Source: Artocarpus heterophyllus
Lineage: Eukaryota > Streptophyta > Magnoliopsida > Rosales > Moraceae
Assembly: GCA_025403435.1 (NCBI GenBank)
Contig: CM046351.1
Span: 27,989,730-28,053,729 of the forward strand
DNA: 64,000 bases
Reading direction: 5' to 3'
Below, in pieces: positions 1-64,000 of the stretch (the first letter of the stretch is position 1; each line of letters starts with the position of its first letter). The position numbers and the translations under genes are program-made. The notes beneath the pieces were generated by a model. The model saw only the letters and a list, made by a program, of their open reading frames with translations, ran no database searches and was not told the origin of the DNA.

Positions 1-67
1 GCAAAAGTCAAAAGCAAAAACTCTATCATCTCCAATTGTAGACTAATAGGTTTGAGTTAATCCTAAC

Positions 68-1811
68 CTGGTTTGACAGTTTGAAGCCCTGATACTATGC
101 ATGCTAAGTTTTGGAACCCAGCTTCCTCTAACTTATTGGCAGCTGCAGTAGACCTTTAAATTTAAAAAGAAACAGTATCCTGTCAAATGGTTTCCAAATT
201 AGGCCAAAAAAAAAAAAAAATGAAAAAGGAAAAGACTGCTTCCCAAGTGATAAGTATTTAAGGAAAACTAACTAAATATTAATTCAACATTCAATATCAT
301 CTATACTTATGTCAAATTTGTTGGGAAAAAATGACCCACAAAACATTTGTTCTGATAACACATCTTGGTCAAACCTATTACCTATAGAAATTGATCTTTC
401 TAGTTGATTCAGACTTTTATTTTAAAAGGTCAATTAAACTTGTAAAGTGGGGTGCTCCAATGTTCTTATAACTTTATGTTCATTTATATTTCAATACAGG
501 ATTCATTTTACTCATTACGTTGTGGACTAAGTATGATTTTGTCATTCCGGTAAAGCTTAGACCCTTGATTTTAAGGGGGTGAACCCTCTCATCATCTCAC
601 GACATATCTGCTTCTAACTACAAACCATCCTTTTTAGACAGGATTGTCATCTCATGACTTATGGAGTTCTTTCTCGTTACTTGGCTTATATATATATCCC
701 TTCTTAGTTTGCTTGTATTTTTCTTCATATTTTAGGCAAAAATTTTGCACGCCAAATATTTTTTGACTACCACCTTTCTTTCTCCCAATTCCTAGGCAGG
801 ATGCTAACAATCACAATTACATGGTTATTGGTTTGAAACTTGTTTCATTCAAAACACAACTTGGTCCTTAAGAAAGAAGGCCAAGGACAAATAATTCCAA
901 GTATTTGACATAAACTAAATCACCTCAATCCTTCTTGACACACAAGCAACAGTTTACTTCCAGGTGAAAACTGGCTTTTAACAGATTGCACAAACTCGGG
1001 ATTAGGCTTCGTAAACGTCAATCCGAAGAACAAGCCCGAGAAGTTGTTGTGCAAAGTCCTCTTCACAATTGTGCCTGCACAAAATAGAACAACAAATGAA
1101 AGCAGAAGTCAATGAAAAAATAATAATTGAAAACATTTCTGTTCATAAACTCATAGCAATTTTAATTTGTACCAAAGTCATTGTCTTTGTTCTCAATGAA
1201 AAGAGGGACATGGTAACATGACTTGATATGTGCTCTATCAAATTGAGATTTATCCCTGACATCAAGAACTGTGTATCCCTCAGCTATAAGTTGTTTTGCT
1301 TCTTCACCACTCACATAATTCACTTCTGCCCTAATGGCCGATCCTCTCGGGCGAATCGGCTTCCCTAACACGGTTCCCCCACGATGAGTGAGAGACGAGG
1401 ATTCCAATGGAGATGTTCTGAAACTGCTCAAAACAAAACCAGAAGTTCAAGATTTTCTTTTTTCTTTTTTCTTTTTCTTTCTTTTTTTTTTTTTTTTTGA
1501 GTAGCCAAAGTAAGATTCTGCATGCCCACATGTACATGCACATGTACAAGTACAAGTACAACATAATAGTTGAGTAACAAACTTCAAAATATGTGAAATC
1601 AAAAGGCTAAAACTAGAAATGCTAAGTACAACTTGAGCTCAAATCCTGAAGTTTATCACTGGGACAATGTTTACAAATGTTTTATATTCATCAAAAACAG
1701 AACCAAGGTCAAAGAAATATTTCACAGAATTAATTCTTATAATAGAAGAACCGAAATTCTTTACCTTTTCGAAGAGAGAGTTGAGCAGCAATAAGTGCCA
1801 AGTCCGGCCAT
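68..1811 (-). CDS. STR9: Rhodanese-like domain protein, chloroplastic (STR9 type), 5' part
   Basis: Four exons can be joined in phase: 1765-1811, 1173-1423, 924-1074 and 68-153. The gene continues past base 1, so the C-terminus is missing. The start at 1811 gives MAGLGTYCCSTLSSK..., a Ser-rich N-terminus as expected of a plastid transit peptide. A longer open frame upstream (to 1890) joins in the wrong phase. The mature part reads EEAKQLIAEGYTVLDVRDK, then HIKSCYHVPLF, NNFSGLFFGL and the active-site loop VCQEGLR with Cys at about residue 145, followed by IVSGLQTVKP. This matches my memory of Arabidopsis STR9, a single-rhodanese thylakoid/plastid protein; the family transfers sulfur through the loop Cys, but the substrate is unknown. 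Introns: 1424-1764, 1075-1172 and 154-923. The next gene, OEP16-3, is on the same strand. Exon identity is strong; exact 5' end is inferred from phase. Confidence 0.9.
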
Positions 1812-2813
1812 TTAGGAGTTGCAGTTCTCTCTCCTCTGAGCAGTGCACTGTGATAGTTAACGGACGCCAGCCATGAATTGGGCTTAGCAATTTGGAAGAG
1901 TCAATGGGTTTCTGCCATGTGGCAATGCGAAGAGGATATATTTCTCCAATCTTACACTTCTGCCTCTAGAGGATCCGGGGATATATCTTTGCAAGATTTG
2001 TAGGGAAATCTTGTTGGAGAGGATGATTGATGAATACTTACCACGTGGGTTTTCGATTAAATTAGAGGCAGCATATCTTTGCTTTTAAGTATTTTTTTTT
2101 GGGGGTTAATTTTCTTCATGGTACCAAAAATATGTTCTAAGGGATGATACTATTTTTTAATTATTTTCTTTTATTTATATTACATTATTGAACATTGTAA
2201 GGTGTTTAAAAATGTGGTGAAAATCGTTGGTTAGAACTATTTTTACTATAGCATGTGAGAGCTTTACATTGTAATAATTTTTTTATTATTACTGTAACAT
2301 ATAAGAGCTTTATATTGTTTATAACTAAATTTGTGATGAAAACTGTGGTTTTCACTACTCAACCAAACAACCGGGAAGTGATTTTTGACAGTTGTGATGT
2401 TGCATTTTTATAACCACTATTTACTAAGACGCATCAATGGACATTAGAGAGATTATGAAATACCAAAATTTTTCCTGTCCTTTTTTCCATCTAATAACGG
2501 TAAAGTTTATGGTTATTATTATAACGATATAATTTTTTTTATTGTAACATATTATTATAGTGATATAAATTTTTGTTCTTTATAACAAATATTTTATTTA
2601 TTTTTTGTTATATTTCAAAGTAACTGGTAGGATTTTACTATATATCTAAATTTTCCAGAAATAATATTCAATAATGGTTGTAGTCAGTGCTCGGAAAATC
2701 ATCTTTTTTGTGTGTCACTGATTTTTTCTCGTCTGGTTTGAGGTTAGCAAACTAAGGATTTCCTGTTTACTTCTGATTCTGATCTCTTTGTGCATATTCT
2801 TGTCTGATTCCTA
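1812..2813. other. Intergenic, AT-rich, no gene seen
   Basis: Upstream (promoter) side of the rhodanese gene. Apart from the MITE-like segment at about 2200-2370, I see only AT-rich sequence with homopolymer runs and no coding frame that I can support. Confidence 0.5.
2200..2370. mobile_element. MITE-like element, GTGTTT family, copy 1
   Basis: Imperfect terminal inverted repeats: the left end contains GGTGTTTAAAAATG and TTGGTTAGAAC, and the right end reads back as GTTTGGTTGAGTAGTGAAAACC. Inside are paired GCATGTGAGAGCTTTACAT and ATATAAGAGCTTTATAT motifs. Similar sequences occur at 4457-4577, 17206-17370 and about 19159-19262. Small non-autonomous DNA transposon is an inference; the target duplication is not clear. 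Confidence 0.45.
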
Positions 2814-2821
2814 TTCACAAC

Positions 2822-3533
2822 TAGGGCTGTACAAAAACCGCTCCGCACCCGCCAAACTGCCCGCGTCCGCCCATCTCAAAAAAAGCGGGAATATATTCGG
2901 TGGACGGGTTTGGTTTTAAGTTTTTGAGGGCGGGTTCAACCCGCACCCGCCCGCCTATATTTTTTTTAAAAAACTTATCATTTATTTGATTTTGTTCTTA
3001 TTTTAGAGATGATTGAACAATCCAATACTTCAAGCGTGGGCTCGGCTGTTTCTTGACATATTAGAAATTGAAAATTCTCTTATTATTTTGTGAAGTGATC
3101 AAAATTCAAATCAAGTAAATTAGTACAGAAAGCCCTAAAAGAAAAAGAACACTTGACTTTGTTCATTATTTCATTTGTAACATTCTATTATTTTCGAACC
3201 CAGTGAATAAGCTTTAATTTTTATGGACTCTTGACTTTATTTATCACTTTATATGTAGTTGATGTTTCTTGTTGCAGTGAATGATTATGTTTCTTAATTT
3301 GTACTTTTGAATATGGTCACTGTCTTTAAGCATCAAACTTGTTGGGAATGCTTTATGTATTATCATCTTATATTTTCTAAAAATTTCCTTCACTTTCTAA
3401 AAAAAAGGTCCAAAAAAATTACATTGGGCAATGTGGTGGGCGGTTTACGGGTTGGTTAATCGCCAACCCGCCATCCAAAAAAACTGCACCGCACTCGCCC
3501 AAAAACCATCAAATCGTCCGCCGTTCACCCCTA
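2822..3533. mobile_element. Non-autonomous hAT-type DNA transposon
   Basis: A 712-bp segment starts TAGGGCTGTAC and ends GTTCACCCCTA, so the ends are inverted (TAGGG-TG-AC). It is flanked by perfect 8-bp direct repeats TTCACAAC at 2814-2821 and 3534-3541, the target-site length typical of hAT transposons. Subterminal regions hold GC-rich CCGCCC/GGGCGG blocks in both orientations around an AT-rich centre. No transposase frame is present, so movement would need a transposase in trans. Confidence 0.85.
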
Positions 3534-3541
3534 TTCACAAC

Positions 3542-4456
3542 TCACAAAAAGAAGGGGAAGAAGTAAGCAGTTGTTTAATATCTGGATTGGAAATGAAATA
3601 TAACTATAAAGCAAAAAGTTGTATCGTATAGAGCTCTTACGTATTATAATTTTTAAATTAATATTTTTAGTTTCAATATTTTTTCTAAATACCTTATAAA
3701 ATTAGAAAAATTATATTTGCACCCCAAGTTTTTATTAAGGCACCCATGATTTTTAAAATTTAAAAATATTTTTCTTTTTAAGCATTAAGATTTTATTAAA
3801 TTCTACAAATGCCCTTGTATACACCCAATGCTTAATCTATTTTGTTAAAAAAAAAACTTTTACATCCTTTTTTTTTTTCCGACTTACTTTTCTTTCAATT
3901 TCATTTGAAGTTGAATGATTTCCTTGTAATCAAATTCGTTTAAACTTCATGAAACTTGAGAAACAGCATTAACGAATATATAAGTATAATCAACTGGCTC
4001 TGATAAAACTTTAATAATAACAATAAAAGGGAGCAACTTACATTGTGATGAAATTATATCAAAACATTTTTTAAGGAAAAAGCATAACAAAATACGTTCC
4101 AGCGCAAAAAAAAAAAAAAAAGAAACTTCAAAATATAATAAAAAATCTTTGAATACGAGATTGAAAGATTTTGATTTCAAGAAAAGCAATAATTTCAAAT
4201 GAAAATAAGATGAAAAGTTAGCCCAAAAAGGGAAGTAAAAATCTTGTTAACAAAATAATTTATGCATATGGGGTATATACAAGGGTAATTATGAAATTAT
4301 ATGAAATCTCAATATTAAAAAAATACTATAATTTACCAAAAAAATATTATAAAATTTTAAATAGTTTAGGATGCCTTAATATAAATTTGGAGTGTAAATA
4401 AAATTTCTCTATACCTTGGAAGCTTTTTGCTAGAAAGAGCATGCACAAAATTTTAT
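3542..4456. other. Intergenic, AT-rich, no gene seen
   Basis: No supported coding or RNA feature. The short open frames here are low-complexity and rich in Phe, Leu and Lys. Confidence 0.5.
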
Positions 4457-4577
4457 AGGGTGTTTAGAACAATGGTTGAAACCATTGATTTGAACTGTAA
4501 ATAATGTAAGGCTTTCACATACTATAATGAAAAATTAGAGTGTAAATATCTCATATTCTACTGTTATCAAACCTAAA
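4457..4577. mobile_element. MITE-like element, GTGTTT family, copy 2
   Basis: Starts AGGGTGTTTAGAAC and ends near TTATCAAACCT. Inside it has AAGGCTTTCACATACTATAAT, the same signature as the other family copies. Boundaries are approximate. Confidence 0.4.
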
Positions 4578-4588
4578 ATAACATATTA

Positions 4589-5135
4589 AGGGTCCGTTTG
4601 GTAAGTGGATTCGAATTAGTGATTTGAGTTAGTGTGATTTGAATTAGGATTTGAACTAATGATTTTAATTGTTATCTGAATCGTCGTTTGGATGTGCATT
4701 TAAGTTTTAATCTGAGTAGGAAATAAAATTAAAATATGTGTTTAGAAAGGTAGTGAAAATAATTTTTGATTTATTAATAAATCTAACAAACTCTTAATGT
4801 TAATGATCCCAAAAATATGCAATATAGATCTTAATTTATTCTTCTCTTCACCAAGAATATAATGAAAAAAGAATCATCTCAATTGGATATCAAATGATGA
4901 AGTTATGATTTTTTTTCTCTCAATTATAAGAGATAGAATTTTAGTTTTTATTATAGCAGAGATATCTAAATATCAAAAGTTTAAGGGAAGTCAAAACTCT
5001 AAAAACTTGAATTGTTGATACTCAAAGGATTCCGATTTTTAAAAAAACAAACACATATCTAAAAAATTCTTGATACTCAAATTTAAATTTAAGTTTATTG
5101 AGTACAAAAATATTTCAAACAAACAACTCCTAAAC
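4589..5135. mobile_element. Candidate PIF/Harbinger-like MITE
   Basis: Left end AGGGTCCGTTTGGTAAG and right end CAAACAACTCC are imperfect inverted repeats (about 8 of 11 bases), with TTA/TAA beside them. GGG...GTTTGG ends with a 3-bp TWA target are typical of PIF/Harbinger MITEs. The interior is AT-rich and non-coding. Assignment is tentative. Confidence 0.35.
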
Positions 5136-5394
5136 TATTCTTCCCAACACATCGTTAGTCCATTTATCAACAAAGCATTAAATGGTTTATAGTGCACACC
5201 CGTCACATCATTGGTCAGTCATATATGTGCTTCTCTAGAAATGAATCAACACTCATTCCATCACACTAGCCAGGAGGACAAGTTTTGTTTCAACAATGTA
5301 GAATATTCAAAAGGAGATTAAAAAACTATGTGGGTTTCTTTATTTTCTATGATCTGTTCTTGCTTTTATCGTTTTGGTCTATGTGGCTATACAG

Positions 5395-5507
5395 ATGATA
5401 TGTTGAGACAGCCCCTGAAGCCCAAAGTCGTTGAAGATCATGAAGACCCAGGAGCACCACTTCTGGTTCGTCACTTCCCTGTTAAGGAAAAACTCCCATG
5501 TCTCTAG
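5395..5507 (+). other. Exon-like segment, unidentified
   Basis: Directly after an acceptor-like TATACAG, a frame reads MLRQPLKPKVVEDHEDPG then APLLVRHFPVKEK before a TAG at 5505. The composition is protein-like, unlike the surrounding AT-rich DNA. A further exon-like piece on the same strand lies at 6162-6248. I do not recognise the protein. It may be the 3' part of a small gene between STR9 and OEP16-3, or a decayed fragment. Confidence 0.3.
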
Positions 5508-5594
5508 TCTTTGAGTGGATTGCCAAACTTTTGCCCTTTTTCTTTTTTCCCAAATTTTGGCTTCTTGTTCAACTACCTTTTCTTTGCTTATCAA

Positions 5595-5596
<2 letters not shown>

Positions 5597-5641
<45 letters not shown>
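5597..5641. repeat. (AT)n microsatellite
   Basis: About 22 uninterrupted AT units. The Tyr-Ile open frames over it on both strands are artefacts of the repeat. Confidence 0.95.
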
Positions 5642-5644
<3 letters not shown>

Positions 5645-6161
5645 GTACCTTCCATCTACAATGCATGGAAATTCCTTCTCATAGTTATAAATAAGAATGG
5701 AATAGCTACTTTTGTCCCACTTTTTCTTCAACAAAATTTTCCTGTCAAGATGGGGTTGCTTCTCTTTTCTTTTTCTTTTTTTTTTTTTTTTTTTTTTAAG
5801 ATCATATCATGTTATGACAAGTCAAAGAGGAAATAAACAGTGTTCTTATTTTGCAGCATCTGTGCATTTGACTGGTAAGAGTTTACAATAATAAAATTTG
5901 CTCAATCATCAAACCCTTGAAACAAAGACCAAGGAGGGGAATTCAAAGCAAGCCCTCTTTAACTTTTAGCTATGTTTTATTGGTTCTTCGTTTAGATGTA
6001 ACGATAGCGATGAAGTAAACAAAGTCATCCTGTTGGATATGGATCATGTTTCATGCCAAGAATTAAGTTTCTTATTTTATAGTTCAAAAATAGTCGTCCA
6101 AAATCAACCTGTTCATTAATCTGTTATTCCTATTTTGCTCATTTCTAACTTTCATGAGCAG

Positions 6162-6248
6162 ATTCACAATGATTTGTCCATTCCAATTGCCATGCTAATT
6201 GCTCTCCGTCTTTCAGCAGTTTCCAAGCTAAATGAAGGTCCAAAGTAA
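6162..6248 (+). other. Exon-like segment, possible terminal exon, unidentified
   Basis: After an acceptor-like CATGAGCAG the frame reads IHNDLSIPIAMLIALRL then SAVSKLNEGPK and stops at TAA 6246-6248. It could be the last exon of the same unrecognised gene as 5395-5507. A short block between perfect-looking splice signals (TTTTGCAG before and GTAAGAG after, near 5857-5875) could be a small exon between them. No function is claimed. Confidence 0.3.
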
Positions 6249-6467
6249 GTTCGATAATTGTTTGAGACAATTATTGAAGCCATAACAAATCAAATTTATT
6301 TCAAAACATCCATTCAAGCTCTAAACACTTTAATTCCAAAATCATGGAAACAAGATGAAAAAGAAGAGTATGATTACGTCTCTGAAAATACAGCTGGTTC
6401 AACAACACAGCGACTCATTCTCTTCCAGTAACTCGCAATGTCCTTATTGTCGACAACAGCATCAAAT

Positions 6468-7868
6468 TTATTTTGAATCAGCTGTGGGTCTCTTCTTGGT
6501 GGTGTAAGGATAATACTCCTTGCCGATGTCAATTCTTGTGGTCTGACCTCCAGCATCAATAGCCGCAGAAGTGACAGCCAAAGCGGCTCCAGCAGAGATT
6601 GCAGTCGAAAGGCTTCTCCCTGTAATGAACCAAACAATAATTAAATATCAGTTTTGGCAAAGTTGCAAAATCTACCGCATTGAATGTGTTTCTCCATTGT
6701 TTAGCTCTATGAATTAAGAAATGGATAGAGTATAAGCTTTTACAACTGACTTACAAGACGGCAACCAGGACACAAAACCCTATGCCTCACAGCCACACAC
6801 AGACAAAATGATTCTAGACAGTAAAATTTACATGATAATACCAGCAGCAGAAATGTTAGATCATTTGGGCTAATATTGGTATATATACCAGCAGCAGAAA
6901 TATTAGAACAGCAGCACCACAAGAATGAAGATAAATAGCTTCCAATATTTGACTTCGGAATTTCACAATCCTATGCGCACAATTTGGTCCATGTGGTTGG
7001 TATTACCACTCATAAGAAACATCATACAATTTATGGAAGTGTGAGAGCAGTGACTTTTGTTACAAATTAAACAAATGCTGCATAACTTACCACTACAGCT
7101 AAAACCCAGAAGCAAAAAAATAGTGGATGCTTTATTGCTTATTTCAGAAGAGGTGAAAAAAATAGGAAGTCTCTGATTTCAAGTTAAACCATTTTCATTA
7201 TATTCCAAAACACACAATAACAAAGCAAAAATCTCTCTGAGAGAAGATTAATCAAGTAACAGATACTCGGAGATTTAAATCTAGCTAATCTTGCTATATT
7301 AGCATCACACATATTATCAGTTCGATCCTCCAGCTTTTTCAAGCCAAGCGTGCCCAAGGATTTCATATGGAGAATTTGTGAACTTTCGAAAAAATAGACA
7401 ACATTAGAAAAATCAATAATTGACATTCTCGAGAAACAATCAAAACCAATTAGATTTTAGGTTACTACCCTCTACTATCTACAGCCCATCACTCATCACA
7501 AATCAAAAAATTGGATATTCAAGGAAATCCTCACCTTTGTATCCTAGAATAGTTGATCCTGCAACGAAACCACCAATGGCTCCATTGATAAAGTCTCTCT
7601 TCATTCGATAATGCTGCACAAGCTGCTCAACACCAATGTAAACTCCCCCAATGGCAGCAAATGTCAGGCCATAGTTACCCATCATCTTGAGGGTCCTTAT
7701 GAGGCCGGGAAGAGCTACATTTCTTTCTACACGAGGCACATCGTACCAAGTAGCAACAATGGTCCCAAAGATAGTTCCAGAAACAAGACCTGTTGTTGCA
7801 CCTTTGATGGTTTTCATAACCGGTGTATCCTCATCCTCCAAGTATCTAAGTTCTGCGGGGTCCACCAT
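6468..7868 (-). CDS. OEP163: Outer envelope pore protein 16-3 (OEP16-3), Tim17/Tim22/Tim23 family
   Basis: Two coding exons, 7535-7868 and 6468-6619, join in phase (GT at 7534-7533, AG at 6621-6620) into 161 aa, close to the ~159 aa Arabidopsis protein as I recall it. Diagnostic stretches are DPAELRYLEDED, WYDVPRVERNVALPGLIRTL, FAAIGGVYIGVEQLVQ and, in exon 2, GGQTTRIDIGKEYYPYT. Four hydrophobic Gly/Ala-rich segments (about residues 25-43, 69-86, 93-110 and 114-133) fit the PRAT fold. The family member is reported in plastid outer envelope and mitochondria, including association with complex I (B14.7-like); the precise role is not settled. Start ATG at 7868 follows an upstream in-frame stop. 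A 5'UTR intron is likely (7900-8522). It is head to head with the C53 gene. Confidence 0.95.
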
Positions 7869-7899
7869 GGCTTTTCTACTAATTGGGTACTAAACCAAA

Positions 7900-8600
7900 C
7901 TGCAAAAGATCACAAAGACAATCACTTACAATGCCTTCTCCATTCAAAATGTAAGCAAAACCTAAAAAATAAAGATAAAAAATCTCAGAAAATTAACTAT
8001 ATCCATTCAATCCAAAAGGAAATCATCGAGCAGAAAACAATTAAAACCCATTCAATCCTCCATTTTAACCAAATATTCGGGATTCTTAGGGTTCGGCAAC
8101 TTTCATAGCGACAATGTTATTCCATTTTTTCACAAGCAATAAATTCCAGAAGGCGCAAATTTCCCATCTCAAGGAAAACTAATTTCGTAAAAAAAAATGA
8201 ACATTTTCTGGGGAAAAAAAGTGTAGCAAAAGGATCAACTTTAACTTTGTCATTTTGATTTTTGAAAAGAAAAAGTCATCATCACAGAATTAGAATTCCA
8301 AAAACCCAAAATTTCTACGTAATATTGCAATCAGGGCTACCCAAAAAGCATCAAAATAACGATAATCCGAGTAACTGTTAACATAAACATGTAGATCAAA
8401 TAGGCAATCTAAAACAAAAACTGATATTAGATTAAAACCCAGGAAATTTCGCACACAAATATACAAAATAATTTCATAAATATGAACAGAAAATTGCACA
8501 AGAAATTAGAAAAAAAATTTACCTTTTGGATGAAATACAGAGGAATCGGAACAGAACAGACTAAGGGGAGAAGAAGGAGCTGCCGTTTAGTCGAAGAAGC
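7900..8600 (-). other. 5'UTR intron and leader exon of OEP16-3
   Basis: On the minus strand TTTTGCAG (AG at 7901-7900) lies about 30 bases before the start codon, and CAAAAG|GTAAAT (GT at 8522-8521) could be the matching donor. This predicts a ~620-bp leader intron and a short untranslated exon from 8523 to about 8600. No coding sequence is seen in it. Inferred from splice motifs only. Confidence 0.5.
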
Positions 8601-8892
8601 TTGAAAATGCAAGCCTGGGTTCATAATCTCTGACACCACTGGGACTTTTGCGTTATGACGGAAATACCCTTGGGCTTTGTAATTCTTATGGGGAGATAGG
8701 GCATGAAATGGGGCCCCAATTGGACGGGGTTTTGAGGCCCAAGCCCAATTTCTGGTAAGCTAAGCAGGCACTAACGCAGTACGGTAAAACCAGAGAGAGA
8801 AGAATCGGAGCATAGAATAGACAGACGACTGGGAATATATGTTTGTTTGTTTGTTTGTTTCGCCAGAAAACATAAAAAGATTTTCTCCGAAA
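8600..8892. promoter_or_regulatory. Shared head-to-head promoter region, OEP16-3 / C53
   Basis: The inferred OEP16-3 leader (minus) and the C53 start codon (plus, 8893) are under 300 bases apart, so both promoters and the C53 5'UTR must share this interval. It includes a (GTTT)n run at 8839-8858. No TATA box is obvious. Divergent transcription is inferred from gene orientation. Confidence 0.5.
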
Positions 8893-11800
8893 ATGCAGAG
8901 TCCCGATGACATTCGCAACCTGCCGATTGACATTACGTTTTCTCGCCTCGGAGGTAACAAAATCTCTCTCTCTCGCTCTCTCACAGAAATGCAGAATCAG
9001 GAAAATTCTTGGAATTCGAACCAAACAGGAACTGATTCAAACTTTTTTTTTTTAAATTAGAAATTTCCTCTTTTTTCTGTTTGTTTAGATTGATAATTCG
9101 ATTTTTTTTCTCCTTATGTTTCTGGTTCGTGATCGAATTGAAGAGTGGCTGGTTGATCGGAAGAGAATACCGGCGGATTGGCGGAAGCGATTGGCCGTCA
9201 TTAGAGCTCGAATCGCCAAGGAGTTCGCTGCGCTTCCCAAGGATATCGATCCCTATTTTCAGACCTTAGATTCTGAAAGTAAGTTTTTTCCACTATTATC
9301 TGCTCGCGATTTGTTCTAATTGGATCATGTCTGATTTTTGTAGATGTTGATTTTAGTTTAATTCGAGTAATTAGTTCCATAGAACACTTGTTAGAATTTG
9401 CGCTTCGCTGTTCTTATAGCTTAGCTTGAAAAACATGGTGAATAAACAGCAGCGTTAAAGGTCACTCTTTTATTGGGTTGAGTATTGATATCATAATCAG
9501 TATTTGCTGCTTGTGAGGATGAATTAGGGAATTTTTAAACGAACAATGTAGTTTGTGTAAAGAAACTTTGGGGAAATGTAGGGATTTTTAATCCATGATG
9601 TAGTTTCTGTGAAAAAAAAACTTTGAGGGAATATGGATGCTTAAACGTAGAGATACAAACTCTGAGGAATTCTGCATCGGAATTTGTTGAGCCGCTTTTA
9701 TCATTGTTCTTGTGCTGGTTAGATTGGATGTTGACTATGGAAAAACTTTCAGGAATCAGTTACTTAGAGGCCAAAAAAATATATGACATACTTCTGAAGT
9801 CTATTCCCGAAAGCCGGAATATATTTGGCCGGCTATCAGGTGCTGCTGTAAGATAGTCCTGTCTCTCCATCTCTCACTCTGTGTGTGTTCACATGCCTGC
9901 CTGTGTTTTTCTGATGTTGTACAATTTTTTTTTTTTTTTAATTCTTTGGCAGGGTGCGTGGGAGGCAATTGTGCGATTGTTCGAGAAGGATAACATTTAC
10001 CTTGGTGAGGCTGCTCAGATAATGGTCCAAAATGTGAATTATGAGATGTAAGTATGCACTTATTGAGTTGCCTAGTTTGTTTGTGAGGAAGAAAAATCAT
10101 ACATGTCTATATCATATCTGATTTATACTGATTAGCTGCCGTGTCTTATGAAGCCCCTACCAGAAGAAACATGTGCAAAAGGTTCAACACCAACTAGCAG
10201 AACTGGAGCGCAAGGAAGCTGATATTAAAAGAAATGCAGCTCTATCAGCCACCAAGTATGCAGAGGCTTGCCGAGAGCTTGGGTTGCAGGTTTTGATTAA
10301 GGATCCCTCTAGCTGGTTGTTTTTATCATTTGGGCTGGTTTAGAATTTAGAATGATTACCATGTTTCGTACATAAATGGCACTATTTTTTTGTACAGGGA
10401 CAAAATGTGAGGTTTGAACTTCTAGAGACTGCAAAATCGCTTCCAAGCACCTTTGGTAACATATTGGAAGTGCTAAATAGTGATTCTGTGTCAAGGGCTC
10501 TGGAATATTATTCAAACTTTGTTAAAGATGTTCATACTGAAAAGGATGTAAGTAGAAGATTCTCTATTTGCTTTATTTTCCTTAGTTGAAGATGCTGATC
10601 TTCGCTGAGATTACTTGTTTTATTTGTAAACTAATCCAAGTATTTGTTCGCATAACAACAGAAATCTGTGACCGTGTTACCCCATTTGAGAGATATACGT
10701 GAACATCCTCCTTCTCTAAATGTTTCTCTAGCCTCTGAGACCGTTGATTCTGTGAACGTTCAGTCAAGCCATAATGAGTTAAACACAGATGCCGTAGTGA
10801 ATGAGGATCATATTGATTGGGATATTTCTGCTGAGAGTTCTCAGATTGATTGGGATATTGGAACTGTAGAAGAAACTGAGGATACCAGTAACGGTTTGGG
10901 CCCTTATGAAATAGTGAATGCCAGTGAGATCTTGCAGAGTACTTTACCAAATGAAGCAGTGGAATCTGATCAAATCCCATCCAATAGAGATGTGGACAGC
11001 CTGCTCCCAGAAATCTCTGCGCCAGATATATCGTGGGATATTAGTGTAGAAACTCCACAAGTTGATGTAATTGACGATGTCAGTTTGAGGAACACTGTTT
11101 CCGAAAATCAAACATATGTTCTTGAGAACTTAACTCAACCTACTGGGACCATGGAAGAAAGGAGCCAGCTGTTGGAGACGGAGTATAGGAATAAGATTCT
11201 TGATGATCTTTATGAGGTTCATGATTCTTTTTATGAGATCATATCTATTTATATTTTCTTTCTCTTGTCGTAGTATTGATAATCTTTTTAACTCGTGTTA
11301 AAAAATTGGTGATATGAAACTTTGAAGCTTGAAGTACTTCTTGTTTGGTATACTTTTCCCTTCACTAGATGGCACTTAGATAAGGGGTTTACTTTTTATC
11401 TTTTATCAGATCAAATCGTTTTTAAATCAGCGGCTGATGGAGTCGAAGAGTGAAGAAACTTTGTCTTTGCAACATCAAGTCCAGGCAGTTGCTCCCTTTG
11501 TGCTGCAGATATATGCTCCTGATGCCATTGCGACAATGTTAGCCGATGTTTCCTCGGCTATTTCCTTGCTTACAAACAAGAAAACACGAGACCTGATCAT
11601 GATTCTCAACTCCAAAAGGTGATGCCAGTTTTACTACTGCAATTTTCTTGAATGCTTCAGTTTTGATCACGTGTGTCCTCTCTAGAATAGCATGTTTGTT
11701 TTCGGGCTATATTTTGATTCTTTGATTTGATCGTAATGAAGTACAATGCTAATGCACTCTTATGTCTTTCCTGGTTTATACAATGCTAATGCATTCTTTT

Positions 11801-12202
11801 GTCAATCTTTGTTTCAGATTTTTAGACAGACTGGTGAGCACACTGGAGGAAAAGAAGCATCATGAAGTGAAGTTGAAAGAGGGTTTGAAGGATATTGCTT
11901 TGAAACGCATGGAGCTGCAGAATTCGTTATCTTCGGCCTGGCCAAAGCAGGTAGGTTTTATCATCGTTTTTGTTTTTCTAAGCAAGTTAGATAATTCTGG
12001 AGAGGGAAAAAATGAAACCTATTTGTTATTGTATTTCTGAAACAAAATTGTACTGCATGTTGAATTATAGGAAGCGGCTCTTTTGAAAACAAGGGAGTTA
12101 AAGAAGCTATGCGAGAGTACACTTTCATCTATGTTCGATGGAAGACCTGTTAATATAATCGGAGAAATAAATACCCTTTTGAGTAGCAGCCTTGGTGCAT
12201 GA
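8893..12202 (+). CDS. C53: CDK5RAP3-like protein (C53), UFMylation complex / ER-phagy receptor
   Basis: Ten exons join in phase: 8893-8953, 9144-9278, 9753-9847, 9953-10047, 10154-10289, 10398-10547, 10662-11216, 11410-11618, 11818-11950 and 12071-12202 (1701 nt, 566 aa; plant orthologues are about 550 aa). The N-terminus reads [20 protein letters not shown] then [16 protein letters not shown], and the middle and C-terminal parts are helical ([23 protein letters not shown] style). The family partners UFL1 and DDRGK1 in ribosome UFMylation and acts as an ER-phagy receptor. Known plant C53 carries shuffled ATG8-interacting motifs in a disordered loop. Here exon 7 encodes an acidic loop with IDWD at about 275-278 and 286-289, and ISWD at 347-350. 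The gene looks intact. The least certain junction is the exon 2 acceptor (AAG|AG at 9143/9144). Confidence 0.95.
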
Positions 12203-13514
12203 GGAAGATGTTTGCCTATGATGACAGGAAAACCTTGGGATGAGAATGAAATGCCACTTACTCAAGTGGGAGCTTTCTTCTTCTTCTTCTTCTTCTTTTT
12301 TATTTTTTAAACGCTGCTCAAGATATTAAATTGTAGTCACAAAAATAAATTATTGCAAAGGAACCTCTTTTCTAGTATAGTTTTTTACATGAGGGGAAAA
12401 AACCATTTTAGTACCGTTTTGTTTTTCACGATTTTTGTGAAGGTTCCTTGTGACTTTGATAATGTGAAAATGGTAGCCTGAAAGATAAAATGTCCTTTAT
12501 ATCCTTTTAATTAGTTTGATAACTTAAAATTTATTTGCTAAAACATATTTCAATGACATTTTAAGAGAATTAATGATCTTGTTTTTCTCCAAAAAAAAAA
12601 TCCAAATTTTGTTGCACTCAGGCCCCCGTTTGGCATCCCTGCCACTGCACTCATGGCAAAGATTGACGAGAAAAACAACCACGATTCGTATTACTCATCT
12701 ATAATTCGTCTTACTCATCTTTAGAGTTGCTGTTGTTTGTGAAGGTGAAGATTTACATGCCTTTCAGAAGAGGGAAAGCTGCTACCAAGTTGTCAGTGGT
12801 GGCCAGTAATTGTGGGCTGTAGCGGCGGGGCTGGGCACATGACAGGGACCGAGTTGATCTGGCAAGTGGCGAGGACTAGGTGCAGCTTGGGAGGCAATGG
12901 GTGTGGGCAAAGGCTAAGCAATGATTTGGGCTGGCGCATGGGGATGGACAAGGGTGGCGTTTTGGGTAGTGATCTAGGTTGGTGCAGCAGGATTGGACGA
13001 AGATGGGGCTGAGCGGTAGTGGGTTTTTCGTATCTAGAATTTTTTTTTCCTCTAGATGTAGCCTTTTTCTTTGTTTATAGATTTGTTCAAATTCAAGCTT
13101 TTATTACTTGGTTCTTTTAGGTTTGGGGGAAGAACATCTCCTTTTAATACTTTCTCTTCCTTTTGTATTTTCTTAAAAATTTTTGATCCATTTTTATGAA
13201 ATTTGTTGTGTGCGAGAATAGAGAAAAAGCAGAAGACCGGATCACTTAACCCACCTCGTGAGGAAGATTAGAATGATTCAAGAACCTGTTAGAAGGAAGA
13301 TAATCCATGCTGATGGTGTGAGTTTGAGTGAAGACTCACCGGTTGATGCACGAGCTCACCATAGGATTAAGTAAATACCGCACCGCCAAGCTGGATCACA
13401 CATACACCCAACAGCACAATTTTACAGTTATTTGCAAGGAAATTTCTACCGTAGTATCTTAAAAAAATGCACTAGCTATTGGGTCCGTGTCTATTCTGCA
13501 TGCATGTATGCATG

Positions 13515-13518
<4 letters not shown>
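12203..13518. other. C53 3'UTR and intergenic DNA
   Basis: The first ~170 bases are likely 3'UTR, with a (TTC)n run at 12270-12297. At about 12620-13020 is a GC-richer patch beginning CCCCGTTTGGCATCCCTGCC. Its Gly/Cys/Trp-rich open frame looks compositional, not genic. No gene supported. Confidence 0.45.

Positions 13519-13557
<39 letters not shown>
13519..13557. repeat. (TA)n microsatellite
   Basis: About 19 TA units preceded by GCATGTATGCATGCATACA. Confidence 0.95.
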
Positions 13558-13559
<2 letters not shown>

Positions 13560-13737
13560 ATATGATATTGACCAAATCCAACAGCTAGATAAAGATGTAC
13601 ATTACCAATACGAGACACTATAGTAGAATGACCCTTTTTGTAATGAAACTATTACCCCCTTTTGCCTAAGTGAAAAAGGAATTTCCATCAAAGGAATACT
13701 CATTAGCACGGCTTCAAAACCCTTTGACAAAACGTGG

Positions 13738-14002
13738 AGCTTGTTTGGTTAGAGGGTTTGTAACTTTATATGGTTTGAACCTAAAATCTCTCTTGAATCA
13801 GTGTATGACAATCAAACATTCAAACTCATTTCAAACCATGATGTGATGTTGTGAACTCAAAATTGCCTCTAAATTCATAATTACCTTTATTTGTTTTCGA
13901 GATTTGAAAATCCATTTTTTAAACCATACTTTTTAAACTTTATATTTCAAACAAAAAAAATTTAAATCATCATGTTTCAAACCCATGATACAAACAGACC
14001 CT
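13738..14002. mobile_element. MITE-like element with GTTTG ends
   Basis: The left end GCTTGTTTGGTTAGAGGGTTTG and the reverse complement of the right end, GGGTCTGTTTGTATCATGGG, are similar inverted termini. ATGGTTTGAA-like motifs recur inside in both directions. Target duplication is unclear. Confidence 0.35.
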
Positions 14003-17000
14003 AACTTTTAATTATGTGTAGCGCCTTCATTTTATCACCATTTATTGCCGGGTGGTAATCTTCTATTATTGTGAATGCCTGCCGTCAACGAGATTAATAG
14101 ACGTAATTAATAAAAAGGTCCAAAGGATAGAAATGACATTTTATATCAAAAGGAGCAAGGATACCAATAAGATGAAAATATGTTCATTTCTTTATTCTCG
14201 CTCGTAATATGCAGATAATGTGTTGGGGTTAGAAAAAGTAATTAGATGTAGCTGCGCCTTATATCTGAAATACAGACATCTAAATTAAGCAGTGATAGAC
14301 CATTTCAGCATAGCTAGATTTTAAATATGTTATTTTAAGAAAAGTTTAAATTTGAGAAATTTGATGCAATAATGAACTTAGAATCATTTTTTATACTAGG
14401 GGCTTAGTAAGACGCTCAGTGTAAATGTTTGCGAGTAGTCTAATTATCAATATATTTAGTAGGACACCCAAATGTGGAGTCTTTGAGTTACTTTTTTTGA
14501 ATATAAATATGTATGGAAGTGTTAGTATCTTATACAGCATAAGGCAATTAGCATAATTGATTTCTTTATTTTTTCCTTTGTAATAGGTCAATCAGCATTC
14601 TCACCGATTTAAATAGGAGCACATTTGAGAAGAAAGATCTTAATGAGCAGCTGTAAAAACATATTTTTGAAGGTCATAAACAAATAAAAGTTTAAAGGAT
14701 TACACGAGAAATATTTGAGTGGGATATATTGCAAACCAGTTATTTCAACAGAGATAAATTAGAACCCCAAAAAAAAAAAAAGAATTTATACAATGAAATA
14801 GGCTTCAAAAAAGTTAGGTAAAAGAGAGAGAAGATTGGAATATCGGACAAAACATGCAATAAAGGGAAACAAAAAAACTGCAAAATAAAAATGAAAAGCA
14901 CTTTTGATAATATAAAAAATAAGAAAATGGTAAGAAATGTCCGCTTTCTAAGACCGTTGGTAGTAAATGTCGGATGTATTTTAGAGGGGCTATTTGCTTT
15001 TCTATACTTTGTATTTTAGATTTATTCAAACATTATATTTTCAGTTTTAATTTTATAGAATATATATCTTCAGATTATATTCAATACATAAATTTATACA
15101 TTACTTCAATCAATAGTAGATTTTGATCTTTAACATGACCAAATTATCTTTAATTAAAAAAATAAAGCTTTCTAAAAATAAAAAGAAAAAAAAACAAAAA
15201 CACGTAAAACACATATTTTTTAGGATACATTGTATATTTTTAAAGTCGAAAACTTTATGATAAAGTTTTTTAAAGATTTAAAGTTCTTTTATTTTTTAAT
15301 TTAAGGGTATTTTGAAAAATTTTTAGGTCAAAATTAAAAATTGATCGGAGTAAGAAATGAATTTATTCATTAAATCTAATATAAAGATATACATTCGATG
15401 AAATAAAAAATTATTAATATAATTTTTAAATTAACCTAAAATAAAGAATATAAAAAGGTAAATATCCCATTTAAAAGTGTTAGTAAATGTCACTTATTTA
15501 TAAAATTGTTCGAAATAAATAATTGTATCGTCTAAGATATTCTCATTTTGACCTAAGGCCCTTTCTCTCTTTCTTTCGTCCCTCTAACCCACCCACCCAC
15601 CCTTCCCCCCCTCTCTCTACGCTGCACTTTCATGTCATTGAAAAGATTTAAAACACATTTCCCTATCCTCTCTGAAAAACGAAGTGACCAAAGTGTACAA
15701 TACCATAAAATTTTACCTTTTATCCTATAACAATAATCATAAAAAAATTAGAAAACCCAATTTCTCTTCATCGATGTCGGAGATGCAAAACAAAGGTTGA
15801 TGTTGTTCCCCGATCTGCTCATTTTTCCTTCCCCTTGTGTTGTTGGTAGATTGTTCATCGTCGACTGTAGATGCAGGAAAATGATCAATATGATAATGTT
15901 CACAAATCACTTATGGTTTCTATATATTAATGCGATAAAGACGAATAAATATAAAAGTAAGGAGTATTTATAGTGGTTCACTTTTTAATAAATTACGTCC
16001 AATGTATTAGTTCTTATTAGTGAATTTGTATATAATACACTCAAGATCTGTAGAAATAAAAAAAGTGAGATAGTTTGTTTGATATGAGAAGTGGAGAGTA
16101 TCCTTTCTTTTTTCCTTTGTGTTTACACTGCTGTCTCCTCTTCATCATATTTCTCTTTTATAAGATGCTACATTATTATTAAAATGATAGAATGTTGTTA
16201 ACGATGTATAATGATAGAATATTGCTAACGATGGGCGGAAATCTTCGTGTCCTGTGTCAGTCTTTGTACGTGGTGTCTATGCACATACAGAGAGTGCATC
16301 CAATTCTGCACTAGCAATCTTAATTTCAAGTATACTGTCTTGATTGCTGGCCTTGCTCATTCTTGAAAAGGGAAAAATTCAAAGAAACTCAAAAGAGAAG
16401 TTTAAAAGTTTAGAAAACTCCCGAGTCATGGACGTATAGTCAATCACGGTTCATCGATTGCTTCGTCATCGACGGCTCTGAACCCTTCAGCCATGGTCAT
16501 GTGATATGCAGAAGACGGGAAGACAAGGTGCATATCTTTGACCCAAACATTGATGTCAGATGAGGGAGAGAGGAGTGAGAGAGATAAATGATAAGGGAGC
16601 AGTAGTGTTTGCAAGATATTAGTGGTAGTTTCGGTACTTTAAATAAGCATATGATCACGTTTTTAGGAAATGTGACATTCCCTGCTAGTATTTATTGAAA
16701 TTGATATTTAATTTAATTACGCCCTCTAAAAGTGACATTTGTCTCCTTCTCGTTAAAAAATATTTAGACAACAATGGTTTTTAAGGTCAAAAGCAAAAAA
16801 GTGCAATTGACATCTTTTATATACAAAGAAAAGATGAGGAATATATATAAGTATGACATGTTTGCAAGTAAGTCAATTGAGTAAAATAATTAGGTAACAA
16901 AAAGATATTTATGAAAACTTTTTGATAAAATAATTTCTTAGAAAATTGTGGAAAATAGATTTCAACGGGGACATATATAAGGAAAATTATTTTAATAGGG

Positions 17001-17205
17001 ACAAATTAAAAACATTGATTGAATGGCACATTTAAAATATAATATTTTAATAGAAAAGCTAAAATGATGGTGGAGAATTGAAAATATATAAAATAAATTT
17101 TTGATAGATTTTCAAACAATGGATAGTAATAGAAATTTAGTTAATTGAGTGTATATCACGTGGACCTTTCCGCCACAAGGGCGTCTTAGTTAACATATGT
17201 ACATG
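14003..17205. other. Intergenic, AT-rich, no gene seen
   Basis: No coding region is supported. A CT-rich stretch at about 15555-15625 and a short ATGTCGGAGATG at 15775 look superficially genic, but no open frame follows. A small direct repeat (TAATGATAGAAT) occurs near 16180 and 16210. Confidence 0.5.
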
Positions 17206-17370
17206 GAGTGTTTGACAACGTTGATTAGAACTATAGTTGTAGTTACTAAATAATATAAAACTTTTACATAATACAATAAAAAGCAAAAAGTTGCTATAGT
17301 GTAAAGCTTTCACATGCTACAGTGTTTTGAACCACAACTATGGTTCTAACCATTTTCCCCAAACATCCTA
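17206..17370. mobile_element. MITE-like element, GTGTTT family, copy 3
   Basis: The clearest family copy: left arm GTGTTTGACAAC...ATTAGAACTATAGTTGTAG and right arm, read back, ATGTTTGGGGAAAATGG...TTAGAACCATAGTTGTGG. Subterminal GTAAAGCTTTCACATGCTAC matches the other copies. The two arms could fold into a hairpin. Confidence 0.55.
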
Positions 17371-17381
17371 TACGCTAGATG

Positions 17382-18440
17382 TCACAAGGCCGAATTTTTC
17401 ACTTTGTCTTATGATGGCACTAAGAAGCTCCCTTAGTCACACTTGCACTCGGCATATTTTGCTAACTAGCACACACAAACAAGGGATAATAACCGAGCAC
17501 ACTTGACCACATAAAGCAAGTAAAGCCACACACACACAACATACGAAAAAACCCAACATTTTACTAACAATCATAAAAGGAATATAAGTGTGCTGTAGGG
17601 ATCACATAAATCATGTCCTCTGCCTTTCACAACTCACGTATTTATAGGCAACAAGGTGTGGTTGACAACGCCAACCACTTAGGCAATTCCTAGTCACATC
17701 TAACACTACTTGGAGACTTGTCAGCTTGCTTGTGAGGCCACTTGTAGGCTTCCCGAAGTCATGGTCATCTCAGCCCATCATGGGACACATGTCTGATAAC
17801 TGATGAAGCCATCTGTTCGAGCATTGGGGGTCGTGGGGCACATCTACATGTTGAGGCTACGGGTCGTGCGCCTCATGCATGCGCATCTTGCGCGGAGTGG
17901 TTGGCCAGCTCCCTCCACCAGCCATTGTGGGCTTAACTGTGAGCGCGTTTTGTGCAGAGCGTGCCCCTACCACCAGGCCACGTCCACCTTGTGCTTGCTG
18001 GTTGTTAGTGAGGTTTGTTTGCCAGCGCGCACGCCTACAAAAATCTGAACTGCCAACCGTGCGCGCCATGCTTGTGCAATGCCTTGCTGAGACACAACTA
18101 CCTAATTACACTAGACCCATGTGCTAAGACAAAACCACCCTCGGTTGAGTTTTTCTGAAGCAAGGCCCTCGCACGCATCTGAGAAACTCGAGGCCGTGTC
18201 TGAACCATACTAGCAAGGCTAGCCCAGTGCTCACCTTGCCCATCTCACACGCCCATGCCCCTGTGAGCGTACGCTGCCGTCGTCCGCCCGTGTTGTGCTT
18301 GTTGCCTTCCTTGGTGTGTCGCACCTAGCCACCATTTTAGCGCGCTGAGCCCACCTGCCCATGCCGTGTAAGGATCAAGCCCTCACGTAGGCAGGACCCT
18401 GGCCATCATGCCACTTCAAGAGGGTCTGATCGGGACTGCA
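17382..18440 (-). mobile_element. GC-rich LTR retrotransposon remnant
   Basis: Composition jumps to GC-rich between AT-rich flanks. The left edge TGTCACAAGGCC, read on the minus strand as GGCCTTGTGACA, resembles the 3' terminus of chromovirus LTRs. A minus-strand TATA-like CCTATAAATACG lies at about 17637-17648, where an LTR promoter would be. The opposite terminus is not identifiable, so I read it as a truncated LTR. The open frames on both strands are compositional. Confidence 0.35.
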
Positions 18441-18459
18441 TATTTGAACTTGTTTTTAA

Positions 18460-20960
18460 GTCGTCTTTGATTTTTATATGCCATCTCCAATTCACTTACC
18501 ATATATATTAGGATGGATTAATTACATAATTACATTTTTCAGTTTCAATTATTTCTCAATTTGTTTTGTTTTTAGAAACAACAAATGTATTATTTGAATT
18601 TGAAAAAATTGTTTCAATTTTATTCTTCAAAGATTGTTTGGGTAATATATAAGACAAAAATACCCTTAATTAGACTATATTTGTGTATGAAATATATTTT
18701 TTCTCTTGAGAAAATTGTTAAAAATATTTTAACATTTTAAAAGTCCTAAAACTTAAATTCTTTTTTTTTTTTTTAAATTTCACGTTTTGTTTTGGGGTTT
18801 CTTATGTTTTTAAATCTCTAAAATATTTTCCATAATTGTTTAATGTTGTTTCGTCTAATTTTTTTTTCTATTCATATAGATAAAATTGAAACAAATTTTT
18901 AATTTCAAAGAATACCTTTATAGTTTTTAAAAACACAAAGACAAAATGAAAAATAGTTAAACTACAAAGTATAATTATGTAATTAATCATTTTATGTTTA
19001 TATATACAAGACGAAACATACTATTTATATCTTTTAAATATTCAAAATTTCACCTTAGACGACGTTGATTACCAAATAGGTTGAACATCCCTTCAAAAAA
19101 AGAAAAAAAAAAAAACTAAGCATTAAACCGGCAATTCTAAAAATTTTATTCTAATCTTATGTTTGGCAATTGAGTTTAAACTTAGAAGTTTGACTTCACT
19201 GTGTAAAGCCCTCACATACTATAATGTAAAATAAAAATATGTTATAGTGTAACGATTTCATATTATTTTTTGAATATAAACACAAAATATATTACAAACC
19301 GAGCGGAGAGAGTTAATTGTATTTTTCAATTTTCCTCAGCAGTGGTAACTGCGATACAAGTAAATGACAGTAATTGTGGATGGTCTTATTTTTCCCCCAT
19401 TCCTCAATTATGGTAAAAGTGATTATGATGTCCAGCATTCTCATAAAATTGTAAATTTTTCATATGTAATTATAATATTTGCGTACTGCACAAAAACAGT
19501 GTCCTCCTTCTATAATTTCTAATCTAATTCCAATTATCATACGGTTGTAATCTTTATGGGACGGAAATTAGAAATATTAATATCATTTACTTTCTTTTAT
19601 GCTTTCATATGTCAAAAGAAACATAATTTTTATATCTTTTTAGTACTTGAAATATCACCTTAGATATCTATTTCCAAATAAGTTGAACATCCTTTCAAAA
19701 AAAAAAAGAAAAGAAAAAAAAAACTAGATCGTACATAAAACCGCGGATTTTAAAAATTCGATGTTAAGATTAGTGGTTCCAAAACATGGAAAACATATTA
19801 AAAAGCAAGTGGCACAGTTGATACTATTAAAAGACATTGTAATAGCCTTATTTTTCCTTCGTCGATTCCCATGAATATTCATAATGTACAAAAACATTGT
19901 CCATCTTTTCAAATTTCTGATCTTATTTCAATTATCACATAGTTGCAATCTTTTCATGAGACTAAAATTATGCGAAGTTCAAAAAAAAAATAAAAAATTA
20001 AGGGGATAAAAATGTCATTATACTTGTGATTTTAGATAGATTAATGAGCTTTTAACATAGAAACTAGTAGACATTTATGACATTTTATGTATGTCAAATG
20101 TCGATCTTTAGTTCACCTATCTTATTTTATCTTTCCATGTGACAAATTGAAACATACTTCTTTATATATATTTTTTATATCTTTATTCAAAACATGATCA
20201 CGTTAGATATCGATTACCAATCAAGGTGAGTATCCCTCACAAAAAAAAAAAGAGGGAAAAAAACTAGGTTAAACATAAAACCGCCGACTCTATAAATTCA
20301 ATTCTAAGATTAGTGGTTCCAAAACACAGAAAATGTACTACAAACCACACGACGTGATTGACTAGTAAATGTGCCACTAAGAAACTACAATAGTCGTAAT
20401 GCCCTTATTTTCCCCTCATTCGTCGATTATCATAAAGTCATAATCTTTATACGACTGACACTTGAGGGTAGTGATGTCATTACACATGTGATTTATATGG
20501 AATTATAAGTTTTGAAGATGGACACTAGTAGGCATTTATATATCGAATGTGTATCAATTGGGCACTTTGGGTTCAAGGGCTCCTCCGGCGATGACATTTT
20601 TTTTTTTTTTGTAGGCAAGGGGCTTACGTATTTGCTCTTATCTTTAAGTAATTTCTGATTTTCATTTGTCGATCTCTAATTCACTTACCTTATTTTATAT
20701 TTCCATATTTCAAAAGAATAATTCTTTTTATATCTTTTTTCGAATTCCAAATATCACAATAGATACCGATTAACAAATAGGTTGAACAAACCTCAAAAGG
20801 AAAAAAAAAAAAAAGTAGGTTGAACACAAAACTTTCGATTTTATAAATTCAACTCTAAAACTAGTGACTTCAAAACACAGAAAACATATTACGAACTAGG
20901 CGGCGTGATTGACTCTCATTTCCCCCTTCTCTTTAGTAGTAGAAATTGTGGTACTAATCA
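18460..20960. repeat. Diverged tandem repeat, about four 0.54-0.6 kb units
   Basis: A compound motif recurs in the same orientation: a TTTATATCTTTT stretch, TTAGATATCGATTACCAA, AGGTTGAACATCCCT, an A-rich run, ACTAGGTTAAACATAAAACC, then AGATTAGTGGTTCCAAAACA. A-rich runs fall at about 19092, 19697, 20240 and 20800. The spacer motif GTCATTACACATGTGATTT also recurs (about 20010 and 20475). Units are well diverged, implying an old expansion. A piece at about 19159-19262 resembles the GTGTTT MITE family. Confidence 0.6.
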
Positions 20961-21057
20961 ATGGAAATGGCAAATTTGGAAGGAGAAAAAGTAATGAAGC
21001 ACTAGAAGTTTTGGCAAGTTCAAAGAAAAATTGACATTGGTGGTGCCCGTACTGGTA

Positions 21058-21724
21058 TCTTTTGAAGGTAAATACAATAGAAACTACGTGTTTTTTTAAA
21101 AGGAGACTTTTTCGATGAGAATTTCTATTAGTGACGCACGTTCTAAAACTGTTAGATCTAATCAGAATTATTTTTTTTTTTTGTAGATCTAATAATTGAA
21201 AGATAGATATCCAATAGTGTGTGTCTTTTTTTTTTTTTATTCTCACCGGAGAAATGGCCTTTTAGAAAAGGAAAAGATGTACCCTTGGATATCTTAATTT
21301 TTGGATGATCAATTTTCACAAGATAATAAGTTTGGCATATATTGTTAATATGTGTATTATGTTTCTAGCTAGTTTATTTTTCAAGTTAGTCTTTTCTTTT
21401 GAAGGTAAACACAATAGAAACTATGTGTTTTTTTTAAAAGGAGACTTCTCCAATGAGAACCTTTATCAGTAATATACATTCTGAAACTGTTAGATCTGAT
21501 CAGAAATTTTTTTTTCTATAGATCTAATAATTGAAAGACAGATATTTAATAGTGTGTCTTTTTTTTTTTTTTCTCACCTGAGAAATGGCCTTTTAGAAAA
21601 GGAAAAGATGTACTCTTGGATATCTTAATTTTTGGATGATCAATTTTCACAGGATAATGAAGTTTGGCATATATTGTTAAGATGTGTGTTATGTTTCTAC
21701 TTTTTTTTTCAAGTTAGTCTTTTC
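21058..21724. repeat. Tandem duplication, ~337-bp unit, two copies
   Basis: Two direct copies start at TTTGAAGGTAAA (21061 and 21398) and run through GAGAAATGGCCTTTTAGAAA, TGGATATCTTAATTTTTGGA and CAAGTTAGTCTTTTC. They differ by scattered substitutions and poly-T length. Within each is an AAAAGGAGACTT...TTAGATCT motif shared with the inverted repeat at 22063-22385. Confidence 0.85.
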
Positions 21725-22062
21725 CATTATTGAGGTCATAGCATTGTTTCACCACTGACTGGCACTGTTAGTGCTAGATATGTTTCTTTAGTTGTTGTCG
21801 TCTGTGTTTTGGCGTTATTTTTGTTTTTATTAAATTGTTGGACTTCCATTATCCGCCTAAAATTGGGCTAAAATTAGGGTTCTTTCTAATCGGTTTAATC
21901 TATTTGAAGAGATCAACCATCAACCAAACAGAAAATGTTAAAGTATTTTCTTAGAAGGTCGGGGCATCTTGAAATTTTTAAGAGAATCTAAGTCATGTAT
22001 ATCTGATTTTATGAGTTTACTTTGGTCATTTTAGTCATAATCAAAATAAGACAATTTATCTA

Positions 22063-22385
22063 GTAGAAACCAAAAAAGATCTTTACTGGTGGGTATTTAT
22101 TTTTTAACTGTCAGATTTGTAAAAAAAAAATGAATTTGATTAAATCTAACACGTTCAAAATGTACACCACGGTAGGGTTTCCACTAAAGAAGTCTCCTTA
22201 AAATAAATCTTGACATCTAAAAAGTTTGTGTCAAACTTATGAAATTAGGAAATTTTTTTAGGGAGAATCCCCGCTGGTAGAGTACATTTTCAAACCATTA
22301 GATTTATTCAAAATTATATTTTTCTACAGATTTGATGGTTGAAAGACTAAAACCTACCGGTAGATATCTTTTTTGGTTCCCACTT
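22063..22385. repeat. Inverted repeat (foldback-like), arms ~130 bp
   Basis: The arm at about 22063-22200, reverse complemented, matches the arm at about 22253-22385: GTACATTTT(C/G)AA, TTAGATTTA(A/T)TCAAA, CAGATTTG, then a tract ending ATC(T)TTTTTTGGTT. The loop is about 50 bp. This is a candidate MITE or foldback element related to the direct repeats at 21058-21724. Confidence 0.6.
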
Positions 22386-23459
22386 GTAAAATTGATGTAA
22401 AATTGACCATTAACGTTATTTGTTTCAACAAAAAAAAAAATTATATTTTACATTTCACTTGGGTTATCAAAAACATAAATGACATTATGCTATAAGAAAA
22501 ACAATTACACGCATGTAAATAGAGACAAACATGACAAGCATGAAAAAGAATTTGAGGTTACAAAATAAGTGTGGTCGGTTCCCTAGTTTTAAATATCTAA
22601 GACCATTAACCAAATAAAAATAAATAATATTTCAGACTGATCAAACCAACGCAATTAAGAATAAATTGATTTGGCTTTTTGGTTGGTTTTCGCAGTTTAA
22701 CTATTATCTTGAACACTAATAGCTAAGAGTAGTGAATTTTATATAGTAATATTCACTGGCTGCAGTTGAGATGTGTGTGTGTGTGTGTTTTTTTTTGTTT
22801 TTGTTTTTTTTTGTGTTTACTAGTGTATTTTTTGAGAATTTTTGATGTCGTTAGTCCGACTATTTTTTTTTCAACTGATTGAAAATTATTTTCTTAGGAT
22901 TTTTTAGTCCCTTCCTGTAAAATTAACGGTGAAGTTTTACATTAATAATACATAGAGCAAAAATGTTTTCTTCTTAAAAAGAGACATTTTATTAAAACCT
23001 GGGTACCAAACTATCATTTCTTGAAAATTTCAGAGATTGATAACCCTAAAAAAATATTTTTTCTAAAGGGAACATTATATTAGGGAAAATTGCAAAAAAT
23101 TCCTTCTATTGTGAGTACTTAGTATCACGAAAACCATTTTACTCTTTGGAAGGAAAAAAAAAAAATTACGTTGGAAATTTCGTAATTGTTTTGAATTCCT
23201 TCCTTGCAATAAAATTCTTTGTCAAAATTGGGGCAGCACTCCTGGTGATAATAAATAAATTAATTAATTAATGTGAGCTTAATTTTCCAGCACTATAATT
23301 TGCATCTTGCTTCATAATTTGTACATTTTCACAACAATTAAATTACCTTTCTCATGGGTATAATTATTCTAAATTTTTCTTCTTTTTTTTTTTTTTTGTT
23401 TTCCCTTTCGTCTTTTATAATCCTAAAAGATGTTTATCTTATTACAGTCTTGTGAATCA
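22386..23459. other. Intergenic and 5' flank of the F-box gene
   Basis: AT-rich, with a short (GT)n at about 22770-22788 and poly-T runs. An acceptor-like ATTACAG at 23441-23447 lies 12 bases before the F-box start codon, suggesting a 5'UTR intron. Nothing else is supported. Confidence 0.4.
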
Positions 23460-24056
23460 ATGGAGACAAGGTCGAAGATTGTGGTAACAAGAAGAGGAGA
23501 TAGATTCAGCAGTCTTCCAGACTGTCTTACTCATTACATTTTCTCCTTTCTTAATGTAGAAGACCTTTCTCGACTGATGCTTGTTTCCAAAAAGTTGAGA
23601 CACCTATGCTTCTTGACCCCATTCTTGACTTTAGACTACACAACACATCGGCTCGATGAAGCAAAAGGAGCTCGGATGATGAACTGCATTGACCGGATTT
23701 TGTTTCTTCAAAAAGGGATGATACTCAACGCTTGTACATCTGTTGGTATCTGTCGGGGAATTAGGCGTCTCCTAATTTCAAGGATCACAAGAACGAATAA
23801 TTGCAGAAAAGAAGAAAAGTGAGACACTAAATTTTTATACAGGTTTGTCCAAATTTGAGACTACGTCCTGTTTCTCCGCTATAGATTTCACTACAATGAA
23901 GGAGATTACAAATTACAAGAGAAATTTCTCACACTCTTAAACAATGTTTCTCAAATTTCTTTACTACCTAGCACCCTGTGGGAATTTTTCTCTCAAGGAT
24001 GGAGCTCTCACAAAATTTGCCTCACAACAATAATGCCACTATCTCTCTGTCACACA

Positions 24057-27000
24057 TGTTAGACATGTATGCCCTAAGGAGTAAAAATGTAACAAGTTTT
24101 TAGAGACATTTTTATCAATAAAGAATTTTTTTATTGTTTATATACCAAATCTTGTTCTCTTTACGTTTATATTTATTGAATGTATGTTAAGCAAACAAAA
24201 GTCTGAGACTGTCGGTCTAAACCTTTAAGAATTGGGCATATGATGGACGGATTATGCGGAAGACACGATTCTTAATGTGACGGCCTAAATCATAAGATCC
24301 GCAATCGAGGGAATAAAGTTGGACGCTTTATTCATGTAAAGATTGTTATGTTATCTACATCTTTATTAGAGATGGTTTGTCTCGACCATCGGAGGTGGAC
24401 TCCATGAATAGAAACATTGGCACATTGTCATAGGTGACGGTGTGTTAGATCGGGACATATAAAGTGAATTGATTTGGATTAATAATTCTGTCTCGGCAAT
24501 CGATTCACTTTAGACAATCATTTGTATTGTATCTTAATCTTGAGATGAATGATGGGCCCGCTTGACTTGTGTCTTTTGATGTACCAAAGGGTGACACCTA
24601 CATCTTAATAGTGGTTTGCATGCTGGTACGTTGGAGGCATGACTCTTGATAGCGTAGACTTATTATTCATATATATGAGATCCATAGCTCCTCTTTAGGA
24701 GTAATGATATCCTTTTATATGCGTTATCCTGTAATTGAAAAATTAGAGCGCTCAACCATTTGGATACATAGGTGTAACTGAATGGTATACCGTCTTTGAA
24801 TGGTAAGTTTTCTAATGGTGAGATAATGCAACGTAAGATAAAAATAATCGAGAAGGTAAGATAGAACTTGTCCTTAAGCCGATTATGGATAATCCTATGG
24901 GGATATGATACACTATGATATGTCATGGAGACTTAGCTATATGAGCTTCGTAATTCTATATAGTTCGAGAGTACAGCTCTAAGTTTTTAGTGGAGTAGCA
25001 TTGGAGTTGATAATTATGAAATGTATGTCTAAAATATTGGGTTTCGTAATTATCGGGAGCTTGAACTATATAGGTCCATTTGGTCCCCTTTGCTAGCTCA
25101 CAACATCCTATAACGATACGACGTGCTTTTTCAATAATTGGTGACTTATGCCAGATTTATCAGATTGGTTAATATTTGGAAGAATCAAATAATTCATGTC
25201 TATTTATCTATTGAATTAATTTTGTGGTAAAATTGATTCAAGATAAACTTGTTGAATTATTGGGATCGGATAATTCTTGTCTGTTTATTGGTTGATTTAA
25301 TTTTAGAATAAATTAGATCAAGATAAACTTGTAGACTTATTGGGAATTCATTTATTTTCCTGGAGATTATCTAGATAAAGTTGTTTTAATTAGATAACTT
25401 TTCTATTGGGTTATTTAAATTAAAACTGAAACTTTATCCTATAGAATCTCAAGTAAAAAATAAAAGATTCGTTGAGATTTTTTTAGCAGTTTGGCATGCT
25501 GATCCTCAAGTTCTGCCTGCCGATTAGGCAGATCGGCCTACCGATGTGCGAAGGATAAGATCACACGTTTTACGCGAATTTTATCAGATATTGATCCGCA
25601 TTTGATTCTGATTCGAATTTTTGAGACCTAATCTGATAAGGACTAACCCCAGACCCAACCTCTATAAATAGAGAGTAAGTCTTAATAGTTATTCAAATCA
25701 ATTGAGAGATTAAGAGTAATACTCTGCTGGTGAGAATCTAAAACTCCCTGAGAGCTCTTGTTCACAAATCACGAATACTTGCTTTGGGTTCTCTCAATTG
25801 GTTGGAAGGAGAGTCACCTGGTGGAAGAGCTGTACGCGTGAGCCCACACTCACTCCGATCGTGGATAGAAAATAGCAAAGAAGACCAGTTGGTTGAGGCT
25901 CTTCTGGAACGTTACTTCTCTTCATGGATTATGGGTGTCACAACCCGCCTTTTCGGGCTGTGATTAAACTCTTTCTTCATTACTTTAGGGCAAAAATTTA
26001 GGAATTTTTTTTTTTAATACAAATACTGTACATATATTGTTTAATAACCTGTGAGATACATACATATACTTGTGTTTATATAACCATCCTTCTCTTACAA
26101 TATAGCTTATCAAACATTACTTTCGAAATATTTTAAAATATCATACAGCGGAAAACATACTGCGGCGGAAACCATACCCAGTCTGCACACATCATCCGTC
26201 CGCCAGCTCATCATTATGATTTATTCTGACCTTTTTGTCGGAATACCTACAGCATGAAAAACTTAATGAGCTAACGCCCAGTAAGTCCCATATAAACCCA
26301 CATGCACATTCAATAAAATGCATGATCATATTATGCTTTCTTATAATCCTTCATTATCCTTATCATTTCTTATCTTTAACTAGGGCCCAAGTGTTCGTAC
26401 CATTGCGCACTTAGGTCTACGTAACACCGTGACCATCCTGTAATCCTTAAACTCCCCTTGAGTCAGGAGTCGGTACGACACTTTTCTTAACTTTTGGTGA
26501 TTCATTACCAATTCACTTTTTATGGTTAACATACCATGCATGAAGTGATGAGTACATGTTATACATAACATAATCTACATAAATGCTTTTGTGCGATATA
26601 GACCATACAGGTACATACTTTATATACACACTGGTACACATTAATATACACACAGGTATATAGCATAATATACTCACATGTACTTAACATAAAATATACA
26701 CACTGGTATACATTATCATATACCCTCAGGTATGTGTTATTATATGCATTCAAGTATATATATACTCCATATACTCACAAGTATACCCCTTTCATTTTTT
26801 TTTTATCAATACTCATGTTGTTGCATATATACAAGTATACACCTTGATATACATACAAGTATACACATATACATATTACACTCTAATCCTACAATTTCAT
26901 ACTGTAGGTGGGATGGGTACTTACTTGATATAATTGTCGGGCAACTTAACCACGATATCTTTTCTTCTAGATTCCTAGGATCCTGTTGGCCAATTACAAA

Positions 27001-29140
27001 GCCATTAGCCAAATTTTACTATGTTTCGATACGAAACATTTGTTAGTTAATAAATTGAGTTGCATTACTATGTTTAACTCTAAAAACCACCGTTTTTTTC
27101 TTATTTCTATCTAACTTCACCATATCGTTTCTAACGAAGGGTGGAAACCTTTCTAGTCGTTTTCTTATCCCATTGGGAACATTTCAAAGCAGTTCGGGTT
27201 ATTTGGGCAGAAATGACGATTTTGCCCTCCGCAGGTTTACTAACCTACTCGAGCTCGATTTCGTTATTCTTATAAAATAACCATATATTCATTCTAAAAT
27301 AACATCCTAGTGGGTCAAATCTCTTTATTTCTCAATTATGCCCCATTTTCATTAAACTTTGCGGTTTAGCCCATGAACCGAAAATTTTGACGTTTTTGCC
27401 CCCGAAACTAAAATTTACTTCTTTGCACCAGAATTTTCTATTTTTGTCAGGGATCATTTTTGCTCAAAGTACCATATTCAAAATCCTTTGAGAAATGACG
27501 TTTTTGCCCCTTTTCAAATTTTTCACAATTTCCATAAATTCTTGAAAAATTAAAATCTCATAAACGAATCAGTTTTTTGATGAACCGTCCGCGATGCCTA
27601 ACAGTTTCATCGAGATCTACAACTTTTGTGTTTTAACTTTTTCCAAAATATCACTGTACAGGGGTGTTTTTGGCTAATTTCCAATTCTGCCGAGAGGAAT
27701 TTTTTTCTTTCAATTTAGTCCCTATGGCATTTTTACATAAATCCATTTCAAACTTGCAATTTTACCCCTGCAGAAATCATTTCATACCTTAATCAATACA
27801 TTCCCATGCTCAAACATCATCTTTGCAAAGTTTAACCTCAAAATTACAAAAATACGACTTTTACAAAAATTGTCGATTTACACTAAAACAAAAATTTCCA
27901 TAACTCAAACTTATCATACACCACATATACATGAACTTCCATCAAATACATGTTCAAAACCCCTCATGGGTTTGAAAGCACAAAAATCAAAACAAAATCT
28001 ATAAAATTTCAAACTTTAAAGCTTAAAACTTACCAAAATAACACCCTTTTGGTTTGAAGCTTTCAAAATCCTTTTAGACTCCCTCCTAAGCTTCCTTTCC
28101 ATACAAAAATACCATGGATTAATCTCTTGTCCTTTGCCCATGAAAAATCCCTTGAAAACCCATTAAAAGTTTAGGATTTTACCTTAAACTTGTGGGAAAA
28201 TCCTTGTTCTTGCTTGTAAAATTTGTTGGGGGCTATTTTTGCAAGATTTGGGGCTGAGAAATATTTTTTTGGGAGCAGAACTATGGCTGCCGAAGCTTTG
28301 GTGGAAAGAAAAGAAAAGAAAACTTTGATAAACTTGCCATAAATGCATGTTTATCTCATTTAGTGACTCATGGTAACCCATGAGTACACCACTAGGTGTC
28401 ACAAAATGATTGGGCCACTTTTCTTGACATGTGGCCCAATAGAAAAGCAAAAAGTGTCCACTTTATGGAGTTAAAAATTTATACTGTGTAATTTTTCACC
28501 ACACAGTATTTTTCCTATACTGCCGTGGCCAATTCAGTGTACTTTCTATCCTTAGACTGTATAAAAATATTTAACTTACTTTTCGTTTACTTTTTGAGGC
28601 CAATCATAACATTTTTCATATCTGTGTTTTTATTTAGCAGTATTCTTATACTGCTCTGGCCTCCTTTCTACCCCGGGTTAGGGTTAGGACAACCTCTACG
28701 TCCTATTTACATTCTAATCATTCATTCGTTTATATCACAATTTCACAATTAATTGTGACATGAAATTCATTTTATGGATATTATGCACAAATCTCTGAGT
28801 CATTAAACTCATAAAATTTGTATTTTATAATATCCACCATTGCATTATATATGCCATAAAATTTGCAATCAATGTTGCTCATTCATATTTTATTGTAATT
28901 TTCACATAAATTACAATTTTTACACAATTTCATATTTTTAAGAATAAATTCATTAATTAAACCTAATTAAATATTAGGTTTTATTGATAACGTTTTCTCG
29001 GTCATTACAATGGGAGTTCTTCAGCATTTAAAGGTTAGTAAGATCTGGTTAATTTATGCATATAGCATGTCAAACTTGTGTTTTAAAAGATACTCTAATA
29101 TAAAATTTTTAAAATTCCGCTGTATACTATTTTTCTAACA
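24057..29140 (+). mobile_element. Solo LTR B (~2.0 kb), inserted in the copia A LTR
   Basis: Ends TGTTAGACATG (24057) and TTTTTCTAACA (29140), so TGTTAGA is inverted. Flanked by 5-bp ACACA duplications (24052-24056, 29141-29145). After removing element C, about 2.0 kb remains with no second LTR or coding domain, as expected of a solo LTR. A promoter-like CTATAAATAG is at 25663-25672 on the plus strand. Family is not identified. Confidence 0.8.
25936..29009 (-). mobile_element. Solo LTR C (~3.07 kb), Ty3/gypsy chromovirus-like, inserted in B
   Basis: Starts TGTCACAACCC and ends CTCGGTCATTACA; on the minus strand it reads TGTAATGACC...GGGTTGTGACA, the terminus style of Del/Tekay chromovirus LTRs. 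Perfect 5-bp ATGGG duplications flank it (25931-25935, 29010-29014). No coding domain is seen. At 26590-26890 is an irregular minisatellite built on (A/T)ATACAC(A)CTGGTATA and ACAAGTATACAC. Confidence 0.85.
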
Positions 29141-29520
29141 ACACACACAACCTTAGCCACCTTATGTCTAGTTATACACCAAACAAGAGAAAAATAACAA
29201 CTAATGAGAAACCCTAGTAGTTTTTCGTTTATGGCTTCAAAATCTAGACCTTTACACAGAAAATCACCAAAAGACAGACTCCGGGTGCCGCGGCCCTCAT
29301 TTTGGGTGCCGTGGCGCTAGTTGATCCTCGGGCGGGTGCCGCGGCACTGGTTAAACTTTGGGCAAGCGCCGCGACACTCATTTTGGGCGTCGCGGCGCTA
29401 TGTCACTACACCCTCTTTTTTTTTTCTTCTTTGCTAGGTTGATTTGGCTTCACATTGTAACAATCTCCCACTTAGAGACTAAGCAATCACTATGTCTCCA
29501 ACTGCAGCGGCACCAACTTC

Positions 29521-29838
29521 TCACGCTTTATGGAGAAGTCCAACTAAAGTTGCGCACAACTTCAGTTTCTCTATCAGAACCGTCTTGTGAGCATATCTGC
29601 TGGATTCTTTTACCACCAGCCTTACCTTATACCATTTGCTGCCATCGGATTCATCTTTAATCTGGTATACCCACTTTTTGTGCAAGGCCTTTTTGCCCTG
29701 TGGTAACTCTGTCAGTTGCCATGTCTGATTGGACATTAGGGAATCCATCTCATCCCTCATGGCTAACTCCCACTTGACCGAATCTTCAGCCTCCATGGCT
29801 TCATCATAGCTCTCTAGCTCACTTCTGTCGGTCAACAA
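29521..29838 (-). pseudogene. Copia A reverse transcriptase N-terminus fused to polyprotein C-terminus
   Basis: Reads WELAMRDEMDSLMSNQTWQL, LPQGKKALHKKWVYQIKDE and YKVRLVVKE, the start of RVT_2, then jumps to IEKLKLCATLVGL, which resembles the usual last residues of copia polyproteins. The RT catalytic core and RNase H are therefore deleted. Confidence 0.8.
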
Positions 29839-30126
29839 AATGTAATGCAGAGAAGGGGAGTATCTCTACAGCGGCCTGATAGTCCTGCTAGATCTCCTGA
29901 CTGGTGTGGCAGGAGTACTCTGGTTTTCATCTGGAGCAATATTTTATTGGTCTTCAACCTCTGGATTTTGCACCTCTACTTTAAGAAAATCCTACAATGG
30001 AATCACCTCAGGCTTCTTGTCTTCAGAACCTGAACCCCTGGAGTCAGTGTTGTCTTTGTCCTTGTATAGAACACCTTCATTGAAGATCACATCCTTGCTC
30101 CTAATAATCTTCTAATTTTGGTCATC

Positions 30127-30982
30127 CTAGAAATGATAACCAAACTCAAGTCCACTATAGCCAACCAGAAAACACTTCTTTGACTTGGCATCAAGTTTAC
30201 TTTTAGCAGCAGGATCAATTTGAACATAGGAAACACACCCAAACACTCTCAAGTCAGAGAGATAAACCTTTTTGCCGCTCCATACTTCTTCTGGTAGCTT
30301 GAACTTCAGTGATGTGGATGGACTTTCGTTGATCAGATGAGCTACTGTATTAATTGCCTTAGCCCAAAACGACTTTGGCAGCCCTGCAAGCAACCTCATG
30401 CATTTGGCACGCTCGTTTAAAGTCATGTTCATCCTTTCAACTATCCCATTATGTTGTGGTTTTCCTGGAATAGTTTTCTTATCTTTATGCCATTCTCAAC
30501 ATAGTACCGCTTGAAGTCCTTATTTAAGTACTCTCCCCCATTGTCAGACTGCAAGCACTTCACCTTTAAATCTGTCTCATTCTCCACCATAGCTTTCCAT
30601 CTCTTGAAAGCATCAAAGACATCAGATTTGTGTTTCAAAAAGTAAACCCATACCTTGCTGCTTGAGTCATCAATAAACGTCACATAGTAGTTAGTGCCAC
30701 CAAGGAAAGTCACCTTCGTAGGCCCCCACAGATTAGTATAAACTAGCTCCAATTTCCTGGACTTGGGCTCTTTACCTGTTGTTGAGAAGTAACTCTCTTT
30801 TGTTTACCAAAGATGCAAGCTTCACACAAACTATGATCAACAGTTTTCAATCCTAGCAGTTTTCCTTTACAGTGAAGCACCTTCATTCCGTTCTCACTTA
30901 TGTGACCGAGCCTATAATGCCATAGCTCGGTATTAGCAGTAAAATCAGCAACTGCTATGGTATCTCTGTAACTAGAGTTCAT
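30127..30982 (-). pseudogene. Copia A GAG-pre-integrase and integrase region (decayed)
   Basis: Contains the HHCC-type start (HYRLGHISENGM, later CEACIFGKQ), the integrase core with YVTFIDDSS and CLQSDNGGEY, and NMTLNERAKCMRLLAGLP plus VFGCVSYVQID downstream. The frame is broken at about 30440 and again near 30745. The sequence at 31007-31201 is the protease-side part of the same polyprotein. Confidence 0.88.
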
Positions 30983-31429
30983 GTAAAGAGTTCCAGTTTT
31001 GCATCCCTAAGCAACAACCATAGCTCCTTTAGTGACTTTCCAACCTCCACAACTGAAGGTCACCTTATATCCTTCGTCATCCAGTTGCCCCACCAAAATC
31101 AAGTTGCGCATTAGTTTGGGAACATGTCTCACCTTATGAATCTTCCGCACAGACCTATTAGGCATTTTCAAACTAACATCTTCAATGCCAACAATATCCA
31201 AAGGTTTTCCATCAGCAAGATAAACCTTACCATGATTTTCAACAATATAATTCTCTTAGACATGACAGTATGCAGTAGTGTAGAATGATGCTCCTAAATC
31301 TATCACCCACGAATCAAAAGAATTATCAACAGACAAGATTAAGGCATCATGTGCCTCTTCCGTGGCAGCGTTAGCGGCGTCATTATTCTTGTCTTCATTT
31401 TTCCTTGGAGCCCTGTAATTCTTTTTCAA

Positions 31430-32167
31430 GTGGCCGGTTCTCCCATAATTTCAACACTCCACATTCGTACCGTTCCTCGACTTACTTCTCTCATTCCTCG
31501 ACTTGCTTTTCCTGCCATTATCCCTGTTGGAATGTCTCTCAAGTTTCTTGCCTCTATTATCAACATTAAGGGCCGAGTTCGACGTATAGGCTTCACCTGA
31601 ATCCTTCCTGCGAACTTCTTCCGCCAGAATAGAGTTTCTAACATCAACAAACTTTAGTTTTTCATTCCCAATCGAATCGGTAATGGCCACCCTCATGAGT
31701 TCCCAACTATTCGGTAACGAGGCTAAGAGGATTAAGGCATTGATCTCATCATCAAATTTAATCTCTAACAAGACCAATTGGTTCAGGACGGTGTTGAAAT
31801 TGTTCAGATGCTCTACCACCGAGGCACCTTCAGACATTTTTAAATTAAAGAGCTTCTTCATGAGATGTACCTTGTTATTGGCTGAGGGCTTCTCATACAT
31901 CTCTTACAGAGCCTTCATTATCCCTGCTGTAGTATTTTTCTTCGCAACGTTGTGGGCCACGTTCTTTGACAAGGTCAAACGGATTACACCCAGCACCTGT
32001 CTATCAAAGAGATTTCACTCCTCATCCTTCATGCCTTCAGGCTTATTACCCAAGAGCAAGTGTAGTTTCCTGCTGTAAAGGTAGTCTTCCACTTGCATCC
32101 TTCAATAAGAAAAATCCGAACCATCAAATTTGGTGATACCGGCTGCCAAACCTTCTTCTCCCGTCAT
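31430..32167 (-). pseudogene. Copia A gag (decayed)
   Basis: Starts MTGEEGLAAGITKFDGSDF; a TGA replaces the Trp of the usual SYWR motif near 32107. It continues with EMYEKPSANNKVHLMKKLFN, a UBN2/gag-type stretch (HLNNFNTVLNQL), and a basic Arg/Ser/Asn-rich tail leading to the zinc-knuckle region. Several frame breaks mean no full polyprotein can be made. Confidence 0.85.
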
Positions 32168-32187
32168 CGTTCTTGATCCAAACCTCC

Positions 32188-32199
32188 GCTCTGATACCA
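32188..32199 (-). other. Copia A primer-binding site
   Basis: On the minus strand TGGTATCAGAGC, complementary to the 3' end of initiator tRNA-Met, follows the LTR by two bases. Not a tRNA gene. Confidence 0.85.
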
Positions 32200-32201
32200 G
32201 T

Positions 32202-32811
32202 TGTTGGGGAATTAGGCGTCTTCTAATTCCAAGGATCGCAAGAACGAATAATTGTAGAAAAGAAATTGGAGAAAAGAAGAAAAGAGAGACACCAAATTTT
32301 TATACAGGTTAGTCCAAATTTGAGACTACGTCCTGTTTCTACCGTTGCAGATTCCACTATAATGAAGGAGATTACAGATTACAAGAGAAATTTCTCACAC
32401 TCTCAAACAGTATTTCTCAAATCTCTCTACTACTTAGCGCCCTATGGGAATTTTTCTCTCAAGGATGGAGCTCTCACAAAATATGCCTCACAATAATAAT
32501 GCCACTATCTCTCTGTCACACGCCTTTATAAGGTCACACATACAACCTTAGTCACCTTATGTCTATTTATACACCAAAGAAGAGAAAAATAACAACTAAT
32601 GAGAAACCCTAGTAGTTTTCCGTTTTTGGCTTCAAAATCCCTACTTTTACACAAAAAAATCGCAAAAAAAGACAGACTCTGGGTGCCGCGGCCCTCATTT
32701 TGGGCGCCGCGGCTCTAGTTGAACTTTGGGCGAGCGCCACGGCGCTATGCCACTGCCCTTTTTTTTTTTTTTTCCTCTTTTGCTAGATTGATTTGGCTCC
32801 ACATTGCAACA
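32202..32811 (-). repeat. Copia A 5' LTR (intact, 610 bp)
   Basis: Upstream LTR in the element's own (minus) direction. It matches the split left LTR over its full length, including the TATACAGGTT and GTGCCGCGGCCCTCATTTT blocks. Confidence 0.9.
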
Positions 32812-34632
32812 ATATCTGCATAAAGGAGTTCTTGATGACGAGTATCGTGTTGTAACGTGGTTGCAAAATGCGGTCATATGCAATGTTAAGCAGATCGTTC
32901 TTGATATCATCCTTGACATTGGATCGGAGGTCACATTGTCAATTATGCTTCTCCGCTCTCCGTCCTTGGAAACGCTTACGCTTCGTTTACATGATGCCGC
33001 TCTCAAAATTCCATCCTCTATTAGTAATTTTTCGGGGTTCATCTATATCAAATGCATTAATCTGCATTCTGCTCGAATCGACAATTCTTTTGGCATATCG
33101 ATCTCGTCCTGCTGCAAGTTCCTCAAAGAATTACGCCTCCGTGACACAAGGGGCTCGACCTGCATTTTCATCACTAGTTCTTCTCTGGAACATTTGGTTA
33201 TCTTGACACCTTATGACCTTCTCCACCTTCTCGTGTGCGAAGAGAAGCTCCAGAGCGTGGTTTTAGAATGGAGATTTGATTCCCCTGAGACGAGATTACT
33301 GCAACTTTCTACTCCCAAGCTTGAGACTTTTCCTTGGAAAGAACACACATCGAAATTCTCTTATGCAGAAAATTTCAACCTCTTGGTCAAAGCCAGATTT
33401 TTTCTAACACCCTATCCTGCTTCAATTGTTGCTAATCCGAACATAACTAATGTTTTTGTTCCGTCGGGGGCGTCAAATATTTAGCTCTGTTGGATCAGAA
33501 TATAGATGTAAGCAACATCACTTTTTCTTTGAACAAAATTTTTTGATAAAAATGTTAGAACGCAACATTATTTTAATTCTCAAATTTAGATCATCCTATT
33601 GCATTTGTGTCTGAATTTTCATTTCGTTTCTTTTTTAAAATTTGAATGTACTTTGTCACAAATAATCAGTTGCAAAACAGCCATATGACTTCTAGGTTCT
33701 AAGATTAGTACTCAGACACTCGATTTAAAAAAAAGAATAATATATCATTTAAAATTATTATTTTTTAATTAGTCTTTCGTCTAATTTTGTTAAGTTGTCA
33801 ATTTATTACGATAAATAGCTAAGTAATTAAAAAAATTGAGATTAATATGAACACTAATTAACCATAGTGAATGAAGAACATCAATTATATCAACTCATTT
33901 AGTCTTCATATTGAAAAGCTATGAAGAAAAAAGTACTCAAAATCTAAATTTCTCTCACATTTTTTTCTTTTTCTTTTTTAATGATCCAAAGATGCTACAA
34001 TTTCTTTTTATACATGTCATATTTGTCATAAAAGTGAGTGTTTAACTGTGTTTGTTGTTGGTCTTGTCTAAGCAGGATTGTCAACAGATTCCATTCACAT
34101 CTTTGCTGAAGTTGCATATAGAAGTTACTGCATCCAAACACAGTGTGCATCTTGTCCGAAACAAGGCAACCCTTTTCAAAGCAACACTGAACCTGCACCG
34201 TCTTAGAACCAAGAGACAACGTGTACACAGTTTGATTGATAACAATGCAAGTGGGGGAGTATTCTTATACCCCATTTCACTCTTATTTCTGAAAGCACAT
34301 TATTCCATGCCTGGTTTAATCATATTTTTTTCTTGATTGCTTGGATAATAAGCTTCTTTGCAACATTTTTTTTGGAAGAGGCTGAAACCGCGGGAATCTG
34401 TGGTGGGCAAGATGGCGGCGTGCCCATGCCGTATTTGAGTCACGTGACAATGGATCTCATCACTCAAGGGAAGCTGGAATTGGAGATGGTAAAGTACTTG
34501 CTCAAGTACACCAACAGTTTGCAGATGATGACCCTCTTCTTTGCTCCTTCATTGAAACCGGAATTTTGTCGAGAGGTGGCCGGATTCGAGAAGGCTTCTT
34601 TAAATGCTCAAGTGCAATTCATCCGTCTGTAG

Positions 34633-36012
34633 AGCCTCTTTCTCTGTAAGCACCCTTTGCAATTAAACCTCCCATTATTTCTTCGTAGTAACAATTATGA
34701 TTACATGACGATAATTTCATGCCTGACTCTATCATAAGGGTTGCAGTTTCAAAAATTAATCACGAAGAAATAAATACTTTGGCTGTGTTTCTTCTGGGAT
34801 ATTGATTTTCCATAATCCTTATGAAGTTGAAGTTGGCGACAATCAGGCTCTTAGAGAAGGAAAGACGAATCATAGATCGGAAGATAATCCTTTATGCGTT
34901 TTGGTACCAAATTTTTGATTTTATCAAGTCAAGACGGAGAAGACTAATTAGACTTTTGAGTTAGTATTTATTTCCAGTTGAACTCTTGGAGGAGTTTCAT
35001 CCAGTGACAAGAACTCTTTGGTCTTGTCTGTTTTTTATGGTTTTTGTGTTTTAATTCCTTTTCGTGGATATTTTTAATTTGGTTGAAACAGTATTTTGGA
35101 GACATACACAGGAATAATAGACATGCTATCTAAGGTTGTTTGGTCTTTTTTTTTATGTTTATTTATTTTTTTGCTTGGAAGGTTGTTCGGTTTCTTTTCT
35201 CTTTTTAAATTTTTGTACGCGCCTCTTTGCTCTGAAGGCTAGAGAAGTAATAATTTAGGGAGAAATCTGCGATAAGAACTCCTGGTGCACAATACCCCTT
35301 TGGTAAAGTTGGTTTAAACTAGTGTTGGAAATCTTTTGGAGACTTGGTTCGTTTGGTTTATTGATTTGAAATTGTTTTATTTTTTTTTAGCTTCAAGTAT
35401 GTAATTTTAAAAATGTGTTCAAAATGTTAAAATCAAGTTGGGGGTGTTTCCAAATTTAAGGCTTTTTTAAAACCAAAGGTTTAAACCAAAATTTACTTTT
35501 CTTTTGTAATCGTTGGTTCATAAGAGTTCAAACCAGTTAAACCCTCATCTAAATGGGCCTGAGTTTAACCATCTTGTTTTCAAGTGGCTTGAACCAAAAG
35601 TTAAACCACACTTTTCAAATCTATTACTTCAAATCATAAAAGTTCAAACCATCACGTTTTAAACTAACAAACCAATTCGACCCTTACACTCCATTTGGTA
35701 CAAGTTATGCAGAGTAGGAAGGATGGAGAAAGTTTAAGAGATGAAGAACATGAAGCATAGAAAAGATTATAGTAATTTTTTTATGTTGTTTGATAAGAGA
35801 AAGTGATAATTGAAAAACTTGATAATAGTTATTCATCTTATTACTATATTGACATTATACTAATTGTTAAATAATTTATTTTCAAAAAAAATTCTTTTTA
35901 ATTTAAATTTAAGTAGAATAGTTGGATCCTTCTATTAATGTAAGGATCCAAATTTGTAAGATGAGATATGAAGAGACTCTCTCTCTCCATATCTCATCTC
36001 CCTCTTATATTC
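34633..36012. other. Intergenic, no gene seen
   Basis: AT-rich. A segment at about 35300-35690 contains repeated GTTTGGTTT/GGTTTGAA and TTCAAACC motifs in both directions and may be an old MITE. The 5-bp TATTC at 36008-36012 is the left target duplication of the next element. Confidence 0.45.
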
Positions 36013-37986
36013 TGTGACACCCGTTATTCTCCTAACGGGTATTGAGGTAATTAAATTAATTTTTAATGTATAAAAAAAAATTGCTTCATTTAAATTTATT
36101 TTATAATATTTATTTTTATCTATTTTTAAGTTTTTTAAAATTCTCCTATATTTATTTAGTATGATTACTAAAAAGCCTTAGAACTTCTAATAAATCTCAA
36201 AAATGTCATATTGGCATTATGTGTGTTAAAGTCTTTAGATGAGACATAAGGATATCTTTTCCAACTACTCTTGACCCTCATTTTCTTTATTTCCTCCGTG
36301 ACATGCTTCAACATGTCTCCTCTATAATTGTTTCTATCACTTCTCTTCAAAGACTTCATCTTTTCTTCCTTTCTCTTCCACGGTTCCCACACTCTTCTTC
36401 TCATTTCTTTGCTGAAGCAAAATACTTAGAGAACTTCTTCAAGGCAGCCATAAAAATCAGCCACCATCACCTCCATTTGAGCAAGAATTTCAGTCATACC
36501 GAAGTAAAGGAACCTGTTTTGAAGCCATTTCAAGCTTCCAACTAACCATAATCCGAGGTTAGAATCTTATGAACAAATTTAGTCTTTCATTTATAAATTT
36601 TCTTTTATACTAAAGGATTATTCAAATTTGCGTTCTTAAACCTAAGTATATGTTTGTTGCTATTTTGGAGCATATGTATGAAGTCTAAGTGTATATGCCC
36701 TAGACAGAAAATTTATATTGTTAAACTTTGTAATACCTCTATGGGCAGTGGTTATTTCTTGAAATTCTAAGATTAAATTAAAATAAATTTTATGAATGTA
36801 GTTGTATGTTGTGCTTTAGTTTTAATTGTCCTTATGCACGCCTTAGGATCAAGGGAGTATGGAGCTAACGTTAACTGATTCCATGATTAAAAGATTGTTG
36901 ATAAGCTTGAAAGGTAGGGATTCTATTACTCATCTTTTGTGAGGTTTTTATAGAATTAAAATTGATTGTTTTGCTGCAATATATATATATCTATGTTGAA
37001 CTGATATTATATGTGTATCACATATGAAACTATGACATGGACTCGTCTTGTATTGTACGGCGAGGAACATAATGAATTGACACATGTTATAATTGAGAAG
37101 CATGGTTAGGAAAACTGACTATATTAATAATGATTTAATATAGAGAAATGGTGAGACATGAAGAGGGCGACGGTTACGTCCTTGGGCATGAATACCCTAA
37201 AAGGTAAAATAGGGGGAAGGCGATGACGCTTCCTTGGGTTGAAAGTCCCAGAACACACTGTACAGGAATCGACTTGGTGAGGACTCGGGGCTTGATGTCC
37301 CCTCACCGGAACACCCTTGGAATGTTTATAGGGTGATCAAGTGCGCCCATTTGGGTTTCGATGAGTTGAGTGATACTCAATTTAACATGGATACCTAGGA
37401 ACAATGATGATTGGTAATATTTGTATAAATGTGTAATTATGACACTTGGTAATGATTAACTACGGTATCCATAAGATGTGATCATAATAAACCTCATAAT
37501 CTGGAATATGATGTGACTTACTAACCATGCAGGTTTTAATGTGGTAATGATAAAAACCTAAATGTGAGTAATGGCTTTCTCTACTGAGCATAGTGTTGCT
37601 CATTCCCTTATGTTTATATCTTTTCAGGACTCACTAAGTGTGAGGTGGCTACGAGAAATATAGTTGAGGAAGTGATGTAGCTATATTACATTGGGACTGC
37701 TTCAATTGTTGAGAATGTTCTTCATGATAATGTAAGCATCAATTGTTACTTTCTGTGACTGTATTACAATGTGTTGAGGGTTAAAATGATGATGACAACA
37801 GTTTATATTATTAAATTTAAGGTGCTACATTAAAACTGTGGTTTATTTGTCGTTTATATTTTTATTTTTGAGTTGAGAGTTTTCATTTAAGTCCCGGGTA
37901 AATTTTAATCTTTAAGGTTTTACTTTTATTATTTATTTTTATTTTATCTCATTAAAAACTGTTAACCCCCATATAGGGGCGTTACA
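36013..37986 (+). repeat. 5' LTR of LOG element copy 1 (1974 bp)
   Basis: U3 has two parts: 36060-36845 is found only in this copy's LTRs, while 36847-37986 is shared with copy 2. A TATA-like AATATATATATATC at 36978-36991 probably sets transcription start in the shared part. Confidence 0.9.
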
Positions 37987-37993
37987 GAATTTT

Positions 37994-38006
37994 TGGTATC
38001 AGAGCC
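37994..38006 (+). other. Primer-binding site, LOG element copy 1
   Basis: TGGTATCAGAGCC, complementary to initiator tRNA-Met, 7 bases after the 5' LTR. Confidence 0.85.
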
Positions 38007-39444
38007 TAGGTTCGGTTAACCTAGGGAGTGTAGCACCACTTTAAAAAAATATATTTTTGAGATGGTTTTGAAGCTGAATTTTTATTGTCATCATCAAAAT
38101 GAACCTTCACATTGATTTATACAGTCTAGAAGGATGTAACATGGAAAGGCCATAGAATGAAAATATCAATAGTTATATGAGTACAATAATTATATAGAAG
38201 GAAAGTATTAATAGTTATAAGGGAATGATAATTATATGAAATGAGTTTATAAGTAGAATGCTTATGAGAGATTCGTATAATATTAGGATCTATAAGCATA
38301 TTTAATTCGTATAAACGATGAGAAATTCGTGTAGATACGAGGATTTAAGAGCCTTTTGTCTCGTGAAAAACAATGAGAAATATAAGGCTTGATTTATTGA
38401 TTTTAAAGTTTGACATAGATATGCCAAATTTTTCGTAATTGATTCAAACCTAAGTAATGATTATGTGTGGATTCGATGGAACACATAAGTGTCAATATCT
38501 TTTCTTAAAAGTTCTATTTATTTGAGGAATATGATATAAGTTGGGAATCATGGTATTGAATCTTGAGAGAGATAAATGTTAGACTTTTGGTCTGTTGAGA
38601 CTGTGTAAAGTCTAGAATGCATGAATCTCAAAATTGGAATATTTTGTTACGTACATTGTATTTAAGTGTATCAGTGAATCTTTTGGTTACCCAAGATTTT
38701 GTTATATGAGGAAATTCGATATTGTATAAGTAGAATTGTGGAGATTGTAGATGTTCCTAAGTAGTAACATCTAGTGTCTTTGTTCATTGATATGGTCTAC
38801 GTTGAAAGACGTAAATCGTATTGATTTCAAGGTTAGTCACATTCTAAACCCTTGGTAGTAATGATGATGAATCCATTGATAGATGTTGAGTATTAGGAAT
38901 AACATATGGGTGTATGTATTGTTCAATAAGGTTTTGATTAAAACAAAATTATTTGAGTTGCTGGATCATTCAAGAAGATCCTTGTTGTCGTTAAATTAGA
39001 TTTGTTGTTTATAGTTAACTTTATCTATAGTGGGCTTTGAATTGGGTTTAAGATTTATACAAATTGGTTTTCAATTTTATGTTTGTTATTTAACTCGTTC
39101 TAAATGTGTTAAGGCCCGAAACAACCTGACCATTTTCAACTTAGAACATTTGGGCCTAGTTCAAATCTTAAATCAGTTTGATTCACACTGTCTCTCCCAC
39201 GTGGTCTCTATACGTGTCATATACAGTGGTTTAATTATTGTTTACATATACGTTTACTGTACATAAGAGCTTATTTCTCCGAGTTCACTTTTTCTCTCTT
39301 AATTTGTTATTTTCTCTCTAAATCGCAAATCCTCTTCTTTCTCATTAAAAATTCTTCTTTTCCTCCAAAAGAAGAAGGAATTCTAGGATTCTGCAATTTA
39401 CTATCTTAATTTTTCCTTTCTATTTACTCTTCTTTCATCTCATC
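38007..39444 (+). other. Leader region of LOG element copy 1, no ORF seen
   Basis: About 1.4 kb of AT-rich sequence between the primer-binding site and the first ORF, with repeated short motifs (GAGAAATTCGTATA-like near 38270-38330). It is conserved in copy 2 (49584-51021). No coding domain is visible; packaging or dimerisation signals would be expected here. Confidence 0.5.
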
Positions 39445-39966
39445 ATGGACCCAAAGTACCAACACCTGAGAAAGTATTTCCCATCACTCTCCCAAAAGAT
39501 TCTCAGAAAGAAATACAAGGCTAGAATTACTCGGTTGTGGATTCTTATGCGTTTTGGTATCCCTTGTGATGTGAGAATGTTAATAGAGGGGAAAATCCGT
39601 CCGAGTGACTTTAGTCAAGATGTCGGTTTACCAGGAACAGGTACCAGTCGTAGTGCAATGAAAAGAAGAGCTCGTGCCATCGTGGTCGCTTGTAACAAAT
39701 GTGGAAGACAAAATTGTAACGGTAAATGTACCTCACCTAGTTATATGTCTACGAATAGAGAGGATAAAATAAGGTTTTGTAGGAATGGACTTTCAAAGGA
39801 GAACTTGGATAGTATCCATCCTCCTCTTCACGGTCACCCTAGTGGATATGTTCAAGGAGCTATTTTTAAACTCTGGCCTAAATTTTATACAGAAAGACAA
39901 CGCCTCAGGAATATGGTATTTCTAGATCCTGTTTGCCAAGCCATAAGAAAATTGGATGGGGAATAA
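39445..39966 (+). CDS. ORF1 of LOG element copy 1, unknown Cys-containing basic protein (173 aa)
   Basis: I do not recognise this protein. It starts MDPKYQHLRKYFPSLSQKIL and is basic throughout the first 80 residues. KRRAR at 73-77 is followed at once by a Cys cluster C83-x2-C86-x4-C91-x3-C95 (CNKCGRQNCNGKC). The C-terminal third is rich in aromatic, Arg and Leu residues. It is not a normal gag: no HHCC, protease or UBN2-type sequence accompanies it, and the zinc-knuckle His is absent. Basic patch plus Cys cluster suggests nucleic-acid binding. A similar layout is seen in cysteine-rich nucleic-acid-binding proteins of some plant RNA viruses, but I cannot show homology. The frame is conserved in copy 2 with about five substitutions, though that copy lost its ATG. 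Confidence 0.7.
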   Translation: MDPKYQHLRKYFPSLSQKILRKKYKARITRLWILMRFGIPCDVRMLIEGKIRPSDFSQDVGLPGTGTSRSAMKRRARAIVVACNKCGRQNCNGKCTSPSYMSTNREDKIRFCRNGLSKENLDSIHPPLHGHPSGYVQGAIFKLWPKFYTERQRLRNMVFLDPVCQAIRKLDGE

Positions 39967-40570
39967 GTCATCGCTCTATAAAGGTTATTTAGTCTTTACT
40001 TATTTGAAGCAGTTTTAGCTGATGTTCAACAGTTTGTGTTTTTCTTTTACTCAGAATATTTGCTTTTGTGTTTGAAATAATTGTGATTATTAGATTGATA
40101 CAGTAAGTGTTAATATCTTATTTAATTTATGATTTTCTTAAATATATATATAATAAAATATATTATCTTATCAGACACGTTACATACGGTACAGTAATAT
40201 GTTTTAATTTTGAAAAGCTTATCCAGATATTTCAAGATTTGTGTCTCAAATTTCAAAAGTTCTACAGTATTTGTCGTTTATATTAAATTTCTAGACTTGG
40301 TGTATATTTGTCAAAAAGTCTACAGTTGTGTCATGAGGGTCTTCTGTCGAATTGTTCTCAATTGTCAAAAGTTATACAATTAGAGTCTAATCTTTTTGAA
40401 AAAGTGAATCAGATTTTCTGTAAACTATCAATCACCTTATCTTACTTTCTTATCCGCACAAGATTTTGTTTAAATCTTTGGATTACCTTTTCATTACCTA
40501 CTCGTCTATCTCTTTAGCCCTTTTTGTATATTTCTCATCTTTAAAATCTCATGTAGAACCCGAAGTCTAA

Positions 40571-41212
40571 GTGGAGCAGACATTAAGCAACCACTTCTAT
40601 AAACCAAATATGTCTACCTCCCAGTCCACGAAGAAAATAAAGAATGTCTGTGTCTTTTGTGGTTCCAGCTTTGGAAAAGATAAAGCTTATTTAGAAGCTG
40701 CAAATCACTTAGGGCAAGTCCTAGCACGCAAAAAGATTAACATAATCTATGGGGGTGGTAGTATAAAAATGATGGTAAATATGGCACTAGCAGCTAGGTC
40801 TAGCGACGCTACTGATGTAAGAATTTGGCCTCATATTCCAGTTGAAGGAAACCTTTGTAAGGAAGCCATAGGTAAGGGAGAAGGAGTCAGGAGTATCCCT
40901 AAAAATTTTAAAGACATAATCTATAATTCTGATGCTTTTATAGCATTACCTGGTGGTCTAGGTACTCTTGAGGAAATATTTATAGTTGCTTGTGGGCAAT
41001 TGTTGGGCTTTTATTCCAAACCTTTGGGTCTGCTGAACGTAAAGGGTTTTTATGACGGTCTTTTGAAATTTCTAGATTACGCTGTGGAAGAAAACATCAC
41101 TACAGAATCGGAGAGACAAATCTTTGTTACTGCTTCAACAGCTGAGGAATTGATAGATAAAATGCAAATCATACATCCAGAATCCGACACTGCAACATCC
41201 AAGCTTGAATGA
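40571..41212 (+). CDS. LOG-like (cytokinin riboside monophosphate phosphoribohydrolase-like) ORF in copy 1 (213 aa)
   Basis: Single uninterrupted ORF; a second in-frame Met (MSTSQS) at 40610 matches the usual LOG start better. Family features: KNVCVFCGSS, INIIYGGGSI, DAFIALPGGLGTLEEIF, KPLGLLNV and FVTASTAEELIDKM. LOG enzymes release active cytokinin bases from nucleotides. PGGxGTxxE is intact. Aligned without gaps from GGGS to DAF, the catalytic Arg of the family's MHxRK motif is replaced by Asn (IPKNFKD), and GGGSxGLMG is altered to GGGSIKMMV, so ordinary activity is doubtful. Plant LOG genes have several introns; the intronless state implies capture through RNA. It ends at TGA after SKLE, where copy 2 reads on. 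The region between ORF1 and this ORF has no other supported frame. Confidence 0.88.
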   Translation: MEQTLSNHFYKPNMSTSQSTKKIKNVCVFCGSSFGKDKAYLEAANHLGQVLARKKINIIYGGGSIKMMVNMALAARSSDATDVRIWPHIPVEGNLCKEAIGKGEGVRSIPKNFKDIIYNSDAFIALPGGLGTLEEIFIVACGQLLGFYSKPLGLLNVKGFYDGLLKFLDYAVEENITTESERQIFVTASTAEELIDKMQIIHPESDTATSKLE

Positions 41213-42189
41213 GAAAGGGAAAGCCGGGAGCGGCCAATTGATTTGAATCTCCATCTGTAATCTTTTTGTTTTATCTTTGGCATGTAGGCATGTGTGTCCG
41301 TATTTCGTGTGTTACGAATAACCGTTTGCCTTGTATTCTGTGTTTCTTGTGGTACGTCGTTGTTCAATCTTTTAGATTCATTGAGCCTAATGCCGGGATG
41401 GCTGGATACGGAGTACTTGATGCTCTCGAAACGCATCCTTCTTAAGGTCCGATCTTTTGTTTATCGATGTTTTTGTATCCTCTAAGCATGCATGATATGG
41501 ATAGCTGGTATACGGAGTGCCTTGTACTCTCGAAACGTATCCGTATTATGTTTGTAATGTGTAATATTCTGTTAATATTATGTGGAAGTACCAGAGTCAG
41601 TTATGGGGATATTCCATATGAAATATGAGTATATTATTTGGATTGAATGTTTGTGTCATGAGGATAGCTGTTTAATGAAAAATATGTCGGGTATGTTTGC
41701 AACCAGAGATTCCGTTTAATATCTCTATGAGTAAGTTTAATGTATAGTTTTGAATAAAAGTGTTTGTGATATATGTTTTATGATTATGTTCTAGTTTATT
41801 AGTTGAGGTATGAAATCAAATATATTTGACTTTTCTTTACTCAAAAAGGAAAAGGAACCTAAAGATGAAGTATATAAAATTTCTCTGGCAATCTCCTTAA
41901 ATGTGATTGTAAATCACAGTCCATGGACAATGAAGGACTGGAATCATGATATGGTCAATATGTATGCCTGATCAGATTCTTAGACTATTATACGGTGTTA
42001 TAAGTTGAAACTTGTCAAAAATACTCTCATTGAGGGATTTAGGAGTAAGATTTATTATGCAAGTAAATGAGTGGAGATACGATAACTTAAATTTGGAGGA
42101 CAAACAACATTAACGGTTTAGACTCAGAATTGGAATCATAGTGGAATCATAATTTTTACTAGTATTGCTAGAATTGAAATTTCGAGGAC

Positions 42190-42214
42190 GAAATTTCTTT
42201 AAGGGGGGTAGAGC
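42190..42214 (+). other. Polypurine tract, LOG element copy 1
   Basis: GGACGAAATTTC precedes TTTAAGGGGGGTAGAGC directly before the 3' LTR. It is the plus-strand primer site, in the form usual for chromoviruses. Confidence 0.85.
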
Positions 42215-44189
42215 TGTGACACCCGTTATTCTCCTAACGGGTATTGAGGTAATTAAATTAATTTTTAATGTATAAAAAAAAAATTGCTTCATTTAAATTT
42301 ATTTTATAATATTTATTTTTATCTATTTTTAAGTTTTTTAAAATTCTCCTATATTTATTTAGTATGATTACTAAAAAGCCTTAGAACTTCTAATAAATCT
42401 CAAAAATGTCATATTGGCATTATGTGTGTTAAAGTCTTTAGATGAGACATAAGGATATCTTTTCCAACTACTCTTGACCCTCATTTTCTTTATTTCCTCC
42501 GTGACATGCTTCAACATGTCTCCTCTATAATTGTTTCTATCACTTCTCTTCAAAGACTTCATCTTTTCTTCCTTTCTCTTCCACGGTTCCCACACTCTTC
42601 TTCTCATTTCTTTGCTGAAGCAAAATACTTAGAGAACTTCTTCAAGGCAGCCATAAAAATCAGCCACCATCACCTCCATTTGAGCAAGAATTTCAGTCAT
42701 ACCGAAGTAAAGGAACCTGTTTTGAAGCCATTTCAAGCTTCCAACTAACCATAATCCGAGGTTAGAATCTTATGAACAAATTTAGTCTTTCATTTATAAA
42801 TTTTCTTTTATACTAAAGGATTATTCAAATTTGCGTTCTTAAACCTAAGTATATGTTTGTTGCTATTTTGGAGCATATGTATGAAGTCTAAGTGTATATG
42901 CCCTAGACAGAAAATTTATATTGTTAAACTTTGTAATACCTCTATGGGCAGTGGTTATTTCTTGAAATTCTAAGATTAAATTAAAATAAATTTTATGAAT
43001 GTAGTTGTATGTTGTGCTTTAGTTTTAATTGTCCTTATGCACGCCTTAGGATCAAGGGAGTATGGAGCTAACGTTAACTGATTCCATGATTAAAAGATTG
43101 TTGATAAGCTTGAAAGGTAGGGATTCTATTACTCATCTTTTGTGAGGTTTTTATAGAATTAAAATTGATTGTTTTGCTGCAATATATATATATCTATGTT
43201 GAACTGATATTATATGTGTATCACATATGAAACTATGACATGGACTCGTCTTGTATTGTACGGCGAGGAACATAATGAATTGACACATGTTATAATTGAG
43301 AAGCATGGTTAGGAAAACTGACTATATTAATAATGATTTAATATAGAGAAATGGTGAGACATGAAGAGGGCGACGGTTACGTCCTTGGGCATGAATACCC
43401 TAAAAGGTAAAATAGGGGGAAGGCGATGACGCTTCCTTGGGTTGAAAGTCCCAGAACACACTGTACAGGAATCGACTTGGTGAGGACTCGGGGCTTGATG
43501 TCCCCTCACCGGAACACCCTTGGAATGTTTATAGGGTGATCAAGTGCGCCCATTTGGGTTTCGATGAGTTGAGTGATACTCAATTTAACATGGATACCTA
43601 GGAACAATGATGATTGGTAATATTTGTATAAATGTGTAATTATGACACTTGGTAATGATTAACTACGGTATCCATAAGATGTGATCATAATAAACCTCAT
43701 AATCTGGAATATGATGTGACTTACTAACCATGCAGGTTTTAATGTGGTAATGATAAAAACCTAAATGTGAGTAATGGCTTTCTCTACTGAGCATAGTGTT
43801 GCTCATTCCCTTATGTTTATATCTTTTCAGGACTCACTAAGTGTGAGGTGGCTACGAGAAATATAGTTGAGGAAGTGATGTAGCTATATTACATTGGGAC
43901 TGCTTCAATTGTTGAGAATGTTCTTCATGATAATGTAAGCATCAATTGTTACTTTCTGTGACTGTATTACAATGTGTTGAGGGTTAAAATGATGATGACA
44001 ACAGTTTATATTATTAAATTTAAGGTGCTACATTAAAACTGTGGTTTATTTGTCGTTTATATTTTTATTTTTGAGTTGAGAGTTTTCATTTAAGTCCCGG
44101 GCAAATTTTAATCTTTAAGGTTTTACTTTTATTATTTATTTTTATTTTATCTCATTAAAAACTGTTAACCCCCATATAGGGGCGTTACA
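42215..44189 (+). repeat. 3' LTR of LOG element copy 1 (1975 bp)
   Basis: Near-identical to 36013-37986. By eye I see one extra A in an A tract and GGGC where the 5' LTR has GGGT near the end. Confidence 0.9.
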
Positions 44190-44433
44190 TATTCCTTCCA
44201 ACTAAACAAAGGATTCTTTATCTCCCCCACCACTATCCCTTCACCCCTTTCCCTCCCTTCATCTCTCTCTCCCATAAAAAATAGTATTAGTCTCTAAAAC
44301 ACCAAATCTTTCATGAAGCAAGCTTTCCCGATGTCAAGCTAGGGGGTATAGATGTCATTTTCTTACACATTATGACCTTAGAGAAAAGTATATGAATGGC
44401 AATTGAATTTTTTGAATTAGCTCATGGCGCTTT
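44190..44433. other. 244-bp spacer between the two LOG elements
   Basis: Original genomic DNA between the insertions, with TATTC (44190-44194) and GCTTT (44429-44433) target duplications at its ends. Pyrimidine-rich; no gene. Confidence 0.85.
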
Positions 44434-46831
44434 TGTAACGCCCCTATATGGGGGTTAACAGTTTTTAATGAGATAAAATAAAAATAAATAATAAAAGTAA
44501 AACCTTAAAAATAAAATTTGCCCGGGACTTAAATGAAAACTCTCAACTCAAAAATAAAAATATAAACGATAAATAAACCACAGTTTTAATGTAGCACCTT
44601 AAATTTAATAATATAAACTGTTGTCATCATCATTTTAACCCTCAACACATTATAATACAGTCACAGAAGTAACAATTGATGCTTACATTATCATGAAGAA
44701 CATTCTCAACGATTGAAGCAGTCCCAATGTAATATAGTTACATCACTTCCTCAACTATATTTCTCGTAGCCACCTCACACTTAGTGAGTCCTGAAAAGAT
44801 ATAAACATAAGGGTATGAGCAACACTATGCTCAGTAGAGAAAGCCATTACTCACCTTTAGGTTTTTATCATTACCACATTAAAATCTGCATGGTTAGTAA
44901 GTCACATCATATTCCAGATTATGAGGTTTATTATGATCACATCTTATGGATACCGTAGTTAATCATTACCAAGTGTCATAATTACACATTTATACAAATA
45001 TTATCAATCATCATTGTTCCTAGGTATCCATGTTAAATTGAGTATCACTCAACTCATCGAAACCCAAATGGGCGCACTTGATCACCCTATAAACATTCCA
45101 AGGGTGTTCCGGTGAGGGGACATCAAGCCCCGAGTCCTCACCAAATCAATTCCTGTACAGTGTGTTCTGGGACTTTCAACCCAAGGAAGCGTCATCGCCT
45201 TCCCCCTATTTTACCTTTTAGGGTATTCATGCCCAAGGACGTAACCGTCGCCCTCTTCATGTCTCACAATTTCTCTATATTGAATCATTATCAATAGAGT
45301 TAGTTTTCCTAACCATGCTTCTCAATTTATAACATGTGTCAATTCATTATGTTCCTCGCCGTACAATACAAGACGAGTCCATGTCATAGTTTCATATGTG
45401 ATACACATATAATATCAGTTCAACATAGATATATATATATTGCAGCAAAACAATCAATTTTAATTCTATAAAAACCTCACAAAAGATGAGTAATAGAATC
45501 CCTACCTTTCAAGCTTATCAACAGTCTCTTAATCCTGGAATCAATTAACGTTAGCTCCATACTCCCTTGATCTTGAACTCCAAGCAAAACAGATCTAGTT
45601 GTATCTCGCTGTATCTACGAAGCATCCTCTGTAGTGCTCCTCGAGCGACTATGAATGGCTAGGAATGCTTCCTGGAGATCATACATTCTTGAAAACGTCA
45701 TTCTGGACTCCGATACTGCTGTTTGAATCGCCTCGATTCGCGTGCAGTCGGTACCGGATGATTTTCATCGGAGTGGAATTTGCTCAAACGGAGGTCACCA
45801 TTGCATCCAGAGCATCGAAACGAGTTAGGAGGCGGTCTCGGATCTTCGATCGGAGGTCCGGATCACAAAATTCCAATTTAGCCTTTGACTGGCCGTTGAC
45901 CAGCGTTGACCACCGTTGACCGGCGTTGACCGACTTTGACCGTCGTTGACCGGTGTCAATCGGGGTCCGTTGGCAGCTGGGCTCGGGCCTACCCCCCCTA
46001 AATCGACCCTTCTGAGTCCAATGGCGGGGTCAATTTCACCCAATTCTGTCTCTAACATAGCGGGTCGTGAAGTACAACGTCGGTAGAAATGGATGAGCTC
46101 CGATCTTGATTCTCCGACGATGGAAACCTGAAATTGGCTGAGGGCTTTTGCTACCCATCCTCCTATGAGCATTTCCCCTCATCCAATTTGAAGAAACGTG
46201 GCTGGGAAGAGCCAAAACGGAGACTCCCGCGGCGGTTGACGGCGGCGTTGGCCGTTCTCCGGCGAAACCGGCTCCTTCCGTGCAATTGATCGAGGGGTTT
46301 TACTCCCCTTGATCCTCTGAACTCATTGGGAGGGGTGGTGTCAGTCACCTCCTCCGGCAAGGCGGAGTTCCACCATGGGGGCGGCGGTGCACGGCGGCAA
46401 TAGGCGGGCGGAGCAATCCGGCGGTTGTTGAGCTGCCACCAAGGGTGGGTTTTGTTCCTCTCATCACGGTGGTCGTGTAGGAACAAGAATCACGTCGATC
46501 GGACGTCGGACGGCGAAGATATCTCGTCGGAAAGAAATGGGTTTTGCCGCCACTTTGGGCGGCGCGTGTGGTCTCCTCCGACGGCGTTTTGGGCGGCGCG
46601 GCAGCTCGTTGGACTCAGCTCGTCGAGAGCTTTCCATTGGTGCGGGAGGTGTCGAAAACGGATGCCGAAATCTCAGACGATCTTTGAGAAGAGAGAGAGA
46701 GAATTTTTAGAGAGAGAAAGTAGAGAGAGAGAGAGTTTCGGATTATGAGAGATTTTCTGATTTTTTTTATATATATACTAGGTAATTAATCTAATTACCT
46801 TAATACCCTTAGGAGAATAACGGGTGTCACA
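44434..46831 (-). repeat. 3' LTR of LOG element copy 2 (2398 bp)
   Basis: Partner of 51042-53437, with the same GC-rich distal U3 at 45573-46780. The open frames within it on both strands (for example 45825-46486) are compositional and overlap each other. Confidence 0.9.
45885..45951. promoter_or_regulatory. W-box array in the copy 2 3' LTR U3
   Basis: Seven TTGAC cores on the plus strand (one TTGACT, six TTGACC), spaced about 10-12 bp. TTGAC(C/T) is the WRKY-binding W-box. The array is absent from copy 1. Confidence 0.65.
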
Positions 46832-47776
46832 GCTCTACCCCCCTTAAAGAAATTTCGTCCTCGAAATTTCAATTCTAGTAATACTAGTAAAAACTATGAT
46901 TCCAATTCCGAGTCTAAACCGTTAATGTTGTTTATCTTCCAAATTTAAGTCATCGTATCTCCACTTATTTACTTGCATAATAAATCTTACTCCTAAATCC
47001 CTCAATGAGAGTGTTTCTGACAAGTTTCAATTTGTAACACCGTATAATAGTCTAAGAATCTGATCAGGCATACATATTGACCATACCATGATTCCAGTCC
47101 TTCATTGTCCATGGACTGTGATTTACAATCACATTTAAGGAGATTGCCAGAGAAATTTTATATACTTCATCTTTAGGTTCCTTTTCCTTTTTGAGTAAGG
47201 AAAAGTCAAATATATTTGATTTCATACCTCAACTAATAAACTAAAACATAATCATAAAACATATATCACAAACACTTATATTCAAAACCATACATTAAAC
47301 TTATTCATAGAGATATTAAACGGAATCTCAGAGTTGCAAACATACCCGACATATTTTTTCATTAAACAGCTATCCTCATGACACAAACATTCAACCCAAA
47401 TAATATACTCATATTTCATATGGAATATCCCCATAACTGACTCTGGTACTTCCACATAATATTAACAGAATATTACACATTACAAACATAATACGGATAC
47501 GTTTCGAGAGTACAAGGCACTCCGTATACCAGCTATCCATATCATGCATGCTTAGAGGATACAAAAACATCGATAAACAAAAGATCGGACCTTAAGAAGG
47601 ATGCGTTTCGAGAGCATCAAGTACTCCGTATCCAGCCATCCCGGCATTAGGCTCAATGAATCTAAAAGATTGAACAACAACGTACCACAAGAAACACAGA
47701 ATACAAGGCAAACGGTTATTCGTAACACACGAAATACAGACACACATGCCTATATGCCAAAGACAAAACAAAAAGA

Positions 47777-48466
47777 TTACAGATGGAGATTCAAATCAAT
47801 TGGCCGCTCCCGGCTTTCCCTTTCCCATTCAAGCTTGGATGTTGCAGTGTCGGATTCTGGATGTATGATTTGCATTTTATCTATCAATTCCTCAGCTGTT
47901 GAAGCAGTAACAAAGATTTGTCTCTCCGATTCTGTAGTGATGTTTTCTTCCACAGCGTAATCTAGAAATTTCAAAAGACCGTCATAAAAACCATTTACAT
48001 TCAACAGTCCCAAAGGTTTGGAATAAAAGCCCAACAATTGCCCACAAGCAACTATAAATATTTCCTCAAGAGTACCTAGACCACCAGGTAATGCTATAAA
48101 AGCATCAGAATTATAGATTATGTCTTTAAAATTTTTAGGGATACTCCTGACTCCTTCTCCCTTACCTATGGCTTCCTTACAAAGGTTTCCTTCAACTGGA
48201 ATATGAGGCCAAATTCTTACATCAGTAGCGTCGCTAGACCTAGCTGCTAGTACCATATTTACCATCATTTTTATACTACCACCCCCATAGATTATGTTAA
48301 TCTTTTTGCGTGCTAGGACTTGCCCTAAGTGATTTGCAGCTTCTAAATAAGCTTTATCTTTTCCAAGGCTGGAACCACAAAAGACACAGACATTCTTTAT
48401 TTTCTTCGTGGACTGGGAGGTAGACATATTTGGTTTATAGAAGTGGTTGCTTAATGTCTGCTCCAC
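47777..48466 (-). CDS. LOG-like ORF in copy 2 (229 aa, extended C-terminus)
   Basis: Same protein as copy 1's LOG-like ORF with few changes (SLGK for SFGK, NMVLAA for NMALAA, NVNGF for NVKGF). PGGLGTLEE is intact and the catalytic-Arg position is again Asn. Where copy 1 has TGA this copy has TGG, adding 16 residues ending ERPIDLNLHL. Native LOG proteins also continue past SKL with a Trp-Glu (CWEIE-type) tail, so this longer form is probably ancestral. The last residues fit the LxLxL/DLNxxL form of an EAR repression motif; that may be chance. Single exon, minus strand, in the same position relative to its LTRs as in copy 1. Confidence 0.88.
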   Translation of the reverse strand: MEQTLSNHFYKPNMSTSQSTKKIKNVCVFCGSSLGKDKAYLEAANHLGQVLARKKINIIYGGGSIKMMVNMVLAARSSDATDVRIWPHIPVEGNLCKEAIGKGEGVRSIPKNFKDIIYNSDAFIALPGGLGTLEEIFIVACGQLLGFYSKPLGLLNVNGFYDGLLKFLDYAVEENITTESERQIFVTASTAEELIDKMQIIHPESDTATSKLEWERESRERPIDLNLHL

Positions 48467-49061
48467 TTAGACTTCGGGTTCTATATGAGATTTTAAAGAT
48501 GAGAAATATACAAAAAGGGCTAAAGAGATAGACGAGTAGGTAATGAAAAGGTAATCCAAAGATTTAAACAAAATCTTGTGCGGATAAGAAAGTAAGATAA
48601 GGTGATTGATAGTTTACAGAAAATCTGATTCACTTTTTGAAAAAGATTAGACTCTAATTGTATAACTTTTGACAATTGAGAACAATTCGATAGAAGACCC
48701 TCATGACACAACTGTAGACTTTTTGACAAATATACACCAAGTCTAGAAATTTAATATAAACTGTAGAACTTTTGAAATTTGAGACACAAATCTTGAAATA
48801 TCTGGATAAGCTTTTCAAAATTCAAACATATTACTGTACCGTATGTAACGTGTCTGATAAGATAATATATTTTATTATATATATATTTAAGAAAATCATA
48901 AATTAAATAAGATATTAACACTTACTGTATCAATCTAATAATCACAATTATTTCAAACACAAAAGCAAATATTCTGAGTAAAAGAAAAACACAAACTGTT
49001 GAACATCAGCTAAAACTGCTTCAAATAAGCAAAGACTAAATAACCTTTATAGAGCGATGAC

Positions 49062-49583
49062 TTATTCCCCATCCAGTTTTCTTATGGCTTGACAAACAGG
49101 ATCTAGAAATACCATATTCCTGAGGCGTTGTCTTTCTGTATAAAATTTAGGCCAGAGTTTAAAAATAACTCCTTGAACATATCCACTAGGGTGACCGTGA
49201 AGAGGAGGATGGATGCTATCCAAGTTCTCCTTTGAAAGTCCATCCCTACAAAACCTTATTTTATCCTCTCTATTCGTAGACATATAACCAGGTGAAGTAC
49301 ATTTACCGTTACAATTTTGTCTTCCACATTTGTTACAAGTGACCACGATGGCACGAGCTCTTCTTTTCATTGCACTACGACTGGTACCTGTTCCTGGTAA
49401 ACCGACATCTTGACTAAAGTCACTCGGACGGATTTTCCCCTCTATTAACATTCTCACATCACAAGGGATACCAAAACGCATAAGAATCCACAACCGAGTG
49501 ATTCTAGTCTTGTATTTCTTTCTGAGAATCTTTTGGGAGAGTGATGGGAAATACTTTCTCAGGTGTTGGTACTTTGGGTCTAT
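49062..49583 (-). pseudogene. ORF1 of LOG element copy 2, start codon lost
   Basis: Counterpart of 39445-39966. The frame is open throughout and retains KRRAR and the CNKCGRQNCNGKC cluster, but the initiating ATG is ATA (49581-49583). The next in-frame Met (MRFGIP, 49481) would drop the 34-residue basic N-terminus. Substitutions relative to copy 1 include ARIT to TRIT, ACNKC to TCNKC, SPSY to SPGY, CRNG to CRDG and GAIF to GVIF. Confidence 0.75.
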
Positions 49584-51041
49584 GATGAGATGAAAGAAGA
49601 GTAAATAGAAAGGAAAAATTAAGATAGTAAATTGCAGAATCCTAGAATTCCTTCTTCTTTTAGAGGAAAAGAAGAATTTTTAATGAAAAAGAAGAGGATT
49701 TGCGATTTAAAGAGAAAATAACAAATTAAGAGAGAAAAAGTGAACTCGGAGAAATAAGCTCCTATGCACAGTAAACGTATTTGTAAACAATGATTAAACC
49801 ACTGTATATGACACGTATAGAAACCACGTGGGAGAGACAGTGTGAATCAAACTGATTTAAGATTTGAACTAGGCCCAAATGTTCTTAGTTGAAAATGGTC
49901 AGGTTGTTTAGGGCCTTAACACATTTAGAACGAGTTAAATAACAAACATAAAATTGTAAACCAATTCGTATGAATCTTAAACCCAATTCAAAGCCCACTA
50001 TAGATAAAGTTAACTATAAACAACAAATCTAATTTAACGACAACAAGGATCTTCCTGAATGATCCAGCAACTCAAATAATTTTGTTTTAATCAAAACCTT
50101 ATTGAACAATGCATACACCCATATGTTATTCATAATACTTAACATCTATCAATGGATTCATCATCATTGCTACCAAGGGTTTAGAATGCGACTAACCTTG
50201 AAATCAATACGATTTACGTCTTTCAACGTAGACCATATCAATGAACAAAGACACTAGATGTTACTACTTAGGAACATCTACAATCTCCACAATTCTACTT
50301 ATACAATATCGAATTTCCTCATATAACAAAATCTTGGGTAACCAAAAGATTCACTGATACACTTAAATACAATGTACGTAACGAAATATTCCAATTTTGA
50401 GATTCATGCATTCTAGACTTTACACAGTCTCAACAGACCAAAAGTCTAACATTTATCTCTCTCAAGATTCAATACCATGATTCCCAACTTATATCATATT
50501 CCTCAAATAAATAGAACTTTTAAGAAAAGTTATTGACACTTATGTGCTCCATCGAATCCACACATAATCATTACTTAGGTTTGAATCAATTACGAAAAAT
50601 TTGGCATATCTATGTCAAACTTTAAAATCAATAAATCAAGCCTTATATTTCTTATTGTTTTTCACGAGACAAAAGGCTATTAAATCCTCGTATCTACACG
50701 AATTTCTCATCGTTTATACGAATTAGATATGCTTATAGATCCAAATATTATACGAATCTCTCATAAGCAATCTACTTATAAACTCATTCCATATAATTAT
50801 CATTCCCTTATAACTATTAATACTTTCCTTCTATATAATTATTGTACTCATATAACTATTGATATTTTCATTCTATGGCCTTTCCATGTTACATCCTTCT
50901 AGACTGTATAAATCAATGTGAAGGTTCATTTTGATGATGACAATGAAAATTCAGCTTCAAAACCATCTCAAAAATATATTTTTTTAAAGTGGTGCTACAC
51001 TCCCTAGGTTAACCGAACCTAGGCTCTGATACCAAAAATTC

Positions 51042-53437
51042 TGTAACGCCCCTATATGGGGGTTAACAGTTTTTAATGAGATAAAATAAAAATAAATAAT
51101 AAAAGTAAAACCTTAAAAATAAAATTTGCCCGAGACTTAAATGAAAACTCTCAACTCAAAAATAAAAATATAAACGATAAATAAACCACAGTTTTAATGT
51201 AGCACCTTAAATTTAATAATATAAACTGTTGTCATCATCATTTTAACCCTCAACACATTATAATACAGTCACAGAAGTAACAATTGATGCTTACATTATC
51301 ATGAAGAACATTCTCAACGATTGAAGCAGTCCCAATGTAATATAGTTACATCACTTCCTCAACTATATTTCTCGTAGCCACCTCACACTTAGTGAGTCCT
51401 GAAAAGATATAAACATAAGGGTATAAGCAACACTATGCTCAGTAGAGAAAGCCATTACTCACCTTTAGGTTTTTATCATTACCACATTAAAATCTGCATG
51501 GTTAGTAAGTCACATCATATTCCAGATTATGAGGTTTATTATGATCACATCTTATGGATACCGTAGTTAATCATTACCAAGTGTCATAATTACACATTTA
51601 TACAAATATTATCAATCATCATTGTTTCTAGGTATCCATGTTAAATTGAGTATCACTCAACTCATCGAAACCCAAATGGGCGCACTTGATCACCCTATAA
51701 ACATTCCAAGGGTGTTCCGGTGAGGGGACATCAAGCCCCGAGTCCTCACCAAATCAATTCCTGTACAGTGTGTTCTGGGACTTTCAACCCAAGGAAGCGT
51801 CATCGCCTTCCCCCTATTTTACCTTTTAGGGTATTCATGCCCAAGGACGTAACCGTCGCCCTCTTTATGTCTCACAATTTCTCTATATTGAATCATTATC
51901 AATAGAGTTAGTTTTCCTAACCATGCTTCTCAATTTATAACATGTGTCAATTCATTATGTTCCTCGCCGTACAATACAAGACGAGTCCATGTCATAGTTT
52001 CATATGTGATACACATATAATATCAGTTCAACATAGATATATATATATTGCAGCAAAACAATCAATTTTAATTCTATAAAAACCTCACAAAAGATGAGTA
52101 ATAGAATCCCTACCTTTCAAGCTTATCAACAGTCTCTTAATCCTGTAATCAATTAACGTTAGCTCCATACTCCCTTGATCTTGAACTCCAAGCAAAACAG
52201 ATCCAGTTGTATCTCGCTGTATCTACGAAGCATCCTCTGTAGTGCTCCTCGAGCGACTATGAATGGCTAGGAATGCTTCCTGGAGATCATACATTCTTGA
52301 AAACGTCATTCTGGACTCCGATACTGCTGTTTGAATCGCCTCGATTCGCGTGCAGTCGGTACCGGATGATTTTCATCGGAGTGGAATTTGCTCAAACGGA
52401 GGTCACCATTGCATCCAGAGCATCGAAACGAGTCAGGAGGCGGTCTCGGATCTTCGATCGGAGGTCCGGATCACAAAATTCCAATTTAGCCTTTGACTGG
52501 CCGTTGACCAGCGTTGACCACCGTTGACCGGCGTTGACCGACTTTGACCGTCGTTGACCGGCGTCAATCGGGGTCCGTTGGCAGCTGGGCTCGGGCCTAC
52601 CCCCCCTAAATCGACCCTTCTGAGTCCAATGGCGGGGTCAATTTCACCCAATTCTGCCTCTAACATAGCGGGTCGTGAAGTACAACATCGGTAGAAATGG
52701 ATGAGCTCCGATCTTGATTCTCCGACGATGGAAACCTGAAATTGGCTGAGGGCTTTTGCTACCCATCCTCCTATGAGCATTTCCCCTCATCCAATTTGAA
52801 GAAACGTGGCTGGGAAGAGCCAAAACGGAGACTCCCGCGGCGGTTGACGGCGGCGTTGGCCGTTCTCCGGCGAAACCGGCTCCTTCCGTGCAATTGATCG
52901 AGGGGTTTTACTCCCCTTGATCCTCTGAACTCATTGGGAGGGGTGGTGTCAGTCACCTCCTCCGGCAAGGCGGAGTTCCACCATGGGGGCGGCGGTGCAC
53001 GGCGGCAATAGGCGGGCGGAGCAATCCGGCGGTTGTTGAGCTGCCACCAAGGGTGGGTTTTGTTCCTCTCATCACGGTGGTCGTGTAGGAACAAGAATCA
53101 CGTCGATCGGACGTCGGTCGGCGAAGATATCTCGTCGGAAAGAAATGGGTTTTGCCGCCACTTTGGGCGGCGCGTGTGGTCTCCTCCGGCGGCGTTTTGG
53201 GCGGCGCGGCAGCTCGTTGGACTCAGCTCGTCGAGAGCTTTCCATTGGTGCGGGAGGTGTCGAAAACGGATGCCGAAATCTCAGACGATCTTTGAGGAGA
53301 GAGAGAGAGAATTTTTAGAGAGAGAAAGTAGAGAGAGAGAGTTTCGAATTATGAGAGATTTTCTGATTTTTTTTATATATATACTAGGTAATTAATCTAA
53401 TTACCTTAATACCCTTAGGAGAATGACGGGTGTCACA
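51042..53437 (-). repeat. 5' LTR of LOG element copy 2 (2396 bp)
   Basis: The first ~50 bp (TGTGACACCCGTTATTC-type, here CGTCATTC) and the proximal ~1.14 kb (51042-52180) match copy 1. The intervening ~1.2 kb (about 52181-53385) is GC-rich and unrelated to copy 1's U3. It carries GA-rich and TATATA tracts near 53298-53390. Confidence 0.9.
52493..52559. promoter_or_regulatory. W-box array in the copy 2 5' LTR U3
   Basis: Same seven-core array as in the other LTR. Here it lies upstream of the shared TATA-like region that would drive the copy 2 transcript (minus strand). Confidence 0.65.
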
Positions 53438-53442
53438 GCTTT

Positions 53443-54988
53443 AAAGTATTTTATTTTATTTTATTGTTATACACTTTACCTATTCGTACAAAATAGTTTT
53501 TGAAAAGCCACAGGGGCAAAAATATATAAAAAAAAATTATTTTCCGGATCAAAAATGAAAAACCATGAAAAGTTTAGAGTCAAACTTGTGGCTATCAATT
53601 CAGTATAAAAATGGACAAGTTTCTAGTTCTAGTTAGGAGCAAAATAGTCATTTTTACTACAAGGGTTCAACAATTAAAACGAACACTAATTAAGCCTCTT
53701 CTTGTAGTTTAAGGTCATTGAGAAAAATATGTTCGTCCTAAAAATAATATAGAACTATAAAGTTTGATTGTTAAGACCCTTTAGGAGCAAAAGGTCATTT
53801 TGGAGCCCCATAGCAAAAGTTGTCAAACTAAATTGCGCCTTAAATTTTGGGGCTTTTTATACATATGCTATAAAAATGAAGGTTGGATTGATCTGTGCCA
53901 TTAAAAAAAGTAATTGCAAAAATAGAATTATAATACTAAACATATTCTCAAAGTTCCAATTATATTCTATAATAAAGATAGGTTTTGATTGCCACAAAGA
54001 GCATATTAATTTTTTTAATTTAATCGCCGTCCTTATTCGTGGTATTTAATTAGGGGAAATTTTCATATATAACACATTATGAAACTTACCTTTTTATAAA
54101 TGTAACTAATATTTTAGTGTGGCATAACTTAATCATATAATATAAGTAGTGGTGTAACATGAATAAAAACTATGTTTAAAAATATGACATGATATGTAAT
54201 TTTCTTTTTAATTAGATACTTTTCTTGAATGTGTCATGAATCAATCCACATCACAAAAATATATGATATAAAACATAAATATCTCTAAATTTTGACCCCA
54301 AGATTTTAAGATTAGCACCTAATCCTTAAAAAACAAGCCCAACTCCCCTGGTATTGCCTAATGGGCTTTACAGGCCTAAAGAGCGACTTAAAACCTTTTT
54401 GGTCTATTAGGGATTGTCCACCACTGAATAAGCCTACTGGACCCAAATTTATCTTATACCAAGGACCCAGATTTAGGAGGACTTAGATGCACAATCTAAA
54501 CCCTAATATGATAACTAGGGTTCTTAGAATTGATAATGAAAGAATTACACAAGATGGCCCTTCATAAATACTCTTTTAGAATATTTCCTCTATTTTTGAC
54601 CTTTTTCATTTTTGTCCCTTTTGTGTTTGATTTTTTTAATAGCTTCATCAATTCAACGTTTTTACCCCTGATACAAAAAAGAAACTAACCTAATCTTACC
54701 TCATCTCCCTCCTCATTGTCTCATTAAGTTGCCTCTCTCTTCTCCATTTGTCCCCCCCTTTTCTTTATTTCTCTCCTTTTTCCGCCCTCTCTCCTTTCCA
54801 ATTGAGTGGAATCGGTTTGGTTATCTAAAATGGCGTTGCAATGCACTTCATTACATATATAAAAACATACAATACTTCCTTGTGTTGACACACTGAAAGA
54901 AAAGCAAGCAAATTATCCAAAGTGAAAACGACAGACAATGACATTTAGGAAAATTAAAAAGGAAACCCAGCCGGCTTAAATGTATAAC
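53443..54988. other. Intergenic, AT-rich, no gene seen
   Basis: 3' flank of the DC1 gene. Long A/T runs, and CT-rich sequence at about 54700-54800. No coding region supported. Confidence 0.5.
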
Positions 54989-57900
54989 CTACAATATATC
55001 TGACAGCACAACATCACCTGCACTCTCCCACTGATGTTCTGAACCAGTTTTCATAAGTTCTTGCATTAAATCTGACGCCATAGACTTGTTATATCCTGCA
55101 TACTTCTCTCGAAGCCCTTTGTACCTCTCTAACTTAGCTTCTAGGTCGGCAATTCCATGGTCTAAATCTTTTAAGCCTTCTTTTTGGCATCTGATTGCTT
55201 CGAGACCAAGAAAGGAACGCACAAGTCGTTCAAAAGAGTTTAGTAAAGACTCCGTAATTTTCAAGCCTGTTATTTTTCCAATGGCTTTTAGGTAGAAGTA
55301 CCAATGATTAAGATGAGACTTGTTGATGTCTTCAACTTTAGTCTTGCACATTCTGTCGATGATTATGCACAATGAAGTTGCGGCAATGCTCTTCGCTCCA
55401 GGTGTCAAGTTACTTGTTGAGAACCTATTACCATACCTGTGACGAAGCAAAGTCGTTAAAATCGGGGCCAAACTGCTAGGCACCATGTAGCCCTCAACAT
55501 TCACAACTTTCTCTCTTGAAATTAGCTTTTCATCACCAAGTAGTTTCATTAGACCACCTTCCACGTATGAGAGGTAATGGAGCTCTTCCATAAAGGAGGA
55601 AAAATCCTCGGGCTTGAACTGGAAAAATATTTTAAGTCGATCAATATCTTCAAGAGATCCCTTACGATCTAAACGAGAATTTCTTTCTATAGTCCTTTCT
55701 TTACTACGTCTTAAAATCTGAAAACTGAACTCAGGCTCAAAGGGCTGTCCTACTAGCAGATCCCTTTCATGTTGAGACAGGCTATCCATCATCTCTTTTA
55801 AGGTTGATTCCTTAATAACATGATGACCATGATCAAGTCCACCGCCTGCAGCAAGATTATCCTGCACCCACAGCCTGCTAAAGTCCCATCTATTATCTCC
55901 CAATGCCCACATCTTCACATGATCTTTACTATTTTTCTTTATCATCCTCATAATCTGATACAAACATGTATATATTAAAATCAACCAAAATTGATCAATT
56001 TTCAACACATTTATTTCAGAATAAACTTAAAATTACGTAACTTGCTTGATTACAACTGTATAATTATATTTATATTTGTGGTTAGGCATGCGAAAAGACA
56101 AATAATTAACAATGGAGGAAGTAAGTAGAAGGATAAATTACACATGCTTAAGTTACAGAAACACCTTTCAGATCAAAACTAATAGCACTCACACCCCTTA
56201 AACTTAACTCCTTCAGCTTTTTAAATAAAATGATAAAAATACTTTTAAAATCTCAACCATTGACCTAAAATCACAAAATCACAATCATTTATTCGTTTTT
56301 TACCTAAAAAAATCAAAATCAGCCAAAAAAAAGAAAGACAAAAACTTTTTTTCACCAAAAAACATTTCAAAATCCTTAAAAAAAAAAAAAAAATTAGAAA
56401 ACAAAAGAAACCAAAAAAAAAAATTAAAGAGGCACAGAACCCGAGCCTCTCTCCCTGTTACCCTCCATCGTACGACCCTCCCTCCGAGCGTGCGCCGATC
56501 CCTACCCAAAGCCACCCGGCCCTTCCTCTGCCGGCGACCCCACCACTGGGCCCAACAACATCACTCGGCCCCCTTCCGCCGTGCCCAACACCACCACCCG
56601 CCCCTTCTGTCATGTCTAACTCCATTTCATCAAGCCCAACCACGTTGGCACCTCTTCCCATCGAGCCCGCCTTGCCCGCCCCCATTCCCGTCGAGCACAA
56701 CCACCTCCGTCAAATTATATAATCACTAAAATTAAAAAAAAAAAAAACCTAACTATCAAATTAATCCCCCATCCTCTCTTTTCCCCTCCCTCTTTCTCTC
56801 TCCTCCGCCCCTTCAATCGGAAATTTCATGGCGTAACACCAAAAAGCAACAAAACTTCAGGACCATGTAAAATGTGCAGACGAACAAAAGAGTGGATGTT
56901 TGAATGTTGTTGCATTAATGGAGGAATCAAGCTACATAAAAGAATCGGTTTCCAACTTGAGTCGCATTGCACGGTGCCGCTTTAGCAGCGATCACTGGCG
57001 ACGACGACTCATGACTAAAGCCTCAAGAGTCGGCGATGGCACTAGAGAGGGAAAGATGAGAGACAAAGACAGAGAGAGGGGGAAGAAAGAGAAAAAAAGA
57101 GAAGAGGGTGGGGAGGGCAGAGGGTAATTAACTTCTGATTGGTCTATTATTTAACAATATTTGTAAACATGTCTCTAAAATTGGCTTATTAATTGCAATT
57201 TCCCTTTGTGATAGGCATGTAAAGAAAAAGTCTCAAGTTTAGAGGCTCAAATCATATGCCTAATCCACGAATCTTCAAACTCTAAACCATGAAATCCGAT
57301 ATTTTTCAATCAAGTGCATTGAGTCTTTACTTATTGTTCATAGGCACTGTGATTAGTCTTTATTTATGAATTGTTCACATCTAATTTGGTGAATTTTATA
57401 AGTACTTATTTGATCTTTAATTTTTTGCACTTGATCTTGACCCATAAATATTTTTGTAATATATCTATTACCTATCTAAAAGTATCATGGGGCACTTCAA
57501 AAGAACATGGAACGATTCGTCCATGACGATTTGTTCCTGTTTCTTTTTTTTTTTTTTTGAACTTTTTTCTTTTTCAGATTTTTTTTACTCCACACCATCA
57601 AAAAAATTATCCTTTCAAAAAAAACTTATACAATTTTTTTTTTTTTACTTTTTAGCCATATTTTTTCTTTTACTTCTTCGTAGTTCTATCATTTTACTAT
57701 ATCAAAATAAATTTTTTCAAATTAAAATATCTTCTTCCACATATGTTACCATTTATTTTACAATTTTATTTTTGGTATGTTTCTTTGAGATACTTATTTA
57801 GTCTCGCTTATTATTATTAAAATAATCTTGTTGGGTTTTCTAATTAGCTTACTATAGTAAATTATTTTCCTAAAACACATTTTTTAGAAGCTTTTCAGCC

Positions 57901-58149
57901 CATCTTTTAATTATTATTTTCTAATAAATGCATTTTTTTAATATAATCCAGTTGGGAGAATCTTGAAAGACTTTTTTTTCTTACTTTAACCTTATTAATA
58001 CTACTTTTATCTGCATGTGCTCATGCTTAGTTTTTTTTTTTTCAAAAGATCCTCTACATTATAATAATTCTTTAATGTACTTAATATATAAATAAAATTT
58101 TTAAGATGACTCCTACATAGCTAGCACGTAAGGTTCAACTAATATATAA

Positions 58150-58193
<44 letters not shown>

Positions 58194-59822
58194 CTATGAT
58201 ATTTGTAATTCGGTGTTATTTGGGTCATTTATGTAAGACGTGACAGGACACCTAGTAAAAATCAGTGTGGTTCGATAAAATTCTCATTAAATAAGTCAAG
58301 ACCTTAATTTCTTACTTCAGATTTCGTGACGGTCTTTAAACCATCGTAAAATGCTTTTATGACTGCTTTCATGGCTACTTTTAACGATATGGATTAATGG
58401 TCTTATTATACTATTGACTCCAATGTTAACGCTAGATTGAAAATTTCAAGAGGGGATATTTTTGTTCCTGTTTCAAGTTTATGCTTTCTCCTACGCAAAT
58501 ACGGTTATAAAATGTTCGAATACATATCTTGCCCTAGTAAATATTATCAAAACACTTTTTTTGAGAATTAAATTAGTAGCTTGAAATTTTGCTACTTAAG
58601 AAAAGAAGAAATAAGAATATATAAAAAAGATGCAAATATTATAAATTGTGAAACATACCTGAGGAATGAAACAGTGTATATGAGCCATATACTTGCAATC
58701 TTTGCAGGAGTAAGTACGAAAGCGTTGATTCATTTTTTCTTCGCACACATCGCAATAATATTTATCTGAATCATCTTGGATCACTATATGATCACAAAGA
58801 GTTAAGGGGTGGATGTGACACTTATTTTTGATGGAAGATGGCAATGGACCACATAGAAAATGAAGGCTGAAATCACAATCTATGCAGCGGAATAGAAAAG
58901 GTAGAGTACGTTTAATTTCATTAGGGACAAAATCGACACAACTACCATAAGACTTTTGACAAGCATTGCACTGGATATTACAAGATGCTTTCTCCACCAA
59001 AAGAAGAAAATGACCATGACTTGGATATTTTACCGCCGTCAGAAAAACACATTCTGTACACAAGTTAATGTTACACCCATCTTCATGACAACCAAAAATA
59101 AGCCTGCAATTTGGTTTGCAACAGGATTTACAAGATCGAGGCTTACTGACCTGAAGCAGAAGTGGGTGACGTGAGTGACATGTGTGTTGTATTTCTCTTG
59201 GCAACTCTGCACACGATTTGTGGAGAAAATTCTCACAGGATTCGGAAGTGCAAGAGTAGGCTGGAGCAGACCATTGTGATTGACACGCAAAGCACTCATT
59301 AGCTTTATCTGCTCCCCTTTTCGGATAATGGTCCTGCTCCACGAGAGGCATCGGATGCCCATGGCAGACATATTGAATGACACCATGATCATCTTGGTCA
59401 ACTTGTTGAGTTGTTGTGCTTATGGTGGGCAGTGGGATAATGGCACATTCTCTATGCATGTAAAAATTAGAGCATTGATTGCACGCATACCGATAGCTTT
59501 TTTCATCTTCATCTTGGAAGGTCTTGTCACAGTAATCGCAGCAACTCATCATGTGGTTTCTTGATGATGATCCCTTTCGTAGTGTGAGTTGGTGGAGAGG
59601 ATGCAACGAGTGATTCATTTGTTGGGGCAACTCTGCACATCTTTCGTGCAGAACATATGAGCAGCCAGATTCGCTGCATCTGTAATACAAAGAATCCACT
59701 AACCACTGATTACACACGCCGCACCTGAATATCCTATGTAGGCATGCAATTACTGGCAACTGGAAAAAGCGCAAATGATGATTGTGACTGAAATGTCGAA
59801 TTCCCTGGCCTTTTATCTTCAT
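54989..59822 (-). CDS. DC1-domain (Cys/His-rich) protein, two exons
   Basis: Exon 1 (58659-59822, 388 codons) ends ...CFIPQ at CTCAG|GTATGT. Exon 2 (54989-55954) starts after TATCAG. Both are phase 0, giving 709 aa. Exon 1 encodes about six DC1 units: HxxH...CxxC...C-x4-5-C...H-x2-C, for example CGVCNQW...CSESGCSYVLHERCAELP and CDVCEEK...CKDCKYMAHIHC. DC1 modules are C1-like zinc domains found in large plant families, some linked to defence or stress; targets are mostly unknown. Exon 2 begins near KMWALGDNRWDFSRLW and contains VVNVEGYMVPSSLAPILTTL, TKVEDI and a C-terminal coiled coil (LDHGIADLEAKLERYKGLRE), a C-terminal region I associate with plant DC1 proteins. Separate genes remain possible, because the 2.7-kb intron is long. 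Confidence 0.82.
55955..58658 (-). other. Large intron of the DC1 gene
   Basis: 2704 bp. It includes a GC-rich, Pro/Arg-coding-like patch (about 56440-57130, open on both strands, so compositional), long A and T runs, and a (TA)n at about 58147-58191. The GC-rich patch may be an old insertion; no element ends were found. Confidence 0.55.
58147..58191. repeat. (TA)n microsatellite
   Basis: About 20 or more TA units inside the DC1 intron. Confidence 0.9.
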
Positions 59823-59837
59823 AACGACGACAACGGT

Positions 59838-59923
59838 AAAAGTAATTATGAGTGGTGTACGATCATAGACCGATTTTTAATTGTGGAGCAACTCGCACTT
59901 AGATGTCCTCCGACTCCAATATG
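59838..59923 (-). promoter_or_regulatory. DC1 gene 5' leader/promoter segment, duplicated copy 1
   Basis: Starts 16 bases upstream of the DC1 start codon. An 86-bp segment including ATCATAGACC, TTGTGGAGCAACTCG and GTCCTCCGACTCCAATATG is repeated at 63915-64000 with about 7 differences. Likely 5'UTR or core promoter. Confidence 0.6.
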
Positions 59924-60087
59924 TATATATATTAACCATGACTGCTAATTATTAGTTCTGAAATTTAAAAAGAAAAAAGAAAAAGAAAAAGAAAGAAACA
60001 AGGTAAAGAATATCTCAGCTGGCACTTGTTCTTCTCTCTTTATTGCCTAAGGACCCTTATTCTAATGTCATAGGGAGAGGGTTGGAA

Positions 60088-60481
60088 AGTCTGGGTGGGG
60101 GCTTGTGGGTTCCATCTCACTATCATCTTCTAATCCATAGCATGTGCTATTTTAAATATACACACACACTAGAGAAAATCCCAACTTCTATATATATATA
60201 TATAGATATATATGCTGCTTTTTTTGGTCCTAGCTTTACCTTTTTTATTGACAAAAAACAAAAAAATTCAAAAAAAAAGAGGAAGGAGAAACAAATAAAG
60301 AGCACATATTTTGCTCTTATTGTTCTAGCTTTAGCTTTTATAGACAAAGAACAATTTAAAAAAGAAAAGAAAAAAAGGAGAAAAAGTAAAGAATGCATAC
60401 ATCCTGCTTTTTTGTTCTGAGCTGTAGCTTTTTATGAACGACCACTTTTGTTCTTAAAGAAGGAGAAAGAAACTAGTAAAG

Positions 60482-60516
<35 letters not shown>

Positions 60517-61916
60517 GCCCTGCTCTTTAGGTTCTTAGCTTTAGCTTTTTTAGACAGAGAAGAAAAAATTAAAAAGAAAAAACAACAAGAACAACAAGAA
60601 GGAACAAGTAAAGAATATATTATAAAATCAAAACTAAGTATTTCTCCTTTGAGGCTCCTCAGTGTACTTGACTGCTTTTTCTATTTGTTTCTTGTAGTTA
60701 AATAATTACTATTTAATTTAATTTCATAGAAGTTTCTCGGGGAAAAAAAACCACATACAAATTTAAAAACAAGGCTTAAGCTCTAATTTGGCTTAGAGGA
60801 ATAGCATGTCAAACAAAAAACTAATACTTAAGCATAAGATAAATTTGTCGACTCTTACGAGAAAATTCATAATTAATAAAAAAATTAAAAATTTGCTTGG
60901 ACAAAGAATAATTAAAAATTAAAAATTAAGAGTTTGGGTGGGGCTTGTGACTTCCATCTCACTATCATCTTTTAATCTATAGCATGTGCTATTATATATA
61001 TATATATATATATGTGCGTGTGTGTGTATGTATATGTATATATACAGACACTCTAGAGAAAATCCTCAACTATACTTTTTTTGGTCAATGAATAATTTTT
61101 TTTTTTAAGAAAGGACCAATACAAGAAGAAACAATAAGTAAAGAATTTGTTGATTCCGAGCTAGCTTTTTATTAGACAACGAACAAAAAAAGAATTAAAA
61201 AAGAAACGACAACGAGGAAAGATATCTATATCTATATATATATATATATACATGCTGCTTTTTTTGGTTCCAGCTTTACCCTTTTCATAGACAAAGAACG
61301 AAAAAAAAATTAAAAAAAAGGAAGGAGAAACAAATAAAAGAACATATCTCTTGCTCTTTCTGTTCGTATCTTTAACTTTTATAGACAAAGAACAATTTAA
61401 AAAAGAAAAGAAAATAAAATAAGGAAAAACAAGTAAAGAATGCATATATCCTGCTTTTTTTGTTCGAGCTTTTGCTTTTTACAGACGAACAATTTTTTTT
61501 TTTTTTTTTTTTTTTTAAAGAAGGAGAAAGAAACAAGTAAAGAATATATATATATACACATACCCTGCTCTTTTTGTTCTTATCTCCAGCTTTTTTAGAC
61601 AGAAGAAAAAAACAATAAGAACAAGAAACAAGTAAAGAATGTATATAAATCAAAATTAATTCTTTCTCCTTTGAGGCTCCTCAGTGTACTTGACAGCTTT
61701 TCTATTTGTTTCATGTTGTTAAATAATTACTATTTAATTTAATTTCATAGAAGTTTCTCAAGGAAAAAAACCACATACAAATTTAAAAACAAGGCTTAAG
61801 CTCTAATTTGGCCTTACAGGTATAGCACATCAAACAAAAAACTAATACTTAAGTACAAGATAGATTTGTCGACTCTTAGGGGAAAATTCGTAATTAATAA
61901 AAAATAAAAAATTTGA
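60088..61916. repeat. Nested tandem repeat: two ~0.85-1.0 kb units built of ~100-bp subunits
   Basis: Unit I (60088-60930) and unit II (60931-61916) both begin GGGTGG(GG)GCTTGTG..TTCCATCTCACTATC and end with TCTCCTTTGAGGCTCCTCAG, GGCTTAAGCTCTAATTTGG and TTTGTCGACTCTTA. Within each, a ~100-bp subunit repeats: CTGCTTTTTTTGTTC, AGCTTTAGCTTTT, ATAGACAAAGAACAA, then A/G-rich AAGGAGAAACAAGTAAAGAA and a (TA)n. Subunit starts fall at about 60212, 60310, 60402, 60517 and again 61253, 61351, 61449, 61563. Confidence 0.8.
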
Positions 61917-63914
61917 TATTCCAATTCCACATTAAACTAGATATCTAGAGCTTTCTTTTAAGCTATTATCCCTCCTGTTTTGAGTTTGTTAAGACCATTA
62001 AAAACAGCTTACAGAAAAATAACGAAATCCTCTTTTTTACTAACAATGTATTATATCTAAAAATTCATATCTTAATCTACAAATCTTCAATATAAGTTGT
62101 TCACATATGAAAAAGAAGCTTCAGACCTCTAATTTACAGCTGAAAGAAGTTTTCAACCAAAATCATTATGAATAAATATATTTTTCAGGTTTAAGAAGAC
62201 AATCTCAAATATTTATTTTCCACATATACATAAAAATTACTTGAACATGAAAACTTATCAAATTATTATAATTAAGATCATAATCCTATATCAAACCACT
62301 ATTAGAGTTTATTATATCATAGATTTTTATTTATTTATTTTTTGAGGAAAGCGGCACTTGTGTTTTTTTTTTAGTTTTAGTGGCTTAAATAAACAAATTG
62401 CAAAAGAAAGTTTGGCGAGCCACGTAAAATTATTTTGGAAATACCGGAATTTCATTTTATTGACCTTGTCAACTATTCACTACTACACCAAACTTCTTCA
62501 CAAGTATGCATGGCAAGTTCTTATTGCGTGAACTTTGTAAGCCAATTCCGATGCCAGGATCAGGAACATATAAGATATATTAATTTGCTGGATCTTATTT
62601 AATCCATATCTGTTGTTTTATATTATGATCAATTCAGACCACTTATTTGTGTTATTTCATTTTAATTATTACCCAGTCTATTATACTATTGTGATCATCT
62701 TTATGTACAAGTGTTTTGACCACATAACTCATTTTATAATGTCATAATGTTTCTGTGCAGAATTCGAGCCTATATATAACACATTCTATATTACACTAAA
62801 TTAACATCCATTATGAAAGCAAATAATAATAAAATTTTTAAAGTAGATATTTTGAGAAACTTAAAAAATGCTAAAACAACCAATTACTTTGTTTCAACTA
62901 ACTTAATAACATAGAAAATACTTTTTCTTTCAAACATGAGAGCTGTATCATATAGTTTAGTAGGAAGCCATTATAATTATATATTTATTATAATTCTAAT
63001 ATTATTTTATATACTCATTACAATTATAGTACAATAATATTATAGGATGCACAAAATTTAAATGCAAACATAATAGACTACCTACAAACTCGGTGTCATT
63101 GGGGAGCTCACGTTTCTTAAACTACCAAGATCATGTGCAATCAGTACAAGTACTTGGGCCCCTTAAGTATACAAGATGTATACATAAGGTATGCATATAA
63201 TATCTGTTCATGATGAAGCATAATCATCTCATACATGATTTGATAAATGTTTTGAAGTTATATTTTGCGATTATAGTTCCTACTTGCTCAGTGAAAGCTC
63301 ATTCAGTTAAGCTCATTTAGAAGATTTGTTCAATCTCAGAATAAAACCCTCTATTCCAAGCTTGAAATATTTAATTTCATATGGGCGGGAGATATATTCA
63401 ACTTCCAACTAAGGGATAATTTTAACTGCTATGTTGAAGCAAGAACGTGTGCAAAACCCTCTTCTAGTATGACTTATGAGCGCCTAGTTCGCTATCTTCT
63501 AAGTGTTGGCAAGGTCAGCAGCCTGAGAGGTTTAGTTCTATATGATGCCACAATACATGTAAAAATGACAAAAAGAAGGTTCAGTTAAATGTGTCTCTCT
63601 TTTGAGTAAGTTTTATTGTAAGTACTAATGAATTTTAGTTTTTTTTTCGTTCTTTTTTTATATAACTTTTGTTATGTGACAGACTCAAATCAGTTATGAT
63701 ACGCACAATTAATTAGTTTTAGAATTAGCAGTGACAGTTTGGATTTTTCAATGTATAAAGGATTAACTTAGAAAACACGGCCTGAACTTTGTACCCTCTT
63801 TCAACATGGGCCCCAAAAGCATTTATTTCACCCCACAAATTATAGAAACACTTCAGTAAAGCTCCTTGCATTCACAACCATCTATTATACTGATGGAAAT
63901 AGGAAGCGTGGTTT
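61917..63914. other. Intergenic, AT-rich, no gene seen
   Basis: Long AT-rich stretch upstream of the nested tandem repeat. No supported gene, RNA or element ends. Confidence 0.5.
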
Positions 63915-64000
63915 AAAAATAAGTACGAGTGGTGTATGATCATAGACCAATTTTTAATTGTGGAGCAACTCGTACTTAGGTGTCCTCCGACTCCAATATG
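63915..64000 (-). repeat. Second copy of the DC1 5' segment at the window edge
   Basis: 86 bp matching 59838-59923 in the same orientation, 4077 bp away, and running off the window. On the gene-proximal (left) side homology stops just short of where the ATG would be, and no DC1 coding sequence follows, so this is a 5' segment without its gene. Confidence 0.7.

Follow-up and report, generated by a model that had tools for sequence, protein, structure and literature searches.

When a retrotransposon captures a gene, what it carries is usually a fragment or does not last long, and LTR elements that transduce genes, maize Bs1 for example, are low-copy chimeras of fragments. LARD and TR-GAG elements are non-autonomous, possess a large interior and are moved in trans. 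Among high-copy plant Ty3/gypsy elements, conserved additional open reading frames (aORFs) have been described together with gag-pol, on the 5' side in Tekay and the 3' side in Athila, and are suspected of modulating silencing (PMC7264820 and PMC11728184). In the available text of these two papers no aORF is reported to resemble a viral nucleic-acid-binding protein (NABP) or a LONELY GUY (LOG) cytokinin riboside monophosphate phosphoribohydrolase, and among the open-access papers listed by literature searches, judged by title or opening of abstract, none linked LOG or NABP with an LTR element.

Here we describe an LTR retrotransposon family from Artocarpus heterophyllus, two members of which lie in the window (the whole 64,000-nucleotide stretch of contig CM046351.1 that was analyzed) and carry a NABP-like and a LOG-like gene in place of gag-pol. 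Element 1 is on the forward strand between copies of the target site duplication (TSD) TATTC (36008..36012 and 44190..44194). Its 5' LTR (TGTGACACCC...GGGGCGTTACA; 36013..37986) and 3' LTR (42215..44189) differ by 1 substitution in 1974, and the interior (37987-42214) contains the primer-binding site (PBS) TGGTATCAGAGCC (37994..38006), presumably of the initiator-Met (iMet) type, and the polypurine tract (PPT) block AGGACGAAATTTCTTTAAGGGGGG (42185..42208). Between these are ORF1 (39445..39966, 173 aa), which is NABP-like with a basic stretch and a Cys cluster, and a LOG-like ORF (40610..41212, 200 aa) in which PGGLGTLEE is kept and MHxRK is lost.

Element 2 is on the reverse strand, with its TSD (GCTTT as read on the forward strand) at 44429..44433 beyond the 3' LTR (44434..46831) and at 53438..53442 on the 5' side, next to the 5' LTR (51042..53437). 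This LTR is of a different subtype, its 5' half being diverged from the element 1 LTR, and the pair differs by 15 substitutions in 2396. The interior (46832-51041) is 97.7% identical to that of element 1 (4230 columns) and possesses a PPT block (46838..46861), a LOG-like ORF of 216 aa (47777..48427) and a NABP-like ORF of 139 aa open from an internal Met (49062..49481).

With LTRs, TSDs, PBS and PPT all located, both are complete elements, as the first-pass annotation had stated, and it was likewise right that interiors of about 4.2 kb lack retroviral-type enzymes. In each interior the only ATG-started ORFs of at least 120 aa are the NABP-like and the LOG-like one, and interior ORFs of at least 120 aa gave no Pfam match to gag, protease, RT, RNase H or integrase at E<=1. 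Its description of the ORFs as open in both copies is to be amended in two points, each element carrying one damaged ORF: the LOG frame of element 1 stops 16 codons short of the 216 aa that it has in element 2 and in most copies, and the first ORF of element 2 lacks the usual start.

Across the 985-Mb genome, 35 interiors, from 4,145 first-look candidates, were scored at 98-100% identity on many contigs. Among 22 copies examined the PPT was found in all, the PBS core in 20, and both ORFs at full length in 17; these copies are related rather than independent. Both ORFs were located in all 20 of the further copies (one ORF broken in 3), which are the best matches to element 1 and so biased toward young, intact copies, and this bears out the proposal that the cargo moves with the element. 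All 18 two-LTR copies showed a flank duplication (5 bp in 17, 8 bp in one), and 6 of them had no LTR substitutions, in line with the very recent amplification hinted at earlier. The family, having two LTRs, TSD, PBS, PPT and dispersed insertions, belongs to the LTR retrotransposons and is large, recently amplified and dispersed by independent insertions with different TSDs.

The enzymes that moved these copies probably came in trans from chromovirus-type (Ty3/gypsy) elements. The PPT block resembles one behind a long chromovirus-type open frame in the same genome (33 bp, 91%, E 1.3e-6; a short match to one candidate). The 'chromovirus' label of this candidate is tentative, since its chromodomain scored 13.9 bits where 25.1 are required (E 0.052), and its LTRs, read at the 3' end, differ from those of the window family. 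A search for an autonomous element with window-family LTRs found none. Since neither interior has a pol ORF, and so no RT/integrase with chromodomain of its own as in a Tekay-type chromovirus, we do not count the family among the chromoviruses and see in it a probable user of such a helper.

At all 12 diverged LOG copies inspected, the NABP gene lies upstream on the same strand. These copies form two further subfamilies, with protein identities of 49-64% (LOG) and 55-74% (NABP), and the order and orientation of NABP and LOG are kept in three subfamilies of one genome. Between subfamilies dN/dS was 0.23-0.29 for LOG and 0.12-0.15 for NABP at synonymous divergences of about 0.8-2.7, so that the earlier hint of selection holds and both ORFs are under purifying selection. 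Inside the L033-type subfamily the constraint is weaker (LOG 0.37-0.40, NABP 0.30-0.58, two pairs each), as expected if many copies decay. Gag-pol was sought upstream of the L038 NABP, where 4,001 bases ending ~80 bp before the gene held no element-strand frame longer than 112 aa, and at L034 no significant integrase match was found in 1,061 compared bases of the ~1.36 kb upstream of NABP. The longest contig was 8,723 bases for both P0057 (LOG) and P0150 (NABP), which may be a hint.

The second ORF, left unnamed by the first-pass annotation, is present beside the LOG-like gene as it had said, and can now be described as one half of this conserved pair that resembles carlavirus NABP (Pfam Viral_NABP PF05515 / Carla_C4 PF01623). 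The window ORF1 itself scored 16.2 against a cut-off of 23 bits; 8 of the 9 ORF1 relatives scanned passed the cut-off of at least one of the two models, P0125 passing neither. A single-sequence search gave 14 diverged relatives and a profile search 856 (E<=1), the latter placing NABP-like families in several rosid genera. In one relative, L045, the NABP ORF is directly 3' of a Ty3/gypsy integrase, much as in the aORF elements; this locus, the one relative among 117 pattern stretches in prokaryote genome contigs, is from a bacterial MAG record and was taken as plant contamination. An Athila-type NABP (P0129) had a best identity of 54% in the genome of the window, among 150 scored of 5,312 candidates, and the few matches recognized by place were window-family or L038-type copies. 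Carlavirus NABP proteins and cysteine-rich silencing suppressors are shorter than the NABP-like ORF products, which are encoded in plant genomes, are mostly 173-186 aa, and have separate conserved N- and C-terminal parts around the shared order of basic stretch then Cys cluster.

The LOG-like protein shares with LONELY GUY enzymes the fold and PGGxGTxxE, both Glu included, and differs in being encoded by an intronless, mobile gene and in having IPKNF at MHxRK. Adenine-site residues established by LOG mutagenesis are also replaced. The idea of a mobile hormone-metabolism-like gene thus stands as to the mobile LOG-like gene, and is weakened as to hormone metabolism. Two Populus trichocarpa proteins named LOGL10 are among the multi-member LOGs nearest to the ORF, and a LOG profile matched 19 loci in viral contigs, with 25-62% identity along portions of the protein. 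It is unlikely that a host LOG gene was captured recently, because the pair has diverged within the genome and each gene has relatives in several rosid genera.

Could the two genes be passive cargo, captured once, amplified too recently for the ORFs to decay, and of no service to the element? The nearly identical LTR pairs, the 5 of 22 copies missing one full-length ORF, and the weaker constraint (0.30-0.58) inside the L033-type subfamily fit such a history, but it is rendered improbable by between-subfamily dN/dS of 0.12-0.29 at synonymous divergences of about 0.8-2.7, by the presence of the same pair at all 12 diverged loci, and by the NABP families of several rosid genera. Still further from likely, and refuted for the window-family copies by their anatomy, is that the module lies in an endogenous plant virus; the first gene is virus-like, but LTRs, TSDs, PBS, PPT, dispersed copies and interiors with only two ORFs of at least 120 aa speak against it.

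Were the LOG-like gene an active cytokinin-releasing enzyme, the element might use it to promote growth of the host cell, for which the clear LOG homology, the intact PGGxGTxxE, and the Arg of MHxRK retained in the genome's two other subfamilies and the poplar relatives can be cited. We regard this as unlikely, if less so than passive cargo: the window family has Asn, Phe and Ile at CgLOG Arg99, Lys100 and Met96, and Ala mutants of AMP-site and catalytic residues of CgLOG were almost inactive, S19A excepted (PMC4979012). With MHxRK and its catalytic Arg lost, ordinary cytokinin activation by the window-family protein is doubtful. A more serious contender, though we do not favor it, is that the NABP likeness reflects no ancestry shared with viruses (a plant or retrotransposon zinc-binding family that is similar to carlavirus NABP in its basic-plus-Cys composition), or that viruses acquired NABP from such elements. 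The Pfam match covers only ~30-90 middle residues (best E 3.5e-8), 54 pattern stretches in 2.9 million viral contigs yielded 0 confirmed relatives to the NABP profile, and a viral structure search (BFVD) with a poor model (pLDDT 68.6, pTM 0.32) gave nothing significant (best E 0.15). Against this, two separate Pfam models match most of 15 members across both basic stretch and Cys cluster, and of 16 structure matches below the threshold, 3 bear the name RNA silencing suppressor, from the carlaviruses Helleborus mosaic virus, Chrysanthemum virus B and Cowpea mild mottle virus.

The reading we consider likely is that of a young, high-copy, non-autonomous LTR family, probably served in trans by a chromovirus-type helper, with a two-gene NABP-LOG accessory module that would be maintained because it has its own function. 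Like Tekay and Athila, such elements have conserved extra ORFs at high copy; those elements are described as having gag-pol (PMC7264820, PMC11728184), whereas here no coding content was found beyond the two ORFs. Host-type sequence inside an LTR element is shared with maize Bs1 (PMC7264820); the present family differs in that its ORFs are full-length, its candidate places number in the thousands and its gene pair is common to subfamilies. Non-autonomy, a large interior and trans mobilization recall LARD and TR-GAG elements; the interior here lacks gag and encodes two selected proteins, in contrast to the large non-coding interior of a LARD.

Under the reading we favor, chromovirus-type (Ty3/gypsy) enzymes would mobilize the element, and the NABP-like protein, by analogy with how its carlavirus counterparts are named, may counter RNA silencing or bind element RNA. 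LOG enzymes are dimers in which both chains supply residues to the substrate site. The altered LOG-like protein would make no free cytokinin and might instead bind its nucleotide or pair with a host LOG, shifting the cell state in the element's favor. More tentatively, a virus-type silencing-suppressor-like protein with a catalytically altered LOG could form a two-gene counter-defence or host-reprogramming cassette. In rosids this cassette may have been passed among lineages of retrotransposons whose backbones are integrase-bearing Ty3/gypsy, Athila-like or chromovirus-like, and may have taken a gag-pol-less element to thousands of copies.

A full-length pair selected for long enough to be shared by three diverged subfamilies makes virus-like counter-defence or hormone interference by a plant retrotransposon testable. 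The pair is also a warning for tree genomes, where genes annotated as LOG-type, perhaps those of the two poplar LOGL10 proteins among them, may be transposon cargo.

The window carries two complete LTR retrotransposons of a single family, in opposite orientation and 234 bp apart (44195-44428). Element 1 (forward strand) has LTRs at 36013-37986 and 42215-44189 and the target-site duplication TATTC, and element 2 (reverse strand) has LTRs at 44434-46831 and 51042-53437 and the duplication GCTTT, bearing out the complete LTRs and distinct 5-bp duplications reported in the first-pass annotation. Their interiors (4,228 and 4,210 bp; 97.7% identity) start with a primer-binding site, presumably of the initiator-Met type, and are closed by the block AGGACGAAATTTCTTTAAGGGGGG; a 24-base pattern near-identical to this block had 0 chance matches in 100 shuffles of the window. 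In line with the claim that retroviral-type enzymes are lacking, neither interior holds an ATG-started ORF of ≥120 aa beyond ORF1, which resembles the carlavirus nucleic-acid-binding protein (NABP), and a LOG-like ORF whose product keeps PGGxGTxxE and has lost MHxRK, including the catalytic Arg. Outside the elements lie a Copia-type gag fragment (31451-31900, reverse strand; Retrotran_gag_2, 2.8e-20), a 408-aa protein with C1_2 (DC1-type) domains, in keeping with a plant host (58596-59822, reverse; 4.6e-28), a Tim17/Tim22/Tim23 family protein (7503-7868, reverse; 4.1e-17) and a short ORF with an F-box domain (23430-23822, forward).

Genome-wide (985,004,640 bases, 334 contigs), the interior matched at 98-100% identity over its whole length in at least 35 scored places among 4,145 first-look candidates, and ORF1 matched at 98-100% without stops in at least 150 places among 5,814 candidates, both counts being lower bounds from scoring part of the candidates. 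Twenty of the 35 interior places were examined in sequence, giving 22 copies with the window's two; as best matches to element 1 they are biased towards young copies. Both LTRs are complete in 18, flanked by identical repeats of 5 bp in 17 and of 8 bp in one (L028); LTR divergence among these is 0 to 0.0063, with zero substitutions in 6 of 18, and 17 of the 22 copies retain the two ORFs at full length. The family has amplified recently, and may still be doing so. One interior is common to three LTR variants (about 1,970, 2,350-2,360 and 2,400 bp), which suggests recombination or template switching inside the family.

A banana LOG1 query found at least 150 scored contiguous LOG places (44-51%; 5,633 candidates), and all 12 loci inspected in sequence, some with broken ORFs, carry NABP upstream on the same strand. 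These split into two further subfamilies: L038/L039 (LOG 63-64%, NABP 73-74% to the window) and ten L033-type loci (LOG 49-53%, NABP 55-60%). Only gene regions are alignable between the L033 and L038 types, whereas the window and L038 types also share some leader and 3' noncoding patches (73-81%). In the L033-type subfamily a 76-codon stop-to-stop frame lies upstream of NABP (L047, 483-710). The suspected selection on the ORFs is confirmed by between-subfamily dN/dS of 0.29, 0.29 and 0.23 for LOG and of 0.15, 0.12 and 0.12 for NABP, the latter rough because synonymous distances (1.1-2.7) are near saturation. Values inside the L033 type are higher (LOG 0.40, 0.37; NABP 0.58, 0.30), and pN/pS for the two ORFs in the window family, computed from non-independent pairs, is 0.216 (bootstrap 0.098-0.506, 22 copies) and 0.145 (0.069-0.305, 21 copies).

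ORF1 (173 aa) itself reaches just 16.2 bits with the Pfam Viral_NABP model, short of the cut-off of 23. Searching with its single sequence brought up 14 diverged relatives (42-60% identity), and a profile search 856 proteins at E≤1; among the 120 listed, the plant-named entries belong to Populus, Xanthoceras, Acer, Hibiscus and Rhamnella and lie on contigs of 16-78 Mb. Of 15 aligned members, 13 matched Carla_C4 and 12 Viral_NABP at E≤0.1. Scanned singly, seven of nine relatives passed the Viral_NABP cut-off (P0139 at 34.1 bits, P0150 at 33.8) and eight passed at least one of the two; P0125 fell below both. Conserved features are a basic stretch, KKRRAKR, a cluster of Cys residues and the NREDKI region. 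The predicted structure is of poor quality and had no significant viral structure match, the best being a Helleborus mosaic virus RNA silencing suppressor (E 0.15); this name is borne by 3 of the 16 viral matches listed, all below significance.

As the element lacks every enzyme of retrotransposition, it must borrow them. The Ty3/gypsy integrase-end domain SH3_Tf2-1 has at least 150 scored places among 13,035 candidates, and 14 control genomes gave no match. Open frames of 1,548-1,578 aa surround 15 of these 150 places, so helpers that look intact are present. Behind one such frame, with a C-terminal chromodomain-like stretch (13.9 bits; Pfam cut-off 25.1), stands a 33-bp polypurine-tract block 91% identical to that of the elements (E 1.3e-6, for comparison with the two elements only). 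In this one helper candidate compared, the LTR start differs from the window family's, and an autonomous partner with the family's LTRs was not found. NABP is carried, too, by an element that has an integrase, where it forms an additional ORF at the 3' side; we take that element to be Ty3/gypsy and Athila-like. On L045, a 3.3-kb contig, NABP directly follows a Ty3/gypsy-type integrase ORF (rve 2.4e-16, Integrase_H2C2 1.4e-12; features at 104-2347). This plant-like record is filed inside a Candidatus Nomurabacteria MAG, probably as contamination. L045 and L034 have in common a polypurine motif of another type, presumably Athila-like (differing, as judged by eye, by 5 transitions in 25 bases); the motifs, short as they are, suggest that different backbones host these genes.

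The element retains two proteins, and selection preserves both. Nucleic-acid binding is the likeliest activity of the NABP-like protein, which may also dampen silencing. The LOG-like protein has most likely kept its ability to bind a nucleotide and may pair with host LOG in mixed dimers, a possibility raised because both chains of the dimer contribute LOG active-site residues (PMC4979012). Both functional roles are inferred; what the sequences themselves show is the anatomy, the pairing of the genes, the selection on them and the loss of residues.

The three subfamilies group as a single clade (SH-aLRT 100) in a 55-row LOG tree (48 of 120 proteins listed plus 7 loci), whose weight is limited by long branches, a quick method and the small number of canonical rows. 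This clade lies within a set whose named members come from Populus, Xanthoceras, Reevesia and Diplodiscus, and it stands separate from four canonical rows, of which three are named monocots. The longest contigs of the relatives P0057 (LOG) and P0150 (NABP) are equal in size, a hint that the pair occurs elsewhere too. Two Populus trichocarpa proteins named LOGL10 (P0008, P0016) belong to the group of multi-member LOGs closest to the element's protein; genes annotated as LOG may in some cases be cargo of transposons.
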